Below are positions 1 to 64,000 of a stretch of 64,000 nt of DNA, piece by piece (position 1 is the first letter of the stretch; the number at the start of each line of letters is the position of its first letter). Source of the stretch: Natronorubrum sediminis. Lineage in GTDB: Archaea; Halobacteriota; Halobacteria; Halobacteriales; Natrialbaceae. The stretch spans positions 230,748-294,747 of the forward strand of contig NZ_FNWL01000002.1 of assembly GCF_900108095.1 (NCBI RefSeq). The letters are read 5' to 3'. The notes below the pieces were generated by a model. That model made no database searches. It was not told the origin of the DNA and saw only the letters and a program-made list of their open reading frames with translations. The translations under genes and the position numbers were made by a program.

Positions 1-266
1 TCAACTTTCTCGCTGGGACAGCAATCGCGGCGTTCGCTGCGTACACCGCAGCGTGGCCGGACGGTGGAGCGCTGCCCCCGGTCGCTGCCCCGATTCTCGT
101 CGCACTGTTGGGGCTCGTCGTCCTCGCCGCACCGTTTCTCCTCGGGGGAACCGCCGACCGACTCCTCTGGAGCAACGTGATTTCCGGGTTGCTCGTTACG
201 CTTCTGGCCGTCGGCAGCGTCTACGGTAGCTGGCAGTTGACGCACTCGAGTGCCAGTGAGACGTAA
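1..266 (+). CDS. SPW-repeat-like membrane protein, C-terminal part
   Basis: Partial gene cut by the left edge; it reads in the frame starting at base 3 and ends in TAA at 264-266, leaving about 87 residues. The visible part has at least two hydrophobic segments. The pattern P-F-L-L-G followed by W-S-N-V-I-S-G-L-L-V resembles the second half of an SPW repeat, in which a P-[FW]-x-L-G helix precedes a W-N-N-x-I-x-G helix. SPW-repeat proteins are small membrane proteins of unknown function. The assignment rests on this pattern alone because the N-terminus is missing. Confidence 0.5.
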   Translation, partial: NFLAGTAIAAFAAYTAAWPDGGALPPVAAPILVALLGLVVLAAPFLLGGTADRLLWSNVISGLLVTLLAVGSVYGSWQLTHSSASET

Positions 267-441
267 GCGTTCGGGGGGATGGCCGTACTCGAATCGAACC
301 CGGCCGAGCGCCCTCGTATCGGGGTGCATGCACATGTCAGGTCGACCATTAGGGACCCGTTCGTCGAAGGGCTGACACGGCGGAAATCGGGCTTCCTTCG
401 GACGTCAACCGGACAGCGAACGCCCGACCGCCGGTTGACTG

Positions 442-2784
442 ATGACTTCCGACGACCATTCCCACGACCGAGCGGAGGAGCATTCTGGTGAGACGCCATC
501 CGAGCAATCGACCAACGCAGAAAGCGTCGACGACGAAGCCGAACTCGACTCGAGCGACGCCCAAGAGACGCCACAGCCTCGAGCAGACGGTGCAGGCGAA
601 GACGGAGGTGGGGGACAACCCGGAACGAGCGACGCTCACGAGGGAGAACTCGACGAGACGAGCAAAGACGAGCAACTCGAGGGGGTTAGAGAGAATCCGT
701 CGGGAGAGGAGTTGACGACGGACCACGGCGTCAAGGTGAGCGATACGGACAACTCGCTAAAGGCGATCGAGCGGGGCCCGACGCTGATGGAGGACTTCCA
801 CTTCCGGGAGAAGATGACCCAGTTCGACCACGAGTCGATCCCGGAGCGGGTCGTCCACGCCCGCGGGACGGGTGCGCACGGCTACTATCAGCCCTACGAG
901 GACCCCGATCTCGGCGACGAGTACGACGAAATCGCGGACGTGACGAAGGCGAAGGTACTGACCAATCCCGACCAGAAGACGCCAGTGTTCACCCGATTCT
1001 CGACCGTCGTCGGCTCGAGAGGGTCCTCGGACACCGTCCGGGACGTTCGGGGGTTCGCGACGAAGTTCTACACCGAGGATGGTAACTGGGACCTCGTGGG
1101 GAACAATATGCCGCCCTTTTTCATCCAGGATGCGATGGAGTTCCCCGACCTGGTTCACGCCATCAAACCTGAGCCCGACAACGCGATTCCGCAGGCGTCG
1201 GCGGCCCACGACACGTTCTGGGACTTCGCTTCGCTGAAACCCGAAATCACGCACATGATCATGTGGGTGCTCTCGGGGCGGGCGTTGCCGCGAGCGTATC
1301 GGATGATGCAGGGCTTTGGCGTCCATACATTCCGACTGATCAACGACGATGGCGAGTCGGTGTTCGTCAAGTTCCACTGGACGCCAAAGCTCGGCACCCA
1401 CCAGCTCGTGTGGGACGAGACGACGAAGCTCTGGGGGAAAGACTCGGATTTCAACCGGAAGGGGCTCTACGACGTCATCGAGGAGGGGTACGATCTCGAG
1501 TGGGAACTCGGCGTTCAGCTCTTCGACGAAGAGCGAGCCGAGGAGTTCGACTTCGACATCCTCGATCCGACCAAGATCGTCCCCGAGACGGAGGTTCCAG
1601 TTCGGCCGATTGGAAAGATGGTGCTCAACGAAACGCCGGACAACTTCTTCGCGGAAACCGAGCAGGTCGCGTTCCACCCCGGCAACGTCGTCCCCGGGAT
1701 CGACTTCTCGAACGACCCGCTCCTCCAGGGACGGCTGTTCTCCTATCAGGACACCCAGCTCAACCGTTTCGGAAGCGCGAACTGGGACGAGATTCCGATC
1801 AACCGACCACTCGCTGAGCGCCACAACAACCAGCGCGCCGGCTTCATGCGCCAAGAAATCAACGAGGGCAAAGTCTCCTACAAGCCGAACTCGATCGGCG
1901 ACGACGATCCACAGGAGGTCCCCGAAGAAGAAGGCGGCTACGAGCACTACAACGAGAAGATCGACGGGAAGAAGATCCGCAACCGTAGCGAGAGCTTCCA
2001 GGAGCACTTCGATCAGGCCCGACTGTTCTGGAACAGTATGAGCGAGCCCGAGAAACAGAACATCGTCGACGCCGCTCACTTCGAACTCGGAAAGGTCGAC
2101 CGCATGGAGATCCGCGAGCGGATGGTTTACGACCTGTTCAACAACGTCGACCACGAGTTCGCGACGCGCGTTGCCGAAGGAATCGGCGTCGAGCCACCGG
2201 ACTCGCCGGGCGACGAGATGCCCGACCACGACAGGGAGGATCCGTCGCTGAGTATGGAAAACCGGACGCCGGACACGATCGAGACGCGCAAGATCGCCAT
2301 CCTCCTCGACGACGGATTCGAAGACGACCACGTGAGCGAACTCGAGTCCGCCCTCGAAGACGAGGGTGCACGAGTCAAGATCATCTCGAAGTACCTCGGC
2401 GAGAAGTCCGGGGCGAACGGCGAGACGGTCGACGCCGACCAACATCACGTCGCGGCGGCCTCGGTTTCCTTCGACGCGGTCGTCGTCCCTGGCGGCAGTG
2501 AGAGCGTCGACACGCTAACCCAACAGGGCGATCCGAAGCACTTCGTCGCCGAGGCGTTCAAGCACTACAAACCGATCGCTGCGCTCGGTGAGGGCACCGA
2601 GTTACTCGAGGAAGTCGAGTTGCCGGATATCGACATTGCGAGTGACGGTGACGGAACCGTCACGTCCGAGGGCGTCGTAACGAGTCGCGACGGCAGCGAT
2701 CTCGACGCCTTCGCCGAGGCCTTCGTCGATGCGATTGCCCAGCATCGTCACTGGGGGCGAAGTCCGGCGGAGGTTCCAGCGTAA
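442..2784 (+). CDS. katE: Large-subunit (clade 2, KatE/HPII-type) catalase
   Basis: Haem catalase that converts hydrogen peroxide to water and oxygen, 780 residues as in the HPII class. Residues 1 to about 105 are an acidic, Gly/Glu-rich, probably disordered extension. The catalase core follows: distal His139 in V-H-A-R-G-T-G, the Asn221-Asn222 pair in V-G-N-N-M-P-P-F-F, and the proximal haem ligand Tyr435 in R-L-F-S-Y-Q-D-T-Q (Arg431, Tyr435). From about residue 610 a flavodoxin-like domain of the DJ-1/PfpI (class I glutamine amidotransferase-like) fold begins at [10 protein letters not shown]; it is structural in HPII enzymes. The first ATG of the frame (442) was taken; the true start could lie later in the disordered extension. 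It appears monocistronic. Confidence 0.95.
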
Positions 2785-3176
2785 CCTCGACGCGCGAATC
2801 ATCACCGCGTTCTGTTTCGTCTCGGTACCACTACCGTTCGGTTGGACTGGACAGCGCGCTCGAGCATCGAGTTTGGTCCACCGAGCGCTCACCTCGCGTG
2901 TCAGCGTCTCGCCGTGGAGAAAACGAACACCGCCTCCCTGTATTCCCTGTGAGCCAAGTCCCAAGCTCGGCCAGATAAACGTATGCGGGCATTGATATTA
3001 TAGCCTTTCGGTGAACTCAGCCAGAATACGTCGATACAACGCTGAGACCTCCCTAATTCGAGTCTGGTGTTGTGGGAATATACACTCACAGCGAGTTGAG
3101 AGTCACGGCAATTGGGTGGCGGGAAAGGCTACCGGAAACCCAACGCGTCTATAGGTTATCGTGGTGGGTTTCGATC
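2785..3176. other. Intergenic region between catalase and the Bat-type regulator
   Basis: About 390 bp with no ORF of haloarchaeal (acidic) composition; the short ORFs crossing it are arginine- or serine-rich and look like chance frames. AT-rich words occur around 2993-3005 and at 3148-3155. The latter is a plausible promoter for the downstream gene. No repeats or RNA genes were recognised. Confidence 0.5.
3148..3155 (+). promoter_or_regulatory. TATA-like box of the Bat-type regulator
   Basis: The sequence TCTATAGG is centred about 25 bp before the ATG at 3177. That is the spacing expected when transcription starts at or next to the start codon (leaderless mRNA), the common arrangement in haloarchaea. 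It supports 3177 rather than an upstream start. Prediction by eye. Confidence 0.45.
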
Positions 3177-3869
3177 ATGACGACAGTCGTCGAACTCGAG
3201 ATACCTGCGGATCGACTCGGAGCGGCCCAAACGTTCGATCGAGTGCCGACGTTCGAGTGTCAGATCGGTGGGATGATCGGCGATTCACCGCCCCTCGTCT
3301 GGGTGTCGGGTCCGAACCGTCGCCGCGTTCGGGACGCACTCGAGGCGGATCCGTCGCTTACGATTATTGCGAGTTTGACGGGGAGCAACCAGCACACCGA
3401 GACGAACGACGGACTCGGGGAGCGCGAACAGTGGCTGTTCAGACTCGAGTTCGGTGACGAACTGAAGTTATTCGAGCAAATCGTCGCAGAGAACGCGGGT
3501 GCGATTTTGACGGCCTGTGGTCAAAACGGGACGTGGTCCGTGAAACTCCTCTTTCACGATCGGAGTGCGCTGTCGGAGTGTTATGCACTGTTCGAACAGT
3601 ACGACTACGCCGTCGAGGTGACGCGACTGACTGGTATCGACGATTTCGAAAGTGCACGGACGCCGTTAACCCAAACGCAGTACGAAACGATCTGTACGGC
3701 GTACGATCTCGGCTATTTCGACATTCCACGAGAGATTACGCTCAAAGAACTGGCGGGCGAACTCGACGTCTCTCACCAGGCACTTTCCGAACGGCTTCGG
3801 CGCTGTCACGCGGCGTTAGTGAGCGCCGAGTTGACCGACGGAATGCAACCGACACCGATCGACCTCTGA
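3177..3869 (+). CDS. Bacterio-opsin-activator (Bat)-type HTH transcriptional regulator
   Basis: 230-residue cytoplasmic DNA-binding regulator. Residues 1 to about 155 match the N-terminal module common in Bat-HTH proteins (a beta-rich domain starting T-T-V-V-E-L-E-I-P). The C-terminal ~55 residues are an HTH_10 domain: L-T-x-x-Q-x-E, then a Y-D-L-G-Y-F-D-I-P-R segment, then the recognition helix V-S-H-Q-A-L-S-E-R-L-R-R. The frame is open further upstream to 3072, but ATG 3177 is chosen because family members begin close to it and a TATA-like box sits 25 bp before it. The target genes cannot be told from the sequence; it stands alone between two intergenic regions. Confidence 0.85.
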   Translation: MTTVVELEIPADRLGAAQTFDRVPTFECQIGGMIGDSPPLVWVSGPNRRRVRDALEADPSLTIIASLTGSNQHTETNDGLGEREQWLFRLEFGDELKLFEQIVAENAGAILTACGQNGTWSVKLLFHDRSALSECYALFEQYDYAVEVTRLTGIDDFESARTPLTQTQYETICTAYDLGYFDIPREITLKELAGELDVSHQALSERLRRCHAALVSAELTDGMQPTPIDL

Positions 3870-4363
3870 CCACGAGGTGCAACGAGCGCAGTTTCGGTAC
3901 CGTCGCTTCGAATGTCTCCGCTTCGAACGAACGAGCGTCGATCAGTAACGAGGCACACGCGACCAGACCTCGAGTCGAACAGCCGGGTACTTTTCGTTTC
4001 CGGCGATACGTGTTATCGCCACGTTGTCCACTATTACAGGATAGTGGATTCGATTGTCCACTAATAATCCAGTTTACGTCGTACATGCCGCAGTAGATAG
4101 CTTTATTATTTAACGAACTGACTATCGAGTGTCGGCAGACGCCGACGCTGCGATTACCTACCGAGTGTACGAACGCGCCGGTGGATCACTCGTGCTCAAC
4201 TCAGGGCGGTCACTCGTGGCTGTGTGACCGTCACGTAACCGTTCGTGGGCCACGTCCCGCCCCGTCCTTTGGCCCACACTAGTAAATCACCTCGAGTCTC
4301 ACGGCTGGCGTCGGTGATCAAATGGGGTAGTTATTCATACTCATCAGCGAGTGTTCATTGATA
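3870..4363. other. Intergenic region with two hairpins and a spaced direct repeat
   Basis: About 490 bp without a convincing ORF. It contains a perfect 7-bp inverted repeat at 4002-4008/4014-4020, a perfect 8-bp inverted repeat at 4027-4034/4041-4048, and an exact 10-bp direct repeat TTGTCCACTA at 4024-4033 and 4054-4063. An AT-rich stretch (TTTATTATTT) follows near 4101-4110. The cluster could be an operator or a small structured RNA. Nothing else was recognised. Confidence 0.5.
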
Positions 4364-4945
4364 ATGACTCCCACAGCAGCCGAAGGACACGGGAGTGTCA
4401 CACACACCGAAGGAGACGATTCTGGGGGTGAGGACGAGATTTCTCTCGAGCCCGATGACATCCATCACATTCTCCAGACACAACGTCGTCGTGACGTGCT
4501 TCGATATCTTCGGCGAAGCGACGAACCGGTCGTGTTGAGCGATCTCGCCGAACAGGTCGCCGCCTGGGAACACGAGACGACCGTCGACAATCTCCACTCG
4601 GATCAACGCCAGCGCGTCTACATCTCGCTGTATCAATCGCACTTACCGAAGCTGGATGCGCGTGGAATCATCGACTACGACAAGGATCGAGGGACGATCA
4701 GGACGAAGCCGCCACTCGTGCAGTTCGATCCGTATCTAACTGGGCTCGAGAACTCGAGTTCGGGTAATCCGTGGCCGTTTCGTTACGCGGGCACCGTAGG
4801 TTGTTGTGGAGTTGCCACCGTCGTCGTCGCCAGCGGCACGGTGTCAGTTCCGTGGAGTAGCGTTACGGCTGTCATTCTCGCGGTGTTTGCGCTTCTCGCA
4901 GGAGTACACACGTACACGACGTGGCACACTGAGGGCACTGACTGA
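4364..4945 (+). CDS. DUF7344 winged-helix-like regulator with C-terminal membrane segments
   Basis: 193 residues. After an acidic N-terminal tail of about 35 residues, residues ~35-115 form a DUF7344 domain (haloarchaeal HTH-like fold): I-L-Q-T-Q-R-R-R-D-V-L-R-Y-L, L-A-E-Q-V-A-A-W-E, Q-R-V-Y-I-S-L-Y-Q-S-H-L-P-K-L and G-I-I-D-Y-D. The C-terminus has two closely spaced hydrophobic helices (about residues 148-190), so the domain is likely tethered to the inner face of the membrane. A TTG two codons upstream extends the frame, but ATG 4364 is the conventional choice. It belongs to the same family as the genes at 12186 and 22537. Ligand and targets are unknown. Confidence 0.75.
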   Translation: MTPTAAEGHGSVTHTEGDDSGGEDEISLEPDDIHHILQTQRRRDVLRYLRRSDEPVVLSDLAEQVAAWEHETTVDNLHSDQRQRVYISLYQSHLPKLDARGIIDYDKDRGTIRTKPPLVQFDPYLTGLENSSSGNPWPFRYAGTVGCCGVATVVVASGTVSVPWSSVTAVILAVFALLAGVHTYTTWHTEGTD

Positions 4946-4994
4946 ACGACCAACGTGACCGACGCGAACGACGGGCGGGTCGCCGCGACACCGA

Positions 4995-5450
4995 TCAGTC
5001 AGCGTGGGAGTGGCGAGGTGAATCCGGTTCGCGAGTAACTGTCGACTCGAGGATTTCGTGTGCATAGAATGCGACCGAGAAATCCTGTGGGCTGGGGATC
5101 GAACACGCGAGCCAGCCGATCGTTATCGCCGTCACGATCGGGGAATCGAACGAGAGAAACTCGAGTCTAGCAATCCCGAGAACGGGAACGACGAGCAAGA
5201 GCGGAGAGAGTGCAGCAACCCGAAGCTGCCAGGCAGGTTCCCGACCGCTTGGATAGGGAGTGACCGATGCCCACGGGCAACTGGTGAACATCTTGATGAC
5301 GCCCCGCTTTCGATCCGGGCCGTACGTGATCGTGTAGTCGATTCGGGCGAGGCGGAGCACGAATGCGTGGAGCCACTCGTGGAGAACGAGTCCACTCACT
5401 ACTGCAAAGGCGAGCGAGCATCCAGCAACCAGCAGTTCCGTTCCGACCAT
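4995..5450 (-). CDS. Membrane protein with a HEWLH (HExxH) zinc-protease-like motif
   Basis: 151-residue integral membrane protein with about three or four hydrophobic segments. The first segment leads into V-L-H-E-W-L-H, an exact HExxH motif in a membrane helix, as in M50/site-2-protease-like and DUF3267-type proteins. A later S-P-Q-D-F-S-V-A helix falls where such families carry a further Asp metal ligand. It is shorter than a full M50 protease. The gene converges on the DUF7344 gene with 49 bp between them. Intramembrane metalloprotease activity is an inference from the motif; it may be a non-catalytic relative. Confidence 0.6.
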   Translation of the reverse strand: MVGTELLVAGCSLAFAVVSGLVLHEWLHAFVLRLARIDYTITYGPDRKRGVIKMFTSCPWASVTPYPSGREPAWQLRVAALSPLLLVVPVLGIARLEFLSFDSPIVTAITIGWLACSIPSPQDFSVAFYAHEILESTVTREPDSPRHSHAD

Positions 5451-5689
5451 GATAGCGACGCGAGACGACGGGACGTATTCGAGGTGGGATCACTGGTGGA
5501 CGAACACGTCCCGGCGTCTCACGCACGCTGATCTGATGACTGCGGACGGAAGCCACTCCTGCTTCAACTGTTGCTTCATTAAGCGATGACGACAGGCTCG
5601 CCGATCCAAATTCCAGATTACTCTCGATTGGCTGATGAACGAACGGCAGCCAGCCAAGAACTAAGTATTGTTGGGTGGTACCTAATACC

Positions 5690-6421
5690 ATGTCATCCAG
5701 TGAACCCCTCGAGTTCGGCCACGACGACCGTAAGCGCATCTACGAGTACGTCGAACGCCACGGTGCCGTCGAACCCGATACCGTCCAGGAGGACCTCTCC
5801 ATCGATCCGAGCGGATTCAGACATCACGTCGCCATCCTCAAACGCGACGGGCGACTCGAGCGCGAAGACGGAACGCTTCGAGTAACGATGGCTGCCGGTG
5901 CCGAAGAAGAGTACGTTTCCGACGACCTCGAGTTCCACATCCGGCCGGCCAGACAGGAAGACCTCACGGGGATCGTCGGTGCGATTCGCCAGGTCGCAGA
6001 GGAGAAGACCTACATCGAAGCCGAGAGCGTTGCCGACGAAATCGACCACCAGGAGACGCTGCTCCGGCACAACGAAATCGAGTCCCGGATGTTCTTCGTC
6101 GCAACCGTCGAGGACGAGGTCGTCGGCTGGGTTCACCTCCACGCGCCGGAACTCGAAAAGCTCTCACACACGGCCGAACTCACCGTCGGCGTCTTAGACG
6201 AGTACCAAGGGTACGGAATCGGCTCGCATCTCCTCTCGCGGGGACTCGAGTGGGCTGGCGCGAACGGCTACGAACGCGTCTACCAGAGCGTCCCCTCGAG
6301 CAACGAAGAGGCCATCGCGTTCCTCGAAGCCCACGACTGGGAAACTGAAGCCGTCCGCGAGGACCACTACAAACTCAACGGCCACTACGCCGACGAGGTG
6401 ATGATGGCCCTCGAGTTGTGA
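5690..6421 (+). CDS. GNAT family N-acetyltransferase with N-terminal HTH domain
   Basis: 243 residues. The first ~65 residues look like a winged helix (D-D-R-K-R-I-Y-E-Y-V, then H-H-V-A-I-L-K-R-D-G-R-L-E-R). From about residue 80 a GNAT acetyltransferase domain begins: I-R-P-A-R-Q-E-D-L, the acceptor strands G-W-V-H-L-H-A, and the acetyl-CoA loop V-L-D-E-Y-Q-G-Y-G-I-G-S-H-L-L (the R/Q-x-x-G-x-G/A motif). The substrate is unknown. ATG 5690 is preferred over an in-frame GTG at 5675. An AT-rich word at 5661-5669 is suitably placed for a leaderless promoter. Confidence 0.85.
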   Translation: MSSSEPLEFGHDDRKRIYEYVERHGAVEPDTVQEDLSIDPSGFRHHVAILKRDGRLEREDGTLRVTMAAGAEEEYVSDDLEFHIRPARQEDLTGIVGAIRQVAEEKTYIEAESVADEIDHQETLLRHNEIESRMFFVATVEDEVVGWVHLHAPELEKLSHTAELTVGVLDEYQGYGIGSHLLSRGLEWAGANGYERVYQSVPSSNEEAIAFLEAHDWETEAVREDHYKLNGHYADEVMMALEL

Positions 6422-6564
6422 GGAAAGGCGACGCAGAACCGATCCAGTCGAAGACTTCGAGACAATTCTCGAGGCACCCTCGAGTTCTCTCGGAGCGCGA
6501 CCAGCGCGGTCGCGAGCACGGACGGTCCGGACTATCGAAAACGGACGCTGCTCGAAGTATTGTG

Positions 6565-6975
6565 TTACGCCGGACTCCCTTCGCTCTCTGCAATCTCGAA
6601 TAGCTCGTCGTATCCCTCGTCCATGGGGAGTTGCGTTTTGATATCCTCGAGCGCGCCCACGCTGACCGCTTCCTCGACGACGTCGAGGACGACCTGGGCG
6701 TGAAACGCGGCATCGGCCGGGTCGTCGTCACCAACTTCTTCGCGGTCGGCGACGCGGTCGACGAACTCGTCGAAGGCGAACTGCTCGACGTCGTCGACCA
6801 CCTCGAGGAACCGGCCGAGTTCTTCGGGGAGTTGCGCGCCGAGGTTCTCGGCTTCGCCGGGTTGGATTCGTTCGGAGAGCGTGGTCAACGTCGCACGGCT
6901 GATGCTCAGTGCGGCCTCTCGAGAGTCGAGTTGGGCGCGGTGTTGAACCTCGCCGATGAAGTTATCGTACTGCAT
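6565..6975 (-). CDS. DUF2267 family protein
   Basis: 136-residue acidic, mainly helical cytoplasmic protein. It shows the DUF2267 pattern: M-Q-Y-D-N-F-I-G-E-V-Q near the N-terminus, a run like A-L-S-I-S-R-A-T-L-T-T-L-S-E-R-I, then L-G-A-Q-L-P-E-E-L and F-D-E-F-V-D-R-V-A. The molecular function of the family is not established. It lies convergent to the HTH-GNAT gene (143 bp apart) and divergent from ychF (156 bp). Confidence 0.85.
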   Translation of the reverse strand: MQYDNFIGEVQHRAQLDSREAALSISRATLTTLSERIQPGEAENLGAQLPEELGRFLEVVDDVEQFAFDEFVDRVADREEVGDDDPADAAFHAQVVLDVVEEAVSVGALEDIKTQLPMDEGYDELFEIAESEGSPA

Positions 6976-7131
6976 GGGCGGACGTTCACGGGCCCGTCAC
7001 GAGAGACTGAAGCCTTCAGGTGAAAGGCTCTCGGCCGACTCGAGGCGAGCGATCAGAACACGTCCGGCGAATCGTCACTGTGGGGTACAGGAATCGAAAG
7101 ACAATTTGAAGCGACGATGCTACGGGGAGGC

Positions 7132-8310
7132 ATGCTTTCGATTGCGCTTGCCGGAAAGCCAAACGCCGGCAAGTCCACGTTCTACACTGCGGCGACGATG
7201 GCCGAGGTGGACGTCGCTAACTATCCGTTTACGACCATCGACGCCAACCGGGGCGTCAGCTACGTCCGAACCGAGTGTCCCTGCCTCGAGCGCGAGGAGC
7301 GCTGTAACGCCGACAATTGCGAGAATGGCAAGCGCTACGTTCCGATCGAACTGCTCGACGTCGCCGGTCTCGTTCCCGGGGCACACGAAGGGAAAGGGCT
7401 CGGCAACCAGTTCCTCGACGAACTGACCAACGCGGACGTGATCGTCAACGTCATCGACGCCTCCGGCGGGACGAACGAGAAGGGCGAACCGGTCGATATC
7501 GGCGAGCACGACCCACTCGAGGACATCGACTTCGTCGAGGAGGAGATGGACCTCTGGCTCGCGGGCATCGTCGAGGACAACTGGGAGTCCGTCGAGCGAA
7601 AGTCTCGATCGCCAGATTTCGACATCGACGAAGTCCTCGCGGACATGCTCTCGGGCTTTGGAGCCTCACCGACGCAGATCGCGAAAGTCCTGCGCGAACT
7701 CGAGTATCCCGACGATCCGATCCAGTGGGAGGACGACCACCGCGAGGAACTCGCGCGGCTGGTTCGCGAGCGAACCAAACCGATCGTCGTCGCCGCGAAC
7801 AAGATCGACGTCGCCCCACAGGAGAACGTCGAGAAACTGCTCGAACTCGATAAGCCCGTAATTCCGACCACTGCGGAGGGAGAACTCGCCCTCCGCCGAG
7901 CCGCCGATAACGATCTCGTCGACTACGATCCCGGCGACGAACGCCTCGAGATCGGCGACGGCGTCAGCGACGCCCAGCGTGAAGCGCTCGAGGGACTCGC
8001 AGAGACGATGGCCGAGTGGGACGGCACGGGCGTCCAGTCCGCGCTGAACTACGCGGTGTACGACTTACTCGAGTATCTCACTGCGTACCCCGTCGAAGAC
8101 GCCGCGAAGTGGTCCGACGGCAGTGGCAACGTCCTCCCCGACGCCTTCCTCCTGCCCGACGGCTCGACACCCGTTGACCTCGCCTACGCCGTCCACTCCG
8201 ATATCGGCGACGGCTACCTCCACGCCGTCGACGCGAAGTCGAGTCGGGAAGTGAGCGACGAGTACGAACTCGAGGAGAGTGATGTGATCAAGATCGTAAG
8301 TACTAATTGA
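7132..8310 (+). CDS. ychF: YchF/OLA1 family redox-regulated GTPase/ATPase
   Basis: 392-residue Obg-related P-loop protein; the family binds the ribosome and hydrolyses ATP or GTP. Walker A/G1 is G-K-P-N-A-G-K-S (residues 8-15), G3 is D-V-A-G-L, G4 is N-K-I-D, and a TGS domain occupies the last ~85 residues (D-A-F-L-L-P-D-G-S-T-P-V-D-L). A four-Cys cluster typical of archaeal members follows G2 (C-P-C-L, then C-N-A-D-N-C). ATG 7132 is preceded by a GGGGAGG ribosome-binding site and matches the conserved N-terminus; an in-frame ATG at 7117 is less likely. The last nine codons plus one base (8284-8311) recur at 8733-8760 with synonymous differences only. Confidence 0.96.
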   Translation: MLSIALAGKPNAGKSTFYTAATMAEVDVANYPFTTIDANRGVSYVRTECPCLEREERCNADNCENGKRYVPIELLDVAGLVPGAHEGKGLGNQFLDELTNADVIVNVIDASGGTNEKGEPVDIGEHDPLEDIDFVEEEMDLWLAGIVEDNWESVERKSRSPDFDIDEVLADMLSGFGASPTQIAKVLRELEYPDDPIQWEDDHREELARLVRERTKPIVVAANKIDVAPQENVEKLLELDKPVIPTTAEGELALRRAADNDLVDYDPGDERLEIGDGVSDAQREALEGLAETMAEWDGTGVQSALNYAVYDLLEYLTAYPVEDAAKWSDGSGNVLPDAFLLPDGSTPVDLAYAVHSDIGDGYLHAVDAKSSREVSDEYELEESDVIKIVSTN

Positions 8311-8311
8311 C
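8284..8311 (+). repeat. ychF 3'-end direct repeat, upstream copy (attachment-site-like)
   Basis: This 28-bp segment covers codons V-I-K-I-V-S-T-N-stop of ychF plus one base. It matches 8733-8760 at 24 of 28 positions, and all four mismatches fall at third codon positions and are silent. The two copies bracket about 420 bp of lower-GC DNA. Such gene-end duplications are left by site-specific integration of an element that carries its own copy of the gene end. Confidence 0.6.
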
Positions 8312-8393
8312 AAACAAAACACACATTTCTACCTACAATCGCCGAGGGTAGCGTTCTGTACTGGAGGCACAAGTATTGGCCATACGAGTAGTA

Positions 8394-8591
8394 TTACTGA
8401 TTCGTTGAAAAACTCTCCCACCCTCGATATTTACCGACACCAATAACGAGTAACATGACTCCAACAGCGATCCCTGCAAATCCGAATACTCCTGTCGATT
8501 CTGCTGAATCAAGGATCGCCATAGAACCAAAGAGAAGACCTGATAACCCTAAAATCACCGCACCCACTCCAAACCGTTTCGCTTGTTCCAT
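8394..8591 (-). CDS. Small two-helix membrane protein within the ychF 3' insert
   Basis: 65 residues: a short charged N-terminus (M-E-Q-A-K-R-F), two hydrophobic helices (about residues 8-28 and 36-53), and a charged tail (G-K-Y-R-G-W-E-S-F). It is the only plausible gene inside the AT-richer segment between the two ychF 3'-end copies, and its base composition is lower in GC than its neighbours. No family was recognised. It may be cargo of a former integrative element. Confidence 0.45.
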   Translation of the reverse strand: MEQAKRFGVGAVILGLSGLLFGSMAILDSAESTGVFGFAGIAVGVMLLVIGVGKYRGWESFSTNQ

Positions 8592-8732
8592 GGGTCAAGT
8601 ACTGACGCCAATCTTCAAATTACTTTTCAAGAAACACTGAAAGATGCCAAACTTGGACCGAGAGTGAATATGCGCATCGGCGGGATAGAGAGACGATTTA
8701 TACGTTGTGTACACTGTGTGTACTCAGAACTA

Positions 8733-8760
8733 GTAATCAAGATCGTGAGTACGAACTGAC
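8733..8760 (+). repeat. ychF 3'-end direct repeat, downstream copy (attachment-site-like)
   Basis: This orphan copy of the last codons of ychF (V-I-K-I-V-S-T-N-stop; stop TGA at 8757-8759) is not attached to any gene body. It matches 8284-8311 at 24 of 28 bases with only synonymous differences. It is probably the original gene end, displaced when the insert at 8312-8732 arrived. Confidence 0.6.
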
Positions 8761-8780
8761 ACAATCGGAACTGTCGCGTG

Positions 8781-8921
8781 TTACTCGTTTTCGAGCGCGT
8801 CGTAGATGTCTCGATTTGCGTCCCGGTCAGCTGCTGCTACCCGCCGGACGACCTCACCTCGGATATCCTCCATCACTTCATCGAGTGGAGTCTCGGACTC
8901 TAAACCATCCTCGGTCGCCAT
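8781..8921 (-). CDS. Small acidic hypothetical protein
   Basis: 46 residues from ATG 8921: acidic and amphipathic helical (T-P-L-D-E-V-M-E-D-I-R-G-E-V-V-R-R-V). The frame is open upstream to 8972, which would overlap the end of the preceding reading frame (stop at 8947). The composition is that of a genuine haloarchaeal protein, but no family was recognised. It lies just outside the ychF 3' insert and could be an accessory gene or a remnant. Confidence 0.4.
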   Translation of the reverse strand: MATEDGLESETPLDEVMEDIRGEVVRRVAAADRDANRDIYDALENE

Positions 8922-8946
8922 ATCCGATGTATCGTTCCGACTGCGA

Positions 8947-9090
8947 TTAATCGTTCGGGGTAGACGAGTCACTGGGTAGTTCGTCTAGTCCGTAACGAAT
9001 GCAGTCGTCGCACCACTGTTTGATCCTGTCCGCGAGGCCGGCCTCTTTCACACGAGAACGAAAGTATTCGACGGGTTCCACTTCCTCGAC
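8947..9090 (-). pseudogene. Probable gene fragment (C-terminal piece of an unknown acidic protein)
   Basis: In this frame about 45 residues have normal haloarchaeal composition (V-E-P-V-E-Y-F-R-S-R-V-K-E-A-G-L-A, W-C-D-D-C-I-R-Y-G-L-D-E-L). Upstream of about 9090 the same frame becomes Ser/Arg-rich and overlaps the neighbouring membrane-protein gene on the same strand. No good start codon precedes the protein-like part; a GTG near 9080 is the only option. It is read as a truncated gene next to the ychF-associated insert. The parent family was not recognised. Confidence 0.35.
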
Positions 9091-9208
9091 TGTTGAACTG
9101 ATCAGGTAGAGACCGGAATTGAGCGATTCGGAACGGACACCGAGGTTTCGAAGAAACAGACCTCGAGAATGCGTGGAGGGACGTAAACGAGGACAGACAG
9201 TTTCGAAG

Positions 9209-9532
9209 CTACTGCTCTTGGTCAACAAACAAGTGAGTGTGAACGCCACGGACGACTGCCCCAACGCCGACGAGGGTGAGCACCGCTACCGTAAGCAGAC
9301 TCGAGTCCCCGAGCATCAGGACGCCGGCGAACACGACCGAGGAGACGCCGATTCCGATCATCGTATACGCGTACAGTCTCGGACGGACGACGATGAGACC
9401 GAGGCCGCCGGCGATGAGGGCCGCGAAGACCGTTGCGCTGCTAACGCCGGTGAGGTAGAGGCTGGCGAGTGCGATACCGATCACTGTGAGGGTTAACGCG
9501 ATCCACGGGTACTGCCAGCGCGATACGTTCAT
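9209..9532 (-). CDS. Four-helix hypothetical membrane protein
   Basis: 107 residues with four hydrophobic segments: about residues 9-27, 31-47, 52-70 and 78-96. The tail is short and polar. The N-terminus M-N-V-S-R-W-Q-Y-P-W is typical of small haloarchaeal membrane proteins. No catalytic motif or known family was seen. It is divergent from the asparaginase gene (202 bp apart). Confidence 0.65.
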   Translation of the reverse strand: MNVSRWQYPWIALTLTVIGIALASLYLTGVSSATVFAALIAGGLGLIVVRPRLYAYTMIGIGVSSVVFAGVLMLGDSSLLTVAVLTLVGVGAVVRGVHTHLFVDQEQ

Positions 9533-9734
9533 TGGCGGAACGTGTCGCTAACCTGATAAGGATCTTCTGTCTCTCGGAAGAGTCTCGCCGATTGGGTCGC
9601 CAGTTGTGGACCGTGTCCGATCGCCGCACAGGAAAAATGCTGATAGCTCGACCGCAAAACGAGCTGCACGGTATGGTAACCGATATCGAGTTCGGTAGGG
9701 TACCTTTTCGGTCGTTACCGTGGGAGGGAACAGC

Positions 9735-10712
9735 ATGAATACGACCGTACTCACCACGGGCGGCACCATCGCGAGCACCGATTCGGACGGCGGCCCGAAG
9801 CCGACGCAAACGGGCGAGGAACTGCTCGAGGCCGTCCCCGAACTCGAGTCCCACGCGGAGTTGACGATCGAAGACGTCGCACAGGTGCCGAGTTTCGAGA
9901 TGGACGGTGAGACGCTCGAGGAAATCGGCGAACGCGTCCGAGAGCTGGACACCGATTCAGCGGTCGATACCGTCGTCATCACACACGGGACGGACACGAT
10001 GGAGGAGACGGCGTATTACCTCGACGTCACGACACAGCCTGAGACGCCGGTGTTTCTGACGGGGGCACAGCGCCGACCCGACGAGGTGAGCCCCGACGGA
10101 CCGAGTAACCTCCTGACGGCGGTTCGGGCCGGCCGTGCGTTCCGCGAGCGTGACGCGGGTGGGACGTTCGTCGCGTTCGACGAGGAGATCCACAGTGCGC
10201 GGTACGTGACGAAGACGCATACCTCCGCACTCGACGCGTTTCAATCGACGGATGCGGGGCCGGTTGCACACGTCGACCGAGACGGCGTCGCGATCCATCG
10301 CCCGCCTCGATCCGAGACGGACCCGATCGAGGCAACGTCGCTCGAGCGCCCCGTCTACACGATCAAGAGCGGAACCGGCGTCACGGGTGAGCTACTCGAG
10401 GCCGCCCTCGAGTGCGGGGCCGAGGGTCTCGTCGTCGAAGGAACCGGACTCGGAAACGCCACGCCGGGACTCGCCGAGGGCGTCCGCGACGCAGTCGAGT
10501 CGGGGGTTCCCGTCGTCGTTACGTCGCGGTGTCTCGAGGGACGAGTCACGCCAGCCTACGGGGGCGACGGCGGTGGTGAGCGCCTCCGCGAGTACGGGGC
10601 AATTTTCGGCGAGGATCGGTCGCCGCGGCAGGCAAGGCTTCGACTCGCACTCGCGCTCGAGGCCGTCGACGACCTCGAGTCGATTCGGGCGGTGTTCGAG
10701 GCGGACGCGTGA
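9735..10712 (+). CDS. ansA: L-asparaginase (type I/II asparaginase fold)
   Basis: 325-residue amidohydrolase that releases ammonia from L-asparagine to give aspartate. Both catalytic signatures are present: T-T-G-G-T-I-A-S-T near the N-terminus (nucleophile Thr11) and I-T-H-G-T-D-T-M-E-E-T-A (Thr86, Asp87). A conserved V-T-K-T-H-T-S-A-L-D-A-F-Q-S segment follows. It lacks the extra N-terminal domain of GatD, which argues against the tRNA-Gln amidotransferase subunit. ATG 9735 follows a GGGAGG-type ribosome-binding site. No signal peptide is seen, so it is probably cytoplasmic. It converges on the deacetylase gene with 15 bp between them. Confidence 0.9.
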   Translation: MNTTVLTTGGTIASTDSDGGPKPTQTGEELLEAVPELESHAELTIEDVAQVPSFEMDGETLEEIGERVRELDTDSAVDTVVITHGTDTMEETAYYLDVTTQPETPVFLTGAQRRPDEVSPDGPSNLLTAVRAGRAFRERDAGGTFVAFDEEIHSARYVTKTHTSALDAFQSTDAGPVAHVDRDGVAIHRPPRSETDPIEATSLERPVYTIKSGTGVTGELLEAALECGAEGLVVEGTGLGNATPGLAEGVRDAVESGVPVVVTSRCLEGRVTPAYGGDGGGERLREYGAIFGEDRSPRQARLRLALALEAVDDLESIRAVFEADA

Positions 10713-10727
10713 CTGGGTAGCGGGCGC

Positions 10728-11627
10728 TCAGATATACTGACTCTCGCTTTCGTAGACCGACGGGTCGTCTTTGAACGTCTCGGCGACGGTCTCGAGAGTG
10801 ACGAAGCGTGCGTTTTCGTGGCTTTTGACGTACTGGATGAACTCCTCGAACAGCGGGATCATGTGTGGGAGGCCGTGGATATCGGGGTGAATCGTGAACG
10901 TGTAGACACCCGCGCCGCGTCGGTTGTAGAGGTAGTCGAACTGGCGTTTGTAGTACTGTTCGTACATCATCTCCGGGTCTTTGTATCCCGCGTGGTAGAT
11001 GGGCTGTTTGATGAACAACATCGGCGGGATGTCGTCGCGATACCAGCTAATCGGAATCTCGACGATGTCGGTCTCCTCGCCGTACTGGTAGGGCTCCATC
11101 CACGTCTGTGGGTCCTTGTCGTAGTCGATTTTCTCCCAACTATCGCCCTTTCGCATCCAGCCGGGTTCGAACATCCGTTCCATCAGGCTGCTGTCGTAGA
11201 GAAAGCCGTGTTTCTCGACAAGATCCGGCGTGTTCTCGCTGAACTCCCACCAACTCGCGCGGTGGCCGACTGGCTCCGAGCCCGTTACGTCCTCGATAAG
11301 ATCGATCGACACCTCGAGAATCTCGTCTTCTTGTTCTCGCTCGAGGTCAGTCGGGTTCTCGTGGGAGTAGCCGTGGACCCCGAGTTCGTGACCGTCCGCC
11401 GCGACGGCTTCGATTTCGTCTCGGAAGGTATCGATGGTGTGCCCGGGGACGTACCACGACGTGTCGATATCCTGTTCGTCGAACAGGGCGAGCATCCGCG
11501 GGATGCCTTCGTTTCCGGCCGCGAGGCCTCGAGAGAGGTCCGCAGGAGAGTCTTCTCCGCCGTACGAGCCGAGCCAGCCGGCGACGCAGTCCGCGTCGAC
11601 GCCGATGGCAACGTCAACTGTTCCCAT
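10728..11627 (-). CDS. Polysaccharide deacetylase family protein (NodB-like fold)
   Basis: 299 residues. The metal-binding motif-1 Asp pair is present (G-V-D-A-D, residues 9-13), and motif 2 is seen as E-L-G-V-H-G-Y-S-H-E (H-x-x-S-H type). A later W-W-E-F-S segment and I-H-P-D-I-H-G-L resemble the HpPgdA/PuuE (allantoinase-like) branch rather than secreted chitin deacetylases. No signal peptide is visible, consistent with an intracellular deacetylase or amidase of small substrates. The substrate cannot be deduced. Its only close neighbour is the convergent asparaginase gene. Confidence 0.8.
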   Translation of the reverse strand: MGTVDVAIGVDADCVAGWLGSYGGEDSPADLSRGLAAGNEGIPRMLALFDEQDIDTSWYVPGHTIDTFRDEIEAVAADGHELGVHGYSHENPTDLEREQEDEILEVSIDLIEDVTGSEPVGHRASWWEFSENTPDLVEKHGFLYDSSLMERMFEPGWMRKGDSWEKIDYDKDPQTWMEPYQYGEETDIVEIPISWYRDDIPPMLFIKQPIYHAGYKDPEMMYEQYYKRQFDYLYNRRGAGVYTFTIHPDIHGLPHMIPLFEEFIQYVKSHENARFVTLETVAETFKDDPSVYESESQYI

Positions 11628-11851
11628 GGTTCAGCAAACGATTCCACAAGACGCGGTAAAGAGGTTCGTTACGGCCGTTCGTGACCGTAACACGAGTTGA
11701 TCGATTTCCGCGGACGAGCGTTCTCGAGCGACGCAACTTCCGCCCTCGACGACAGCGATAGACGGTGTGTGAACACGGAGAGTGAGTTCAACACGACAGT
11801 CGCGTTTGTTCTACTCTCGTATCCGGAACCACCTGTCGGAGAAATTGGTCG

Positions 11852-12193
11852 CTACCCGTCGGCCGACCGGACGAACACCCAACCATCGCTCCTGACCACG
11901 ATCTCGTGGTCGCGATAGCTGAAGGTAATCGACTCCGTGCCGTCGTGATTCTGGCGCGTTCGAACCGGGCCGAACAGCGCTTCTTCGACCGCGACGGTGT
12001 CGACGTGGTCGTACAGCGGCGGCGTTTTGATGTTGGGTGGATCGACTCCTTCGGCGTCAGCGACGGCAAAAATTATCGTCGTCGTCAGGTCGTGGGGCTC
12101 GTCGTAATCGTAGTGTGCTTGGGCGTCTGCAACCAGATGATCACTGCCGTCGGTAGCGTGTGTATCGGACGGACTGTCTTTGCGTTCACTCAT
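11852..12193 (-). CDS. HalOD1 output-domain protein
   Basis: 113 residues. After a 30-residue acidic tail, the HalOD1 (halobacterial output domain 1) pattern runs to the end: L-T-T-T-I-I-F-A-V-A-D-A-E-G-V-D-P, P-P-L-Y-D-H-V-D and V-E-E-A-L-F, closing with I-V-V-R-S-D-G-W-V-F-V. The domain is a presumed signalling output module. Its ATG overlaps the 3' end of the upstream DUF7344 gene by 8 bp, so the two are almost certainly co-translated and probably act together. A second HalOD1 gene lies at 59910. Confidence 0.8.
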   Translation of the reverse strand: MSERKDSPSDTHATDGSDHLVADAQAHYDYDEPHDLTTTIIFAVADAEGVDPPNIKTPPLYDHVDTVAVEEALFGPVRTRQNHDGTESITFSYRDHEIVVRSDGWVFVRSADG

Positions 12194-12623
12194 GATACTC
12201 CCTCCCAGCGTGAGACTCCTGGTCACTATCGGTGCTTGCTCCGAACCCAGCCAGCGACTTCAAAATTTGGTCAGCATACTCACCTTTGGAGATGGTCTCA
12301 CGCTCGCGGTCGAAGTCAACCACGTCGTGGTCGACCAATTTCGGGACGTGAGCGTGCATGAGCGAGACGTAGACCTTGTTTCGCTCGTCCACCGTAATCG
12401 TCTCCTCGGGAACGTCTAGCTCCCAGGCCGCGAGCTTCGTGGCGAGTTCACGAAGCGACCACTGTGGCCGTTCGGCGAGGGTGTAGAGGAGGTAGCGCCG
12501 CCGCGGATGTGAGAGAACGAGAAATTCGGTGTCCATCTCGAGAAGTCGGTCGGGGAAGACGGGTTCCTGCTGGGTCTCGTCAGCAGGAGAGTTGCTGTCT
12601 TTTCCGCCAGAATCCTTATTCAT
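12186..12623 (-). CDS. DUF7344 regulator-like protein
   Basis: 145 residues from ATG 12623 (the frame is open further upstream but loses protein-like character). The DUF7344 domain spans about residues 30-115: F-L-V-L-S-H-P-R-R-R-Y-L-L-Y-T-L, L-A-T-K-L-A-A-W-E, N-K-V-Y-V-S-L-M-H-A-H-V-P-K-L and D-V-V-D-F-D. There are no membrane helices, so it is a soluble HTH-like protein. It is first in a two-gene operon with the HalOD1 gene (8-bp overlap), an arrangement that suggests a sensor/regulator pair. Confidence 0.8.
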   Translation of the reverse strand: MNKDSGGKDSNSPADETQQEPVFPDRLLEMDTEFLVLSHPRRRYLLYTLAERPQWSLRELATKLAAWELDVPEETITVDERNKVYVSLMHAHVPKLVDHDVVDFDRERETISKGEYADQILKSLAGFGASTDSDQESHAGREYHE

Positions 12624-12839
12624 GCCTACAGCTACCACACCTAATTTGTTAATTCCTCGGTCACGTGAAATGGTAGCACTAGGATTCTGAAAGGTGATTT
12701 CAGCTAATGCACGGCTGGCGGGTGATTCGTCATCCGAACACTGCGCTACTGCGAATAGGCTGCGAGAATCGATCCACTCGAGCAAAAACTGACTAACCAG
12801 TCAGTTTAATAGCCGCGGCTCCCAAGCCTCGAGTGACCG

Positions 12840-13109
12840 ATGGAAAACCAGGCACCGACGTTGATGGAAGACATCGATCGGGCACGCGAAACGCACAGAG
12901 CCCACCTGTGGGGTGCGATTATTTCGGCAGTCGTCTCGCTGTTCTTGCTCCCAATCGTTGGAATCGTCGCCGCCTACAGCGGCGTCAAACTCTCGAATGC
13001 AATGGATCGATCGTGGTTCGGGTACCTCTTCGCCGGAATGGGGCTCGCCAGCGTCACGCTCTGGCTGCTCGGATTGGTCCTCTGGCAACTCGGCTACTTT
13101 ACGGTCTGA
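12840..13109 (+). CDS. Small two-helix membrane protein
   Basis: 89 residues: a charged N-terminal helix (M-E-D-I-D-R-A-R-E-T-H), then two strongly hydrophobic segments (about residues 24-45 and 60-85). An alternative start is the Met at residue 9. No motif that names a function was seen; it resembles small conserved haloarchaeal membrane proteins. It is convergent with the ubiA-family gene. Confidence 0.6.
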   Translation: MENQAPTLMEDIDRARETHRAHLWGAIISAVVSLFLLPIVGIVAAYSGVKLSNAMDRSWFGYLFAGMGLASVTLWLLGLVLWQLGYFTV

Positions 13110-13197
13110 GAGACCGCAATCCCCGGCATACACTCGCATTTCTGCGTTCGCAGTTTCGTTGATCACGTCATTGTCGCAGTGAGGGTTCCGACTCGAG

Positions 13198-14058
13198 TCA
13201 GAGGAGTCCAGCCAGCGGCTCGAACCAGACGGCGAAGACGAGCACGGCCAGGAAGACGTACGAGCCGCGGATGAGCAACATCGTCGCGATGTCGGGCGAT
13301 GCTCGTCGAGCGAAGACGGCGACCGCTGCGAAGGCGAGCGCGGCGAGCATCGCCGACGGCGGGAACACTCGAGCGACGGCAAACCCGGCGACGAGGAGCA
13401 ACGCCGAAATCAGCAGGCCGTAGGCGACGCCGTCCGCGCGCTGTCGACCGAGGGCGACGGCGACGGTTCGTTTTTGGATCGACCGATCGTACTCGTAGTC
13501 CTGTGCGTCGTCGATCACCTTGATCCCCGAGAGCAAGACGAGGAAGACGAGCGCGAAGCCAACGGGGACGAGGGCGAGCGTCCCGGCTTGTACGTAGAAC
13601 CCCCCCAGCAACGAGAGCGCGATGCCGAGTGGGTAGCCGGTCGTCGCCGTGAGCGGGTTCGTGTCGAGTTGTGGCGCGTGGAAATACGCGATAACCCACG
13701 TCGGAACCGTCAGCGCGACGGCGACCCAGTCGACGAACGCGAGCAGTGCCAGACAGCACGCTGTGAACGTTCCCGTCGAGAGCACGAGGCCGATCCGACA
13801 GCCGCGTTCGGTCAGCGGGTGATCGTCGTCTTCGCCGCGAACGTGAAAGTCGACGTAGCCGTCCTTGACGTGGGCAGTGTACACCGCAGCGAAGATGGCA
13901 ACGAGGTGAGTCGCGGCGAGTCCGACCTCGAGCGTACCCGCGAGAATAACGCCGAAGAGCGACGCTGCGAGCGGTGGGAGCATGAACACGGGATGGACCT
14001 GCGACCAGTAAGCCCGAACGATCGCAACGGTGCCGGTCCCGTCTCTCACGACGGCCAT
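13198..14058 (-). CDS. UbiA family prenyltransferase
   Basis: 286-residue polytopic membrane enzyme with about eight hydrophobic segments. Both Asp-rich Mg-diphosphate motifs of the UbiA superfamily are present, though modified: D-G-Y-V-D (Asp66, Asp70), followed by an acidic G-E-D-D-D-H-P-L loop, and D-D-A-Q-D-Y-E-Y-D (Asp183, Asp184, Asp187, Asp191). The family transfers a prenyl chain to an aromatic or glycerol acceptor at the membrane, for example in menaquinone, haem or lipid synthesis. Which substrate applies here cannot be told. The gene is divergent from the ThDP enzyme with 121 bp between starts. Confidence 0.85.
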   Translation of the reverse strand: MAVVRDGTGTVAIVRAYWSQVHPVFMLPPLAASLFGVILAGTLEVGLAATHLVAIFAAVYTAHVKDGYVDFHVRGEDDDHPLTERGCRIGLVLSTGTFTACCLALLAFVDWVAVALTVPTWVIAYFHAPQLDTNPLTATTGYPLGIALSLLGGFYVQAGTLALVPVGFALVFLVLLSGIKVIDDAQDYEYDRSIQKRTVAVALGRQRADGVAYGLLISALLLVAGFAVARVFPPSAMLAALAFAAVAVFARRASPDIATMLLIRGSYVFLAVLVFAVWFEPLAGLL

Positions 14059-14179
14059 GCCTCGAGTGACACCGAACTGGCGTATAATACCCAGCCCCGG
14101 CAGGGAGGGGACAGCCGAACAACCAGCGTCGGACGCCGAAACACACAGGTTGATGTATCATCCCGTGCCACGCACAGCC

Positions 14180-15871
14180 ATGACAGACGACTACACTGGC
14201 GCTGATCTCTTCGCTGACGCACTCGAGGCGTACGACGTCGACTACGTCTTCGGAAACCCGGGGACGACGGAGTTACCGATCGTCGAATCGATCGGCAAAA
14301 GCGACCTCGAGTACATCCTTGGGCTCCACGAGGACATCGCCGTGGGGATGGCTTCGGGCTACGCACAGACGCGGCGCTATCACTCACACCACGACGACTC
14401 GGTGCGACCGGTCGGCGTCGCGAACCTTCACATCGCTCCCGGGCTCGCACACGGACTCGGAAACGTGTACGCGGCCAAAATCGCCGGCGCGCCGCTGGTC
14501 GTCACGGCGGGCAACCACAGCACCGATTTCCGCCACGAAGAGCCCATCCTCTCGGGTCAGTTAGCCGAGATGGCAGAGCAGTTCTGTAAGTGGTCCGACG
14601 AAGTCCTCGACGTCGACGCCCTCCCGACGATGCTCCGACGGGCCTTCCGCGTCGCGATGACGCCCCCGACGGGTCCCGTCTTCCTCGGGCTTCCCCTCGA
14701 CGTCATGCTGGCCGAAACGGACGACGAGCCCGAACGCCTCGGCGCGATTCCGAACGCCGGAAGCGGCGATCCGGCCCAACTCGAGCGAACGGCCGATCTC
14801 CTGGCCGAGGCCGACGAGCCGGTGATGGTCGTCGGAGACCACGTCGCTCGCTCCGGTGCGGACGCCGTCGCTGCGGCCGTCGAACTCGCGGAGGCGACCG
14901 GGGCGCGCGTCCACGGAGAAATCCTCTCCGCGGAAGTCGACTTCCCGACGGATCACGACCAATGGGTCTCCTACATCCCGCCGAGTGAAGGGCTCGCGTC
15001 GATGCTGATGGACACCGACACGCTCGTCTTCGTCGGCTGTTCGACAAACACGACGCTGACCCGCCACGAGGGTGACCTCGTCGACAGCGAGACAACGTGC
15101 ATCCACATCAGCGACGACGACTGGCAGGTCGGCAAGAACCAGCCCGCCGACGCGGCCGTCATCGGCGACCCCGGCCTCGTCCTGCAGGAACTCATCGAGC
15201 GCGTTCAGGGACGGATTTCGGCGGAGACCGTCGAGGGCCGCCTCGAGGACGTCGCCGCGATCAAAGAGATGGTCGACGCGAAGATGGCCGGCATGGGCGA
15301 AGGAAACGCCGAAGACGATCCGCGGGCCTCGAAGGCCGAACTCGTCGATACGATGGAGCAGGTGGCGGGCGACTGCGCCATCGTCGACGAGGGAATCACC
15401 TCGAAGTACGCCATGTTGACGCGCTGGGACCTCGCGCCGGAGCAGTACATCTCCAACAAGGGTGGCGGACTCGGCTACGGGCTTCCCGCCTCCGTCGGCG
15501 CGGCCATCGCGGAAGGCCAGCGAGACGAACCGCGGGACGTGGTCGGCTTCATCGGGGACGGTTCCTACCAGTACTATCCCCACTCGATCTACAGCGCGGC
15601 CCGCCACGACGTCGACCTCACGGTCGTCATCTCCGACAATCGCAACTACCGAATCCTCAAGAACAACACGCTCGACTTGCTCGGGGGCGAGGAAGCGGAC
15701 TACGAGTTCGTCGGAATGGACTTCGACCCGCCGGTCGACCTCGTGAAAAACGCCGAGAGCCACGGCGCGCGCGCCGAACTCGTCGAAACGCCCGACAAAA
15801 TTGCGGGTGCGCTCGAGGACGCGCTGGCGAACGAAGGCGTTGACGTCCTCGACGTATTAGTCCACGACTGA
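14180..15871 (+). CDS. Thiamine-diphosphate-dependent enzyme, benzoylformate-decarboxylase-like
   Basis: 563 residues with the three-domain ThDP layout. The N-terminal PYR domain has V-F-G-N-P-G-T-T-E-L-P and the cofactor-activating Glu51 in L-H-E-D-I-A-V-G-M-A. A following N-L-H-I-A-P-G-L-A-H-G-L segment resembles the His-containing loop of benzoylformate decarboxylase. The C-terminal PP domain has G-D-G (459-461), 25 residues and then Asn487, the Mg-ThDP motif. The middle domain is present (about 190-330). The family includes benzoylformate decarboxylase and acetolactate-synthase-like enzymes; a 2-oxo acid decarboxylase or C-C ligase role is inferred. ATG 14180 is chosen over upstream codons that lack family similarity. 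Confidence 0.85.
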   Translation: MTDDYTGADLFADALEAYDVDYVFGNPGTTELPIVESIGKSDLEYILGLHEDIAVGMASGYAQTRRYHSHHDDSVRPVGVANLHIAPGLAHGLGNVYAAKIAGAPLVVTAGNHSTDFRHEEPILSGQLAEMAEQFCKWSDEVLDVDALPTMLRRAFRVAMTPPTGPVFLGLPLDVMLAETDDEPERLGAIPNAGSGDPAQLERTADLLAEADEPVMVVGDHVARSGADAVAAAVELAEATGARVHGEILSAEVDFPTDHDQWVSYIPPSEGLASMLMDTDTLVFVGCSTNTTLTRHEGDLVDSETTCIHISDDDWQVGKNQPADAAVIGDPGLVLQELIERVQGRISAETVEGRLEDVAAIKEMVDAKMAGMGEGNAEDDPRASKAELVDTMEQVAGDCAIVDEGITSKYAMLTRWDLAPEQYISNKGGGLGYGLPASVGAAIAEGQRDEPRDVVGFIGDGSYQYYPHSIYSAARHDVDLTVVISDNRNYRILKNNTLDLLGGEEADYEFVGMDFDPPVDLVKNAESHGARAELVETPDKIAGALEDALANEGVDVLDVLVHD

Positions 15872-15886
15872 ATTGCGCACCTCGTC

Positions 15887-16240
15887 TCAGTATTGTTCCT
15901 GGACGGTATCGATTTTACACTGCACGCAGAGATCGTCGGCAAAGCAGGAGATGCTATCGTAGGGACACTCGCGTTCCTCGACGTGGACGGAGAGTCGGCG
16001 TTTCTCTCGGTTCCAAACGCGTTCCCAGACGTCGATGTCCGTGTCGACGGAGCTAAAGACGATCTCGCCGTCTCGGTCGACGATTTTCGCGACCGTGACG
16101 CGTCGCTCGTGGATCTTTACGAGTTCGATGGCCCCTTCGTATGACGAACATCGGTGAGTCTCCGTCCCCCGTTCGTCGTCCAACAGCCGGACGGTGATCG
16201 ACCCGTCGTACTCCTCCGTCGGGTCCAATCCGTGAGTCAT
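15887..16240 (-). CDS. Hypothetical protein with a C-terminal four-Cys cluster
   Basis: 117 residues. The body is an acidic alpha/beta protein (G-S-I-T-V-R-L-L-D-D, then Y-E-G-A-I-E-L-V-K-I-H and V-T-V-A-K-I-V-D-R-D-G). The C-terminus has four Cys residues in the order C-P-Y-D-S-I-S-C and C-V-Q-C, which could bind zinc or an iron-sulfur centre. No family was recognised with certainty. It is convergent with the ThDP enzyme, 15 bp away. Confidence 0.65.
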   Translation of the reverse strand: MTHGLDPTEEYDGSITVRLLDDERGTETHRCSSYEGAIELVKIHERRVTVAKIVDRDGEIVFSSVDTDIDVWERVWNREKRRLSVHVEERECPYDSISCFADDLCVQCKIDTVQEQY

Positions 16241-16441
16241 ACCCGTTATTGCTCGGAGGACCGTGAAAAAGGGAGTGGCAGATTCGCCGCAGTATCGAAC
16301 GGCGACCCAGCTGACCCATCACGAACCCGAGGTATTTTGATCTGACACGACCAACGGATTCTCACTTGTGCAATCGATACCGCCGGGTGCCCTCTCACTC
16401 GAGTCGATGCAATCGACGTCGCGTTTGGCGGTGGATCAGCG

Positions 16442-17674
16442 ATGAGTCTCGGCGACCTCCGAACTGGCCTCTGGATTCGAATGGGTGTCGCCAGTCTCCT
16501 CGGTTTCGTCGGCGTGCTCGTCCTCTTCGTCGTCGAGATTGTTCTCGCGTCGCTCATCTCGTTCGCCTTCGTGGAAGGCGTCCCGGAAATGGCTGGAACG
16601 GTGCTCGTCCTCGTACTCGTCGCTTCCGGCTTCCTCCTCTGGTGGTGGCTCACTGCGACCGTTCTCGCCAGACTCGTTTCCCCCGGCGCGCTCTCCGAGC
16701 GATTCGCCCACGATGGCGTTTCTGAGGCCGCCGCTGGACTCGGTGCCCTCTTCTGGAATCCGACGCGGGTGGTTCCGCCGAAGTACCTCGGACTCGCCGG
16801 CGGCGGAGCACTCTCGTTCTTCGTGCTCTACACCCTGATCGTCGACGTTCTCGAGATTTCGGCCGCCTACATCGGCGTCGTCGTTGGCCTCGGGTTCGTC
16901 GGCTGGCAGACCTACCGACTCGTCGACAACGAACTCCGTCAAGACGGTGTCGTTCGAGGCGACCTCGAGGAAGCCTACGGCGTCGTCGAGGACGACGAGC
17001 GCGAACCCGAACTGCGGGCTCGCGTTCGACGATTGGCGCGACAGGCCGACGTTCCCGCGCCGGAGGTCCGCGTCGGTACTACCCGAACGCCACAGGCTGC
17101 AACCGTCGGCTACCGAGCGGAGCAATCGGTCATCGTCGTGTCCCGTGGCTTGCTCGAGACCCTCGATGATCCCGAATTGGACGCCGTGTTGGCTCACGAA
17201 CTCGCACATCTCAGCAATCGTGACGCAGCCGTTCTGACGGGTCTCCGCTTTCCGGCAACGAAGGCGTCCATGGTCCTCACACGGTTCAACCACCCCATCA
17301 TCCTCGCCGTCGTCGCTCCCGTCTACGTCTCGAGTCGCGTCTCCGTCGCCATCGTCGCCCGCTACCGCGAGTACGTCGCTGACGCCGCCGCAGCGAGTGT
17401 CACGGGGAATCCAGCTGCACTCGCGAGCGCCCTCGAGAAACTCGACGGCGATCGCTCGAGGCGGCCAGACACCGACATGCGCGCGGAACGCTCGACGGCC
17501 GCATTCGGCATCGTCCCGCCCCCGTGGCAGGAAAAGCGCTATTTCGATGGGGTGGCCCGGTTCGTCGTCCGCGGCGTCCTCGGAACCCACCCGTCGACGG
17601 ACTCGCGAATCGAGCGACTTCGGAACGTGACCGAGGCAACCGAGTCGCGAGCAGTGACCGCCGAGCAGCGATAG
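16442..17674 (+). CDS. M48 family (HtpX/Ste24-like) membrane metalloprotease
   Basis: 410 residues. Four hydrophobic segments lie in the first ~165 residues. A cytoplasmic-side M48 catalytic domain follows: V-L-A-H-E-L-A-H-L-S-N-R-D with the zinc ligands His252 and His256 and catalytic Glu253, then the third-ligand helix R-E-Y-V-A-D-A-A-A-A. The length exceeds classic HtpX (~290) because of the extended N-terminal region. Likely role: quality control of membrane proteins. It is probably followed by the small gene at 17714 in the same transcript (39-bp gap). Confidence 0.9.
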   Translation: MSLGDLRTGLWIRMGVASLLGFVGVLVLFVVEIVLASLISFAFVEGVPEMAGTVLVLVLVASGFLLWWWLTATVLARLVSPGALSERFAHDGVSEAAAGLGALFWNPTRVVPPKYLGLAGGGALSFFVLYTLIVDVLEISAAYIGVVVGLGFVGWQTYRLVDNELRQDGVVRGDLEEAYGVVEDDEREPELRARVRRLARQADVPAPEVRVGTTRTPQAATVGYRAEQSVIVVSRGLLETLDDPELDAVLAHELAHLSNRDAAVLTGLRFPATKASMVLTRFNHPIILAVVAPVYVSSRVSVAIVARYREYVADAAAASVTGNPAALASALEKLDGDRSRRPDTDMRAERSTAAFGIVPPPWQEKRYFDGVARFVVRGVLGTHPSTDSRIERLRNVTEATESRAVTAEQR

Positions 17675-17713
17675 ATCTCAAGCGCTACGGGTCTCGAGGC
17701 CGTCTCGTCGAAC

Positions 17714-18037
17714 GTGACCGACGAAGCCACATCGCCGCAGGGACCCGACGCCGACGAATCGCTCGAGGGCCGCCTCGAGCACCTCCACCGACACCTCGCA
17801 GCTACCGCCGAGTTGCCAGTCGATCGGGACGCCTCCCGCTGGCTCGGAGAAGCCGACGCGATCGCTCGAGACGTCGCAACGACCGATCTCGAACGCTCCG
17901 TCGTCGACGAACGCGTCGGGAAGATCGAGACACTGCTTGCGGAAGTCGACGAGACCGGCCACGAGGAGGCGGACGAACACCTCGAGGCGGCACGCCAAAT
18001 CTGTGTGACAGTTCAAAACAGCGATTTCGACGCCTGA
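17714..18037 (+). CDS. Small helical conserved hypothetical protein
   Basis: 107 residues starting at GTG 17714. It is acidic and helical (L-E-G-R-L-E-H-L-H-R-H-L-A-A, then G-E-A-D-A-I-A-R-D-V-A-T-T-D-L-E-R and V-G-K-I-E-T-L-L-A-E-V-D-E-T), probably a helical bundle. The tail carries a single Cys. Its position 39 bp after the M48 protease gene and 71 bp before the LLM oxidoreductase suggests co-transcription. No function is known to me. Confidence 0.65.
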   Translation: MTDEATSPQGPDADESLEGRLEHLHRHLAATAELPVDRDASRWLGEADAIARDVATTDLERSVVDERVGKIETLLAEVDETGHEEADEHLEAARQICVTVQNSDFDA

Positions 18038-18108
18038 GACAACCGTCCGTTCGTGAGGTGACCGTTCGGTCGCGGCGCTCGGTTCAGTTATCGTGAACGC
18101 TGAAGTTT

Positions 18109-19188
18109 ATGGGAGTGGCTGACGCGGTAGGTGATGATGGCACACACTCGAGCGATTCGAGAGACGCGGAGGGCAGACCGGTGAACGCCGAACTAGACCT
18201 GCTGGTGCGACTGAACGACTACGAACGCCCGCAAGGAGTGGCCGAGCGCGCCGTTCAGGCGGAGGAACTCGGCTTCGATCGGATCACCGTTGGCGAGACG
18301 ACGGGCTGGAACATCGTCCCGGTACTGACGCTCGCGGCCGACCGCACCGAGGAGTTGGGGATCACGAACGACGTCATCTCGCCCTATGGACGGTCGCCGG
18401 CGATGCTCGCACAGACTGCACTCGCATTGCACGAAGCCTCCGACGGCAGATTCCGGCTCGGGCTCGGTCCGAGTTCGCCCGCGATCACCGAACGCTGGCA
18501 CGGCCTCGAGTTCGACCGCCCGCTCCGACGAACGCGCGAGACCATCGAGGTTATCCGCGCCGTCTACGAAAACGGCTCGCCGGCGTACGAGGGCGAGATT
18601 TTCGACATCGCCGGACTCAACTACGAACGCGAGATTCCCGAGAACCCGCCCGAAATCGATCTCGGAACCCTCGGCCCGAAGGCGACCGAGATGGCCGGCC
18701 GCTTCGGCGACGGCTGGGCACCGCAGTTGTTCACGGAAGACGGCCTCGAGACGAGACTCGAGGACTTAGCGCGCGGCGCCGAACTCGGCGACAAGACGCT
18801 CGAGGACCTGCGCGTCGCGCCGATCATTCGTGGCGTCGCGAGCGAAGACCGCGAGGTCGCCCGCGAGAAGGCGCGAGGAACGATCGCGTTCATGCTCGGC
18901 GCGTACGGTCCCTACTACGGCAACTCGGTCGCCAAGCAGGGCTACTCGGATATCGTCGAGGAGATCCGTGCGGCCTGGCAGGATCGCGATACCGACGCGA
19001 TGGCCGCCGCGTTGCCCGATGAACTGCTCGACGAACTGGCCCCTGCGGGGACGCCCGACGAGGTCCGTGAGTGGGTCGAATCCTACGCGGAAATCGAGGG
19101 CGTCGACGCCGTCCGAATTGGGTTCGTCAACGAGCTGAGCGACGAGGAAAAGGAGACGACAATGGAAGCGGTTGCGGACCTCGTCTAA
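18109..19188 (+). CDS. LLM-class (luciferase-like) F420-dependent oxidoreductase
   Basis: 359-residue TIM-barrel enzyme of the bacterial-luciferase-like superfamily; its members relate to methylene-H4MPT reductase (Mer) and use coenzyme F420. Features are A-E-E-L-G-F-D-R-I-T-V-G-E, the F420-binding-type loop R-L-G-L-G-P-S-S-P and the L-G-P-K-A-T-E-M-A-G-R-F-G-D-G-W segment. The substrate is not identifiable; Mer function would need alignment with known Mer. The start is uncertain: ATG 18109 adds about 24 low-complexity residues, and GTG 18181 would place the start directly before the conserved N-A-E-L-D-L-L-V. Confidence 0.85.
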   Translation: MGVADAVGDDGTHSSDSRDAEGRPVNAELDLLVRLNDYERPQGVAERAVQAEELGFDRITVGETTGWNIVPVLTLAADRTEELGITNDVISPYGRSPAMLAQTALALHEASDGRFRLGLGPSSPAITERWHGLEFDRPLRRTRETIEVIRAVYENGSPAYEGEIFDIAGLNYEREIPENPPEIDLGTLGPKATEMAGRFGDGWAPQLFTEDGLETRLEDLARGAELGDKTLEDLRVAPIIRGVASEDREVAREKARGTIAFMLGAYGPYYGNSVAKQGYSDIVEEIRAAWQDRDTDAMAAALPDELLDELAPAGTPDEVREWVESYAEIEGVDAVRIGFVNELSDEEKETTMEAVADLV

Positions 19189-19253
19189 GCCGGCGCGACC
19201 GCGATTCGACTCGAATCCGTTTTTCGAACCCGACGGTCCACAGCGACCGCGCC

Positions 19254-19511
19254 TCAGCCCTCGCCTTCGGACTGATACGGCTCGCCCACGGCGTGGCGCG
19301 GCAGGAGGTTGAACACCTCGTTCTCGAGGTCGTCCATCGATTCGAAGCGGTCGCCGCTGGACTCGGCGACGATCTCGCTGAGGTTCTCCTCACCTTCGGA
19401 AAGTACCAGCGTCACGTCTTCGCACCCGTCGATAGCGTCCTCCCGTGAGATCGGATACTCGAGGTCTTTGAGGACCGTCTCGACACGATTAAGTTTGACA
19501 TCCTGCCCCAT
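19254..19511 (-). CDS. DUF5789 family protein
   Basis: 85 residues, acidic, matching the haloarchaeal DUF5789 pattern: an N-terminal V-L-K-D-L-E-Y-P-I-S-R-E-D-A helix, then V-T-L-V-L-S-E-G-E, and E-N-L-S-E-I-V later. The function of this small, widespread haloarchaeal family is unknown. Convergent with the LLM oxidoreductase (65 bp). Confidence 0.8.
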   Translation of the reverse strand: MGQDVKLNRVETVLKDLEYPISREDAIDGCEDVTLVLSEGEENLSEIVAESSGDRFESMDDLENEVFNLLPRHAVGEPYQSEGEG

Positions 19512-20079
19512 ACTTCGATGAGGCTCGGCGTCGGCTTAGCCGTATGCACCCGTCTGATTCGACGACAGTCAGGTGTCTGCGGCGACCACCATTCCGTTGC
19601 CGTGTAAAGAGGGTACCATAGAACGGTTCGCATGGCATCTCTTTCATTCACTCGGGACTGATTATCCGTATCTTGTCTGTGCTTATTGATCAGCGAACGT
19701 TCTATCAGGTTCGTGTGAGGTTCGTAGCGTCGTGTTGGATACACAGCGCATACGTGTCAATTGCTCCAGTTGGAACCCCATAGCTGGAATCATGAGAGTG
19801 TTGGTTAATCCATCGTGAATAACTGCTACAGATACCAACGTTGCTTATTTGTCCGTCTTTGTGGCTTGTGCGCGTGTCAATGAGATCTATCGTACAAGAC
19901 GCTCATCACACAGGTCACTACCAGTAGTAGAAGCATCACTAAATATCGAACAGCTTATGAGTGCCAATGAGGGCCTGCTGAACGGAGACCAGCTATAACA
20001 GATAAATATCAATGAATACACTACCTTGTGTGTCGATGTCTGACGAGGATTTATATGGGTAGGGCAGCCCTCAAGAGGT
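19512..20079. other. Gene-poor, lower-GC region left of the coiled-coil gene
   Basis: About 570 bp with visibly more A+T than the flanks and no convincing complete gene. A 60-codon open stretch on the + strand (about 19820-20000, ending in TAA) has no start codon and only partly protein-like composition; it may be the tail of a lost gene. No tRNA or insertion-sequence ends were recognised. Confidence 0.45.
20050..20056 (+). promoter_or_regulatory. TATA box of the coiled-coil gene
   Basis: TTTATAT is centred 27 bp before the ATG at 20080, a textbook haloarchaeal leaderless-promoter spacing. It supports both the gene and its start in an otherwise gene-poor segment. Confidence 0.5.
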
Positions 20080-20499
20080 ATGAGTGGCGATTCGAAGGAA
20101 TCCACGCAAGGTATCAAACAGAATCAATCCCCTGAGACGGATGGCACTTCATCTGTGACTGACACGCCCGAAACACAACCTCTGTCGATAACGCTGCCAG
20201 ACGGGAGTGAGAACGTTGCTGACGCGATCGTCACACATAGAGAGATGCTGACTGATCCCCATGAACATGGGTTGGCAACTGATGAAGACATCTCGCATCT
20301 CTCAAAAGCTATGGAAACGTTCTCGGATAGACTTGAAAAAACCACCCAACAATACGACGAGACTCAATCGCAGGTCGATGAACTCCACAATCTCGTGGAA
20401 CACCAACAGCAACAAATCAACGAACTGCAATCGGTAGTTATCTCACTCGCAGATATTCTCGGGACCGAAGCAGAGTGGACAAAGTTCAACGACACATAA
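20080..20499 (+). CDS. Coiled-coil hypothetical protein
   Basis: 139 residues. Residues 1-45 are a polar Ser/Thr/Gln-rich tail; residues ~75-125 form a heptad-patterned coiled coil (M-E-T-F-S-D-R-L-E-K-T, V-D-E-L-H-N-L-V-E-H-Q-Q-Q-Q, I-N-E-L-Q). The end W-T-K-F-N-D-T is basic/polar. It is less acidic and lower in GC than neighbouring genes. Short coiled-coil proteins of this kind are common in haloarchaeal accessory DNA, where they are sometimes labelled bZIP-like without evidence. Function unknown. Confidence 0.6.
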   Translation: MSGDSKESTQGIKQNQSPETDGTSSVTDTPETQPLSITLPDGSENVADAIVTHREMLTDPHEHGLATDEDISHLSKAMETFSDRLEKTTQQYDETQSQVDELHNLVEHQQQQINELQSVVISLADILGTEAEWTKFNDT

Positions 20500-21133
20500 G
20501 GAGCCGAGGGGACCTCTTCCGAACGTATGACAAGTCTGAAATTTAGTACCAGCAGTTGGTGACTTCCTACCGACGGACCCGAAAGAAAACCACTGCCGCT
20601 CGGTCAATCTCACAGCGTTATGGGCCTGTACTTTCGATTGGGTGAATCTGATTTGATTGAATAGGGGGTTAAACGATGTACTCGTGCTCTATATTCAGCA
20701 GGTCGATTCTGACGCTAATCCGAGAGTTGAGCAACTGCTCTGGTAACACCTTCGCCTCTACTGAGCGCGAATTTCACGTTCCTCTCTGAATAGAGCAATC
20801 GTATTTGCCACTTCTGGTACGATTCGGTGCCCGCTCGAGCGTGCGCACGTCGGTTCGTGAGCCGTGACGACAGACGAGTGATGTGTGTATCCGAATCGGC
20901 TCACATTCACGCAGATTCAGCGTTCCAATGATCGATTACGACGCGCATACTCATGGCTTCTCTCTCGAACTAGCTGTTCGTCGGTGGACATCGGATTCGG
21001 GGACGGAATCGAGTCTCGCCGAAGATGTTCGGGTAATGGGCAACTACGGGGAATGAATCGAGCGTGTCTGTGGCAAACGTTCGCACTGGTATATGTGCTG
21101 GCGTCGATTCTGTGAGGTGTATCACCCAAAGCA
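20500..21133. other. Gene-poor, lower-GC region right of the coiled-coil gene
   Basis: About 630 bp without a complete gene. On the minus strand a ~35-codon open stretch ending with a stop at 20669-20671 has protein-like composition (V-L-P-E-Q-L-L-N-S-R-I-S-V-R-I-D-L-L) but a stop lies just upstream of it, so it looks like a leftover gene end. The rest holds nothing I can name. Confidence 0.45.
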
Positions 21134-21412
21134 ATGGCGAGCCCACCCACCGAACGAGAGAGTCGCGCTGACCCGACCCGCAGCACACTCGAGGACGACG
21201 AGCGGACGCACCGAGCGCTCGAAGAACGCGTGCCGTCGCTCGCGAAGCCGATTCGGGTGACCGGCTTCTGGGGCGGCATTATTCTCCCCGTATTCTACGT
21301 TCCGTTGCTCGTGACCGGATTGTCGACATCGTTCGAGTTTTTACTCTTTCTCGGCCTCGTCGCGCTCAATCTCCTCGCGCTGTACGTCGGACGGGTTCAC
21401 AGACAGCAGTAG
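21134..21412 (+). CDS. Small two-helix membrane protein
   Basis: 92 residues. A charged N-terminal part (about 1-40, with E-R-T-H-R-A-L-E-E-R-V-P) precedes two hydrophobic segments (about 44-62 and 68-85) and a basic end (G-R-V-H-R-Q-Q). It is convergent with the EamA exporter gene (16 bp). It looks like a conserved haloarchaeal small membrane protein without known function. Confidence 0.65.
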   Translation: MASPPTERESRADPTRSTLEDDERTHRALEERVPSLAKPIRVTGFWGGIILPVFYVPLLVTGLSTSFEFLLFLGLVALNLLALYVGRVHRQQ

Positions 21413-21428
21413 TCGACGTGCTATCCCG

Positions 21429-22364
21429 TTACTCACTCGAGAATCGGCGGACGAGGTGATCGAACTCGCTTCGAATGGCCGTTCGTTTGACGAGGACGAA
21501 GCCGGCCGCGATAAATCCGAAGCCGACGACCGTGGCGGCGTCGACGACTTCGCCCAGATACAGCCAGCCGAAGAGCGCGGCGAAGACGGGGGCGACGTAG
21601 GAGACCATGTTGATCTCGACGGCACCCAACCGCTCGAGTAGGTCGAAGTATAGCAAAAAGCCGATCGCACTCGCGACCAGGGCCAGGTAGCCGAGTGCGC
21701 CGACCGCTTCGGGGTGGGTCCACGCTGTCGGCTCGAGGGGTTCGCCAAGCGCGAGACTGACGGCGTGCATGATGAGCGCGCCGCCGAGCATCGACCAGGC
21801 CTCGAGCGTTTCGATGGGGAGCGTGGCCTCGAGCGAACGGGTGACAACGCCGCCGAGGGCGAACGCGGTCGCGGCACAGAAGACCAAGAGAATCGCGACG
21901 ACGTCTGTCGTCAGCAGCTGTTCCGGATCCGGTCGTGCGACGAGACCGACGCCGACGAGTCCGAAGGCCAGTCCCACGATGCCGACGCTCGAGAGCGCAT
22001 CCGTCGGGGTGAGTACTCGAGCGAAGCCGGTGGTCAAGACGGGCGAGAGGCTTACGACGATGGCAGCCGCGGCTGCCGTCGTGTGCTGTTGTCCGACGAA
22101 CAAGAAGACGTGGTACGCCGCGATCAAGAGCGTGGCTCCGACGGCGACGAGGAGCCACTCACCGCGACGGGTCGGATACCAGTCGTCGACGGCGTAGACG
22201 GCGTAGGCGAGCATGAGCACACCGGCAATATCGTAGCGAAAGGCGGCGAACAAAACGGGTGGAAAGTGCTCGAGGCCTGCGCTGATGGCGACGAATGCGG
22301 TGCCCCAGATTCCCGCGAGGCTGATGAAGAGGAGGGCGTTCCGATATCTGCGCACACGGGACAT
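21429..22364 (-). CDS. EamA/DMT-superfamily transporter
   Basis: 311-residue integral membrane protein with about ten hydrophobic helices arranged as two EamA repeats. Typical signs are the N-terminal F-I-S-L-A-G-I-W-G-T-A-F-V-A-I helix, the G-V-G-L-V-A-R-P repeat end, and near the C-terminus V-A-P-V-F-A-A-L-F-G-W-L-Y-L-G-E followed by the final G-F-G-F-I-A-A-G-F-V-L-V helix. The family exports or imports metabolites such as amino acids; the substrate is not predictable. Confidence 0.9.
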   Translation of the reverse strand: MSRVRRYRNALLFISLAGIWGTAFVAISAGLEHFPPVLFAAFRYDIAGVLMLAYAVYAVDDWYPTRRGEWLLVAVGATLLIAAYHVFLFVGQQHTTAAAAAIVVSLSPVLTTGFARVLTPTDALSSVGIVGLAFGLVGVGLVARPDPEQLLTTDVVAILLVFCAATAFALGGVVTRSLEATLPIETLEAWSMLGGALIMHAVSLALGEPLEPTAWTHPEAVGALGYLALVASAIGFLLYFDLLERLGAVEINMVSYVAPVFAALFGWLYLGEVVDAATVVGFGFIAAGFVLVKRTAIRSEFDHLVRRFSSE

Positions 22365-22536
22365 CGACGCAGTATCGTTCTACGTGTTTCGATTCGTCCA
22401 TCTTCGTCCGTTCAGACGACGTGTGTCGTTCGCTCGTACAGACGACACCCACAGGCACCCCATTCAGGCGACGCTCACAGGAAGTGGCGACGTTCTCCAG
22501 AAGCCATCCCCTCCAATCGAGTCGAAAAGTGGCCGC

Positions 22537-22902
22537 TTACAGCGACGGCAGTTCGCGAATCTTCGGATCTTCTTCGGTCTGTTTGAACTGGGTCAACAGC
22601 GGTTTAATGTCCTCGAACCCTTCAGTGAGAACGATGTCGCCGCTGCGGAGGTCGTAGTCGATGATGTCGTAGTCAGCCAGCCGCGGCAGGTGATTGTGAA
22701 CGAGCGAGATGTAGATTTGCTGGCGGCGCGCCTCGTCGACCGTTGTTGGGTCCGCGTCGAACTTCCAGGCGGCGATGCCGTCGGTAATTTCGTCGATATT
22801 TGCACCGTGACGGTCTGTCAACTGATATAATACGTATCGTCGCTCGGGTTCCGACAGAAGCGAACAGGCGGCTTCCATCCGAGTTGTAGACGTCTCGTTC
22901 AT
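22537..22902 (-). CDS. DUF7344 regulator-like protein
   Basis: 121 residues from ATG 22902 (an upstream extension of the frame is Arg/Cys-rich and not protein-like). The DUF7344 domain covers most of it: L-L-S-E-P-E-R-R-Y-V-L-Y-Q-L, I-T-D-G-I-A-A-W-K, Q-Q-I-Y-I-S-L-V-H-N-H-L-P-R-L and D-I-I-D-Y-D. It is soluble. Third member of this family in the window. It stands alone; a 17-bp tandem repeat lies about 170 bp upstream of its start. Confidence 0.8.
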   Translation of the reverse strand: MNETSTTRMEAACSLLSEPERRYVLYQLTDRHGANIDEITDGIAAWKFDADPTTVDEARRQQIYISLVHNHLPRLADYDIIDYDLRSGDIVLTEGFEDIKPLLTQFKQTEEDPKIRELPSL

Positions 22903-23209
22903 ACCCGAGGCCAGGAACTGGTGGGTATTACACCTACGGCCAACACAGATTGGTCGACCTGCCCAACCCAACGATCGTCCAGATGCGCTATTTCGTCGGA
23001 ATCGTGCCCTATAGAGGGGAATATCGACTTACGAGGTCGAAAAATATTTCTGCGAATAATGCAGGAAATGAACTCTGTCCAACACACCGCTCTGTCCAAC
23101 ACACCGAAACTCGAGAGTGGGCACAGTGATACTCGGGATCGTTCCAATCCACGCAGACTGGACCGTTGACACAGCGACTACTCAGATCAATTGCTCGGAC
23201 CGAGACGAC
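22903..23209. other. Intergenic region with a 17-bp perfect tandem duplication
   Basis: About 307 bp between the DUF7344 gene and the ABC operon. It contains two adjacent exact copies of CTCTGTCCAACACACCG (23073-23089 and 23090-23106) and AT-rich words (AAATATTT near 23041-23049, CTATAGAGG near 23010-23018). The AT-rich words could be promoter elements for the minus-strand DUF7344 gene. No ORF of normal composition was seen. Confidence 0.5.
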
Positions 23210-24526
23210 TCACAACTGCGGGTCCGTCTCCGCGAACGGGTCGGAACCGTCGGTATAGAGGTGACACGCGACGGGGTGGTCTCCGTTCTCGAGTGTCGGT
23301 TGCTCCCGTTCGCAGACGCTTTCGTAGGCCTCGCGCAATCGAGTTGCCGCCTCGTCCCAGTTTTCGTCGGCCAGTTCGCCGAGTGCCTCGTCGACGATTC
23401 GGTCGTGTCGAGGGGGCAAATCGGTGTCGAGCAACCGCGTTCGGAGCACCTCGACGAATTCGGGGACGTTTTCCTCCGGAATCCCCCCCGAGGTGGGATC
23501 GAACTCGCCGTCGCCCCCGACGGACTCGAGGGAGATGTCCCGACGTTCGACTCGCTCGCGAAGGGTCATGATGTCGCGGTAGGTCTGCTGGTCGAGGTCG
23601 AGTTCGTCGGGCGGGATGACGTTCGGACACCGCGTTCTGAACCGGCAGCCACTGGGCGGGTCTCGCGGGGAGGGAACGTCTCCGGCGAGCGTCTCTCGGT
23701 CGCGTTCTCGTTCGTCGGTCGATGCTCGAGGTACGCTCTCGAGGAGCGCTTGCGTGTAGGGGTGTTTTGGATCCTCGAAGAGGGCCTCGACGGGGCCGAC
23801 TTCGACGATTTCGCCGAGGTACATCACGGCGACGCGGTCACAGACGTGGCGAATCACGGAGAGATCGTGACTGATCAGCAAGTAGGTGAGGTCGAACTCG
23901 TCCTGGAGGTCGTCGAGCAGGTTCAACACCTGTGCCTGCACCGAGACGTCGAGCGCCGACGTCGGTTCGTCCAGCACGATAAAGTCGGGTTCCAATGCGA
24001 GCGCACGCGCGATGCCGATGCGCTGGCGTTGGCCACCGGAGAACTCGTGTGGATACCGATCGAGTTGATCCGCAGCGAGGCCGACGCGTTCGAGCAACTC
24101 ACGAACTCGCTCGCGTCGTTCCTCGGTCGTTCCCACGCCGTGGATGTCGAGTGGTTGCCTGACGATGCTCCCGACCGTCATTCGTGGGTCGAGACTCGAG
24201 AATGGGTCCTGAAAGACGATCTGTGACTCGCTGCGAAACGCCTGGAGATCGCTTCCGGACAGTTCGGCGACTGGCTCGCCGTCGAACTCGACGTGCCCGT
24301 CCGTTGGCTCTTGTAGTCTGAGGATGGTCTCGCCCGCGGTCGACTTGCCACAGCCGGACTCGCCGACGAGCCCGAGCGTCTCACCCCGGTAGATATCGAG
24401 GCTCACACCGTCGACGGCCCGAACCGGAACCGCTTCGTCGCCGAACAGTCGGTCGACAATCGAATCGTTCTCCCAGAAGTACTTCTCGAGGTCCTCGACG
24501 CGGACGAGTGGCTCGTCGGTGCTCAT
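23210..24526 (-). CDS. dppF: Oligopeptide ABC transporter ATP-binding protein (DppF/OppF-like)
   Basis: 438-residue ATPase that would power uptake of peptides or similar solutes at the inner face of the membrane. It has Walker [10 protein letters not shown], the ABC signature [10 protein letters not shown] and Walker [12 protein letters not shown]. After the ATPase comes an OppD/F-type C-terminal domain, F-R-T-R-C-P at about residue 310 and H-P-V-A-C-H-L-Y near the end, separated by an unusually long, acidic ~110-residue insert. It is the last gene of a five-gene operon; its ATG overlaps the previous stop by 4 bp (ATGA). Confidence 0.93.
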
Positions 24527-25839
24527 TTCGTCTCACCTCCGGACTCCTCGAGGGGCGGCTGTTCGACCGGTTGCTGGGCTTCGATCGATTCCTCCGGCCG
24601 TTCGTCCCGGGCTCCGTCCGTCGTCTCCCCGAAGTAGTCCGCCGGAAGCGCTCGTGACTCGTCGTAGGCCATCTCAGTTAGGACGCACCGTGCTGCGTGC
24701 TCGTCGCTCCCTGCGGCGTCGTACTCGGGTGGGTGCTCGAGGCACTCGTCCATCGCCTTCGGACAGCGGTCGGCGAAGTGACAGCGATCACCCATCTCGT
24801 GATCGAGTAGGCTCGGAACGTTTCCGGGGATCGGCTCGAGGCGGCCGCCGACTCCTTCCAGATCGGGAATCGATCCCAGCAGCCCCTCCGTGTAGGGGTG
24901 GACGTGGTCGTCGAAGACGTCCGTAAGGTGGCCGCGCTCGACGATTTCGCCGGCGTACATCACGCCGACTCGGTCGCACATCCGAGCCACGACGCCGAGG
25001 TTGTGCGTGATCAGCAGGATGGTCATCCCGGTCTCTTCCTGGAGTTCGTCGAGCAGATCGAGAATCTGCGCCTGAATGGTCACGTCGAGGGCCGTCGTCG
25101 GCTCGTCGGCGATCAACACGTCCGGCTCTCCGGCGAGCGCCTGGGCGATCATCGCCCGCTGGAGCATCCCGCCGGAGTACTCGTGTGGGTACTCGTCGGC
25201 CCGTTCGACCGGGTCTGGAATGCCGACTAACTCGAGCAACTCGACGGCCCGTTCGCGACTCGACTCGCTGACGTAGCGCTGGGAGGGAAGTACCGTCGAG
25301 AGGAGGAAGTTGCTCATCGAGTACTCCTCGGAACTGGTTCTGGCACGCGTCGAGCGAGGGTTTGCGCTGGCACGACGCTGAACCTCGACGGCCTCGGCGA
25401 GTTGTTCGCCGACGGTGAGACTTGGGTTGAAACTGCTCTCGGGATCCTGGAAGATCATGCTGAACGCGGACCCTCGCAGCGAGTCCCGAACCCGCTCTGG
25501 AACGGCCCGCAGGTCGACGAAGTCCCCGTCGACCGCCTCGGGGTGATCGTCGCGAACCGCCTCGGCGAGGTCCGATTCGTTGAACCAGATCTCGCCGTCG
25601 GTGATCCGTCCCGGCGACTCGATCAAGTCGACGATCGATCGCGCGGTGACGCTCTTGCCGCTGCCGCTCTCGCCGACGATACCGACGATTTCGCCGCGTT
25701 CGATTCGCAAGTCGAGATCGGAGACGGCGTTTACCTGTCCCTGTTCCGTGAAGAACCGCGTCGAGAGCCCCTCGACCCGGAGGATGTCGTCTGTACTCCA
25801 GTCGTCCGATCGCTGCGTGTCTGGTGCGTTCTCTGTCAT
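24523..25839 (-). CDS. dppD: Oligopeptide ABC transporter ATP-binding protein (DppD/OppD-like)
   Basis: 438-residue ATPase partner of the preceding entry. It has Walker [10 protein letters not shown], the signature [10 protein letters not shown] and Walker [12 protein letters not shown]. The OppD-type C-terminal Cys region is intact ([15 protein letters not shown]). An insert of about 45 residues with S-N-P-R-S-T-R-A-R lies between the Q-loop and the signature. ATG 25839 directly follows the TAA of the permease gene (TAACATG), so I prefer it to a GTG at 25851. Substrate unknown. Confidence 0.93.
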
Positions 25840-25840
25840 G

Positions 25841-26857
25841 TTAGCCGGCACCTCCGCCCTCGCCCTCGATGTTCGGGTCGAGGGAATCCCGGAGCCAGTC
25901 GCCCAGGAGGTTGATACTGATCACGGCGAGCACGATCGCGATACCCGGCACCGTCGCGATCCACCACGCCGTCGCGAGGTAGTCTTGGCCCTGTTGAATT
26001 TCGTAGCCCCACGAGAGTGTCGTCCCCGAAAAGCCCAGGTAGGAGAGCGAACTCTCGAGGAGGATGATCGCGGCGACCTGAATCGTCGCGAGCACGATCA
26101 CCGGCGTGAGGCTGTTGGGCAGGACGTGCCTGAGCAGGATCGTCCGATTGGGCGCACCGAGGCTCTTCGCCGCCTTGACGTACTCTTCGTTGCGGATCGA
26201 CATGGCCTCGCCGCGGGCGACGCGGGCGAACCACACCCACGTGACGAGGGCGACGACGAGCGTGACGGTTCCCGGGAGAACGGCGTACTCGGGCATTCCC
26301 TCGGCGAACCCGGCCATCACGATCGGATCGGGAATGTATTGCGTGCTGGGTCCGAAGACGCCGATGAGCGCGATCGCGAGGACGAGCGACGGGAACGCGA
26401 GCATGATGTCCGCGATCCGCATCATGCCGTCGTCGATCCGACCCCCGTAGTAGCCCGAGACGAGGCCGAAGGGAACGCCGAACGCAGTCGCTAACCCCGT
26501 TCCGAGTAAGCCCACGAGGAGCGACGTTCGGGCACCGAAGAGGACCCTCGAGAACACGTCCTGTCCGATGTTGTTCGTGCCGAGGTAGTGCTCGTCGCTC
26601 GGTTCGACGGTGTAGCTCACCCGTTCCTGGCCGTCCTCACCCTCCTCCCACATGTGGGTGTCGTGCTCGACGCCCATCGGCGGGTAGGGGTTGCCGTGCT
26701 CGTCGAAGTTGCCCGTCGTGTGGGGGTTGTGCGTCGCGAGAACTGGTGCGAACAGGGCCAACAGGATGATTACGATCGCGATCGCGAGGCCGACCTTCGC
26801 GAGCAAGCTCTCGTTCCACTCCCGGCGCAGGTTCGATTTGAGTCGGTCGGGAATCAT
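25841..26857 (-). CDS. dppC: Oligopeptide ABC transporter permease (DppC/OppC-like)
   Basis: 338-residue permease with an N-terminal helix (V-G-L-A-I-A-I-V-I-I-L-L-A-L-F), a ~75-residue extracellular segment (N-P-H-T-T-G-N-F-D-E-H-G-N), then five more helices. The segment H-Y-L-G-T-N-N-I-G-Q-D-V-F-S-R is the OppC-family hallmark, and the EAA loop reads K-A-A-K-S-L-G-A-P-N-R-T. It pairs with the DppB-like permease encoded just upstream, whose stop overlaps its ATG by 4 bp. Confidence 0.93.
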   Translation of the reverse strand: MIPDRLKSNLRREWNESLLAKVGLAIAIVIILLALFAPVLATHNPHTTGNFDEHGNPYPPMGVEHDTHMWEEGEDGQERVSYTVEPSDEHYLGTNNIGQDVFSRVLFGARTSLLVGLLGTGLATAFGVPFGLVSGYYGGRIDDGMMRIADIMLAFPSLVLAIALIGVFGPSTQYIPDPIVMAGFAEGMPEYAVLPGTVTLVVALVTWVWFARVARGEAMSIRNEEYVKAAKSLGAPNRTILLRHVLPNSLTPVIVLATIQVAAIILLESSLSYLGFSGTTLSWGYEIQQGQDYLATAWWIATVPGIAIVLAVISINLLGDWLRDSLDPNIEGEGGGAG

Positions 26858-27843
26858 TCGTCGACCACCCGCGGGTTGAGGTAGGCGTACAGCGAGTCGA
26901 CGAAGATGTTGATCACGACGAAGCCGACGCCGATGAAGATGATGATGCCCTGAATGAGCGGCCAGTCGAGCGCGTAGATGGCGTTGATCAGCCGCAAGCC
27001 GAGCCCGGGCCAGGAGAAGACCGTTTCGGTGATGACCGCGCCGCCGATCAACGTGCCGAGTTGGAGGCCAAGCACGGTGATGATCGGGATCATCGTGTTC
27101 CGCAGGACGTGCTTGTACCGGATCAAAACGCCCGGCAGCCCCTTCGCCTCAGTGGCTGTCACGTACGGTTTCCCGAGCTCGTCGATCATGCCGCTACGGG
27201 TGAGCCGGGTGATCAACGCCGTGAAGTACGTCCCGAGAGCGATCGCGGGCAACGTGATGTGACGCACCCACGTCACGAGGTCGTGTGCGTAGCCGGTCGT
27301 GATCAGGGAGTGCATCGCGTCGGCGAATCCGACCGGTCGCTGGCCCGTCGGGAAGATCCCGAACTGGACGGCCAACACGAGGATCAACATGATTCCGAGC
27401 CAGAAGTTCGGCGTGCTGATCCCGACCAGCGAGAACAGCGTCGCGCCGTAATCAGAGGGCTGATTGCGTCTCGTCGCGCTGATCACGCCCAACGGAATCG
27501 CGATGACGGTCGCGACGATGGTCGCCGCGATCGCCAGCTCGAGCGTGGCAGGGATTCGTTCGATGACCATCGTCGACACCTCCCGACTCGACTGATAGGA
27601 GTAGCCGAGGTCGCCGACGACGAGTCCCTGGAGGTACTCGATGTACTGAACGTAAATCGGCTCGTTCAAGCCGAGATCCTCGCGAATCTGCTCGCGTAGC
27701 TCCGGCGAAGCCGCGGGGTCGACGATCAGATTCACCGGATCTCCGGGCGAGACGGCTCGGAGCCCGAACGTGACTGTGACGACCCCCCAGATGACGACGA
27801 ACCCTTGCAGGATGCGTTTGACCAGGAATTTTCCGTACGACAT
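26854..27843 (-). CDS. dppB: Oligopeptide ABC transporter permease (DppB/OppB-like)
   Basis: 329-residue permease with six helices. The N-terminus F-L-V-K-R-I-L-Q-G-F-V-V-I-W-G and the P-G-D-P-V-N-L-I segment are typical of OppB. The EAA loop is T-A-T-E-A-K-G-L-P and the C-terminal helix ends I-N-I-F-V-D-S-L-Y-A-Y-L-N-P-R. The frame runs open to 28485, but that extension is Ser/Arg-rich and overlaps the binding-protein gene, so ATG 27843 is the start. About 265 bp separate it from the binding-protein gene. Confidence 0.93.
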   Translation of the reverse strand: MSYGKFLVKRILQGFVVIWGVVTVTFGLRAVSPGDPVNLIVDPAASPELREQIREDLGLNEPIYVQYIEYLQGLVVGDLGYSYQSSREVSTMVIERIPATLELAIAATIVATVIAIPLGVISATRRNQPSDYGATLFSLVGISTPNFWLGIMLILVLAVQFGIFPTGQRPVGFADAMHSLITTGYAHDLVTWVRHITLPAIALGTYFTALITRLTRSGMIDELGKPYVTATEAKGLPGVLIRYKHVLRNTMIPIITVLGLQLGTLIGGAVITETVFSWPGLGLRLINAIYALDWPLIQGIIIFIGVGFVVINIFVDSLYAYLNPRVVDE

Positions 27844-28108
27844 CGAGTGTGGTGTAGTGTGTGTGCTGGGTTGGTGTGGTTGCTGTCGGTCAGTGTGCCT
27901 CGAGCCGACCGGGCGAAGTCGACGAACCAGTGTGACCCTCGAGACGGCAGTATCGGGTGTCCCGAGGGCGATCCGGATCGGGCGATTGCGGCCGGATCGG
28001 TTCCGAGCGGTCCCGGTCGGTCCGTCGCTCACTCGAGTGATGCTGCCTTCCTCGAGTGGTGTCACCCGTCTCTTGTTTGGCCTCCTCGCTTCTTTCAGTT
28101 CTCGTCTG

Positions 28109-29650
28109 TCAGCCCATCTCTTCCGCGTAGAGGCTCTCATCGGCGCGTGGCTCCCACTCGAGGTCGTCGCGGACGCCGTAGATACTCTCCTCGAGATGGA
28201 GGAACACCCACGGTGCCTCCTCTCTGAGTTGTTCGTTGATATCCTGGAGTTGCTCCTCTCGCTCGTCCTCGTCGTCGATCTGTTGGCTCTCGAGGAGTTG
28301 CTCCTCGATGTCCTCGTCGGCGAAGTTGAACTGGCCACCCCCGCTCGTGAACCACGGTGAGAGCCCGTAGTCGGCGTCGCCGGTCGGATTCCCCCAACCG
28401 AGCAGGAAGAATGGGATCTCCTCGTAATCGGGCCCTTCTCCCGCCGCGTCGGAGACGTCGTCGAACGGAACGGTTTCGAAATCACAGTCGACGTTCTCGA
28501 GTTGGTCGATCTGGTCGGCCGCGGTCTGGGCGACCTCGGCGTCGTTGAGGTATCGCCCCTCCATCGTGTAGAGCGTGATCTCTTCGTCCGCGTAGCCGCT
28601 CTCCTCGACGAGTTCTTCGGCTTGGCTCTGATCCTGTTCGTAGGGCTCGAGGTCCGGGTTGTAGCCGAAGAGCCCCTCGGGAATGGGCTGGGTCATCGGC
28701 TCGCCGAACTGCCCGAGGATGGAGTCGATGATCCCCTGGTTGTCGACCGCGTAGTTCATCGCCTGCCGGAACTCCTGACTGTCGAAGGGTTCGATTTCGT
28801 TTTTCATCACCAGGAAGATGTTTCGGTTGCTGGTGACATTGCGAATCTCGATTCCGTCGTCGGTGTCGACGTCGTCGACGTCCGTCGGCGGCACGTTGAC
28901 GACGAGGTCGCTCTCGCCGGTTTGGACCGCGCCCACGCGGGAACTCGACTCGGCGGCCGCGTTGATCCGCACTCGTTCGTACGCCGGTTCGTCGCCCCAG
29001 TAGTCGTCGAAGCGCGTGAAAACGGCTTGCACGTCGGGTTCGTACTCCTCGAGTTCGTAGGGGCCGGTTCCCATCATGTCGCCGTCGATCGGTTGCTCCT
29101 GGTCTTCGACCCACTCTTCGTTGACGGCGCGACAGAAACTCGCGAGCTGGAACTCGACGAGAGATTCCGATCCCTCGTGTTCGACGATCACCGTGGTGTC
29201 GTCCTCGGCTTCGGCCCCGGTGACCGTGGTGAGTCCGGCCACCTGGTCGCTCGCGAAGCCGACGTCTTCGTCGACCTGTCGCCGCAACGTGTAGGCGACG
29301 TCGCTCGCGGTGAGGTCCTCCCCGTTGTGAAAGACGACGTCGTCTCTGAGCGTCAGTTCGACAACGCCATCGTCGGGGTGACTCCACTCCGTGACCACGC
29401 GTTCTTCGATCTCGCCGTCTTCTGTCACCTCGAACATCGGCTCGTAGACCTGATCGAAGACGTTGTAGTACGGTGTCGCGTTGTGATCGTTCGGATCGGT
29501 GTTTTCGACAAACTCACCCTGCGTGATGACCAGTTCGTCGGTGTCTTCCCCCTCCTCGCCGAGACAACCAGCGACTGCGACTACAGACGTTGCGCCAACG
29601 GCTGTCAGAAACGACCGTCGTGTTGAATTCTCGTGTGGCACCCATGCCAT
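28109..29650 (-). CDS. dppA: ABC transporter substrate-binding lipoprotein (oligopeptide/SBP family 5)
   Basis: 513-residue extracellular binding protein, first gene of the transport operon. The N-terminus has a Tat signal (T-R-R-S-F-L) and a lipobox V-A-V-A-G-C-L, so it is exported folded and probably anchored by a lipid at that Cys. Family 5 signs are Y-N-V-F-D-Q-V-Y-E-P, L-R-D-D-V-V-F-H-N-G-E-D-L-T-A-S-D-V and F-R-Q-A-M-N-Y-A-V-D. The mature protein is very acidic. A TATA-like box 25 bp before the ATG points to a leaderless transcript. Peptides, dipeptides or nickel-type ligands are possible. Confidence 0.93.
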   Translation of the reverse strand: MAWVPHENSTRRSFLTAVGATSVVAVAGCLGEEGEDTDELVITQGEFVENTDPNDHNATPYYNVFDQVYEPMFEVTEDGEIEERVVTEWSHPDDGVVELTLRDDVVFHNGEDLTASDVAYTLRRQVDEDVGFASDQVAGLTTVTGAEAEDDTTVIVEHEGSESLVEFQLASFCRAVNEEWVEDQEQPIDGDMMGTGPYELEEYEPDVQAVFTRFDDYWGDEPAYERVRINAAAESSSRVGAVQTGESDLVVNVPPTDVDDVDTDDGIEIRNVTSNRNIFLVMKNEIEPFDSQEFRQAMNYAVDNQGIIDSILGQFGEPMTQPIPEGLFGYNPDLEPYEQDQSQAEELVEESGYADEEITLYTMEGRYLNDAEVAQTAADQIDQLENVDCDFETVPFDDVSDAAGEGPDYEEIPFFLLGWGNPTGDADYGLSPWFTSGGGQFNFADEDIEEQLLESQQIDDEDEREEQLQDINEQLREEAPWVFLHLEESIYGVRDDLEWEPRADESLYAEEMG

Positions 29651-29670
29651 AAGGAAACAAAGAACACGAC

Positions 29671-29678
29671 AATATATA
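29671..29678 (-). promoter_or_regulatory. TATA box of the peptide-transporter operon
   Basis: Read on the minus strand, TATATATT is centred about 25 bp before the ATG at 29650, the spacing expected for a leaderless haloarchaeal promoter driving the five transporter genes. Confidence 0.5.
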
Positions 29679-29881
29679 GGTATGATGACACAAATAGGAT
29701 TCGGTGAAATACTGGTTCAGATGTTCGTTCGTCTCAGTGACATGCTTCGCATGTGCCCATCTCGACAATAGTTTAGTATACGTTCCGTACCATATTCTTC
29801 GACCCGCGCATTCGCCGACAATTCGTGTCAACAGCTGTCATGGGCAGAATAGTTAAGAGTGCAAATCCCATAGTCGCCTTC

Positions 29882-30517
29882 ATGGCCGCTCACGGCCGGT
29901 CCGCACTGCGGGACCTGTTCGACGAGTCGCCCACACCCCACATCGCCCACCCGCCACGGACCCATCATCGTGACTTCTACGTCGCTACCGACGGGTCCTT
30001 CCGGAAATCGGGCGGTGGACTGGGCGCCGTAATCGAAACACGCGACGGCACCCGTGTCGCCCGCGTTGCGACCATGGATACACCGCCCGACAACAACGTC
30101 GCCGAGTACCGTGCACTCCACCTCGGTCTCGACATACTGGCAGCCCGTGCGCCTCGAGACGCCCGCGTTGGCGTCCTCATCGACCACGACGCCCTCGCCA
30201 GCAACGTCAACAGCACGATCCTCGCGAGGAACCATCCGGACGGAAAACCACCGCGTCCGGTCTCCGTCCCACCCGCCACACGCTATCACTGGCGGGGCAT
30301 TCAGGCCCGACTCAACGGCTTCGGCGAAGTCCGTGCCGCACGCATCGATAGCGACCAGAACCCGGCACACCCACTTGCAAACGAACCTGGCCGCTATCGC
30401 CACGTCAACCGCGAACCCGACCGCTGCGTCCTCCCCGAAACGCCCGACCCGGCCCCGAACGAGTTCCCGCCACCCTCTCGAGCGAATCGAAACGGCGGCG
30501 GAAGAGCGTCGGACTGA
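29882..30517 (+). CDS. rnhA: Ribonuclease HI-like protein
   Basis: 211 residues with an RNase H fold from about residue 30. The acidic active-site set can be placed: Asp37 in A-T-D-G-S-F, Glu75 in V-A-E-Y-R-A-L, Asp101 in L-I-D-H-D-A-L and Asp156 or Asp158 in R-I-D-S-D-Q-N-P. The usual A-D-x-L-A-N near the end is A-H-P-L-A-N. The family removes RNA from RNA-DNA hybrids. The C-terminal ~45 residues are Pro/Asn/Arg-rich and unlike the core; part of that tail is encoded by a 25-bp sequence that recurs at 32168. ATG 29882 has an AT-rich element about 28 bp upstream. Confidence 0.85.
   Translation: MAAHGRSALRDLFDESPTPHIAHPPRTHHRDFYVATDGSFRKSGGGLGAVIETRDGTRVARVATMDTPPDNNVAEYRALHLGLDILAARAPRDARVGVLIDHDALASNVNSTILARNHPDGKPPRPVSVPPATRYHWRGIQARLNGFGEVRAARIDSDQNPAHPLANEPGRYRHVNREPDRCVLPETPDPAPNEFPPPSRANRNGGGRASD
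30477..30501. repeat. 25-bp exact direct repeat, copy 1 (inside the RNase HI C-terminus)
   Basis: An exact 25-bp match to 32168-32192, beginning CTCGAGCGAATCG and ending GGCGGCGG. This copy codes for the tail of the RNase HI-like protein (S-R-A-N-R-N-G-G-G). The two copies bracket the Gfo/Idh/MocA gene. Confidence 0.7.
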
Positions 30518-30699
30518 GAAATCGGCAGACTATCGGTCCCAATGAATGTAGATCTCCTCTTCAACGGGACCGATACCGTTCCTCGAGGCTGACTGTCGGC
30601 AAATATAGGAAGTCTATAATACACACCCGCTTCGTGTCACTGCTACGTTCTCAATATAATCTATTCGAAACTAATGTGTGTTGACTAGTCTGTTCTCAT

Positions 30700-31857
30700 A
30701 TGGTTGTCCAAACCGCAGTCGTTGGTGCAGGAACCGTATCGCGTTCACACCTCGCAGGCGTTCGCAAACATCCCGATATGGAACTCGTGGCAGTGTGTGA
30801 TCTCGACGAACAACGGGCCCGGGAACGGGCGCGGGAGTTCGGGACGATGGCCGTCACTGACTACACTGAACTGCTCGAGGAACTCGACTGCGTGCACGTT
30901 TGTACGCCGGTTCAGACTCACTTCGAAATCGCGAAGCGAGCGATCGAGGCGGGCGTCGCCGTCATCATCGAGAAGCCGTCGACCGTCACCGCCGAGGAGG
31001 TCGAGAAACTCGAGGAACTCGCGACGGAACACGACGTCCCGGCGACGGTAATTCACAACCACCTCTTTTACCCCGCTGTCCGGAAGGTTCGTCGGCTGAT
31101 CGACGACGGCGAACTCGGAGAGATCAGGTCGGTCAACACGCTCTACGCCGGGCTCACGCCGCCGGATATGGTCAACCGAGGTTCCTGGGTATTCGAACTG
31201 CCGGGAGGCGAGTTCGAGGAGGGCCTCCCCCACCCGATCTACTCGCTGCTCGGCATCGGTGGTCTCCCCGCCAGTGAGGCAGACCTCTCCGCCCAGACGG
31301 TGCTCTCGCGTGAGTACGAAGACGACTTCAGCTACGACCAGGCACAGGTCCAGTACGTCTCTCGAGATGGGGCACTCTGCAACGTCACGATGCTCTCAGG
31401 AACGCTCTCCCAGCGACTCCACGTCGTCACCGGCTCAGAGCAATCGGTGATCCTCGACGAGATTAATCAGTCGATTTATCGCATCGACGAGGAGTACACC
31501 AACTCGGTCGTCACCCGATCGAAGAAAGGGTTCGACCTCTCGGCGGCCCAACTGCGCAGCACGCTCGAGAACGCGAAATCTGTCGCCGTCTCGCGCTTCG
31601 ACGACAGTTGGGAAGCCAAAGCGAAGACGGACTCACACGCGGCAATCTTCGGGGAGTTCGTCGAGGCGATCGAGGGCGACGGGGAGGTCCCCGTCTCCCT
31701 CGAACAGTCGCGGTGGACGATCCGGGTGCTCGAGGAGATCCGCAAGTCGGCACGTCGCCGCGTCGGTGATCTCGAGGCGATGGCCGGCGACGAGACTGAC
31801 ACCGCGGAGCCGACGACGGATCTCGACGCCGAGGCGACCGTCGACGCTGAGTTGTGA
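30700..31857 (+). CDS. Gfo/Idh/MocA family NAD(P)-dependent oxidoreductase
   Basis: 385 residues. The N-terminal Rossmann domain starts V-V-G-A-G-T-V-S-R-S-H-L-A-G-V (G-x-G-x-x-S dinucleotide motif) and continues V-A-V-C-D-L-D-E. The family motif I-E-K-P-S-T, with the catalytic-region Lys, lies near residue 90. A C-terminal alpha/beta substrate domain follows. The acidic tail (~30 residues) is an extension. The family oxidises or reduces sugars, inositols or similar alcohols; no substrate can be named. The neighbouring surface-glycan genes make sugar processing plausible. It stands alone, followed by a T-run. Confidence 0.88.
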   Translation: MVVQTAVVGAGTVSRSHLAGVRKHPDMELVAVCDLDEQRARERAREFGTMAVTDYTELLEELDCVHVCTPVQTHFEIAKRAIEAGVAVIIEKPSTVTAEEVEKLEELATEHDVPATVIHNHLFYPAVRKVRRLIDDGELGEIRSVNTLYAGLTPPDMVNRGSWVFELPGGEFEEGLPHPIYSLLGIGGLPASEADLSAQTVLSREYEDDFSYDQAQVQYVSRDGALCNVTMLSGTLSQRLHVVTGSEQSVILDEINQSIYRIDEEYTNSVVTRSKKGFDLSAAQLRSTLENAKSVAVSRFDDSWEAKAKTDSHAAIFGEFVEAIEGDGEVPVSLEQSRWTIRVLEEIRKSARRRVGDLEAMAGDETDTAEPTTDLDAEATVDAEL

Positions 31858-32110
31858 GCTGTTTGTCTTTTTTCACCGACTCGGAGTCAGCTTCCGACAG
31901 TCTGGTCGCTCGTCCGGTAACGCGAGTCGTTACTCTCAGCAACGCCAGCACAGTTGCGGTCACGGCGGCGATGGTCACATTGTCCACTTCTTCGAACCCT
32001 TCGCCGACGGATTCGTCAGTCTGCTGGGCGTCATCCTCGCTAGTGTCCTCGTCTGGGGGCGTCCGTCGGTAGCCAGTGGACTCGTCGATCCCCGCGAAGT
32101 CAGAGCACAT
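31511..32110 (-). other. Possible decayed small gene (protein-like only at 31860-32110)
   Basis: From ATG 32110 the minus-strand frame gives about 80 residues of convincing haloarchaeal character: an acidic N-terminus (P-P-D-E-D-T-S-E-D-D-A-Q) and a hydrophobic stretch (V-T-I-A-A-V-T-A-T-V-L-A-L-L). Beyond 31860 it runs antisense through the Gfo/Idh/MocA gene and becomes Arg/Ser-rich, which is not credible protein. Either the true stop was lost through a frameshift near the A-run, or the ORF is fortuitous. Otherwise the 426-bp gap 31858-32283 holds only the T-run and one copy of a 25-bp repeat. Confidence 0.25.
31868..31873 (+). terminator. T-run terminator after the Gfo/Idh/MocA gene
   Basis: Six consecutive T residues lie about 10 bp after the stop codon. 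Archaeal transcription commonly ends at such T-runs without a hairpin. Prediction from sequence alone. Confidence 0.35.
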
Positions 32111-32167
32111 ATCTAAGCGCCCTCGGTTTCGCGTCGCACGCGTCTCGAGATCGGCACTCGTCGCGGA

Positions 32168-32192
32168 CTCGAGCGAATCGAAACGGCGGCGG
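32168..32192. repeat. 25-bp exact direct repeat, copy 2 (intergenic)
   Basis: An exact match to 30477-30501, lying in non-coding DNA upstream of the DUF2240 gene. The distance between copies is 1691 bp. Confidence 0.7.
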
Positions 32193-32283
32193 GCGCGCCT
32201 CCGATTGACGGCGGGCATCGCTGACGCAACGGCAGCGAGCGAAGACCGCCACCGTTATCTCGCCGTTCGAGCGAACACTGTTC

Positions 32284-32754
32284 ATGAGCCTCCGGGTCGC
32301 CGTCGCCGCCCCGTTCATTCAGAACGGCACGCAGTGTTTACAGGAAAACGAGTTCGTCGTGGCGCTCTCGCTCGATCGAGACTGGTTCTCCCCCGACCAA
32401 TCGAAGCGATTGCTCGACGTCGCGACGCGTGAGGGCCTCCTCGAGCACACCGACGACGGACTCGAGGCGACGTTCGACCCGTCTTCGGTGACGGTGCCAG
32501 AGGAGTTTTCGCCGGACGACGACCTGCTTAGAGAGCGCTCGCCGTTCGAACGCGTTCTCGATACCCTCGTCGCGGAGGGCGTCGAGAAACACGAAGCAGT
32601 GGGCGCGATTAACACACTCCAGCAAGAACTCGGTGTGACGATCGAGACCGCAGCGGTCGTCTACGCCCGTCGCGAAGGGATCGACGTACGCGAACTGGCA
32701 CCCGTTGCACGGTCGTCGCTCCAGGCCGAGGACGCGGAAGCCGAAGGGCGTTAA
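32284..32754 (+). CDS. DUF2240 family protein
   Basis: 156 residues matching the archaeal DUF2240 pattern: M-S-L-R-V-A-V-A-A-P-F near the start, L-S-L-D-R-D-W-F-S-P-D-Q in the first third and E-G-L-L-E-H in a winged-helix-like N-terminal half. A helical C-terminal half contains E-G-V-E-K-H-E-A-V-G-A-I-N. The family is restricted to archaea and its role is not established; the fold suggests nucleic-acid binding. The next gene starts 23 bp downstream, so the two are probably co-transcribed. Confidence 0.85.
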   Translation: MSLRVAVAAPFIQNGTQCLQENEFVVALSLDRDWFSPDQSKRLLDVATREGLLEHTDDGLEATFDPSSVTVPEEFSPDDDLLRERSPFERVLDTLVAEGVEKHEAVGAINTLQQELGVTIETAAVVYARREGIDVRELAPVARSSLQAEDAEAEGR

Positions 32755-32777
32755 TCCCCGCAGACCCATCCGTTCCT

Positions 32778-33161
32778 ATGGTCGAAACGCGAATCACCGA
32801 CGGCCGCCGGATCGCCGAACTGCTCGCGTCCGAACTCGACGGCCGCGAAGACGGCACGCTCGAGTCGACTCGCGTCATCAACGCCGACGGGGACGTCGAG
32901 CCGACAGCCGACGGCGCGCGAGCCTACGATGTGACGGTCTCAGACGAGCGAATCGCGCGGGTGTTCATCCACGAGGACCGCGCACGACTCGAGTTCGAGG
33001 CCGGGCAGGATGTTGCCGCCGAGACGGCCACAGACCTCGAGTTGCGCGTCCGACCGAAGGCAACGGAGCCGCCGCGAACGCTCGTCTTTCTCGAGAGCGG
33101 CGCGGCGACGAAGCGGGGGACGGACGTCGTCCAGGCCGTTACTCGCTCGCTGTCTGAGTGA
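32778..33161 (+). CDS. Conserved haloarchaeal hypothetical protein
   Basis: 127 residues of alternating helix and strand (I-A-E-L-L-A-S-E-L-D-G-R, Y-D-V-T-V-S-D-E-R-I-A-R-V-F-I, A-R-L-E-F and L-E-L-R-V-R-P-K). It is acidic, without Cys or membrane segments. Its place 23 bp after the DUF2240 gene suggests a shared operon. I do not recognise a named family. Confidence 0.65.
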   Translation: MVETRITDGRRIAELLASELDGREDGTLESTRVINADGDVEPTADGARAYDVTVSDERIARVFIHEDRARLEFEAGQDVAAETATDLELRVRPKATEPPRTLVFLESGAATKRGTDVVQAVTRSLSE

Positions 33162-33336
33162 GGGTTGCCCTCCCTCTCACAGATATGTTGATCTCTTGAC
33201 GCAGTGCCAAAACGCCAGACTCCGTCCGGAGTGCTGAACGAGTGTAAACCGCCTTTCACCGCTTGAAACAGTTCTATCACTTTCAATTTATATTACTGGT
33301 CAAATAGTTACCTTATAGAGATACCAGAGAGTCGAT

Positions 33337-35091
33337 ATGTCGGATTGGAATCGAAGATCCGTGATGGCGATGGGGGCAGCGCTTACTACTGGTGGACTGA
33401 TCACCTCGACAGGGGTTACCGGGGCCGAAAGCGACGAAACGACGGACGGACTCGAGGAACCAGACGGCTGGTCGTCTCACCGCGGCGGCGCGGGCAACAC
33501 CGGGTACCTGCCAATCGACGGCGAGTTCGAGAAGCCGGACACCGTCGCCTGGGAGTACGAAGAGGACGGGCCACTCGCCGTCGTCGACGGGACAGTGTAC
33601 CTGAACACGGGCGAGGAGATCCACGCGCTCGACGACGAGGACGGCTCCGTCGAGTGGACGGCCGATGTCGAGGGCACGGATACGATGACGACGCCCGCGG
33701 TCGCTGGCGAGGGCGTCTACGTCGGTGGCGATCAGCTAACGGCACTCAATGTCGCCTCGGGCGAGGTCGAGTGGACGGTCGAACGAGGTGCGTCCTCACC
33801 GATCGTCGCCCACGGACTGGTCCTCGCGGTCGACGAGGGAACGCTCTACGCGCTCGAGCCCGGCAGCGGCGAGGTCGTCTGGGAGCGCGAGACAATCGAA
33901 ATGGAGGACGAAGAGTCCGATCCACAAGAGCACACGGCGTCCGCGGTCGTGGCTTCGGACGACCTCGTCCACGCGAGGACCGCCGTCGAAAGTGACGAGG
34001 ACGACGAGAATGGTCTCGCCGCTTTCGATCCCGAAACGGGAGAGACGGTGTGGACGTGGTTGCCGACGGTGGATTCGGATTCGCAGTTCCCGACCTTCGG
34101 CGGACTGATGGCGAACGACGGACGGATCTACGCCGTTCGCGACCCGAGCGGCGGCGGCACTGGCGGCCCGATCCTCGACGCGGAAACCGGAGAACAAACC
34201 GGCGCCGGTCGAACCGAACTCGAGGCCGCCGTCGGTGAGGCGGCGTGGATCAGCACGCTCGACTATCGATTCACAGCCTACGACCGCTCGGGGGACGAAC
34301 TGTGGCGCGTGGACGGCGGTACCATGCAATGGGATTCGGCGTCGATCGTCGGAGAGACCGTGGTCGCAATCAAGGCGGGACGCCCCCCATCGGAGGGGAC
34401 AGAACTCGTCGGGTTCGACATCGAAACCGGCGACGAAGAGTGGGCGGTCGAGATGGATTTCGACAACCGAGATACGGGACGTCGTGCACCGACGCTCACC
34501 GAGGAGACGGTATACGTTCGATCCGAGTCAGACGATAGCTCTGACAACATGCTCGTTGCGCTTCGGCCGTCCGAGGAGGGTGACTCCGACGACGATGACG
34601 ACGATGACGACGATTCAGGCGAAGACGGTTCTGACGACGATTCGGACGAGGGTGACTCTGACAAGGACGGCTCCGACGACGATGATTCCGAGACGGATGG
34701 CTCCGATGGTGATTCCGGAGAGGACGGTTCCGACGGCGATTCCGGGGAGGACGGATCAAGTGGGGACGGATCTGACGACGATCAGGACGACGACGATTCG
34801 GAAGAGACCGACTCCGACGAATCCGATGGGTCCGAAGACGGGACCGACGACGGAACCGACGACGGGACCGATGACGGGACCGATGACGACGGAACCGATG
34901 ACCCGGACGGTTCCGACGACGAGCCCAGCGAGACAGATGACGGCGAGAGCGGCGACACGGACGACGCTTCGGACGAGGACGGAGACGACGATAGTGTCCC
35001 CGGATTCACCGCCGGTGCCGGTATCGTCGGCAGCGCCCTCGGCCTCGAGTGGCTGCGTCGCCAGGCTAACGCGGACGAGCCGGCCGAGTAA
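33337..35091 (+). CDS. Exported PQQ-type beta-propeller protein with Asp-rich stalk and PGF-CTERM-like anchor
   Basis: 584 residues. A Tat signal (W-N-R-R-S-V-M-A-M-G) is followed at about residues 45-410 by PQQ/PQQ-like propeller blades, recognisable by repeats such as V-D-G-T-V-Y-L, L-T-A-L-N-V-A-S-G-E-V-E-W and L-Y-A-L-E-P-G-S-G-E-V-V-W. Residues ~415-550 are an extreme Asp/Ser/Gly/Thr stalk containing tandem G-T-D-D units. The end has P-G-F, a short hydrophobic segment and a basic L-R-R-Q stretch, the layout of PGF-CTERM sorting signals recognised by archaeosortase A. Likely a surface-attached binding or structural protein; enzymatic use of PQQ is unproven. Confidence 0.8.
   Translation: MSDWNRRSVMAMGAALTTGGLITSTGVTGAESDETTDGLEEPDGWSSHRGGAGNTGYLPIDGEFEKPDTVAWEYEEDGPLAVVDGTVYLNTGEEIHALDDEDGSVEWTADVEGTDTMTTPAVAGEGVYVGGDQLTALNVASGEVEWTVERGASSPIVAHGLVLAVDEGTLYALEPGSGEVVWERETIEMEDEESDPQEHTASAVVASDDLVHARTAVESDEDDENGLAAFDPETGETVWTWLPTVDSDSQFPTFGGLMANDGRIYAVRDPSGGGTGGPILDAETGEQTGAGRTELEAAVGEAAWISTLDYRFTAYDRSGDELWRVDGGTMQWDSASIVGETVVAIKAGRPPSEGTELVGFDIETGDEEWAVEMDFDNRDTGRRAPTLTEETVYVRSESDDSSDNMLVALRPSEEGDSDDDDDDDDDSGEDGSDDDSDEGDSDKDGSDDDDSETDGSDGDSGEDGSDGDSGEDGSSGDGSDDDQDDDDSEETDSDESDGSEDGTDDGTDDGTDDGTDDDGTDDPDGSDDEPSETDDGESGDTDDASDEDGDDDSVPGFTAGAGIVGSALGLEWLRRQANADEPAE
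34576..34992 (+). repeat. Low-complexity Asp/Ser/Gly-coding repeats with a 12-bp tandem array
   Basis: This segment of the propeller gene is made of GAC/GAT/TCC/GGA codons. At 34837-34899 it holds a tandem array of 12-bp units (GAC-GGG-ACC-GAC and variants) coding G-T-D-D, about five copies including one with an extra codon. Slippage would readily change stalk length. It is coding DNA, not a CRISPR array. Confidence 0.8.
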
Positions 35092-35151
35092 CGTAACACA
35101 TCCCCTCGAGACGGAGCGAGAGTCTCGGATCGAACCCGAACCGCACTCGAT

Positions 35152-36132
35152 CTACACGTACCCCAGCGCGCTGAGTCGATCCTCGACCACGTCGTCGTCG
35201 GCGTCCGTCTCGTCGACCGATTCGACTGGCGGTTCGGCGACGGTTTTTCGTCGCTCGGTGTGCTCGGCCTCGAGCCACGGGACGGCGAGTAACTGGTCCA
35301 TGTGAAGCCCGCGCGGGTGACCGTAGAGGCGAATCGGAATCGGGAAGCCGCGCTCGCCGATCAGATTGCCGTGATCCGCCGTGACGACGCTTTTGCCGTC
35401 GAGTTCCTCGATGAGTGTTTCGACGTGTGGTAAGGTGAGATCGAGGTTTTCGCGGTAGGCCGCGACCACCGTCTCGATGTCGATATCCTGTTCGTGGACG
35501 AGTCCGAACCAGGGGTTCGGCGCGCTCGAACGCTCCTCGTCCTCGAGGTGGTGTTCGAGTCCCATGTGCGAGAAGCGCTGGCCGGTCGGGCCGATGAACG
35601 GGAAGTGTGGCTGCATGAAGTGGACGATCAGTCGCTTGTCCGGGTAGCGTTCGTGGGCGGCGATGGCCTCCTCGACGACCGTTTCCGGGCGGACCGTTCG
35701 GGTCTCCTCGTCCCAGCCTCGCTCGAGCAAGTCGACGACCGCGTGGAAGACGTCGTCCTCGAGTTCGTAGACGTGTGGATTGGCCGTGACGTAGACGGTA
35801 TCGTGGAGCGATCGGCCCTCGAAGTTCGTCTCCATGAACTCCCAGCTATCGCTGCCCAGTGACCGTTTTCGAGACAGTTCGCCCTCGAGGTCTGACTGGG
35901 CGGCGAACATATCGTAGCGACAGCCGTCGAGAATGAGGAGATTGTCCCAGTCGGCGGCGATCATGTCGATACCGTCCGTTCGTCCGGCGCGGGCCGACTG
36001 GAGTCGACTCGCTCGAGCGTTCACCCTCAAACCGAGCGTGAACGCTTCCTTTTTGAGGAGTCGCGGATTTCGGGCGACTTTCTCGACGTTCTCGAGCGAG
36101 TAGCGATCGGGGAGGAGCGAGCCAACGGCCAT
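35152..36132 (-). CDS. Alkaline-phosphatase-superfamily (sulfatase-like) protein
   Basis: 326 residues with the metal-binding framework of the sulfatase/phosphatase fold: an N-terminal metal Asp in L-L-I-L-D-G-C-R-Y-D-M-F, and V-V-T-A-D-H-G-N-L-I-G-E near the end. H-F-M-Q-P-H-F-P-F-I-G lies between. The Cys/Ser-x-P-x-R formylglycine motif was not found at the usual place, so classic sulfatase activity is doubtful. The C-terminus ends D-R-L-S-A-L-G-Y-V, a tail shared with the proteins at 36255 and 50264. It lies beside another sulfatase-like gene and a flippase, suggesting work on surface glycans. Confidence 0.75.
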   Translation of the reverse strand: MAVGSLLPDRYSLENVEKVARNPRLLKKEAFTLGLRVNARASRLQSARAGRTDGIDMIAADWDNLLILDGCRYDMFAAQSDLEGELSRKRSLGSDSWEFMETNFEGRSLHDTVYVTANPHVYELEDDVFHAVVDLLERGWDEETRTVRPETVVEEAIAAHERYPDKRLIVHFMQPHFPFIGPTGQRFSHMGLEHHLEDEERSSAPNPWFGLVHEQDIDIETVVAAYRENLDLTLPHVETLIEELDGKSVVTADHGNLIGERGFPIPIRLYGHPRGLHMDQLLAVPWLEAEHTERRKTVAEPPVESVDETDADDDVVEDRLSALGYV

Positions 36133-36254
36133 AGGTGTCGCGAACCGCCAGATCCGCTTTGTTAGTCAGGGAGAAACGATCGGTACGACGCCGTTACTCG
36201 AGTGACGACGACGCTGTTACTCCAGTGGCGACGGCCCGCGAATCGGCCCGTCGC

Positions 36255-37688
36255 TCAGACGTAGCCGAGTTTCTCGAGTCTGTCCTGAACGCCTTCGTCG
36301 ACGCCGTCGGTCGTGCTGTCGGCCGCCTCGGCGAGCGCCTCCCGTTTGTACGCGTAGGCATCCGCGTCAAAGCGCTCTGTCGCCCACTCTGGTACGGTCG
36401 CATCGTCGTCGACGCGTCGCTGCCAGCCCGGCCGATCTCGGTCGAGTTCGTACTCCTCGCGGCCGCCCTGGGAGTCCCAGACGTATTTCATCGTGCCGTC
36501 GTAGGCCGCCCGCATCAGCCGGTCCCAGTGCTCCGTGCGGTCCGGCGGTTCGGGTCCGGCGCTCATACCGATGTGTTCAGCGACGACGCGCTCGCTCGTC
36601 GGGTCGACGACCTCGTCTCGAGCCATGGTCGCGAGCAGCGAGCGAAGCTCGAGGTGGGAGACGTAGCGGTCTTCGGTCTCCGGGTAGCCCTCGGGCGGGT
36701 TGCTGACGAGCAGCGGGACGTGTACCAGCCCCTCCGAGAGGCTGCTCTTGTGTCGGACGAGGCCGTCTTCGAAGTCGTAGCCCTGGTTCTCGCCGTGGTC
36801 GGCCGTCACGACGACCGTCGTCTCGCGACTCGTCTCCGCGTGAATCCACTCGAGGAACGCGTCGATCGTTCGGTCGAGGTACTCGATGGACGCCCCGTAG
36901 AGCTCCCGGCGCGTCTCGAGGAACTCGCGGTGGTCGTCTGCCGATTCCATTAGCTCCCAGACGGTGTGCTCGGCGGTCGTGAACGTATTCGATGCCGAGT
37001 GAAGCGATCGGTCGAAGCCGCGGATATGGCGAAGCGGCGTGTGGGCCTCCATGAACGAGCCGAACAGGAAGAAGGGCTCCTCGGTGTCGTCGATCAGTGA
37101 CCGCGAGGTTCGGGTCACGGCGCTCGCCCCGTCGTCGAACAGCTTCGGAATCGGAGCGGTCTCGGAGACGGTGTCGAGGAACCCGACGGCTCCGTTCGCC
37201 AGGCTGGCACCTGGATGGTCGTGCGTCAGTGACCGTCGGAGATACTCGAGGTACGCACCCGAACCCGTCCGTTCGGTGTCGCTGCGGACGGCGACGGGGT
37301 CCAGTCCGTTGGGGTATCGATAGGCTTCCGTGATATCGACGAACTCGTCGAAGAAGGCGTCGAAGCCGTAGGCCGACCCGGCGAAGACGTTCGTGCTGAC
37401 GCCCAGCGCGCGGTGTGACTCGAGGTCGCCGAGGAGGGTCTCCTCGCGGTCGATCCCGGTCACGTGCGTATCGTGCGTGTGAACGCCGTGTTCGTGTGGG
37501 AGTTGCCCCGTCATCATGCTCGCGTAGCTGGGGGCGCTCCAGGAACTCGCGGCTCGGCACTGCTTGAACGTCAGATCGGCTCGGTTGGAGAGGCGGGCGG
37601 CACAGTCGTCGAACGTGTCCTTCCGAACGGAGTCGAGACAGAGAAACACGACATTTCGCATGCCCGGTCTGTTCACGAACGCACTCAT
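36255..37688 (-). CDS. Sulfatase-like hydrolase
   Basis: 477 residues. Metal-site Asp19 lies in F-L-C-L-D-S-V-R-K-D. The catalytic segment reads S-W-S-A-P-S-Y-A-S-M-M-T-G, so Ser51 occupies the formylglycine position, but the Arg of the C/S-x-P-x-R motif is Tyr. V-V-T-A-D-H-G-E-N supplies later metal ligands, and H-K-S-S-L-S-E-G-L-V-H-V-P-L is typical of the family. The C-terminus Q-D-R-L-E-K-L-G-Y-V matches neighbouring relatives. ATG 37688 is preferred to GTG 37709. It is divergent from the flippase gene (221 bp between starts). Substrate unknown; a role in surface polysaccharides is inferred from context. Confidence 0.85.
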   Translation of the reverse strand: MSAFVNRPGMRNVVFLCLDSVRKDTFDDCAARLSNRADLTFKQCRAASSWSAPSYASMMTGQLPHEHGVHTHDTHVTGIDREETLLGDLESHRALGVSTNVFAGSAYGFDAFFDEFVDITEAYRYPNGLDPVAVRSDTERTGSGAYLEYLRRSLTHDHPGASLANGAVGFLDTVSETAPIPKLFDDGASAVTRTSRSLIDDTEEPFFLFGSFMEAHTPLRHIRGFDRSLHSASNTFTTAEHTVWELMESADDHREFLETRRELYGASIEYLDRTIDAFLEWIHAETSRETTVVVTADHGENQGYDFEDGLVRHKSSLSEGLVHVPLLVSNPPEGYPETEDRYVSHLELRSLLATMARDEVVDPTSERVVAEHIGMSAGPEPPDRTEHWDRLMRAAYDGTMKYVWDSQGGREEYELDRDRPGWQRRVDDDATVPEWATERFDADAYAYKREALAEAADSTTDGVDEGVQDRLEKLGYV

Positions 37689-37909
37689 TGTTACGGACCT
37701 GTTACTCACGAACTGGTCGGTGATTCGATGGCACTCTCGGAGCCTTCCGGGGTTGTTAGCCTCTCCTACGCCGAAACTTCGGTAACGAGGTTATGACAGT
37801 CACAGTGGGTAACCGTCCGGCGCTCACTCGACGCGCTCTCGACAGTTCCTCACTCACCACCGAGTAACCGGTCCACTACTATAGGCGTCGTTCGGGAATC
37901 GAGCCAACG

Positions 37910-39406
37910 ATGACGGAAGACTCCTCTCGTGGACTCTCGGATCTCCGATCGGTCGCCGACGGTGCCTCGCTATACTACCTTGGAACCATCGTCGTCAACA
38001 TCGTCGGCTTCCTGTTGAACCTCCTGTTAACTCGGGTGCTTGGGGCGAGCGTCTACGGTATCTACGCGTACGGGACGATGATTCTCGCCGCGGTGTTGCC
38101 CTTCGCGAACCTCGGGTCGGACATCTCGATCACCCGCTATCTCTCCGCGAACAAGGACGACACGGCCTACCAGCAGCGAATGCTCGGGCTAGCCTACCTG
38201 ACGACGCTCGCGATCAGCGGCGTCGTCGCGGGCATACTCTTCGTCGCCGCCCCGACGATCAACGCCTACACGCTCGAGGAGTCGCTGTTCACGACGGCGA
38301 TGCAGGCGTTCGCGATCGCACTACCGTTTCAGGCCCTCACACAGGTCGCCGCGAGCACGATGCGCGGCCTCGAGCGGCCACCCGAAAAGACGGTCATCAT
38401 GGTCGTCGGACCGGCGCTGCAGTTGATCGCGATCGCCGCCGCGATCGTCGTCGGCTACTCGCTGCTGGGCGTCGCTGCGGCGTTCTCCGTCGCGGCGATC
38501 ATGGCCGCACTGTTCGCGATTTCGTACTCGCTGGTTCGTGCCGACCTCCGGCCCGCCGCGGGCTACTCGAAGGATGAGGTCAAGGAGTTCTACAACTTTT
38601 CCGCGCCGCTGACGCTCTCCCAGGCCGCTTCGTTTCTGTTCAAACGCGTCGACGTGTTCATGGTCGGGATCTTCCTCGCCTCGGCCGACGTCGGTATCTA
38701 CAACATCGCCGTGCTCCTGGCTGGCGTCATCGCGATGCCCCTCGCCGGATTCAACCAGTTCTTCCCGCCCGTCGCCTCCCGACTCTACTCGAACGAGGAG
38801 TACGACACCCTCGAGTCGATTTACGCCACCGTGACTCGCTGGTCCATCACAGCCTCCGTCATCGTCGCACTACCGCTTTTCATCTACCGAGCCGAAGTCC
38901 TCGCAATTTTCGGCCCGGAGTTCGTCGCCGGAACGGCCGTTATCGCGCTGTTCGTCGCTGCACAACTGTTCAACGCCGCCGCCGGACCCGCAAACGACAT
39001 TCTCATGATGACAGATCACCAGTACGTCGTGATGGGCAACCACTTCGTCTTCGGTCTCGCCAACGTCGGACTCAACTACGTCTTCATCCTCGAGTTCGGG
39101 CTCATCGGCGCGGCGATGGCGACGGCCGGCACGCTGGCCTCGTTGAACGCCCTCCGGGTGCTTCAGGTGTGGTATCTCGAGGGACTGTTCGCCTACTCCC
39201 TCGAGATCTGGAAACCGATCGTCGCCGCCGCCGTCGCCAGCGTCATCATGTACAGCCTCCACCTCTCGTTTGATGGGCTCATCCTCGCAATCGTCGGCGG
39301 CGCGCTCGGCGTCGGCGCGTTCCTCGCGACGCTGTACATGCTCGGAATCGACGAGGAAGACCGACGAATCGCCGACGAATACCTCGGCATGGTTCCGGAC
39401 CGATAA
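37910..39406 (+). CDS. Oligosaccharide flippase (Wzx/AglR-type, MATE-like)
   Basis: 498-residue integral membrane protein with about 14 hydrophobic helices. The start Y-Y-L-G-T-I-V-V-N-I-V-G-F-L-L-N-L-L and the segment L-G-S-D-I-S-I-T-R-Y-L-S are typical of polysaccharide-biosynthesis flippases; so is A-A-S-F-L-F-K-R-V-D-V-F-M-V-G further on. The family flips lipid-linked sugars across the membrane for N-glycosylation (AglR in Haloferax) or exopolysaccharide. No glycosyltransferases are adjacent, only the sulfatase-like genes. A CTACTATAG element about 30 bp upstream may be its promoter. Confidence 0.88.
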   Translation: MTEDSSRGLSDLRSVADGASLYYLGTIVVNIVGFLLNLLLTRVLGASVYGIYAYGTMILAAVLPFANLGSDISITRYLSANKDDTAYQQRMLGLAYLTTLAISGVVAGILFVAAPTINAYTLEESLFTTAMQAFAIALPFQALTQVAASTMRGLERPPEKTVIMVVGPALQLIAIAAAIVVGYSLLGVAAAFSVAAIMAALFAISYSLVRADLRPAAGYSKDEVKEFYNFSAPLTLSQAASFLFKRVDVFMVGIFLASADVGIYNIAVLLAGVIAMPLAGFNQFFPPVASRLYSNEEYDTLESIYATVTRWSITASVIVALPLFIYRAEVLAIFGPEFVAGTAVIALFVAAQLFNAAAGPANDILMMTDHQYVVMGNHFVFGLANVGLNYVFILEFGLIGAAMATAGTLASLNALRVLQVWYLEGLFAYSLEIWKPIVAAAVASVIMYSLHLSFDGLILAIVGGALGVGAFLATLYMLGIDEEDRRIADEYLGMVPDR

Positions 39407-39462
39407 CGAGCGCCCGCACCCGATGCCGGTAGTGTTATTCGGGCAGTCAGGTCAGATGCTGT

Positions 39463-39813
39463 ATGGAGACAGACTTCTCGCTGGACGGACGAACACTTGC
39501 GGGCGTCGCAAACGACGACGACGCCGGAGAAGTTGGGGCAGACACGGTCTTTCACTTCGAACAGACCGGTGACCGACTATACGCCAATTACTCCGGCGGA
39601 AATATCGTCGATGGGCATTTAGTTGGAACGTTCGACGGAGAACAGTGGGACATTCGGTACACGCAACTACACACGGACGGCGAAACCGCAACTGGTCACT
39701 CCGTCGGCGACGTCGAACTGCTCGAGGACGGCCGTGTGAGAGTCGAGGATGAGTGGGAATGGGAATCGAAAACCGGCAAAGGCGAGTCGGTTCACGAAGA
39801 AATCGACCAGTAA
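39463..39813 (+). CDS. Small beta-rich protein of the family often labelled 'n-acetylglutamate synthase'
   Basis: 116 residues, all-beta in appearance: F-H-F-E-Q-T-G-D-R-L-Y-A-N-Y-S-G-G, then I-V-D-G-H-L-V-G-T-F-D-G-E and W-D-I-R-Y-T-Q-L-H-T-D-G, ending W-E-W-E-S-K-T-G-K-G-E-S-V. Bacterial relatives with the same Y-S-G-G-x-I-V-x-G-H-L-x-G core are commonly annotated as n-acetylglutamate synthase. The protein has no GNAT or kinase fold, so that name is probably a propagated error. The true function is unknown. Confidence 0.7.
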   Translation: METDFSLDGRTLAGVANDDDAGEVGADTVFHFEQTGDRLYANYSGGNIVDGHLVGTFDGEQWDIRYTQLHTDGETATGHSVGDVELLEDGRVRVEDEWEWESKTGKGESVHEEIDQ

Positions 39814-39942
39814 CTTCCGCCAGCAGACCCCGTTCGGATCGGTGAGTACGCAGACAAAACCCTTTGATTTCTACCGTCGCGACAATTCGACCGCGGACGG
39901 CGAGCGGTGGAGACGGACAGGTCGGTCGCTCGAGATACGAAC

Positions 39943-40638
39943 TCACCGATTCGACGCGTCGCTCGGTACCCCGACGCGGCGCTCGAGCGAGGCAACGATC
40001 TCGGGAAGCGAGTCGGCGATTGCGGATTGCTCGACGGCCGCATCAGCGCGCGGGTCCTTGCCGGGGCCGTCCTCGAGGAGGACTTGCACGACCGACAATC
40101 CGGCGTTCGTCCCGCCAGCGACGTCGGCTTCGACGTCGTCGCCGACGTAGAGCGCTTCTGCCGGGTCGACGTCGAGTTCGGTCGTGATCGCCTCGAACGC
40201 GCGCGGGTCGGGCTTGCCGGCCTCGAGTTCGCCCGTCACGAGGGCCGCGTCAAAGGCGTCCTCCCAGCCGAGCGTCTCGAGTTTATCGCGCTGGGCGCGG
40301 ACCGGGCCGTTCGTAAGGAGACCGACACGGTACTCCGCAGCGAGGTCCTCGAGCATGGCCTCGACGCCCGGCAGGGCCTCGAGGGACTCGGCGATCGTTT
40401 CTCGATACGTCTTCGCGAGGGTCTCAGGGTCGGCGTCCGTCTCTCGACCCTCGAGCAAGTCGGCAAAAATTGGCTCGCGCGTCTCGCGGGTGAGGTTCTC
40501 GCTGTGGGCCTCGAGGTACGCCTCGCGGCTCAATTCCGGTGCGTCGGCTTCTGCCGTCGCGTCCTGAAGGATCACCTCGCGAGTCCGTGATGGAACGGCG
40601 AGCGTGTAGTCGAGGTCGAAGACGACAGCCCGGAGCAT
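39943..40638 (-). CDS. HAD family hydrolase
   Basis: 231 residues. Motif I is V-V-F-D-L-D-Y-T-L (D-x-D nucleophile pair, residues 8 and 10), motif II is L-L-T-N-G-P, motif III Lys lies in the K-P-D-P-R-A-F segment and motif IV is Y-V-G-D-D-V-E-A-D. A helical cap sits between motifs I and II, as in phosphoglycolate-phosphatase-like HADs. Likely a small-molecule phosphatase; substrate not predictable. ATG 40638 matches the conserved start; the ORF is open 60 bp further upstream. Confidence 0.9.
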   Translation of the reverse strand: MLRAVVFDLDYTLAVPSRTREVILQDATAEADAPELSREAYLEAHSENLTRETREPIFADLLEGRETDADPETLAKTYRETIAESLEALPGVEAMLEDLAAEYRVGLLTNGPVRAQRDKLETLGWEDAFDAALVTGELEAGKPDPRAFEAITTELDVDPAEALYVGDDVEADVAGGTNAGLSVVQVLLEDGPGKDPRADAAVEQSAIADSLPEIVASLERRVGVPSDASNR

Positions 40639-40898
40639 GGTAGTCACGGGGAACTCCAGCAGGTTGAACGTATCCCTTCCGGGCCGAGCAGCACGCACGT
40701 CATCACCTACGCGAGCAGTGAATCTCCTCGTCCGAGCCGTGTTAGAAGCCCGTTCGCCGTCCAGCGAAAATTCGTGACGGCGTCGACCGTCTCTCCAGAC
40801 GGTTTCGGCCCACGTAATCTCGAGGTTCCGCTAGACTCGAGGCTCTGATAGATGGTATCGACATCGTTAATTCCGTCTATCCGAATCGTCAGAACGAA

Positions 40899-42653
40899 AT
40901 GGTACTCGAGAGTGCACTCTCTGCCGATCTCGCCGTTATTCTCTTGAGTGCAACATTTGCCGGTTTTTTAGCCAAGCAGACGGGACAGCCGACGATCATC
41001 GCCTACATCCTCGCCGGAGTCGTCATCGGCCCGGCGGCGCTCGGGATCGTCGAGGTCAGCGAACTGACAGAGTTGCTGTCCGAACTCGGCCTCGCGTTCT
41101 TGTTGTTCTTGCTCGGGATCAAGATGCGAATCGAGGAGATTCGACACGTCCTCGCGCCGATCGTCAAAATCTCGATCCCGCAGATGATCGCCGTCTTTCT
41201 CGCCGGCGTCGGCGTTTCGATAGCGCTCGGGTTCGCCCCGCTCGAGGCGTTCCTCATCGGGCTCGCCGTGATGTACAGTTCCACCGCGGTCGTCATCAAA
41301 ATGCTCACGGACAAGGACGAGGCGACTTCGCTTCACGGCAAGTTAGACGTCGGCGTGTTGCTCGTCCAGGACGTCGTCGTCGTCATTATTCTGGCCGTGC
41401 TGGCGGCCGGGCAACCGGAGAGTGTCGCTGAGGTCGCAACGACACTGGCGGTCGTGCTCGTTCTCGTCGCGCTGGTCACGGTCGCGGCGCTCGTTTCCTC
41501 CTGGACCGTCCTGCCGGCCGTTTTTCGGCGAATCGCCGACAACAAGGACGTGTTCTTCCTGATCGCCATTTCGTGGGCGTTCCTGTTCGTCTTCGTCTCC
41601 GACAACATCAACCTCTTTCTGGAGCCCCTGGGCATCGAGGCGTACCTCTCGATCGAGATGGGCGCGTTCATGGCCGGAGTCGCCATCGCCCAGCTTCCCT
41701 ACAGCAAGCAGTTACAAGACCGCGTCAACCCGCTGACCGACCTGTTCGTCATGGTGTTTTTCGTCTCGGTTGCACTCGACCTCGAGGCCAGTCAACTCTT
41801 TGCGTACACGCAGGAGGCGATTATCGCGGCGCTGATCCTGATGCCGGTGAAGTTCCTCATCTTCTTCTATCTAATCGATTGGCAGGGATTCGGCTCCGAA
41901 ACGACGTTTCTCGGGAGTCTCACCATGATTCAGGTCAGCGAGTTCGGCATCATCGTGACCGCCGTCGCATTCGAGGGCGGATTCGTCGACGCCGAGATTC
42001 TCGGGTTCATGACGCTCCTCGCCATCTTCACGATGGCCGTCTCGGTGTACTTTATCGAGTACAGCCACGCCCTGTACGAGCGGTTCGAACCGACCATCTC
42101 TCGGGTGACGAGCGACGGCGACTTCGGGGGCGGGAAGCAGGACTATCACGATCACGCGGTCGTCATCGGCTACGACGACGTGACGCGAAACGTTCTCCCC
42201 CTGCTGGCAGACCGCTACGAGGACGTGGTCGTCGTCGACCGGACTGTCGAGCACATCGGTACCCTCGAAGAGGAGGGATACGACACAGTGTATGGCGACT
42301 TCCGTAACGCGACGATCCGGAAGGACGTGGCCGTGAAGAAGGCTGACTTCGCTCTCTCCTCCTCGGTCGAACCCGCTGTAAACAAGGCGTTGCTCCGCGA
42401 AACCGGCGACGACACGACCGTTTTCGCCGGTGCGGACCGGATCGAGCACGCACGCGATCTCTACGACAGAGGTGCACACTGTGTCATCATGACTCCCTAC
42501 CTCGCAGGCGATCGACTCGCCGACTACCTCCGGGCGTATCTCGAGGAAGACGAGCGATTAGACGAGGAGATCGACGACGACGTCGAACTGCTCGAGAGTA
42601 CCGAGCCGTTCCCGGACACGTACGAGCGACTCGGAGGTGGTCTCGATGAGTGA
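40899..42653 (+). CDS. CPA2 cation:proton antiporter with degenerate RCK domain (A-type subunit)
   Basis: 584 residues. About 12 helices form a Kef-type exchanger: A-K-Q-T-G-Q-P-T-I-I-A-Y-I-L-A-G, L-A-F-L-L-F-L-L-G-I-K-M, and M-G-A-F-M-A-G-V-A-I-A-Q-L with F-F-V-S-V-A-L. From about residue 415 comes a TrkA-N/RCK-like Rossmann domain (H-A-V-V-I-G-Y-D-D-V-T-R-N-V) whose glycine motif G-x-G-x-x-G is lost. Probably exchanges Na+ or K+ for H+. It overlaps the next gene by 8 bp (ATGAGTGA), so the two are translationally coupled. Its closest relative in the window is the gene at 46135. Confidence 0.9.
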   Translation: MVLESALSADLAVILLSATFAGFLAKQTGQPTIIAYILAGVVIGPAALGIVEVSELTELLSELGLAFLLFLLGIKMRIEEIRHVLAPIVKISIPQMIAVFLAGVGVSIALGFAPLEAFLIGLAVMYSSTAVVIKMLTDKDEATSLHGKLDVGVLLVQDVVVVIILAVLAAGQPESVAEVATTLAVVLVLVALVTVAALVSSWTVLPAVFRRIADNKDVFFLIAISWAFLFVFVSDNINLFLEPLGIEAYLSIEMGAFMAGVAIAQLPYSKQLQDRVNPLTDLFVMVFFVSVALDLEASQLFAYTQEAIIAALILMPVKFLIFFYLIDWQGFGSETTFLGSLTMIQVSEFGIIVTAVAFEGGFVDAEILGFMTLLAIFTMAVSVYFIEYSHALYERFEPTISRVTSDGDFGGGKQDYHDHAVVIGYDDVTRNVLPLLADRYEDVVVVDRTVEHIGTLEEEGYDTVYGDFRNATIRKDVAVKKADFALSSSVEPAVNKALLRETGDDTTVFAGADRIEHARDLYDRGAHCVIMTPYLAGDRLADYLRAYLEEDERLDEEIDDDVELLESTEPFPDTYERLGGGLDE

Positions 42654-44349
42654 CCTGCTCACCGCGGTCTCGATCATGTTCATCGTGGCGGGGCCGTTCT
42701 TGTTGGTCGCCAATCGCTACGACCTGCCGACTGTCCCGCTGTTGGTGCTCGCGGGGATCGTCACCGGCTTCGGATTTGACGCCTTCGGGATCGACGAAGC
42801 GCTCACGCTCGAACTCGCACAGTACGGAATCGCGCTACTCGTGTTTTCGTTCGGCGTCGAGATCGATATCTCCGCAGTGCGGACGGTGATCGTCGACAGC
42901 GAACTCGCCGCGCTCGCACAAATCCTCGTCGTCGGCTCGCTCGGGGTCGGGTTCGGGGTCGTCCTCGGCGTCCCGCCCGAAGAGGCACTCTTCCTCGGTG
43001 TGGCCGCGGCGCTCTCGTCGACGCTCGTCGGGACCGCACTGTTACAGACGGAGATCGAGATGAATCTGGTTCGCGGCCGATTGGCCAGATCGATCCACTT
43101 CTCACAGGACCTGCTGGCAATCTTGTTCGTCCTCGGATTGAGCGCCGGGACGCTGGCCGTCGGTCCGATCGCGACGCTCGTCGGGTATGGCCTCGCGTTG
43201 CTCGTCGCTGCCGTCCTCGTCAATCGGTATCTGTTCGACGTTGTCGGCCGACTGGCCGGCGACTCGGACGAACTCATGATCCTCGGCGTCGTCTCGCTGC
43301 TCGCGGTGTTCGTCGGCGCGGCGGAGTTCGCTGGCATCTCGCTCGCTGTCGGTGCGTTCGCCGCCGGACTCGCGGTCCGACACGACCCCGTCGAGCACCT
43401 CGGCCTGTTCAACGGCCTCGAGTCGATCAAGGACTTCTTCGTCGCGATTTTCTTCGTGACGATCGGTGCGCTCGTCGTCCTCCCGTTTGTCGAACTCGGC
43501 TGGAACGAGTCCGTCGAGAAGCTGGTCCTCGTGGCCGGACTCGTCTTCCTGACGGCAGTGGTCAAGCCGGCGATCACCACGATCATTCTGCTCCGCCGAG
43601 GGTACGAAGCTCGCTCTGCGACGCTGGCAAGTCTCAGCAGCGATCAGGTTAGCGAGTTCGCGCTCATCATTGCGATCGAAGCGCTGTTGCTCGGGCTGGT
43701 GACCGAATCGGTGTTCGACGCGATCATCCTCGCGGCCGCGGTGACGATGGTGACCTCGAGTCTCACACAACGCTACGACGAGCAGGTCTATCGGACCCTC
43801 GCTGACCGGGACCTGATAACCGGACGACACGGTAAAATCGACGAGTGGAGCGACGTCTCCGCTCACCTCTTCGATCACGTCGTCATCGTCGGCTACGGCC
43901 GACACGGCCGAAAGCTGGCCGAAACCTGTGAAGCCCTCGAGCAACCGTACGTCGTCGTCGAGAACGATCCGCTCCGCAGAGAACTCGTTACCGAGGAGTG
44001 CGACGCATTCGTCTTCGGCGACGCGATGGAACGCTACACGTGGGAGAAAGCGAACGTAAAGGACGCGAAACTCGTCGTCTCGACGGTCGACTCCGAGCCA
44101 GTTTCCAGGCGCGTTCTGTCGTTCGGATCCCAGAGCGACGTCATCTTGCAAGCGAGTGATCAGCCGACGGCGTTCGACTTACTCGAGGACGGCGCGTTGT
44201 ACGTTAGCGTTCCGAATCTACTCGCCGGGAAGCAACTGACCCACCAGATACGCGCCCTGTTAGACGACGACGTGTCACCCGCAGAACTCCGCTCGGAACA
44301 GCTCGAAGAGCTAGAGAACCAACCCGACGTTCCGCACCACCACTTGTGA
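42646..44349 (+). CDS. CPA2 antiporter with intact RCK domain (B-type subunit)
   Basis: 567 residues from ATG 42646 (a GTG lies three codons upstream). The membrane domain is a divergent CPA2 fold: G-I-A-L-L-V-F-S-F-G-V-E-I, S-S-T-L-V-G-T-A-L-L, V-G-A-F-A-A-G-L-A-V-R and F-F-V-A-I-F-F-V-T-I-G-A. The C-terminal RCK/TrkA-N domain has a proper dinucleotide motif, V-I-V-G-Y-G-R-H-G-R-K-L, followed by a TrkA-C-like end. It is co-translated with the A-type gene. Its closest relative in the window is the gene at 44463. Confidence 0.9.
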   Translation: MSDLLTAVSIMFIVAGPFLLVANRYDLPTVPLLVLAGIVTGFGFDAFGIDEALTLELAQYGIALLVFSFGVEIDISAVRTVIVDSELAALAQILVVGSLGVGFGVVLGVPPEEALFLGVAAALSSTLVGTALLQTEIEMNLVRGRLARSIHFSQDLLAILFVLGLSAGTLAVGPIATLVGYGLALLVAAVLVNRYLFDVVGRLAGDSDELMILGVVSLLAVFVGAAEFAGISLAVGAFAAGLAVRHDPVEHLGLFNGLESIKDFFVAIFFVTIGALVVLPFVELGWNESVEKLVLVAGLVFLTAVVKPAITTIILLRRGYEARSATLASLSSDQVSEFALIIAIEALLLGLVTESVFDAIILAAAVTMVTSSLTQRYDEQVYRTLADRDLITGRHGKIDEWSDVSAHLFDHVVIVGYGRHGRKLAETCEALEQPYVVVENDPLRRELVTEECDAFVFGDAMERYTWEKANVKDAKLVVSTVDSEPVSRRVLSFGSQSDVILQASDQPTAFDLLEDGALYVSVPNLLAGKQLTHQIRALLDDDVSPAELRSEQLEELENQPDVPHHHL

Positions 44350-44462
44350 CGCTGGGCTCGGGTGGCGTCTCGGACCGCCTCGAGACGCGAGGCACCGACA
44401 ACACCGGCGCGTTCACAATCGCCGGGTGAGGCTCTCCTCGCGGCGATCCGGTGAATCGGCCC

Positions 44463-46142
44463 TCACAGCCGCTCGTTTCTCGTGGCGAATCCGTATCGCT
44501 CGAGCGTGTCGAGCGTCTCGAGGTGATCGTCTCGTAACGTCACCTCGTCACCGCCCTCGCTGATCGCCGTTTCGACGGTCTCGATCAGTCGATCCGAGGC
44601 CATCACGTTCGGCACGCTGACGTACGTCGCTCCCTGCTCGAGGAACTCCGCTGCGGCTGCAGACGTTTCGGTGCGAACGATGACGTCGGCGTCGGTTTCG
44701 ACCTCGAGGACGGCCTCGCTGACGGGACGATGATCGACTGTCGAGACGATGAGGTCGGCGTCCGTTACCGCTGCCTTCGTCCACGGATACGTCGAGATCA
44801 CGTCACCGAAGACGTAATTTTGACACTCCGTCCGGATGTCGTCCCAGACCGCGGGATCGTTGTCGACGACGACGTACTCGCGCTCGAGTCGTTCACAGGT
44901 TTCGACGAGGCGACGGCCCTGTCGGCCGTAGCCGACGATAATCACGTGATCGTCGATGTCTTCAGAAACGTGACTCCGCTCGTCAATTTTGTTCGTCTGT
45001 CGGCTGGCGACGACTCGTTCGACGATCTCGTGATAAACCGGCTCTTCGTACCGTCTGGCGACTGACGTCAGAATCATCGTGAGGGCTGCCGCCAGGATGA
45101 TCGCCTCGAACAACGTCTGCGAGATGGTCTCGAACAAGTACGCCTGAATCGCGATGACGAGCGACAGTTCGCTGACCTGATTGAGACTCGCACTCGAGAG
45201 GAACGCGGTTCTGGCGTCGTAGCCCTCGTAGACGAACGAGAGCATGAGGACGAGCGGATTGACGAAGAGGACGAGCGTGACGAGAGCGAGGGCGACGGGG
45301 AAGACGGTGAGACTCGAGATCGAGACCAACGCGCCGAGCGTGACGAAGAAAATGGCGACGAAGAAATCTCGGATCGACGCGATGCCGTTTTGGACGCCGA
45401 GTGACGAGACTTCGTCGCTTCGAATCGCGATTCCGGCGGCGAACGCGCCCACGACGATCGAGACGCCGGCGTATTCGGCTCCCGCGAGGAACGCGATGAG
45501 GATCGAAATACTCGCCATCATCAACAGTTCGTCCGAGTCGCCGGCGAGTCGAGCGACGAGCGGGAACCCGTGTCGGTAGACGAGCAACGCGCCGAGGAGG
45601 AGGATCACGCCGTAGCCGATCTGGGAAGTAACTTGCGTCGAGGTGTATTGATCCGCGGTCAAGACGAGAATCAGTCCGATCGCGAGGAGGTCGTCGAAGA
45701 AGTGCACCGACGAGGCGAGCCTACCGTGAACGAGATTGCTCCGGATCTCGCGCTCGAGTTCGCGCGCGCCGACGATGGTCGAACTCAGCGTCGCCGCGAT
45801 GGCGAAGTAGACGGCGTTCTCGATGCTAAAGCCAAACAGAAGGTACGCGACGCCGATTGCGATCGGACCGACGACCAACAGTTGGGTAAACGCGGCCGTT
45901 TCGGCGTCTCTGAGGACCGATTTGATGCTCGAGAAATCGGTTCGGAAGCCGAAGGTGAACACGAGGAAGGCGATCCCCCACTGCGCGAGTTCGAGCAACT
46001 GCGTCTCCTCGATCGCGAGGCCGGCGACCACCCCCGCGAGGAGGTAGAACGGGATCGGCGAGAGCGATAGCTGATTGGCGATCAGCAGGAAGATCCCTGC
46101 GGTCACGAAGACGATCGCGAGCGTCGTGATCAGTTCAGTCAT
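44463..46142 (-). CDS. CPA2 antiporter with intact RCK domain (B'-type subunit, mirror copy)
   Basis: 559 residues from ATG 46142; a GTG at 46151 is less likely because the ATG sits in the coupling overlap ATGACTGA with the upstream gene. Organisation matches the B subunit at 42646: W-G-I-A-F-L-V-F-T-F-G-F-R, S-S-T-I-V-G-A-R-E-L, V-G-A-F-A-A-G-I-A-I-R, D-F-F-V-A-I-F-F-V-T-L-G-A and an RCK motif I-I-V-G-Y-G-R-Q-G-R-R-L. It converges on the B gene with 113 bp between stops. Confidence 0.9.
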   Translation of the reverse strand: MTELITTLAIVFVTAGIFLLIANQLSLSPIPFYLLAGVVAGLAIEETQLLELAQWGIAFLVFTFGFRTDFSSIKSVLRDAETAAFTQLLVVGPIAIGVAYLLFGFSIENAVYFAIAATLSSTIVGARELEREIRSNLVHGRLASSVHFFDDLLAIGLILVLTADQYTSTQVTSQIGYGVILLLGALLVYRHGFPLVARLAGDSDELLMMASISILIAFLAGAEYAGVSIVVGAFAAGIAIRSDEVSSLGVQNGIASIRDFFVAIFFVTLGALVSISSLTVFPVALALVTLVLFVNPLVLMLSFVYEGYDARTAFLSSASLNQVSELSLVIAIQAYLFETISQTLFEAIILAAALTMILTSVARRYEEPVYHEIVERVVASRQTNKIDERSHVSEDIDDHVIIVGYGRQGRRLVETCERLEREYVVVDNDPAVWDDIRTECQNYVFGDVISTYPWTKAAVTDADLIVSTVDHRPVSEAVLEVETDADVIVRTETSAAAAEFLEQGATYVSVPNVMASDRLIETVETAISEGGDEVTLRDDHLETLDTLERYGFATRNERL

Positions 46143-47871
46143 CGTCGTCACCTCTGGCTCCGGTCGGTCGCTCCTCGGGTCTGCGTCCTCGGTCGTCCCC
46201 GCGTTCGCGGATCTGCTCGATATCCCGTTCGATCGATTCGTAGAACGCCTCGCGGTCGGTGACGTAGCGCTCGAGGTACTCGCCGAGTTTCTCGGCAGTC
46301 AGTTGTGTACTCATGATGACGTAATCCGCACCGCGGTCGTAGAGGTCGCGGGCGTCGTCGATTCGCTCGGCCTCGACGAAGGTGATCGCATCCTCGTCGA
46401 CTTCCTCGAGCAGCGCGCGGTTGACGTCCGGTTGGACGGTCGAACTCAGGACGAACGACGCGTTCTTCAGGTTCGCCGCCTTGCGGATCTCGCCGTGGCG
46501 GAAGTCGCCGTAGATGTACTCGTAGCGACCCTCGTCTTCGAGCGCTTCGATGTGGTCCGTCTGTCGGTCGATGATGACCACCTCGCCGTACTCGTCCTCG
46601 AGGATGGGCAAGACGCGTTCCGTGATCTCGTCGTACCCGATCGCGATTGCGTGGTCGTCGTACTCCTCGAGGTCGACGTCGCCTTTGCCTTCGGACTCGA
46701 AGCGGCTGAACCACGGTTGGGCGTGGCCGTAGATGGTGTGATTGTAGTTGATGATGTACGTCGAGACGCTCATCGTCAGTAGTGCCATCAGGCTGAGATA
46801 GCCGAGCACGTCAGTGCCGATGTATCCCTGTTGGACCGCGAGCGCGCCGACCACCAGCGAGAACTCGCTGACCTGCACCATGTTGATCGCCCCGAGGAAC
46901 GACGTTTCGACGCTGAAGTCCTCCCGGTCGATCAGGTAGAACATGATCCAGAAGTTGCCGACCATCAACACGACCGACGCGACGATCGCCTCGAGCCAGT
47001 AGGCGAGTAAGTCGTCGGCGGCCAGTTGCAAGCCGATACTGACGAAGAAAATCAAGATGAAGAAGTCCGTAATCGGCGTGATTCGATCCTCGAGTTCCTT
47101 GCTGTAGGGCAACTGGGCGACGCTGATGCCCGCGAGGAAGGCACCGACCTCGAGCGAGAGGTCGAAGTACTCCGAGATGGCGATGAAGAAGAACGCCCAG
47201 GCGATGGCGACAACGAGGAAAACGTCCTTATTGTCCGCAATCCGCCTGAAGAGACCGGGGAGTAAGTACCGCGAGGAGGCGATGGAGAAGAGACCGATGA
47301 AGGTCATCATGACGGCGATGACGCCGAGTGTCGTCGCGATTTCACTCGCACTACTGAGTTCGTCAGCGCCGAGCAACGCGAGGACGACGACGAGGTAGAT
47401 GTCCTGGACGATGAGGACGCCGACGTCGATCTTGCCGGGCAGAGAGGTAATTTCGTTCTTGTCGGTGAGAATTTTGACGATGATCGGCGTCGCCCCGAAG
47501 ACGGTCGCGAGCGCGATGATGACGATCTCGGTTGGGTCGAAGCCGAGCGCCCACGCGACGGCGAGCGCGAGCGCCGTCTGAAGGATCGTCTGCCAGACGG
47601 CGATGTTGACGATCGGGCGGAGGATCTCTCGGATATCGTCGAAGCGCATCTTCATCCCGAGTAAGAACAGCAAAAATCCGAGGCCGAGTTCGGCCATGCT
47701 CTCGACGAGTTCGCCCTCGGAGACGATGTCGAACATCACCGGGCCGAGAATCAGCCCCGTCAGAATGTAGGCGATGATCGTCGGCTGGCCCGTCTGGCGG
47801 GCGAGCAAGCCGACCGCTGTCGCAGCGACGATGATGATAGCAAAGTCGGCAGCGAGAGCAATTTCGCTCAT
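46135..47871 (-). CDS. CPA2 cation:proton antiporter with degenerate RCK domain (A'-type subunit, mirror copy)
   Basis: 578 residues, the counterpart of the A subunit at 40899: A-R-Q-T-G-Q-P-T-I-I-A-Y-I-L-T-G, L-G-F-L-L-F-L-L-G-M-K-M and V-G-A-F-L-A-G-I-S-V-A-Q-L-P-Y-S-K-E. Its RCK-like region reads H-A-I-A-I-G-Y-D-E-I-T-E-R-V, again without the glycine triad, and keeps the same D-A-R-D-L-Y-D-R-G-A segment as its sister. It is first of its two-gene operon and overlaps the B' gene by 8 bp. The C-terminus has a charged tail (~40 residues) absent from the A copy. Confidence 0.9.
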   Translation of the reverse strand: MSEIALAADFAIIIVAATAVGLLARQTGQPTIIAYILTGLILGPVMFDIVSEGELVESMAELGLGFLLFLLGMKMRFDDIREILRPIVNIAVWQTILQTALALAVAWALGFDPTEIVIIALATVFGATPIIVKILTDKNEITSLPGKIDVGVLIVQDIYLVVVLALLGADELSSASEIATTLGVIAVMMTFIGLFSIASSRYLLPGLFRRIADNKDVFLVVAIAWAFFFIAISEYFDLSLEVGAFLAGISVAQLPYSKELEDRITPITDFFILIFFVSIGLQLAADDLLAYWLEAIVASVVLMVGNFWIMFYLIDREDFSVETSFLGAINMVQVSEFSLVVGALAVQQGYIGTDVLGYLSLMALLTMSVSTYIINYNHTIYGHAQPWFSRFESEGKGDVDLEEYDDHAIAIGYDEITERVLPILEDEYGEVVIIDRQTDHIEALEDEGRYEYIYGDFRHGEIRKAANLKNASFVLSSTVQPDVNRALLEEVDEDAITFVEAERIDDARDLYDRGADYVIMSTQLTAEKLGEYLERYVTDREAFYESIERDIEQIRERGDDRGRRPEERPTGARGDDDD

Positions 47872-47977
47872 CAGGAAGTCAGTTCATTGTACTCTTTTCC
47901 TGTCCTGCCTTTAGGCGTTGTCTTCTCAACTTTCACCGCCGCCGCTCGTCGATCCAACAGCCACTGCTGTCCCCTCG

Positions 47978-48352
47978 TCACTCCGCGTTCTCGAGTCCTT
48001 CGATCAGAAACTCGGCCGACGAAAGGTTCGTCGCCAGCGGGATGTTGTGAACGTCACAGATTCGCAACAACGCCGAGATATCGGGCTCGTGGGGCTGGGC
48101 GCGCAACGGATCGCGAAGAAAAATGATTCCGTCGAGTCGCCCGTCTGCGACCGCTGCACCGATCATCATGTCGCCCCCGTAGGGACCCGATTCCGTGCGT
48201 TCGACCTCGAGGTCGGTCTCCGCTACCAGTCGTTTGCCGGTCGTCCCGGTCGCGACCAGTTCGTAGTCGGACAACTGCTCCTCGTGGCTTCGGGCGAACT
48301 CGACGAGGTCCGGCTTTGGCTCGTCGTGGGCGATGAGCGCGACGCGGGTCAT
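47978..48352 (-). CDS. mgsA: Methylglyoxal synthase
   Basis: 124 residues. The enzyme converts dihydroxyacetone phosphate to methylglyoxal and phosphate. It shows the N-terminal V-A-L-I-A-H-D-E-P-K-P, the phosphate-binding A-T-G-T-T-G-K-R-L and the catalytic-region S-G-P-Y-G-G-D-M-M-I-G. L-R-D-P-L-R-A-Q-P-H-E-P-D and C-D-V-H-N-I-P-L-A-T-N follow, all family signatures. Length is normal. It lies just downstream of the carbamoyltransferase gene on the same strand (72 bp). Confidence 0.93.
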   Translation of the reverse strand: MTRVALIAHDEPKPDLVEFARSHEEQLSDYELVATGTTGKRLVAETDLEVERTESGPYGGDMMIGAAVADGRLDGIIFLRDPLRAQPHEPDISALLRICDVHNIPLATNLSSAEFLIEGLENAE

Positions 48353-48424
48353 ACTGGCTGGTCGACCCCTGCAGAAATAATGCTACGGTGTGGGACACGC
48401 CCGACGAACGGAACCCGAACCGCG

Positions 48425-50191
48425 CTAGTCGTCCGCGAGCACCGTTTCCCCAGCGCTCGCTGGCGAGATGTTGCTCGAGGCCGGTTTCGTCACGAGACAG
48501 TCCTCGAGGACGAGCACGTCCAGTCCCATGCCGTAGAAGTCCTTGAGCGCCTCGGTGGGCGTGTTGACGATGGGTTCGCCGTTGTCGTTGAACGACGTGT
48601 TGAGGAGGACGGGCACTCCCGTCACGTTCTCGAACTCCTCGAGCAGCCGATAGTAGCGCGGATTTTGCTCCTCGCGGACGGTCTGTGGCCGGGTCGTGTC
48701 GTCAGCGGGGTGGACGATCGCCTCGAGGTCGGCTCGTTTCTCCTGGCTCACGTCGAACGTGTCGATCATGAACGGACTCTCCGTCGCGTCCTCGAGGTAG
48801 GTTTCGGCTGCCGACTCGTGCATCGAGGGGGCAAACGGCCGCCACTCCTCTCGGTGTTTCACGAATCGGTTCACTCGATCGCGCGAGGCCTCCGTTCTGG
48901 GGTCTGCGAGAATGCTCCGATTGCCGAGTGCGCGCGGGCCCAACTCCGCCCGTCCCTGAAACCAGCCCACGAGTGCGCCGTCGGCGATCAGTTCCGCAAC
49001 CCGTCGCTCCAGATCGTTCGGTTCGGAGTACGCGACTTTGTTCGTCTCGAGGAGTGTGCGGATCTCGTCGCTCTCGTACTCCGGGCCCCAGTAGGCGGTC
49101 GTCATCGGCTCGACGTCGGCCGGCCGCTGGTCGATCCAGCCGCCGCCGAGGGCCAGTCCCGCGTCGTGTGCAACCGGCTGGACGAACACGTCGTCGACCG
49201 CGGAGAGTTCTCTGACCGTCTTGTTCAACTTGCAGTTGAGGACGACGCCACCCGCCAGCCCCACGTTCGACGTGCCGAGGCGTCGGGCGTACGTCTCGAC
49301 TAACTCCGCGACGGACTCCTCGAGGAGTTTCTGGGCGGTGTGTGCGAGGTCCTTCTCGAATTGGTCGAACTCGCCCGTCGGTTCGGAGGGTGGCCGACCG
49401 AGGAGTTCCTCGAGCGTGTCGACGCCGTGTTCGGTCCCCCACCGACCGGTGAGAGCCGTGACGTCGTAGTCGACTCCGGTGTCGATCGCCTCTCGAAGCC
49501 GTCGTTCGATCGCTGGATTGTCCTCGCCGTAGGGGGCGAGGCCCATCACTTTCCCCTCGCCGTTGTACATCCGATAGCCGAGGTAGTTCGTGACGGCGGC
49601 GTAGAACAGTCCCCAGCTATTGGGGTGTTCGTACGTCCGGACGCGTTCGAGTCCGTCGGGAGTCGCGTGCCAGATGACGGTCGACTCGTACTCGCCTTTT
49701 GCGTCGATGGTGACGACCAGCGCCTCCTCGAACGTCGATGGGTGGAACGCGGTCACGGCGTGACACTCGTGATGAGAGCGACACTCGATGGGCGGCACGG
49801 GGGTGTCGATCTGCTCGAGTCGGGATTCGACGATCCGCGTCGGCATGAACCGCGCCATGAACTGGTCTCTGGCGACGTTCTGGAGGTGTGATACCTTCCG
49901 GAGCGTGCTGTCGAGTTGCCTGGTGTTCTTCAGATAGTGGCCGAGGATGTTCGACCGAAGCGATGGATCGTACGGCAAGACGATCTTCTCGACGTCCGTG
50001 AGGGAGATTCCCTCGTACTCGAGGCAGGCGCGAATCGCCTTCTCCGGAAAGGTGTCGACCGCGTGCTTCTCTCGAGTGAGGCGCTCTTCTTCGATGGCGA
50101 AGACGAGTTCGCCGTCGTCGAACAACGCCGCACTCGGGTCGTGCTGTCCGTAGAGGTCGATCGCTGGTTTGAACGCGAGGTGGTAGCTCAT
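48425..50191 (-). CDS. NodU/CmcH family O-carbamoyltransferase
   Basis: 588 residues. It transfers a carbamoyl group from carbamoyl phosphate, via an adenylate intermediate, to a hydroxyl of a sugar or other acceptor. The N-terminal ASKHA-like Kae1-type domain shows H-D-P-S-A-A-L-F-D-D-G, F-A-I-E-E-E-R-L-T-R-E-K-H and H-H-E-C-H-A. The segment V-G-L-A-G-G-V-V-L-N-C-K-L-N follows. The C-terminal domain has G-R-A-E-L-G-P-R-A-L-G-N-R-S-I-L and V-L-L-N-T-S-F-N. The next upstream gene (72 bp away, same strand) is an alkaline-phosphatase-fold phosphodiesterase; together they suggest modification of a surface glycan or lipid. The acceptor is unknown. Confidence 0.9.
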   Translation of the reverse strand: MSYHLAFKPAIDLYGQHDPSAALFDDGELVFAIEEERLTREKHAVDTFPEKAIRACLEYEGISLTDVEKIVLPYDPSLRSNILGHYLKNTRQLDSTLRKVSHLQNVARDQFMARFMPTRIVESRLEQIDTPVPPIECRSHHECHAVTAFHPSTFEEALVVTIDAKGEYESTVIWHATPDGLERVRTYEHPNSWGLFYAAVTNYLGYRMYNGEGKVMGLAPYGEDNPAIERRLREAIDTGVDYDVTALTGRWGTEHGVDTLEELLGRPPSEPTGEFDQFEKDLAHTAQKLLEESVAELVETYARRLGTSNVGLAGGVVLNCKLNKTVRELSAVDDVFVQPVAHDAGLALGGGWIDQRPADVEPMTTAYWGPEYESDEIRTLLETNKVAYSEPNDLERRVAELIADGALVGWFQGRAELGPRALGNRSILADPRTEASRDRVNRFVKHREEWRPFAPSMHESAAETYLEDATESPFMIDTFDVSQEKRADLEAIVHPADDTTRPQTVREEQNPRYYRLLEEFENVTGVPVLLNTSFNDNGEPIVNTPTEALKDFYGMGLDVLVLEDCLVTKPASSNISPASAGETVLADD

Positions 50192-50263
50192 GGGTTCGTC
50201 AAATCACTCGGTGTGGATTGCTGCCGGGTCGTCGAAGCGGACTGGCCATCGCCGTCTGCACGA

Positions 50264-51928
50264 TTACTGAACATACCCGAGGTCCTCGAGTCGGCTTTCG
50301 ACTCCCGAATCGACGGCGTCTGCCGCCTCCCCGTGGTACGCGGGATAGGACATCGGTTCGGATTCCTCGACGATCGGGAGCACGCGTCCGTCCATCCGAT
50401 CACTGTAGGGAACGCCGAGGGCGGAGAGAATCGTCGGCGCGACGTCGAAGAGGTGTGCGTCCTCGACCGGCACCGAGGCGTCGATTCCCTCCCCGCTCGC
50501 GGCGAAGACACCCTCGAGTTTGTGGTTCCAGGGTTCCGTCGTCTCGTCGAAGTATCCCTCAGCGGGTTCCGCGGAGAGGAAGTGCTGGAAGTCGTTCGGA
50601 ACCGTCACGATATCGACCGCGCGGTCGGTGTAGGGCCCCTCGAAGTACGCCTCTCGCGGTGCGACTTCCTGGAAAACCGGCTCGCCGTCGGGTGCCTCCG
50701 CCGACTCGAGTTCGCGGATGAGTGCCGCGCGGACGTCGTCGTACTCCTCTTGTGGGACTACTCCCTCGGGATCGCGACCCTCGACGTTCATCCGCACGCC
50801 TAGTTCGGTTCGCGCACGGACGTAGGCCTTCGAGTTCGGGAAGTCGACCTGTTCGTTTCCAGTTCGGACGACGCCATCCGGCGCGTGCTCCTTCGCGAAT
50901 TCGGCGAGCCCGAGTCGCTCGAGGACCCGGCCGATTCGGTGGGTCGTCATGCCGAGGCTCGCTAACCCTGCGGCGAGGCGTTCGACGGTGCCCGGTTCCC
51001 ACTCGTCGGCTTGTTCGCCCTCGCGAAGGTCGTCTCGCATGACGTTCCACGTCGGCATCCCCTTCCCGCCGAGGGTGGTCTCGACGTAGCCGGCGTTCTC
51101 GAGGAAGGTGTTGACGCGAAACTCCGGTTTCTCGTAGCGGCCAATGCCGTGATCGCTCGCGATGAACACCTGTCGTGGGTTACAGGACTCGAGGACCTCG
51201 CCGATCTGTTTGTCCGTCTCGGCGTAGACCTGTTTGACCTTCTCCCACTCGCCTTCGAACTCGTGGAAGACGGTGTCGGTCTTCTGGAACTGCAAAAAGC
51301 CGAAGTCCGGCTCGAAGCGATCGCTGAGATACTGGAACGCTTGCCCCCGCATCGAAACGAGCGAGCAGTACTCGTCCATCTTTTCAGCAGGCGACAGCGA
51401 GTCGTCGCCCCTCGAGTATTCGGGATAGACGCGATACTCGCCGATCTCCTCGCGAACGTCGTCGAGGATTCCCGTCGGGTGACACGGCGGATCTTCCGGG
51501 CCGATAAACCCGGGGATAATCGCGCCGTCGATATCGTCCGGCGGATGCGTTACCGGTACGTTGACGACGACACTCGAGCGATCGTGGTGGTCGAGCAGCG
51601 TCCAGAGTCGATGTGCGCGAACGTCGTCACCTTTCACGACGTGGAAGTCGTAGCCGTCGAAGCCAGTGAATCCGTAGACGCCGTGCTTCCCGGGATTGAC
51701 GCCGGTGAACATGGAAGGCCAGGCGCTCGGCGTCCACGGCGGAATCTGTGACTCGAGTTCGCCACTCACGCCCGTCTCGAGAAGCGACTCGAGGTTCGGG
51801 ATCACGTTTTCGTCCGCCAGCCGGTCGAATACCGAGAGGCAACCGGCGTCGATTCCGATGAGTAAGGCGTCCATCCGGTTTCGACCCGACTCCCCGTCCG
51901 TCTGGTCGGCCGCTGCATTCCGTGTCAT
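50264..51928 (-). CDS. Alkaline-phosphatase-superfamily phosphodiesterase/nucleotide pyrophosphatase-like protein
   Basis: 554 residues. The first metal Asp is in L-L-I-G-I-D-A-G; the nucleophile region is P-P-W-T-P-S-A-W-P-S-M-F-T-G, with a Thr as in phosphodiesterase/pyrophosphatase members. N-P-G-K-H-G-V-Y-G-F follows, and later I-A-S-D-H-G-I-G. The tail S-R-L-E-D-L-G-Y-V-Q is shared with the two sulfatase-like proteins at 35-37 kb. The ATG at 51928 has an AT-rich element (AATATTACTTAT on the + strand) about 35 bp upstream. A start at Met19 (51874) is possible. Probably co-transcribed with the carbamoyltransferase gene. Confidence 0.85.
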   Translation of the reverse strand: MTRNAAADQTDGESGRNRMDALLIGIDAGCLSVFDRLADENVIPNLESLLETGVSGELESQIPPWTPSAWPSMFTGVNPGKHGVYGFTGFDGYDFHVVKGDDVRAHRLWTLLDHHDRSSVVVNVPVTHPPDDIDGAIIPGFIGPEDPPCHPTGILDDVREEIGEYRVYPEYSRGDDSLSPAEKMDEYCSLVSMRGQAFQYLSDRFEPDFGFLQFQKTDTVFHEFEGEWEKVKQVYAETDKQIGEVLESCNPRQVFIASDHGIGRYEKPEFRVNTFLENAGYVETTLGGKGMPTWNVMRDDLREGEQADEWEPGTVERLAAGLASLGMTTHRIGRVLERLGLAEFAKEHAPDGVVRTGNEQVDFPNSKAYVRARTELGVRMNVEGRDPEGVVPQEEYDDVRAALIRELESAEAPDGEPVFQEVAPREAYFEGPYTDRAVDIVTVPNDFQHFLSAEPAEGYFDETTEPWNHKLEGVFAASGEGIDASVPVEDAHLFDVAPTILSALGVPYSDRMDGRVLPIVEESEPMSYPAYHGEAADAVDSGVESRLEDLGYVQ

Positions 51929-52287
51929 TCGAATACGCGACTATGGCGCGGGAACGCTGATAAGTAATATTTGGACAAGTACCGCGTTCACGCTGACAGC
52001 GCTAGCACCGCCAGCATCGCCTGCTACTGTCCTCAGACCGCCCTCTCCGAGAATTTAGCAACAGTTTCACTGGTGAAACAGTCACCTAACAGCTCGGTAA
52101 AGCGCCTCTCTGTCCGGATTCTCGCCTTGGCTGATTCGGCCGGTCTACAGTGTCACAGGAGGGGAATTTTTTCGTCACAATGGCCCGCCCACCCCCGTGT
52201 CGAGTGGTATCACCCGTCTACAGATGCTCGAGTCGAGCACGAATGGAGCCGGAAGCGTTTTTCCCGCAGAGTCAGAGGATTCACTCG
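51929..52287. other. Divergent intergenic region with a GTTTCAC palindrome
   Basis: About 360 bp between the phosphodiesterase (minus) and VOC (plus) genes. It carries the likely minus-strand promoter near 51962-51970 and a near-perfect palindrome at 52064-52079. No protein-like ORF was seen; the open frames are Ser/Ala-rich. Confidence 0.5.
52064..52079. promoter_or_regulatory. Palindrome GTTTCAC-TG-GTGAAAC, possible regulator site
   Basis: Perfect 7-bp inverted arms around TG, in a divergent intergenic region, the shape of a dimer-binding operator. A looser TTTCA-N5-TGAAA lies at 33254-33268 upstream of the propeller gene. Function is a guess from symmetry. Confidence 0.3.
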
Positions 52288-52707
52288 ATGACGTCACTCA
52301 GCGCCCACCACGTCGGAGTTACCGTTCGCGATCTCGAGGAGATACTACCGTTTTATCGAGACGTCCTCGGTCTCTCCGTCGCCGACCGATTTCACGTCGG
52401 CGGAGAGGCGTTTTCCGACGCCGTCGGCGTTGGGGACGCACACGGCGAGTTCGTCCACCTCGAGGCCGACGGGATCCGTCTCGAACTCGTCGAGTACGAT
52501 CCTGCCGCACGAGCGACACCCGCAGGCGGACTCAACCAGCCCGGTGTGGTCCACGTCGGGCTCGACGTTCCAGACCTCGAAGTGTTCGCGAACGAGCTCC
52601 CCGACGACGTTGAGACGCTCAGCGAGCCACGGACGACGGAGAGTGGCACGTCGATTCTCTTCCTTCGGGACCCCGAGGGTAACCTGATCGAAATTCTCGA
52701 ATCCTGA
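52288..52707 (+). CDS. VOC (glyoxalase I/bleomycin-resistance-like) family protein
   Basis: 139 residues with two beta-alpha-beta-beta-beta modules: H-H-V-G-V-T-V-R-D-L-E-E-I-L-P-F-Y at the start and V-H-V-G-L-D-V-P-D-L-E at about residue 90. The end F-L-R-D-P-E-G-N-L-I-E-I-L-E is the hallmark metal-ligand strand. Candidate metal ligands are the His of the first strand, a mid-module Glu or His, the His of V-H-V-G-L and the final Glu. Substrate unknown; methylglyoxal detoxification is conceivable given the nearby mgsA but not shown. Start ATG 52288. Confidence 0.85.
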   Translation: MTSLSAHHVGVTVRDLEEILPFYRDVLGLSVADRFHVGGEAFSDAVGVGDAHGEFVHLEADGIRLELVEYDPAARATPAGGLNQPGVVHVGLDVPDLEVFANELPDDVETLSEPRTTESGTSILFLRDPEGNLIEILES

Positions 52708-52810
52708 GAAAACGAGGGCGATACCAAGTGAGTGACACACATAGTGAACTGACCGTTCGCCGCTCTGGTGTCCTCGAGAAATCTGATCTACGACAGTGAA
52801 CAGAGACGAG

Positions 52811-53095
52811 TTACAACTGTGGTGGTGTCGACTCGAGTTTCGACCGAACTTCTTCGACCGTCGTCTCACAGGACGAACAGTGGCTTTTCTCGGAGTCGAT
52901 GTAGACCGTTTCACACGTTGAGCACTGAAAGAGGTTCCCCGGGGCATTGGGGTTCGGACTCGAGTGAGGGGTTGGCATTTTTCGGTCGACGGCATCGTTT
53001 GCTGGCGTCTCTTCGCTCGCGAAGAACGTGGAGCGAATACGGTTTCGAAGTTGACCGAGACGGGAGGTGGAGGTATCAGGTGTTCGTGTTGCCAT
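52811..53095 (-). CDS. Small zinc-ribbon protein
   Basis: 94 residues from ATG 53095. The N-terminal half is basic and polar (L-G-Q-L-R-N-R-I-R-S-T-F-F). The C-terminal half has a zinc ribbon: F-Q-C-S-T-C-E-T-V-Y-I-D-S followed by H-C-S-S-C-E-T-T-V. Such haloarchaeal ribbon proteins are of unknown function. The frame stays open upstream to 53392 but that part lacks protein character. Confidence 0.7.
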   Translation of the reverse strand: MATRTPDTSTSRLGQLRNRIRSTFFASEETPANDAVDRKMPTPHSSPNPNAPGNLFQCSTCETVYIDSEKSHCSSCETTVEEVRSKLESTPPQL

Positions 53096-53296
53096 ACTGT
53101 TGTCCACGGGTATACTACCGAAGTACTTGATGTCTAAAATATTTGGAAGTACGACGATCCGAAGGTGATGACTATCAGATTCCTGTGAGGCAGCAGACAC
53201 TTCGACGGCTGTCTGAAATGGCGCGTATACTGACTCCCAGCGGATCGACTCTACGGGATAGCAACCTTTTCGATTGCCCCCCACACACTCCCAGCC

Positions 53297-54097
53297 ATGA
53301 ACTTCTTCGATCGCTTGCACGACCGCATTCGGACGGTCGACAGCGTCGTCAGCGTCGGCCTCGATCCCGATCCATCGCGGATTCCCGACCACTTAGGGGA
53401 GTACGACCTGCCGCGGTGGGCGTTCAACCGACGGATTATCGACGCGACGCACGAACACGCCGCCGTCTACAAACCGAACGCTGCCTTCTACGAAGACCCC
53501 GACGGCTGGGCGGCCCTCGAGGAAACCATCGCGTACGCCCACGGGAAGGGTGTTCCCGTCCTCTTAGACGCTAAACGGGCCGATATCGGCAACACGACCC
53601 GCCAGTACGCCCAAATTCTCGAGCGCGTCGATGCGATTACAGTCAACCCCTACATGGGTCGAGACTCCCTTCAACCGTTTCTTGCCGACGAGGAAGCGGG
53701 TGTCTTCGTCCTCTGTCGCACGTCCAATCCCGGCGGGGCCGACCTCCAGGATCTCGAACTCGAGACCGGAGAGACGCTCTACGAGCGCGTCGCCGCACTA
53801 GCAGATCTCTGGAACGAACACGACAACGTCGGACTCGTCGTCGGCGCGACGAACGAAGACGAACTCGAGGACCTCCGCGAGCAAGTTCCGGACCTGCCGT
53901 TTCTCGTCCCCGGCGTGGGCGCACAGGGCGGAGACGCCGAAGCGGCGGTCGAGTACGGCCTTGCAAACGGTGTCGGGCTGGTCAACTCCTCGCGGGGGAT
54001 CATCTTCGCCGGAGAGCACGACGGCGAGCGCTTCGCCAGTGCGAGTGGACAGGCCGCGAAGCGGTTGAAATCGCGATTGAATCAGTACCGGGACTGA
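53297..54097 (+). CDS. pyrF: Orotidine-5'-phosphate decarboxylase
   Basis: 266 residues, last step of UMP synthesis (OMP to UMP + CO2). It belongs to the longer type-2 group (about 270 residues): V-S-V-G-L-D-P-D-P-S near the start and Y-K-P-N-A-A-F-Y later. The catalytic D-A-K-R-A-D-I-G-N-T has the Asp-Lys-Asp array. A C-terminal phosphate loop follows (V-P-G-V-G-A-Q-G-G-D, then S-R-G-I-I-F-A-G). The stop codon lies in the first of three tandem 23-bp units. Confidence 0.95.
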   Translation: MNFFDRLHDRIRTVDSVVSVGLDPDPSRIPDHLGEYDLPRWAFNRRIIDATHEHAAVYKPNAAFYEDPDGWAALEETIAYAHGKGVPVLLDAKRADIGNTTRQYAQILERVDAITVNPYMGRDSLQPFLADEEAGVFVLCRTSNPGGADLQDLELETGETLYERVAALADLWNEHDNVGLVVGATNEDELEDLREQVPDLPFLVPGVGAQGGDAEAAVEYGLANGVGLVNSSRGIIFAGEHDGERFASASGQAAKRLKSRLNQYRD

Positions 54098-54159
54098 CGA
54101 GCAGCAACTATTCGGACTGACGCGCAGCTACTATCCGGACTGACGAGCATCCACAACCC
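54091..54159. repeat. Three tandem 23-bp repeats across the pyrF stop codon
   Basis: Units start GGACTGACG at 54091, 54114 and 54137 and are each 23 bp, with the second and third slightly diverged. The first includes the last codons and stop of pyrF; the second and third contain the 3' end of the convergent gene, whose stop is at 54131-54133. Probably slippage duplication. Confidence 0.75.
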
Positions 54160-54388
54160 GGCCGGCGATTCGCCCGTCGACGGCCCGCGGGAGGAGTTCG
54201 ACCTCGACTGGCTGCGTCGGCGGTTCTTCCTCGAGTAACGCCATCCCCTCAACGACGGCGATATCGAGCGGACTCGAGTCGTTCGGGTGTGCAGCGACGA
54301 GCGTGCCGTCGTCTTCTTTCTCGAGGGTGACACGGACGCGCTCGCCAATCTCGAGCGTCTCACCGAGGTGGTCGCGAAACGTGGTCAT
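54131..54388 (-). CDS. Small beta-rich hypothetical protein
   Basis: 85 residues, acidic, beta-rich (L-G-E-T-L-E-I-G-E-R-V-R-V-T-L-E-K, then V-E-V-E-L-L-P-R-A-V-D-G-R and R-V-V-D-A). The strand pattern loosely recalls TRAM/OB-type RNA-binding folds, but this is weak. It follows the zinc-finger gene at 54395 by 6 bp and is clearly in one operon with it. Its last codons lie in a tandem repeat. Confidence 0.65.
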   Translation of the reverse strand: MTTFRDHLGETLEIGERVRVTLEKEDDGTLVAAHPNDSSPLDIAVVEGMALLEEEPPTQPVEVELLPRAVDGRIAGRVVDARQSG

Positions 54389-54394
54389 CGGCGG

Positions 54395-54574
54395 TCAAAA
54401 CCGGTTGATATCCACGTCGTCCGACTGGCGACTCGGGTTTGCTTGCGTCGCACACTGGACGCACAACTGGGCGTCTCGCTCGTAGTGATCGGTACACACG
54501 AGCGTCCCGCAGTTCGCACACTGGTGTTGGGCCGGTTTGGACTCACAGATCTGACAGAGACCGCTCACGCTCAT
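54395..54574 (-). CDS. HIT-type zinc-finger mini-protein
   Basis: 59 residues (ATG at 54574, TGA ending at 54395), short enough to be missed by gene finders. It has seven Cys and several His in a zf-HIT-like order: C-Q-I-C, then H-Q-C-A-N-C-G, then V-C-T-D-H-Y and C-V-Q-C. Two interleaved zinc sites fit. The tail is polar. Zinc-finger proteins of this type in haloarchaea may bind RNA or proteins. It is coupled to the downstream beta-rich gene (6-bp gap). Confidence 0.7.
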   Translation of the reverse strand: MSVSGLCQICESKPAQHQCANCGTLVCTDHYERDAQLCVQCATQANPSRQSDDVDINRF

Positions 54575-54670
54575 AGAGATACTCGGCGCTCGAGTGACTT
54601 GAAACCGGTGTCGGAACCCTCAATTGCCGTTCACAGACCCGTTTTTCGTACCCCATCGATGCAACTCAGT

Positions 54671-54715
54671 CGTGTACAGTGTTTTCCACCGATACCCACG
54701 TCCGTGTACAGTGTT
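54671..54715 (+). promoter_or_regulatory. Paired direct repeats upstream of the GTPBP1-like gene
   Basis: CGTGTACAGTGTT occurs exactly at 54671-54683 and 54703-54715, 32 bp start to start (about three helical turns). A third partial word TGTACGGG begins at 54721. The core TGTACA is palindromic. The pair ends 47 bp before the ATG of the GTPase gene, a suitable place for a regulator. Confidence 0.4.
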
Positions 54716-54762
54716 AGCAATGTACGGGAAGGCTTTTGCCATGTGGGCAGCTACCGGGCTAC

Positions 54763-56418
54763 ATGAGCCGTGACCGGGCTCTCCTCGAGCGAGCCCTGGA
54801 CCGTGGTGAACAGGACGGTGGCAACGTCGAATTCAAGGAACGACTATCACGTGATGTCCACCTCGAGGGTGGACGCCGAGAGAGCCTGGCCGCACAACTG
54901 CGTCATCGACTCCTTTCTGGCGACGGCGAGGCGACGTACGCGGTCGGTGTCACCGACGACGGCGGGCTCGCCGGTATCGACCCCGACACGTTCTCCGAGA
55001 CGATGGACGTGCTCTCGCTGCTGGCCGAGGAAGCCGACGCCCACATCGACGACGTACAAACGTGGGGAATCAACGGTGGTTCGGACGCGAACGACTCCGA
55101 CGGGGACCGGTCGTCGACGGCGTCCGACCGCGGCCTCGTCGGTCTCGCGACGATTCAGGAGGGGAGCGTCCTCGAGACGGACGACGAGCACGTCGTCGTC
55201 GGGACGGCGGGCCACGTCGACCACGGCAAGAGTACGCTCGTCGGCTCGCTCGTGACCGGCAACGCCGACGACGGCAACGGTGCGACACGCTCGTTCCTCG
55301 ACGTCCAGCCCCACGAGGTCGAACGAGGTCTCTCGGCCGACCTCTCTTATGCCGTCTACGGCTTCGACGACGATGGCCCGGTTCGAGTCCGTAATCCCAA
55401 CCGGAAGGCAGACCGCGCGGCCGTCGTCGAAGAGGCTGAGCGACTCGTCTCGTTCGTCGACACCGTCGGCCACGAGCCGTGGCTCCGCACGACGATTCGC
55501 GGACTCGTCGGTCAGAAACTCGACTACGGGCTCCTCGTCGTCGCCGCAGACGACGGCCCAACGCGAACCACACGCGAACACCTGGGCGTCCTGCTCGCCA
55601 CGGACCTCCCGACCATCGTCGCGATCACGAAAACGGACGCCGTCGACGACGAACGTGTCGAGGAGGTCGAACGCGAGGTCGAGCGACTCCTCCGGGACGT
55701 CGACAAATCGCCGCTTCGCGTCTCTCGCCACGGTGTCGACGCGGCCGTCGACGAAATCAGCGAACGCGTCGTCCCCATCGTCGAGACGAGCGCCATTACG
55801 ATGGACGGCCTCGAGACGCTCGACGAACTGTTCGATCGCCTGCCGAAGACCTCACAGGATACGGGCGAGTTCCGAATGTACGTCGACCGAAGCTACTCCG
55901 TGACCGGCGTTGGAGCCGTCGCCTCCGGCACCGTCATGGCTGGCGAGGTTGAGGCCGGTGACGAACTCCTGCTCGGCCCGATGCCCGACGGCCGGTTTCA
56001 GGAGGTCGAAGTTCGCTCGATCGAGATGCACTACCATCGCGTCGATACGGCTCGAGCCGGTCGTATCGTCGGAATCGCTCTGAAAGGAGTCAAAGAGAGC
56101 GCCATCGAACGCGGGATGGCCCTTCTCCCGCGGGAAGCAGATCCAACCCCCGTGCGAGAGTTCGACGCGGAAGTGATGGTGCTCAACCACCCGACCCGGA
56201 TCGGGGACGGCTACGAACCCGTCGTCCACCTCGAGACCATCGGCGAAGCCGCCGCGTTCCACCCCGAAGACGGACGGCTCCTCCCGGGCGATACTGGCGA
56301 AACCACCGTCCGGTTCAAGTTCCGCCCGTATCTCGTCGAGGAGGGTCAGAAATTCGTCTTCCGCGAGGGCCGAAGCAAAGGCGTCGGAACGGTGACCGAC
56401 GTTCACCCGGTACACTGA
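54763..56418 (+). CDS. GTPBP1-like translational GTPase
   Basis: 551 residues of the EF-Tu superfamily. An N-terminal ~140-residue domain (N-V-E-F-K-E-R-L, then A-T-Y-A-V-G-V-T-D-D-G-G-L) precedes the G domain. G1 is G-H-V-D-H-G-K-S-T (150-158), the G3 variant is D-T-V-G-H-E (233-238) and G4 is T-K-T-D (289-292). Two beta-barrel domains follow (V-G-A-V-A-S-G-T-V, then F-R-P-Y-L-V-E-E-G-Q-K-F-V-F-R-E-G). Eukaryotic GTPBP1/2 relatives act on ribosomes and mRNA; the archaeal role is not established. ATG 54763 is 12 residues into the family-like part; upstream codons are not conserved. Confidence 0.88.
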   Translation: MSRDRALLERALDRGEQDGGNVEFKERLSRDVHLEGGRRESLAAQLRHRLLSGDGEATYAVGVTDDGGLAGIDPDTFSETMDVLSLLAEEADAHIDDVQTWGINGGSDANDSDGDRSSTASDRGLVGLATIQEGSVLETDDEHVVVGTAGHVDHGKSTLVGSLVTGNADDGNGATRSFLDVQPHEVERGLSADLSYAVYGFDDDGPVRVRNPNRKADRAAVVEEAERLVSFVDTVGHEPWLRTTIRGLVGQKLDYGLLVVAADDGPTRTTREHLGVLLATDLPTIVAITKTDAVDDERVEEVEREVERLLRDVDKSPLRVSRHGVDAAVDEISERVVPIVETSAITMDGLETLDELFDRLPKTSQDTGEFRMYVDRSYSVTGVGAVASGTVMAGEVEAGDELLLGPMPDGRFQEVEVRSIEMHYHRVDTARAGRIVGIALKGVKESAIERGMALLPREADPTPVREFDAEVMVLNHPTRIGDGYEPVVHLETIGEAAAFHPEDGRLLPGDTGETTVRFKFRPYLVEEGQKFVFREGRSKGVGTVTDVHPVH

Positions 56419-56463
56419 TTGATCGGTTGACGTATTGATCGGTTCCGAGACCAACCGTATCGA

Positions 56464-56874
56464 CTACTCGGCTCGCTCGCTCGAGATCGTTCCCACGCCG
56501 ATCGTCGACTGTCCGGTGATCGTCCCGCCGAGCGTGACCGCATCCGGTTGCATGAACAACACCGTCTCGTCCGGCATCGAAACGTCGGTTCGAATCTGCC
56601 GATCGAGGAAATCCATCGACGCCGCGGCCGGTCCGGTCTCGACCAGTCCTCGCTCGAGTTCGCGACGCGTGTGAATACTCATGTAGAACTCACAGGATTG
56701 TCGGTCAGGAGCGTCCTCGAGCGCACTGAAAAGTTCTTTGCACGTCTCGACGACTCCCGTCCCCGTGGCTGTGGCGATCGCCGCGGACGGTGCGCTTGTC
56801 TCGTCGTCGACGCCATCGGCGCTGTCACGGATCGACGCGACGATATCCTGAAAGTTGATCGCGCGGTCGGTCAT
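56464..56874 (-). CDS. Hypothetical protein
   Basis: 136 residues, acidic. The N-terminus is helical (I-N-F-Q-D-I-V-A-S-I-R-D-S-A-D). The middle reads S-C-E-F-Y-M-S-I-H-T-R-R-E-L-E-R-G-L, and the end is strand-rich and glycine/threonine-rich (G-G-T-I-T-G-Q-S-T-I-G-V-G-T-I). It looks like a real haloarchaeal gene, but no family was recognised. Convergent with the GTPase gene (45 bp). Confidence 0.6.
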   Translation of the reverse strand: MTDRAINFQDIVASIRDSADGVDDETSAPSAAIATATGTGVVETCKELFSALEDAPDRQSCEFYMSIHTRRELERGLVETGPAAASMDFLDRQIRTDVSMPDETVLFMQPDAVTLGGTITGQSTIGVGTISSERAE

Positions 56875-57037
56875 TGCAATTCACGTCGAACTACCCACTC
56901 AAAAATCGGCCGATCGAGTGACAATGCCTGCCCCCTGGAGTACGGGCCACACAGCAACGGGCCGTCTAACAGTGCTCGCACACGCCAATACGCGCCATCG
57001 ACGGCACCGTCGGCGATGTGGACCAGATCTCGTCTCG

Positions 57038-57559
57038 CTACTCCGACCAACGCAGGTATCGTCCGTCTTCCGTTCGCTGGACGAGGGCTAACAGCGCGGC
57101 CCACTCGAGGAGCCGTTTCGTTCGCTCGAGCCAGTGCGTCTCGAGGTCGCCGTCGTTTTGCATCCGCTTCAACGCCGGAATCTCGCCGCGAACGTCGTCG
57201 AAAACGGCTTCGACGTTCCGGGGTTCGTCGGCTCTTTCGAGTGACTCGAGAACGGCTTCCGCGGCGTACACACGCGCTTTGAACGATTCCTGTAACGAAT
57301 CGGCTTCCGCTTCGAACTGAGCCAGCCGAACCGTCGCGTCCTCGGCCCGACGATACCCCGCCGGCTCCTCGCTCGCGAGTTCGAGCGCCCGCACGAACGC
57401 GAGCCACGTCTCGGCGTCCGCTCGGGTCTCGAGTCGCGTTTCCCGGACGAGGTGGGCACAGCAGTCGTCGACGGCCCCCGCCGTATCCGGCACCGCCTCG
57501 AGAATCGACTCGACGGACTCGAGATCGTGTGGCGGTTCGGGGATTGGTTTGAACTGCAC
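57038..57559 (-). CDS. Helical hypothetical protein in the mch operon
   Basis: 173 residues, almost all helix (L-E-S-V-E-S-I-L-E-A-V, A-E-T-W-L-A-F-V-R-A-L-E-L, F-E-A-E-A-D-S-L-Q-E-S-F-K). The final part, L-E-T-H-W-L-E-R-T-K-R-L-L-E-W-A-A-L-L-A, then T-E-D-G-R-Y, resembles a winged-helix end. It starts 14 bp after mch on the same strand, so co-transcription is likely. No function recognised. Confidence 0.65.
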   Translation of the reverse strand: MQFKPIPEPPHDLESVESILEAVPDTAGAVDDCCAHLVRETRLETRADAETWLAFVRALELASEEPAGYRRAEDATVRLAQFEAEADSLQESFKARVYAAEAVLESLERADEPRNVEAVFDDVRGEIPALKRMQNDGDLETHWLERTKRLLEWAALLALVQRTEDGRYLRWSE

Positions 57560-57573
57560 GAGTAGGAGTCGAT

Positions 57574-58506
57574 TTACAGGTCGAAGGACTCGACGAGGAG
57601 GTCTTCGTCAGTTTCGCCGTGGACGTACGTCGGTCCGCCGATGACGTCGACGGTGACCTTCGCAGGCGCGAAGAGATCCGCAGGCACCTCCGAGAACTCC
57701 CACTCGAGGTCGTCGAAGATCTCGCCGAACGGGCGGCCGTGACCGTCTGCCGCAGTCGACGGAACCGAATCGAAGACGTCCGCATCCTCGCGAACGGTCA
57801 GGTGTGCCGTCCCGCCGTAGGCGATGGCATCGTTCGTGCGAGCGATCGCCGTCGCTTCGTCCCCGCCGACGGGTGCGACCGGCGCTTTCCCCGTCGCCGA
57901 GACGATATCCAGCGGATCGTACCCGAGTTCGGAGAGCCTGAACGTCGCGAGTTCCGCCGCTCGAGCGGCGTTCGTGACGCTGCCGACCAGGCTCGCAGTT
58001 GGATAGGCGAGCAAGAAGACGCTGCTCGTCTCGACTTCAGCCAATTCTGCAACCTGCTCGGCCGCGGCCGCGGTCGGATCCTGATCCGTCTCGACTGCGA
58101 GCGCCGTCAGGTCGAACGCGTCGGTGTAGCCGATCTGGCGAAACTCGTCTTCTTCGGCGACGAGCGCCCGCGCTGGGCCGCTTCCCAGTCCCTCGAAGTC
58201 TTCCGTTGCCAGCTCCCAACCCGCCTTCTGGGAGCCGAGCAACGACAGCGCCGGCTGGTCCGTCGAGAGTTCGATGTGTGGGATCGGTGCGCCGCCGATC
58301 TCCTCGAGGTGGTGGCTCGGCGTCGCCATCCCTGCCGTCTGGATTTCCGTGAGCAACAGCCCGGCTTCGATCCCGCCGTCGAACTCGAGACCGAAGTCGA
58401 GAACCGTCGCGTCGTTCGCGAGATCGTAGCCGCCAATATTCAGCTCCTCGGCGTACTCGAGGGCCTCGTCGACCAACTCGATCGCCATCCGGTTGAGACT
58501 TTCCAT
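57574..58506 (-). CDS. mch: Methenyltetrahydromethanopterin cyclohydrolase
   Basis: 310 residues, the usual Mch length. The enzyme interconverts methenyl-H4MPT and formyl-H4MPT in pterin-bound C1 metabolism. Recognisable segments are M-E-S-L-N-R-M-A-I, D-F-G-L-E-F-D-G-G-I-E-A-G, S-T-D-Q-P-A-L-S-L-L-G-S-Q and S-G-P-A-R-A-L near the middle. N-D-A-I-A-Y-G-G and P-F-G-E-I-F occur later. ATG 58506 is preferred over GTG 58512. Haloarchaea are not methanogens but retain Mch in folate-type C1 pathways. An F420-type LLM enzyme related to Mer lies at 18109, far away. Confidence 0.93.
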   Translation of the reverse strand: MESLNRMAIELVDEALEYAEELNIGGYDLANDATVLDFGLEFDGGIEAGLLLTEIQTAGMATPSHHLEEIGGAPIPHIELSTDQPALSLLGSQKAGWELATEDFEGLGSGPARALVAEEDEFRQIGYTDAFDLTALAVETDQDPTAAAAEQVAELAEVETSSVFLLAYPTASLVGSVTNAARAAELATFRLSELGYDPLDIVSATGKAPVAPVGGDEATAIARTNDAIAYGGTAHLTVREDADVFDSVPSTAADGHGRPFGEIFDDLEWEFSEVPADLFAPAKVTVDVIGGPTYVHGETDEDLLVESFDL

Positions 58507-58575
58507 GCCCACAGGTTCTTGCTGTAGCCTAAAACAGTTTGCAGTTCGACTATCGCGCCCCAGCGACGACGGGCG

Positions 58576-58785
58576 TTACTCGGCGACGTCGTAGCCAGCG
58601 TCGTCGATCGTGTTGGCGATCGACGCTTCGTCGACCGTCGTCTCGTCGTGTTCGACGCGAACCGTCTCCGCTTCGTGGTCTGCCGTCGCCGACGAGACTC
58701 CCTCGAGGGACTCGAGCGCGTCGATGACGTTCGCTTCACAGCCGTCACAGGCCATTCCGGTGACGCGAAGTGTCGTTTGATCCAT
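58576..58785 (-). CDS. copZ: Heavy-metal-associated (CopZ-like) domain protein
   Basis: 69 residues, a single HMA domain: T-L-R-V-T-G-M-A-C-D-G-C-E-A-N-V with the metal-binding Cys13 and Cys16, A-L-E-S-L-E-G-V-S and the terminal I-D-D-A-G-Y-D-V. Stand-alone HMA proteins shuttle copper(I) to P-type ATPases or regulators. No copper ATPase gene is present in the window. Divergent from the UspA gene (102 bp). Confidence 0.9.
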   Translation of the reverse strand: MDQTTLRVTGMACDGCEANVIDALESLEGVSSATADHEAETVRVEHDETTVDEASIANTIDDAGYDVAE

Positions 58786-58887
58786 ATCGGCCCTACCCTC
58801 GCTGGCGGGGTAGAAGTTTCGTTCGACGATTTCTGGCGATAGGATCGATGATATGGTTTGATATGTGAGAACGTTGTTCTTTCTCGC

Positions 58888-59331
58888 ATGTACACAGTAC
58901 TCGTTCCGATCGACGACCACGAGGCGCGCGTGAATGCACAACTCGAGTCCGTTATCGACCTCGCGAACGCGAGCGAGGAGTTCGCCGTCGAACTCCTGCA
59001 CGTCCGCAAGGAACTCGAGTTCGCCGACAGCGACGACGACGTGGAGATCGGCGAGATCCGACGCGACCTCGACGACGACGCGCTCGCGGAACTCGTCGAG
59101 ACGGTTTCGATGGCTGCCGAAGAACTCACGGCGGCTGACGTCGACGTACGCGTTCACTCTGCGACGGGAAATCCGGCGGCCGCGATCGTGGACATCGCGA
59201 ACCAGTTCGACGTCGACGAAATCGTCATCGGTGCGCGCCGACAGTCGCCGGTGGGCAAGGTTCTCTTCGGTAGCGTCGCCCAATCGGTCATCCTCGACAC
59301 CGACCGACCGGTCAAAGTCGTTCCGGCGTAA
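58888..59331 (+). CDS. Universal stress protein (UspA family)
   Basis: 147 residues with the UspA fold: Y-T-V-L-V-P-I-D-D-H-E at the start and V-E-L-L-H-V for strand 2. The ATP-binding-type loop is I-V-I-G-A-R-R-Q-S-P-V-G-K-V-L-F-G-S-V-A, close to G-x2-G-x9-G-(S/T), with Arg in place of the first motif's usual small residues, so ATP binding is possible but not certain. It ends P-V-K-V-V-P-A. Role: stress or energy-state signalling by family. Confidence 0.9.
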   Translation: MYTVLVPIDDHEARVNAQLESVIDLANASEEFAVELLHVRKELEFADSDDDVEIGEIRRDLDDDALAELVETVSMAAEELTAADVDVRVHSATGNPAAAIVDIANQFDVDEIVIGARRQSPVGKVLFGSVAQSVILDTDRPVKVVPA

Positions 59332-59422
59332 CTCGCTTGCTGTCGCTTCTCCTCAGCGTTCCTCAACTCTCGTCGCGATTCGTCGTTCTTTGTCGGCTCT
59401 CGGAGAGAACAAACGGTGATCC

Positions 59423-59737
59423 CTACTCGTCTGCACTCGTCGCCGACCGACCGAGGTGCTCCTCGACCGACTCGACTTTTTCCGCCGCAGTCGTCTCTCG
59501 CGTCCGCTTATCGTCGATCTTCAAGACGGTGCTCACGCGGTCGTGATCCACCGCGTCGTGAGCGGCCTGCGCGGCCGAAAACAGTTCGTCGGTACTCTCG
59601 GCTTCGATTACCGTCCCCATCGGGTTCGTCTCGTACTCGACGTCGTACTCCTCGAGCGCGTCGACCGCCTTCGCGATTTCGCTGGACATGCTCTCTTCGG
59701 TTACCGGTGCGACACTCAGTAGTCCGATTACCGTCAT
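59423..59737 (-). CDS. MTH1187-type thiamine-binding-like protein
   Basis: 104 residues from ATG 59737. The family core is visible: M-T-V-I-G-L-L-S-V-A-P-V at the start, A-L-E-E-Y-D-V-E-Y-E-T-N-P-M-G-T-V-I-E with the conserved N-P-M-G-T in the middle, and V-L-K-I-D-D-K-R. MTH1187/YkoF-like proteins have a ferredoxin-like fold and some bind thiamine. The Thr/Glu-rich tail of ~15 residues is an extension. Confidence 0.88.
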   Translation of the reverse strand: MTVIGLLSVAPVTEESMSSEIAKAVDALEEYDVEYETNPMGTVIEAESTDELFSAAQAAHDAVDHDRVSTVLKIDDKRTRETTAAEKVESVEEHLGRSATSADE

Positions 59738-59909
59738 GCCCGGACCCACGTGGTGATGGTTCCTAAACCCATCTCATGCGACGACTGGCACACTCCAACC
59801 GAAACGGGAGTGCGAGCGCTCGAGCGGACTCGAGTCGGGCCAACAGGAGTCGGGACAACATCGGCGAAAACTCACGGCGATCGAACAACGTCAGTGGACA
59901 CCAACGCGA

Positions 59910-60263
59910 TTATTTCGGACGGCCGGGTGTGTCGACTTCGGACGGCGGGTAGATGATGACGTCTCCGTTCGCGTAGACGTAGACTTCGTGCTCGAGCGCG
60001 GTGAACGCGACGTGGCCACCCGAACGTTCGGTACCGTCGGCTTTCGTCCGGAAGAGCCGATCGAGTGCGTCGGGATCGACGCTATCGTAGAGGGAGAACT
60101 CTCCTTGGGAGACGTCGGTATCTGCGATCTGTGCGAGCGCGTGAACGATCGTCGTCGTTATCGTGGCCGTGCTCTCTGAATCGTGATGGAACACGTAGCG
60201 GTCGTTGGGCTGGTCGTACTGGAGGTCGTCCGCATCGTCAGCGGTGGGTAGTTCCGTGTGCAT
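59910..60263 (-). CDS. HalOD1 output-domain protein
   Basis: 117 residues. HalOD1 pattern from about residue 30: T-I-T-T-T-I-V-H-A-L-A-Q-I-A-D, then L-Y-D-S-V-D-P-D-A-L-D-R-L-F and the closing strands H-V-A-F-T-A-L-E-H-E-V-Y-V-Y-A-N-G-D-V. It is a stand-alone single-domain protein, unlike the member at 11852, which is coupled to a DUF7344 gene. A TTTTATACT element about 45 bp upstream on the minus strand may be its promoter. Confidence 0.8.
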   Translation of the reverse strand: MHTELPTADDADDLQYDQPNDRYVFHHDSESTATITTTIVHALAQIADTDVSQGEFSLYDSVDPDALDRLFRTKADGTERSGGHVAFTALEHEVYVYANGDVIIYPPSEVDTPGRPK

Positions 60264-60490
60264 TGCTTGATCTGGCGTCCAATCGTCCAGTCGTCCGTAG
60301 CAAACCCCAGTATAAAAGCCACTCGGCGATAGCTTCAGTCACTTGCCATGAGTTCCCCGTCTGATTACTGGTCAGCCATCGAATTCACAACTCGAGTCTC
60401 GAGGCGAGTTGGCTCGAAGCAGACCACGAGCGAGGACGGTCGATTGTGAGGTTTTCACCGACCGATACCCGTCTCGCTCGAGGATTCGAA

Positions 60491-60568
60491 GGATGACGAA
60501 CACACAATACGCGGTGCTCGTCGAAGTTGTTCGTCGGAGAAGTGCGCTGGCTGGGATTTGAACAACGC
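60491..60568 (-). repeat. tRNA-Gly 3'-end repeat, distal copy
   Basis: A 78-bp unit containing the 21-bp tRNA 3' end at 60543-60563 (TGCGCTGGCTGGGATTTGAA+C on the + strand). It matches the unit at 60638-60715 except for about eight positions, with a 147-bp period. It diverges from a real tRNA immediately after the T-arm, so it is not a tRNA gene. Confidence 0.7.
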
Positions 60569-60637
60569 CCGAGAACCTGCTCGCGGTGCTCGCAGAACCT
60601 CAGTCTGATTCAAATCCAGTGGGGCTTCACGACTCAC

Positions 60638-60715
60638 GGATGACGGGCACACGCTATGCGGAGCCCGTCGAAGTTGTTCGTCGGAGAAATGCGCTGGCTG
60701 GGATTTGAACAACGC
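60638..60715 (-). repeat. tRNA-Gly 3'-end repeat, middle copy
   Basis: Second 78-bp unit, with the 21-bp tRNA 3' end at 60690-60710. The flank between units differs, but each continues into an inverted copy of the T-arm word (GTTCAAATCC at 60769-60778 after this copy). Confidence 0.7.
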
Positions 60716-60785
60716 GGAGACGTTCCGAGTCGTTCGTTTCACTTACTCCCCGGACTGCGACTCCTCTCGTTCAAATCCAAGGATG

Positions 60786-60840
60786 ATTTTTGGGTGAACG
60801 GACTCCTCGCTTCGCTCGTCGTTGTTGTTCACCCAAAAAT
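60786..60840 (-). repeat. 14-bp perfect inverted repeat next to the tRNA-Gly 3' end
   Basis: ATTTTTGGGTGAAC (60786-60799) pairs perfectly with GTTCACCCAAAAAT (60827-60840) around a 27-base loop that contains CGCTTCGCTCG. On the tRNA strand it begins at the tRNA's last base and could form a hairpin in the 3' trailer, acting in termination or processing, or it could be an element end. Confidence 0.6.
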
Positions 60841-60910
60841 GCGCTGGCTGGGATTTGAACCCAGGTTGTGACCATGGCAAGGTCACGTGATACCACTACA
60901 CTACCAGCGC
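60840..60910 (-). tRNA. tRNA-Gly (anticodon GCC)
   Basis: 71 nt. The 7-bp acceptor stem GCGCTGG/CCAGCGC is followed by discriminator A; no CCA is encoded. The D-arm contains TAGTGTAGTGGTATCA. The anticodon loop is C-T-T-G-C-C-A with GCC, reading GGC/GGU glycine codons, and the T-arm contains GGGTTCAAATCCC. No intron is visible. Its 3' 21 bases recur twice in the DNA just downstream on its own strand. Confidence 0.95.
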
Positions 60911-61216
60911 CCTGTTGCACTTTATTCTACTTCGGGAAGGATGTATAAGGGTTGCGAATCGTTTCAGGTTCGGCAGACCGGCACACGATCGGCACCCACT
61001 CCGCAGGCTGTCGGTTCTCGAGTCCATTTCCCGCCGAATTCTCGGACATTCGTCGAACCCTGCGCCATAGTTATCATATCGAGTGAGTATGTGTCCGTTC
61101 ACCACGAATTCGGGGCTGTGAGAGCGTCACAGTCGCAATCGAATCCGCTATCCTTTTAAGACCTTGAGCGCAACAAAACGCTACAGTCTAGTGACGCGGC
61201 GCCGAAGCGTTTCGGC
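60911..61216. other. Divergent promoter region between tRNA-Gly and the S10 operon
   Basis: About 306 bp. A TATA-like CTTATAC on the minus strand (about 60943-60949) is placed about 36 bp before the tRNA. On the plus strand TCCTTTTAAG at 61151-61160 lies about 57-66 bp before the ATG at 61217, which would give a short leader for the ribosomal operon. No ORF of normal composition was seen. Confidence 0.5.
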
Positions 61217-62110
61217 ATGACCGTCAGCATACTCGTTCCGTCGTCACTCACCCGCGAAGCCGAGGACAAACGCGAGGCAACTCGCAAACTCGGATACATC
61301 GCCCGCGCGGCGACCATCTTCCGGGCTGATCGCCTGCTCGTCTACCCAGATCGGGACGGCGAAACAGGGCGATTCGACGGCGGGTTCGTACACACCGTCT
61401 TGCGGTACGCCGCAACGCCGCCATACCTCCGAAACGAGGCGTGGGGCATGCGAGACGAACTGGAGTATGTGGGCATCTTGCCGCCGCTCCGTGCGGTGTC
61501 ACAGACCGGCTCCGAATCGAACGGTTCGGGGTCGTCAAGACAAGGGATCGTGACCGAGGTCGGACCTGAAGGGCGCGTCCGGGTCAATTGCGGCTTGCAA
61601 CACCCGATCTCACTCAACGTGCCTCCATCGATGGAGGTCACAGAGGGGGAGCGCGTGACCGTCAGGATCTCTTCGCGACGACCGGTCCGGGCGAAGCTCA
61701 CTGATGAGCCCCTTCCGGGGCTGTCAGTCGAGCGCGCGGACCTCTCCGCAGCACTCGGCCGTGAGGACGCCGGCGTCTGTATCGCGGCCTCCCGATTCGG
61801 TGAGCAACTCACCGTCGGGCGGCTCGAGACGCTGGCCGGACGCACCGAACGAGATGGGATGACCATCGCGTTCGGCGCGCCCGAGAGAGGGCTGCCGGAT
61901 ATCCTCGGAATCGAGGCGTCGGCCGTCTCCTCGAGCGACGAGGCAGACGTTCAGTCGTCCACCGAGGACGCAGCTGACGACGGAGTCGAACCCACCGCTG
62001 ATCCGGGGTTCGACCTCTGGCTAAACACGGTTCCGGATCAGGGAAGCGAGGTCGTGCGAACGGAGGAGGCTCTGTTCGCAACCCTCGCTCCCCTCTCACT
62101 GAGAGAGTGA
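61217..62110 (+). CDS. SPOUT-family putative RNA methyltransferase (archaeal C9orf114/SPOUT1-like) at the head of the S10 operon
   Basis: 297 residues. It starts V-S-I-L-V-P-S-S-L-T-R-E-A-E-D-K-R and continues with K-L-G-Y-I-A-R-A-A-T-I-F-R-A-D and Y-A-A-T-P-P-Y-L-R near residue 65, hallmarks of the SPOUT1/Methyltrn_RNA_3 family. A central OB-like insertion has R-Q-G-I-V-T-E-V-G. The C-terminus forms the knotted SAM-binding part (I-A-F-G-A-P-E-R-G-L). Archaeal homologues usually precede rpl3, as here (4 bp before the uL3 ATG). The target RNA is probably rRNA but not proven. Confidence 0.88.
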   Translation: MTVSILVPSSLTREAEDKREATRKLGYIARAATIFRADRLLVYPDRDGETGRFDGGFVHTVLRYAATPPYLRNEAWGMRDELEYVGILPPLRAVSQTGSESNGSGSSRQGIVTEVGPEGRVRVNCGLQHPISLNVPPSMEVTEGERVTVRISSRRPVRAKLTDEPLPGLSVERADLSAALGREDAGVCIAASRFGEQLTVGRLETLAGRTERDGMTIAFGAPERGLPDILGIEASAVSSSDEADVQSSTEDAADDGVEPTADPGFDLWLNTVPDQGSEVVRTEEALFATLAPLSLRE

Positions 62111-62114
62111 TAGA

Positions 62115-63134
62115 ATGCCACAAGCAAATTCACCACGCAAAGGCTCACTCGGGTTCGGTCCGCGAGAGCGTGCGACCAGCGAGGTCCCACGCTTTAACTC
62201 GTGGCCGGACGACGACGGACAGCCGACGCTCCAGGGCTTCGCGGGCTACAAGGCCGGCATGACCCACGTCGTAATGGTCGACGACAAAGCGAACTCGCCG
62301 ACCGAAGGGATGGAAGAGACCGTCCCCGTTACGATCGTGGAGACGCCGCCAATGCGCGCTGTTGCACTGCGAGCGTACGAAGAGACGCCATACGGCATGC
62401 AGCCGGTCACCGAGGTCTGGACCGACGAGTTCGTTTCCGAACTCGATCGCGTTCTGGACATTCCCGGTGATGACTACGACGCCACCGCCGCCGAAGACGA
62501 TCTTCGCGGCCACCTCGAGGAGGGGCGCGTCGACGACGTTCGCGTCATCACGCACACGGTTCCGGGGGACATTCCCTCGATGCCGAAGAAGAAACCGGAC
62601 GTGATGGAAACGCGAGTCGGCGGCGGCTCCCTCGAGGATCGCGTCGAATTCGCCCTCGAGACCGTCGCTGACGGCGGCGAGCACGTCATGAACGACGTGT
62701 TCCGCGCCGGCGAGTACGTCGACGCAAGCGGCGTCACGAAAGGGAAAGGGACCCAAGGCCCAGTCAAACGCTGGGGCGTCCAGAAACGAAAGGGCAAGCA
62801 CGCCCGGCAGGGATGGCGCCGCCGCATCGGGAACCTTGGTCCCTGGAATCCGTCCCGCGTTCGGTCGACGGTCCCCCAGCAGGGTCAGACCGGTTACCAC
62901 CAGCGGACGGAACTGAACAAACGCCTCGTCGACATCGGCGACGGCGCAGACGCGACGGTCGACGGTGGCTTCGTCAACTACGGCGAAGTCGACGGACCGC
63001 ACGCGCTGATCAAGGGCTCGCTCCCCGGGCCAAACAAGCGTCTCGTACGCTTCCGCCCGGCGATCCGACCCGGAGACCAGCCGCGCCTCGATCCCGAGGT
63101 TCGCTACGTCTCCACCGAATCTAACCAGGGATAA
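62115..63134 (+). CDS. rpl3: 50S ribosomal protein uL3 (L3)
   Basis: 339 residues, the archaeal/eukaryotic long form of L3. It has R-K-G-S-L-G-F-G-P-R-E-R-A at the start and F-A-G-Y-K-A-G-M-T-H-V soon after. The core V-T-K-G-K-G-T-Q-G-P-V-K-R-W-G is followed by R-R-I-G-N-L-G-P-W-N-P. It binds 23S rRNA near the peptidyl-transferase centre. It starts 4 bp after the SPOUT gene and ends 3 bp before uL4. Confidence 0.98.
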   Translation: MPQANSPRKGSLGFGPRERATSEVPRFNSWPDDDGQPTLQGFAGYKAGMTHVVMVDDKANSPTEGMEETVPVTIVETPPMRAVALRAYEETPYGMQPVTEVWTDEFVSELDRVLDIPGDDYDATAAEDDLRGHLEEGRVDDVRVITHTVPGDIPSMPKKKPDVMETRVGGGSLEDRVEFALETVADGGEHVMNDVFRAGEYVDASGVTKGKGTQGPVKRWGVQKRKGKHARQGWRRRIGNLGPWNPSRVRSTVPQQGQTGYHQRTELNKRLVDIGDGADATVDGGFVNYGEVDGPHALIKGSLPGPNKRLVRFRPAIRPGDQPRLDPEVRYVSTESNQG

Positions 63135-63137
63135 CAC

Positions 63138-63890
63138 ATGGACGCAACAGTACGAGACCTGGACGGCGACGACGCGGGCTCGGTCGAGCTCCCGGCGGTC
63201 TTCGAGACGAACTACCGCCCGGACTTGATCGCGCGCGCCGTCAACGTCTCCCAGGCAAACCGAAAACAGGCCTACGGTGCCGACGAGTTCGCCGGCAAGC
63301 GAACGCCCGCGGAATCGTTCGGTAGCGGCCGCGGTATGGCCCACGTCCCACGCCAGGACGGACGCGCACGACGCGTCCCTCAGGCTGTCAAAGGACGAAA
63401 GGCACACCCGCCAAAGGCCGAGAAAGACCAGACCGAATCGATCAACACGAAAGCAAAGAAGCTGGCCGTCCGCAGCGCCATCGCGGCAACGACGGACGCA
63501 GAACTCGTCGCAGAGCGCGGTCACGCGTTCGACGAGGACGCCGAGCTTCCGGTCGTCGTCGACGACGAATTCGAAGACCTCCAGAAGACGTCCGAGGTCG
63601 TCGAATTCCTCGAGGCAGCGGGCCTCGCAGACGATATCGAACGCGCTGACGACGGTCGAAACGTCCGCTCGGGTCGCGGAAAGACCCGTGGACGCAAGTA
63701 CCAGACGCCGAAGTCGATCCTCTTCGTCACCTCGAGCGAAACCGGCCCATCCCGTGCGGCACGGAACCTCGCTGGTGCCGACGTGGCGACCGCTGCAGAG
63801 GTCAACGCAGAGGACCTCGCACCCGGCACACAGGCCGGCAGATTGACCGTCTGGACCGAAAGCGCACTCGAGGAGGTGGCTGACCGATGA
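63138..63890 (+). CDS. rpl4: 50S ribosomal protein uL4 (archaeal L4)
   Basis: 250 residues. Archaeal L4 signs are V-F-E-T-N-Y-R-P-D-L-I-A-R-A-V, the extended RNA-binding loop around S-F-G-S-G-R-G-M-A-H-V-P-R and the block K-G-R-K-A-H-P-P-K. R-G-K-T-R-G-R-K-Y occurs later. Early 23S rRNA binder lining the exit tunnel. Its stop overlaps the uL23 ATG by 4 bp (ATGA). Confidence 0.98.
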   Translation: MDATVRDLDGDDAGSVELPAVFETNYRPDLIARAVNVSQANRKQAYGADEFAGKRTPAESFGSGRGMAHVPRQDGRARRVPQAVKGRKAHPPKAEKDQTESINTKAKKLAVRSAIAATTDAELVAERGHAFDEDAELPVVVDDEFEDLQKTSEVVEFLEAAGLADDIERADDGRNVRSGRGKTRGRKYQTPKSILFVTSSETGPSRAARNLAGADVATAAEVNAEDLAPGTQAGRLTVWTESALEEVADR

Positions 63891-64000
63891 GTACGATTAT
63901 CGATCACCCACTGGTCACCGAGAAGGCGATGAACGACATGGACTTCGAGAACAAGCTCCAGTTCGTTTGTAACCCCGACGCGACCAAACCCGAGATCCGG
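63887..64000 (+). CDS. rpl23: 50S ribosomal protein uL23, N-terminal part
   Basis: Cut by the right edge; 38 residues visible (I-I-D-H-P-L-V-T-E-K-A-M, then N-K-L-Q-F-V-C). The V-T-E-K-A motif and position after rpl4 identify it. uL23 sits at the exit-tunnel mouth and docks targeting factors. Translationally coupled to rpl4 by an ATGA overlap. Confidence 0.95.
   Translation, partial: MSTIIDHPLVTEKAMNDMDFENKLQFVCNPDATKPEIR

Follow-up and report, generated by a model that had tools for sequence, protein, structure and literature searches.

A candidate two-subunit CPA2 cation/proton antiporter with unequal RCK domains in haloarchaea

Among the CPA2 antiporters, KhtTU divides its functions between two genes, one of which transports while the other encodes a separate, soluble TrkA_C regulator. 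The glutathione-gated K+/H+ antiporter KefC (KefC/KefB; 8bxg, 8by2, 9emb) and the Na+/H+ antiporter NapA are homodimers, and in KefC each RCK domain holds AMP, which stabilises the dimer, and a Gln-Asp (QD) motif forms the K+ site, with DD or ND as the Na+-exchanger motif (PMC11150392). The independence of the two protomers, or of the two RCK sites, is hard to test in KefC and NapA because one gene encodes both. YbaL, also an RCK-fused CPA2 protein, is encoded in E. coli by a single gene with an intact nucleotide motif.

The window described here, a stretch of 64,000 nucleotides from Natronorubrum sediminis, carries two pairs of genes, designated A and B, so far annotated solely as 'cation:proton antiporter'. 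The A/B pair is a variant within the KefC-type CPA2 antiporters, and searches of the open-access literature returned no description of a pairing with asymmetric RCK domains and no heteromeric CPA2/RCK antiporter, in agreement with the initial annotation, which knew of no CPA2 system of such build. Cation/proton antiporters are mentioned in the main text of the genome paper on Natrialba magadii, but A/B pairing is not.

Both A and B match KefC in sequence and fold over the whole chain, with QD in A and in about half of B and the AMP-pocket arginines in B, whereas KefC is a homodimer from one gene and here there are two genes, one of which (A) lacks the nucleotide pocket. The KefC AMP pocket (GxGxxG, R409 and R496) is present in most B, with B1 aligning Gln at R496, and absent from A, and the GSH-gating arginine R416 is not retained (mostly Pro in A, mostly Glu in B). 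Where the NCBIfam KefB/KefC models matched, scores of 77-140 bits fell far below the equivalog cut-offs of 752-804; the best NCBIfam match of B is the YbaL family, which has R409 and R496 as in B, but the scores were 106-119 against a cut-off of 700. NapA resembles the pair in membrane fold and shares the DD motif with B2, but is a homodimer without an RCK domain and, like KefC, has Lys where B2-type DD sites have Asn. KhtTU belongs to this superfamily and is likewise encoded by two genes, but here both A and B are membrane antiporters with a fused RCK_N and no PF02080. KhtTU-like genes (a PF00999 antiporter and a PF02080 protein) also adjoin A/B pairs in several loci (L018:10618-11919 and L020:1035-2853, with similar genes in L024, L037, L047 and L052).

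Gene layout and the overlap of A and B

The four open reading frames form two convergent operons in the window (A1B1> <B2A2):

40899..42653, plus strand: A1, CPA2 antiporter with C-terminal RCK and degenerate nucleotide motif (PF00999 at residues 16-381, PF02254 at 421-531)
42646..44349, plus strand: B1, CPA2 antiporter with C-terminal RCK and intact GYGRHG (PF00999, PF02254; conserved ATG start)
44463..46142, minus strand: B2, paralogue of B1 with intact GYGRQG (PF00999, PF02254; conserved ATG start)
46135..47871, minus strand: A2, paralogue of A1 with degenerate motif (PF00999, PF02254)

All four are full-length CPA2 antiporters with a fused TrkA-N/RCK domain. PF00999 spans the membrane part and PF02254 (TrkA_N) the C-terminal part in 4/4 proteins, with scores above the Pfam cut-offs, as expected from the earlier statement that all four end in TrkA-N/RCK-like domains; the same Pfam search gave no match to PF02080 (TrkA_C) in the four. 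Identity is 49% between A1 and A2, 46% between B1 and B2 and 27% between A1 and B1. The AlphaFold2 models (mean pLDDT of 75 for A1 and 85 for B1, with A1 weak around its altered pocket) have KefC as their best PDB match and NapA as the next in Foldseek, and the predicted fold superposes loosely on KefC (rmsd ~13 Å over both domains) and, for the membrane part, on NapA at 4-5 Å. The antiporter block is flanked (window 35152-39406 and 48425-51928) by genes that by eye look surface-glycan-like, among them sulfatase/phosphatase-like proteins, a flippase-like membrane protein and a carbamoyltransferase-like protein.

The conserved start of B is an internal ATG (42646 in B1, 46142 in B2) that lies 9 nt inside the longest open reading frame, which itself begins at a GTG (42637 for B1, 46151 for B2). 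With B starting at this ATG, the two genes share exactly 8 nt, ATGANTGA, after a Shine-Dalgarno-like GGAGGTG or GAGGTGA:

42633..42639, plus strand: Shine-Dalgarno-like GGAGGTG before the B1 ATG, within the A1 coding region
42646..42653, plus strand: stop/start overlap of A1 and B1, ATGAGTGA
46135..46142, minus strand: stop/start overlap of A2 and B2, ATGACTGA
46148..46154, minus strand: Shine-Dalgarno-like GAGGTGA before the B2 ATG, within the A2 coding region

The tight coupling of the genes reported for the window extends well beyond it, with the 8-nt overlap present in 57 of the 66 pairs for which gaps were computed and retained exactly across pairs as diverged as ~40% identity.

Linkage of A and B across genomes

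Searches of 194 Halobacteria genomes with an A profile and a B profile found A in 31 and B in the identical 31, and in these carriers the order is fixed, with A directly upstream of B on the same strand and contig ends accounting for the apparent exceptions. When 84,980 species genomes were scanned, 70 loci emerged, and in these B follows each A that is not cut off by a contig end. Neither gene was found complete without its partner among the 31 carrier genomes and the named loci, cut contigs excepted, no A/B fusion was seen among the ORFs, and the linkage holds through plasmid transfers and expansion to several pairs. In L051:2928-5180 and L057:3000-4723, A is split into two frames beside an intact B, either as a pseudogene or through assembly error. 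Among the 12 non-carrier haloarchaea checked, just 1 held a homologue with an E-value of 1e-25 or lower. The only related lone proteins (L135/L136) come from two genomes that share the phylum of the haloarchaea but lie outside their class, and have an intact GMGRFG with no B adjoining. Lone A genes as the norm were considered and rejected: none was found, and these A-like proteins fall outside the A clade.

A and B each form one clade, and their distance matrices correlate (mirror-tree r=0.90, compared with 0.08 for the best of 500 shuffles). In 25/25 same-locus swaps between two pairs, the cognate partner was preferred, and both results support the A/B interpretation of the initial annotation. 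In a reduced tree, A, B and L135/L136 lie on one side, with KefC, YbaL and the other archaeal solo proteins apart; A groups with L135/L136 (support 87) in this tree, and A and B need not be direct sisters.

Nucleotide pocket and ion sites

Aligned to G406, G408, R409 and G411 of KefC, the glycine motif is kept in B1 (GYGRHGRKL) and B2 (GYGRQGRRL) and lost in A1 (GYDDVTRNV) and A2 (GYDEITERV), exactly as first read:

42168..42185, plus strand: degenerate motif GYDDVT of A1
43891..43908, plus strand: intact motif GYGRHG of B1
44916..44933, minus strand: intact motif GYGRQG of B2
46621..46638, minus strand: degenerate motif GYDEIT of A2

The pattern recurs in 121 distinct pairs and is therefore not due to chance, with GxGxxG intact in 0/121 A, 105/121 B and 19/19 assessable solo archaeal relatives; chance loss of the motif in two proteins was rejected on the A and solo counts. 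The initial annotation had set two findings against its proposal, A-type genes occurring widely alone and an intact G-x-G-x-x-G as the norm in A, and the survey, with its strict co-occurrence and constant A-then-B order, returned neither: no lone A in the 31 genomes or named loci, and no intact A. Its rule of one intact and one degenerate partner stands for A and for most B but is not universal, as ~12% of B (15/120 readable) are without GxGxxG. These include the clade of the third pair of this genome and a handful of others:

L012:2942-6416 (G000 contig C1, ~790.9-794.4 kb): third A/B pair, with A at 2942-4774 and B at ~4767-6416

This third pair has lost both RCK glycine motifs, with GYSRLS in A and DFEHGG in B; its clade contributes DEG/DQG to the B motif exceptions and has ED at the B ion site. 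Since this clade is without the motif in both subunits, an intact B is a majority rule, and with the few others it indicates that the architecture can do without an intact site.

The description of the A motif as simply lost also needs qualification. When the pocket residues are mapped on the KefC-AMP structure (PMC11150392), the positions of the AMP-phosphate-binding arginines R409 and R496 are Arg-Arg in 94/121 B and acid-acid in 97/121 A, with window A1 and B1 as exceptions at 496, where they align Gly and Gln, respectively. A has a pattern of its own, D-E/D-T ... D-R ... E with Asp at the second glycine position (D408 in 112/121, E or D409 in 100/121, D429 in 112/121, R430 in 111/121 and E496 in 107/121), and these replacements are conserved in every family with A. 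Judged by these residues, the A pocket is conserved and remodelled and not decayed. One clade has the charges at 409 and 430 swapped (R409/D430 versus the usual E or D409/R430), and this swap in a single clade hints at an internal salt bridge between Arg and acid in the empty A pocket.

The difference between A and B reaches beyond the RCK domain to the ion site:

41367..41372, plus strand: QD of A1 (KefC Q155-D156)
43105..43110, plus strand: QD of B1
45690..45695, minus strand: DD of B2
47401..47406, minus strand: QD of A2, with Asn replacing KefC K307

The transport aspartate (KefC D156, NapA D157) is kept in 118/120 A and 121/121 B, and since both subunits retain it, both look catalytic. 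A always has Q at KefC position 155, with QD throughout save two QN, whereas B has QD, DD, ED or ND. The QD site with K307, the K+ site, is present in A1 and B1, while A2 has QD with Asn and B2 has DD with Asn. Within A, residues 125 and 307 go together as S125/K307 or G125/N307, and the partner of the N form is usually a B that is acidic at 155 and has no K307. Pairs with QD and Lys in both halves are here termed type I, and pairs with QD and Asn in A and DD/ED and Asn in B type II. This association of ion sites (Fisher 4e-18) was considered as evidence of contact between A and B and rejected, because on the tree it traces to about one deep change and is therefore not independent evidence. 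By analogy with the K+ motif QD of KefC, type I pairs are interpreted as K+/H+ antiporters, type II pairs being of uncertain ion and stoichiometry. One of the rare QN sites, with the transport aspartate changed to Asn, occurs in the A of L041 (4652-6334, minus strand), whose partner B has QD with Lys.

Type I and type II pairs face each other convergently, as in the window, in 15 of 16 multi-pair loci, a count that includes the window and its near-copy L016; the remaining locus is tandem, and some of the convergent loci carry further added pairs. Three or four A/B pairs with differing ion-site types lie side by side in L021, L023 and L045.

A possible heteromeric antiporter and its setting

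Taken together, the conserved residues and linkage suggest that A and B probably, though far from certainly, make up a single obligate CPA2 cation/proton antiporter, each contributing one half and B the nucleotide input. Such a protein would have the dimeric architecture of KefC and NapA but be heteromeric, and both halves, with antiporter fold and transport aspartate, would probably carry ions. The B RCK domain would provide a KefC-type AMP pocket through GxGxxG and its two phosphate-binding arginines, and the A domain, with Asp at the second glycine and both arginines acidic, would bind no nucleotide, its empty pocket perhaps filled by an Arg/acid pair. An RCK dimer of A and B would then present a single nucleotide site, not two, and A would be a structural or differently tuned half; the gene overlap would hold the two products close to a 1:1 ratio. 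Type I pairs would most likely exchange K+ for H+, and type II pairs another monovalent cation.

The main open rival, which we regard as rather unlikely, is that A and B form two co-expressed homodimers, each a separate antiporter with its own regulation or ion preference, that are needed under the same conditions. Co-occurrence and congruent trees are also compatible with two homodimers held together in an operon, as operon co-inheritance by itself yields congruent trees, and each subunit has a complete transport site with which it could work alone, as the homodimers KefC and NapA do (PMC11150392); the motif loss in A could then mean constitutive activity. Independent transporters should, however, occasionally be lost or relocated one at a time, whereas in the 31 genomes and the named loci neither gene was found complete without the other despite plasmid transfers and expansions, and the exact overlap persists in strongly diverged pairs.

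Other readings concern A itself. As RCK domains are described as responding to ions or nucleotides (PMC6957272), the acidic pocket might bind a cation (Ca2+, Mg2+, K+) or a small molecule, making A a regulatory half with a different ligand and the heteromer an integrator of two signals. The conservation of the pocket residues, not expected from unconstrained decay, speaks for this, but R430 among acids and the 409/430 swap fit an internal salt bridge equally well and this part of the A1 model is weak, and we consider a second ligand unlikely. If the A site became redundant after duplication and degenerated neutrally, no asymmetric mechanism would be needed; this reading could draw on the B proteins that are also without the motif, and on the third-pair clade where both partners are, yet the conservation of the A replacements in all families speaks against it, and we consider it improbable. 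Building on the obligate A/B antiporter, it is conceivable, though doubtful, that two catalytic and non-equivalent subunits with their own ion sites share an asymmetric RCK gate, in which B reads the nucleotide and A either reads a second signal or is a permanently closed pseudo-site, with parallel pairs in haloalkaliphiles of which type II possibly has a different ion or H+ stoichiometry. A natural A/B pair in which one RCK domain is intact and the other remodelled, and whose ion sites can be mutated separately, would allow the independence of protomers and RCK sites to be tested.

Haloarchaea maintain molar internal K+, and exchange by A/B may help them to hold a cytoplasm less alkaline than soda brine; the pair is a concrete candidate for how such cells live there. 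The named carriers, which we take to be largely haloalkaliphiles, include Natronorubrum, Natrialba magadii, hulunbeirensis and chahannaoensis, Natronococcus, Natrarchaeobius, Natronolimnohabitans and Halorubrum vacuolatum, and further carriers are metagenome-assembled genomes, many named after Kulunda soda-lake sets. Several carriers are probably neutrophilic and not alkaliphiles (e.g., Natrinema versiforme, Halorientalis salina and Halobium salinum), and carriage goes with haloalkaline habitat as an association and not as a statistic. Pairs on contigs binned to Salinibacteraceae, Gemmatimonadetes and Bacteroidetes (L079, L095, L084, L081), 59-70% identical to A1, are probably misbinned and possibly transferred. 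A genes also occur on plasmids of Natronorubrum bangense, Natronosalvus amylolyticus and Natrinema and on pNMAG02 of Natrialba magadii (L176), where an A/B pair was confirmed near transposase and TnpB genes.
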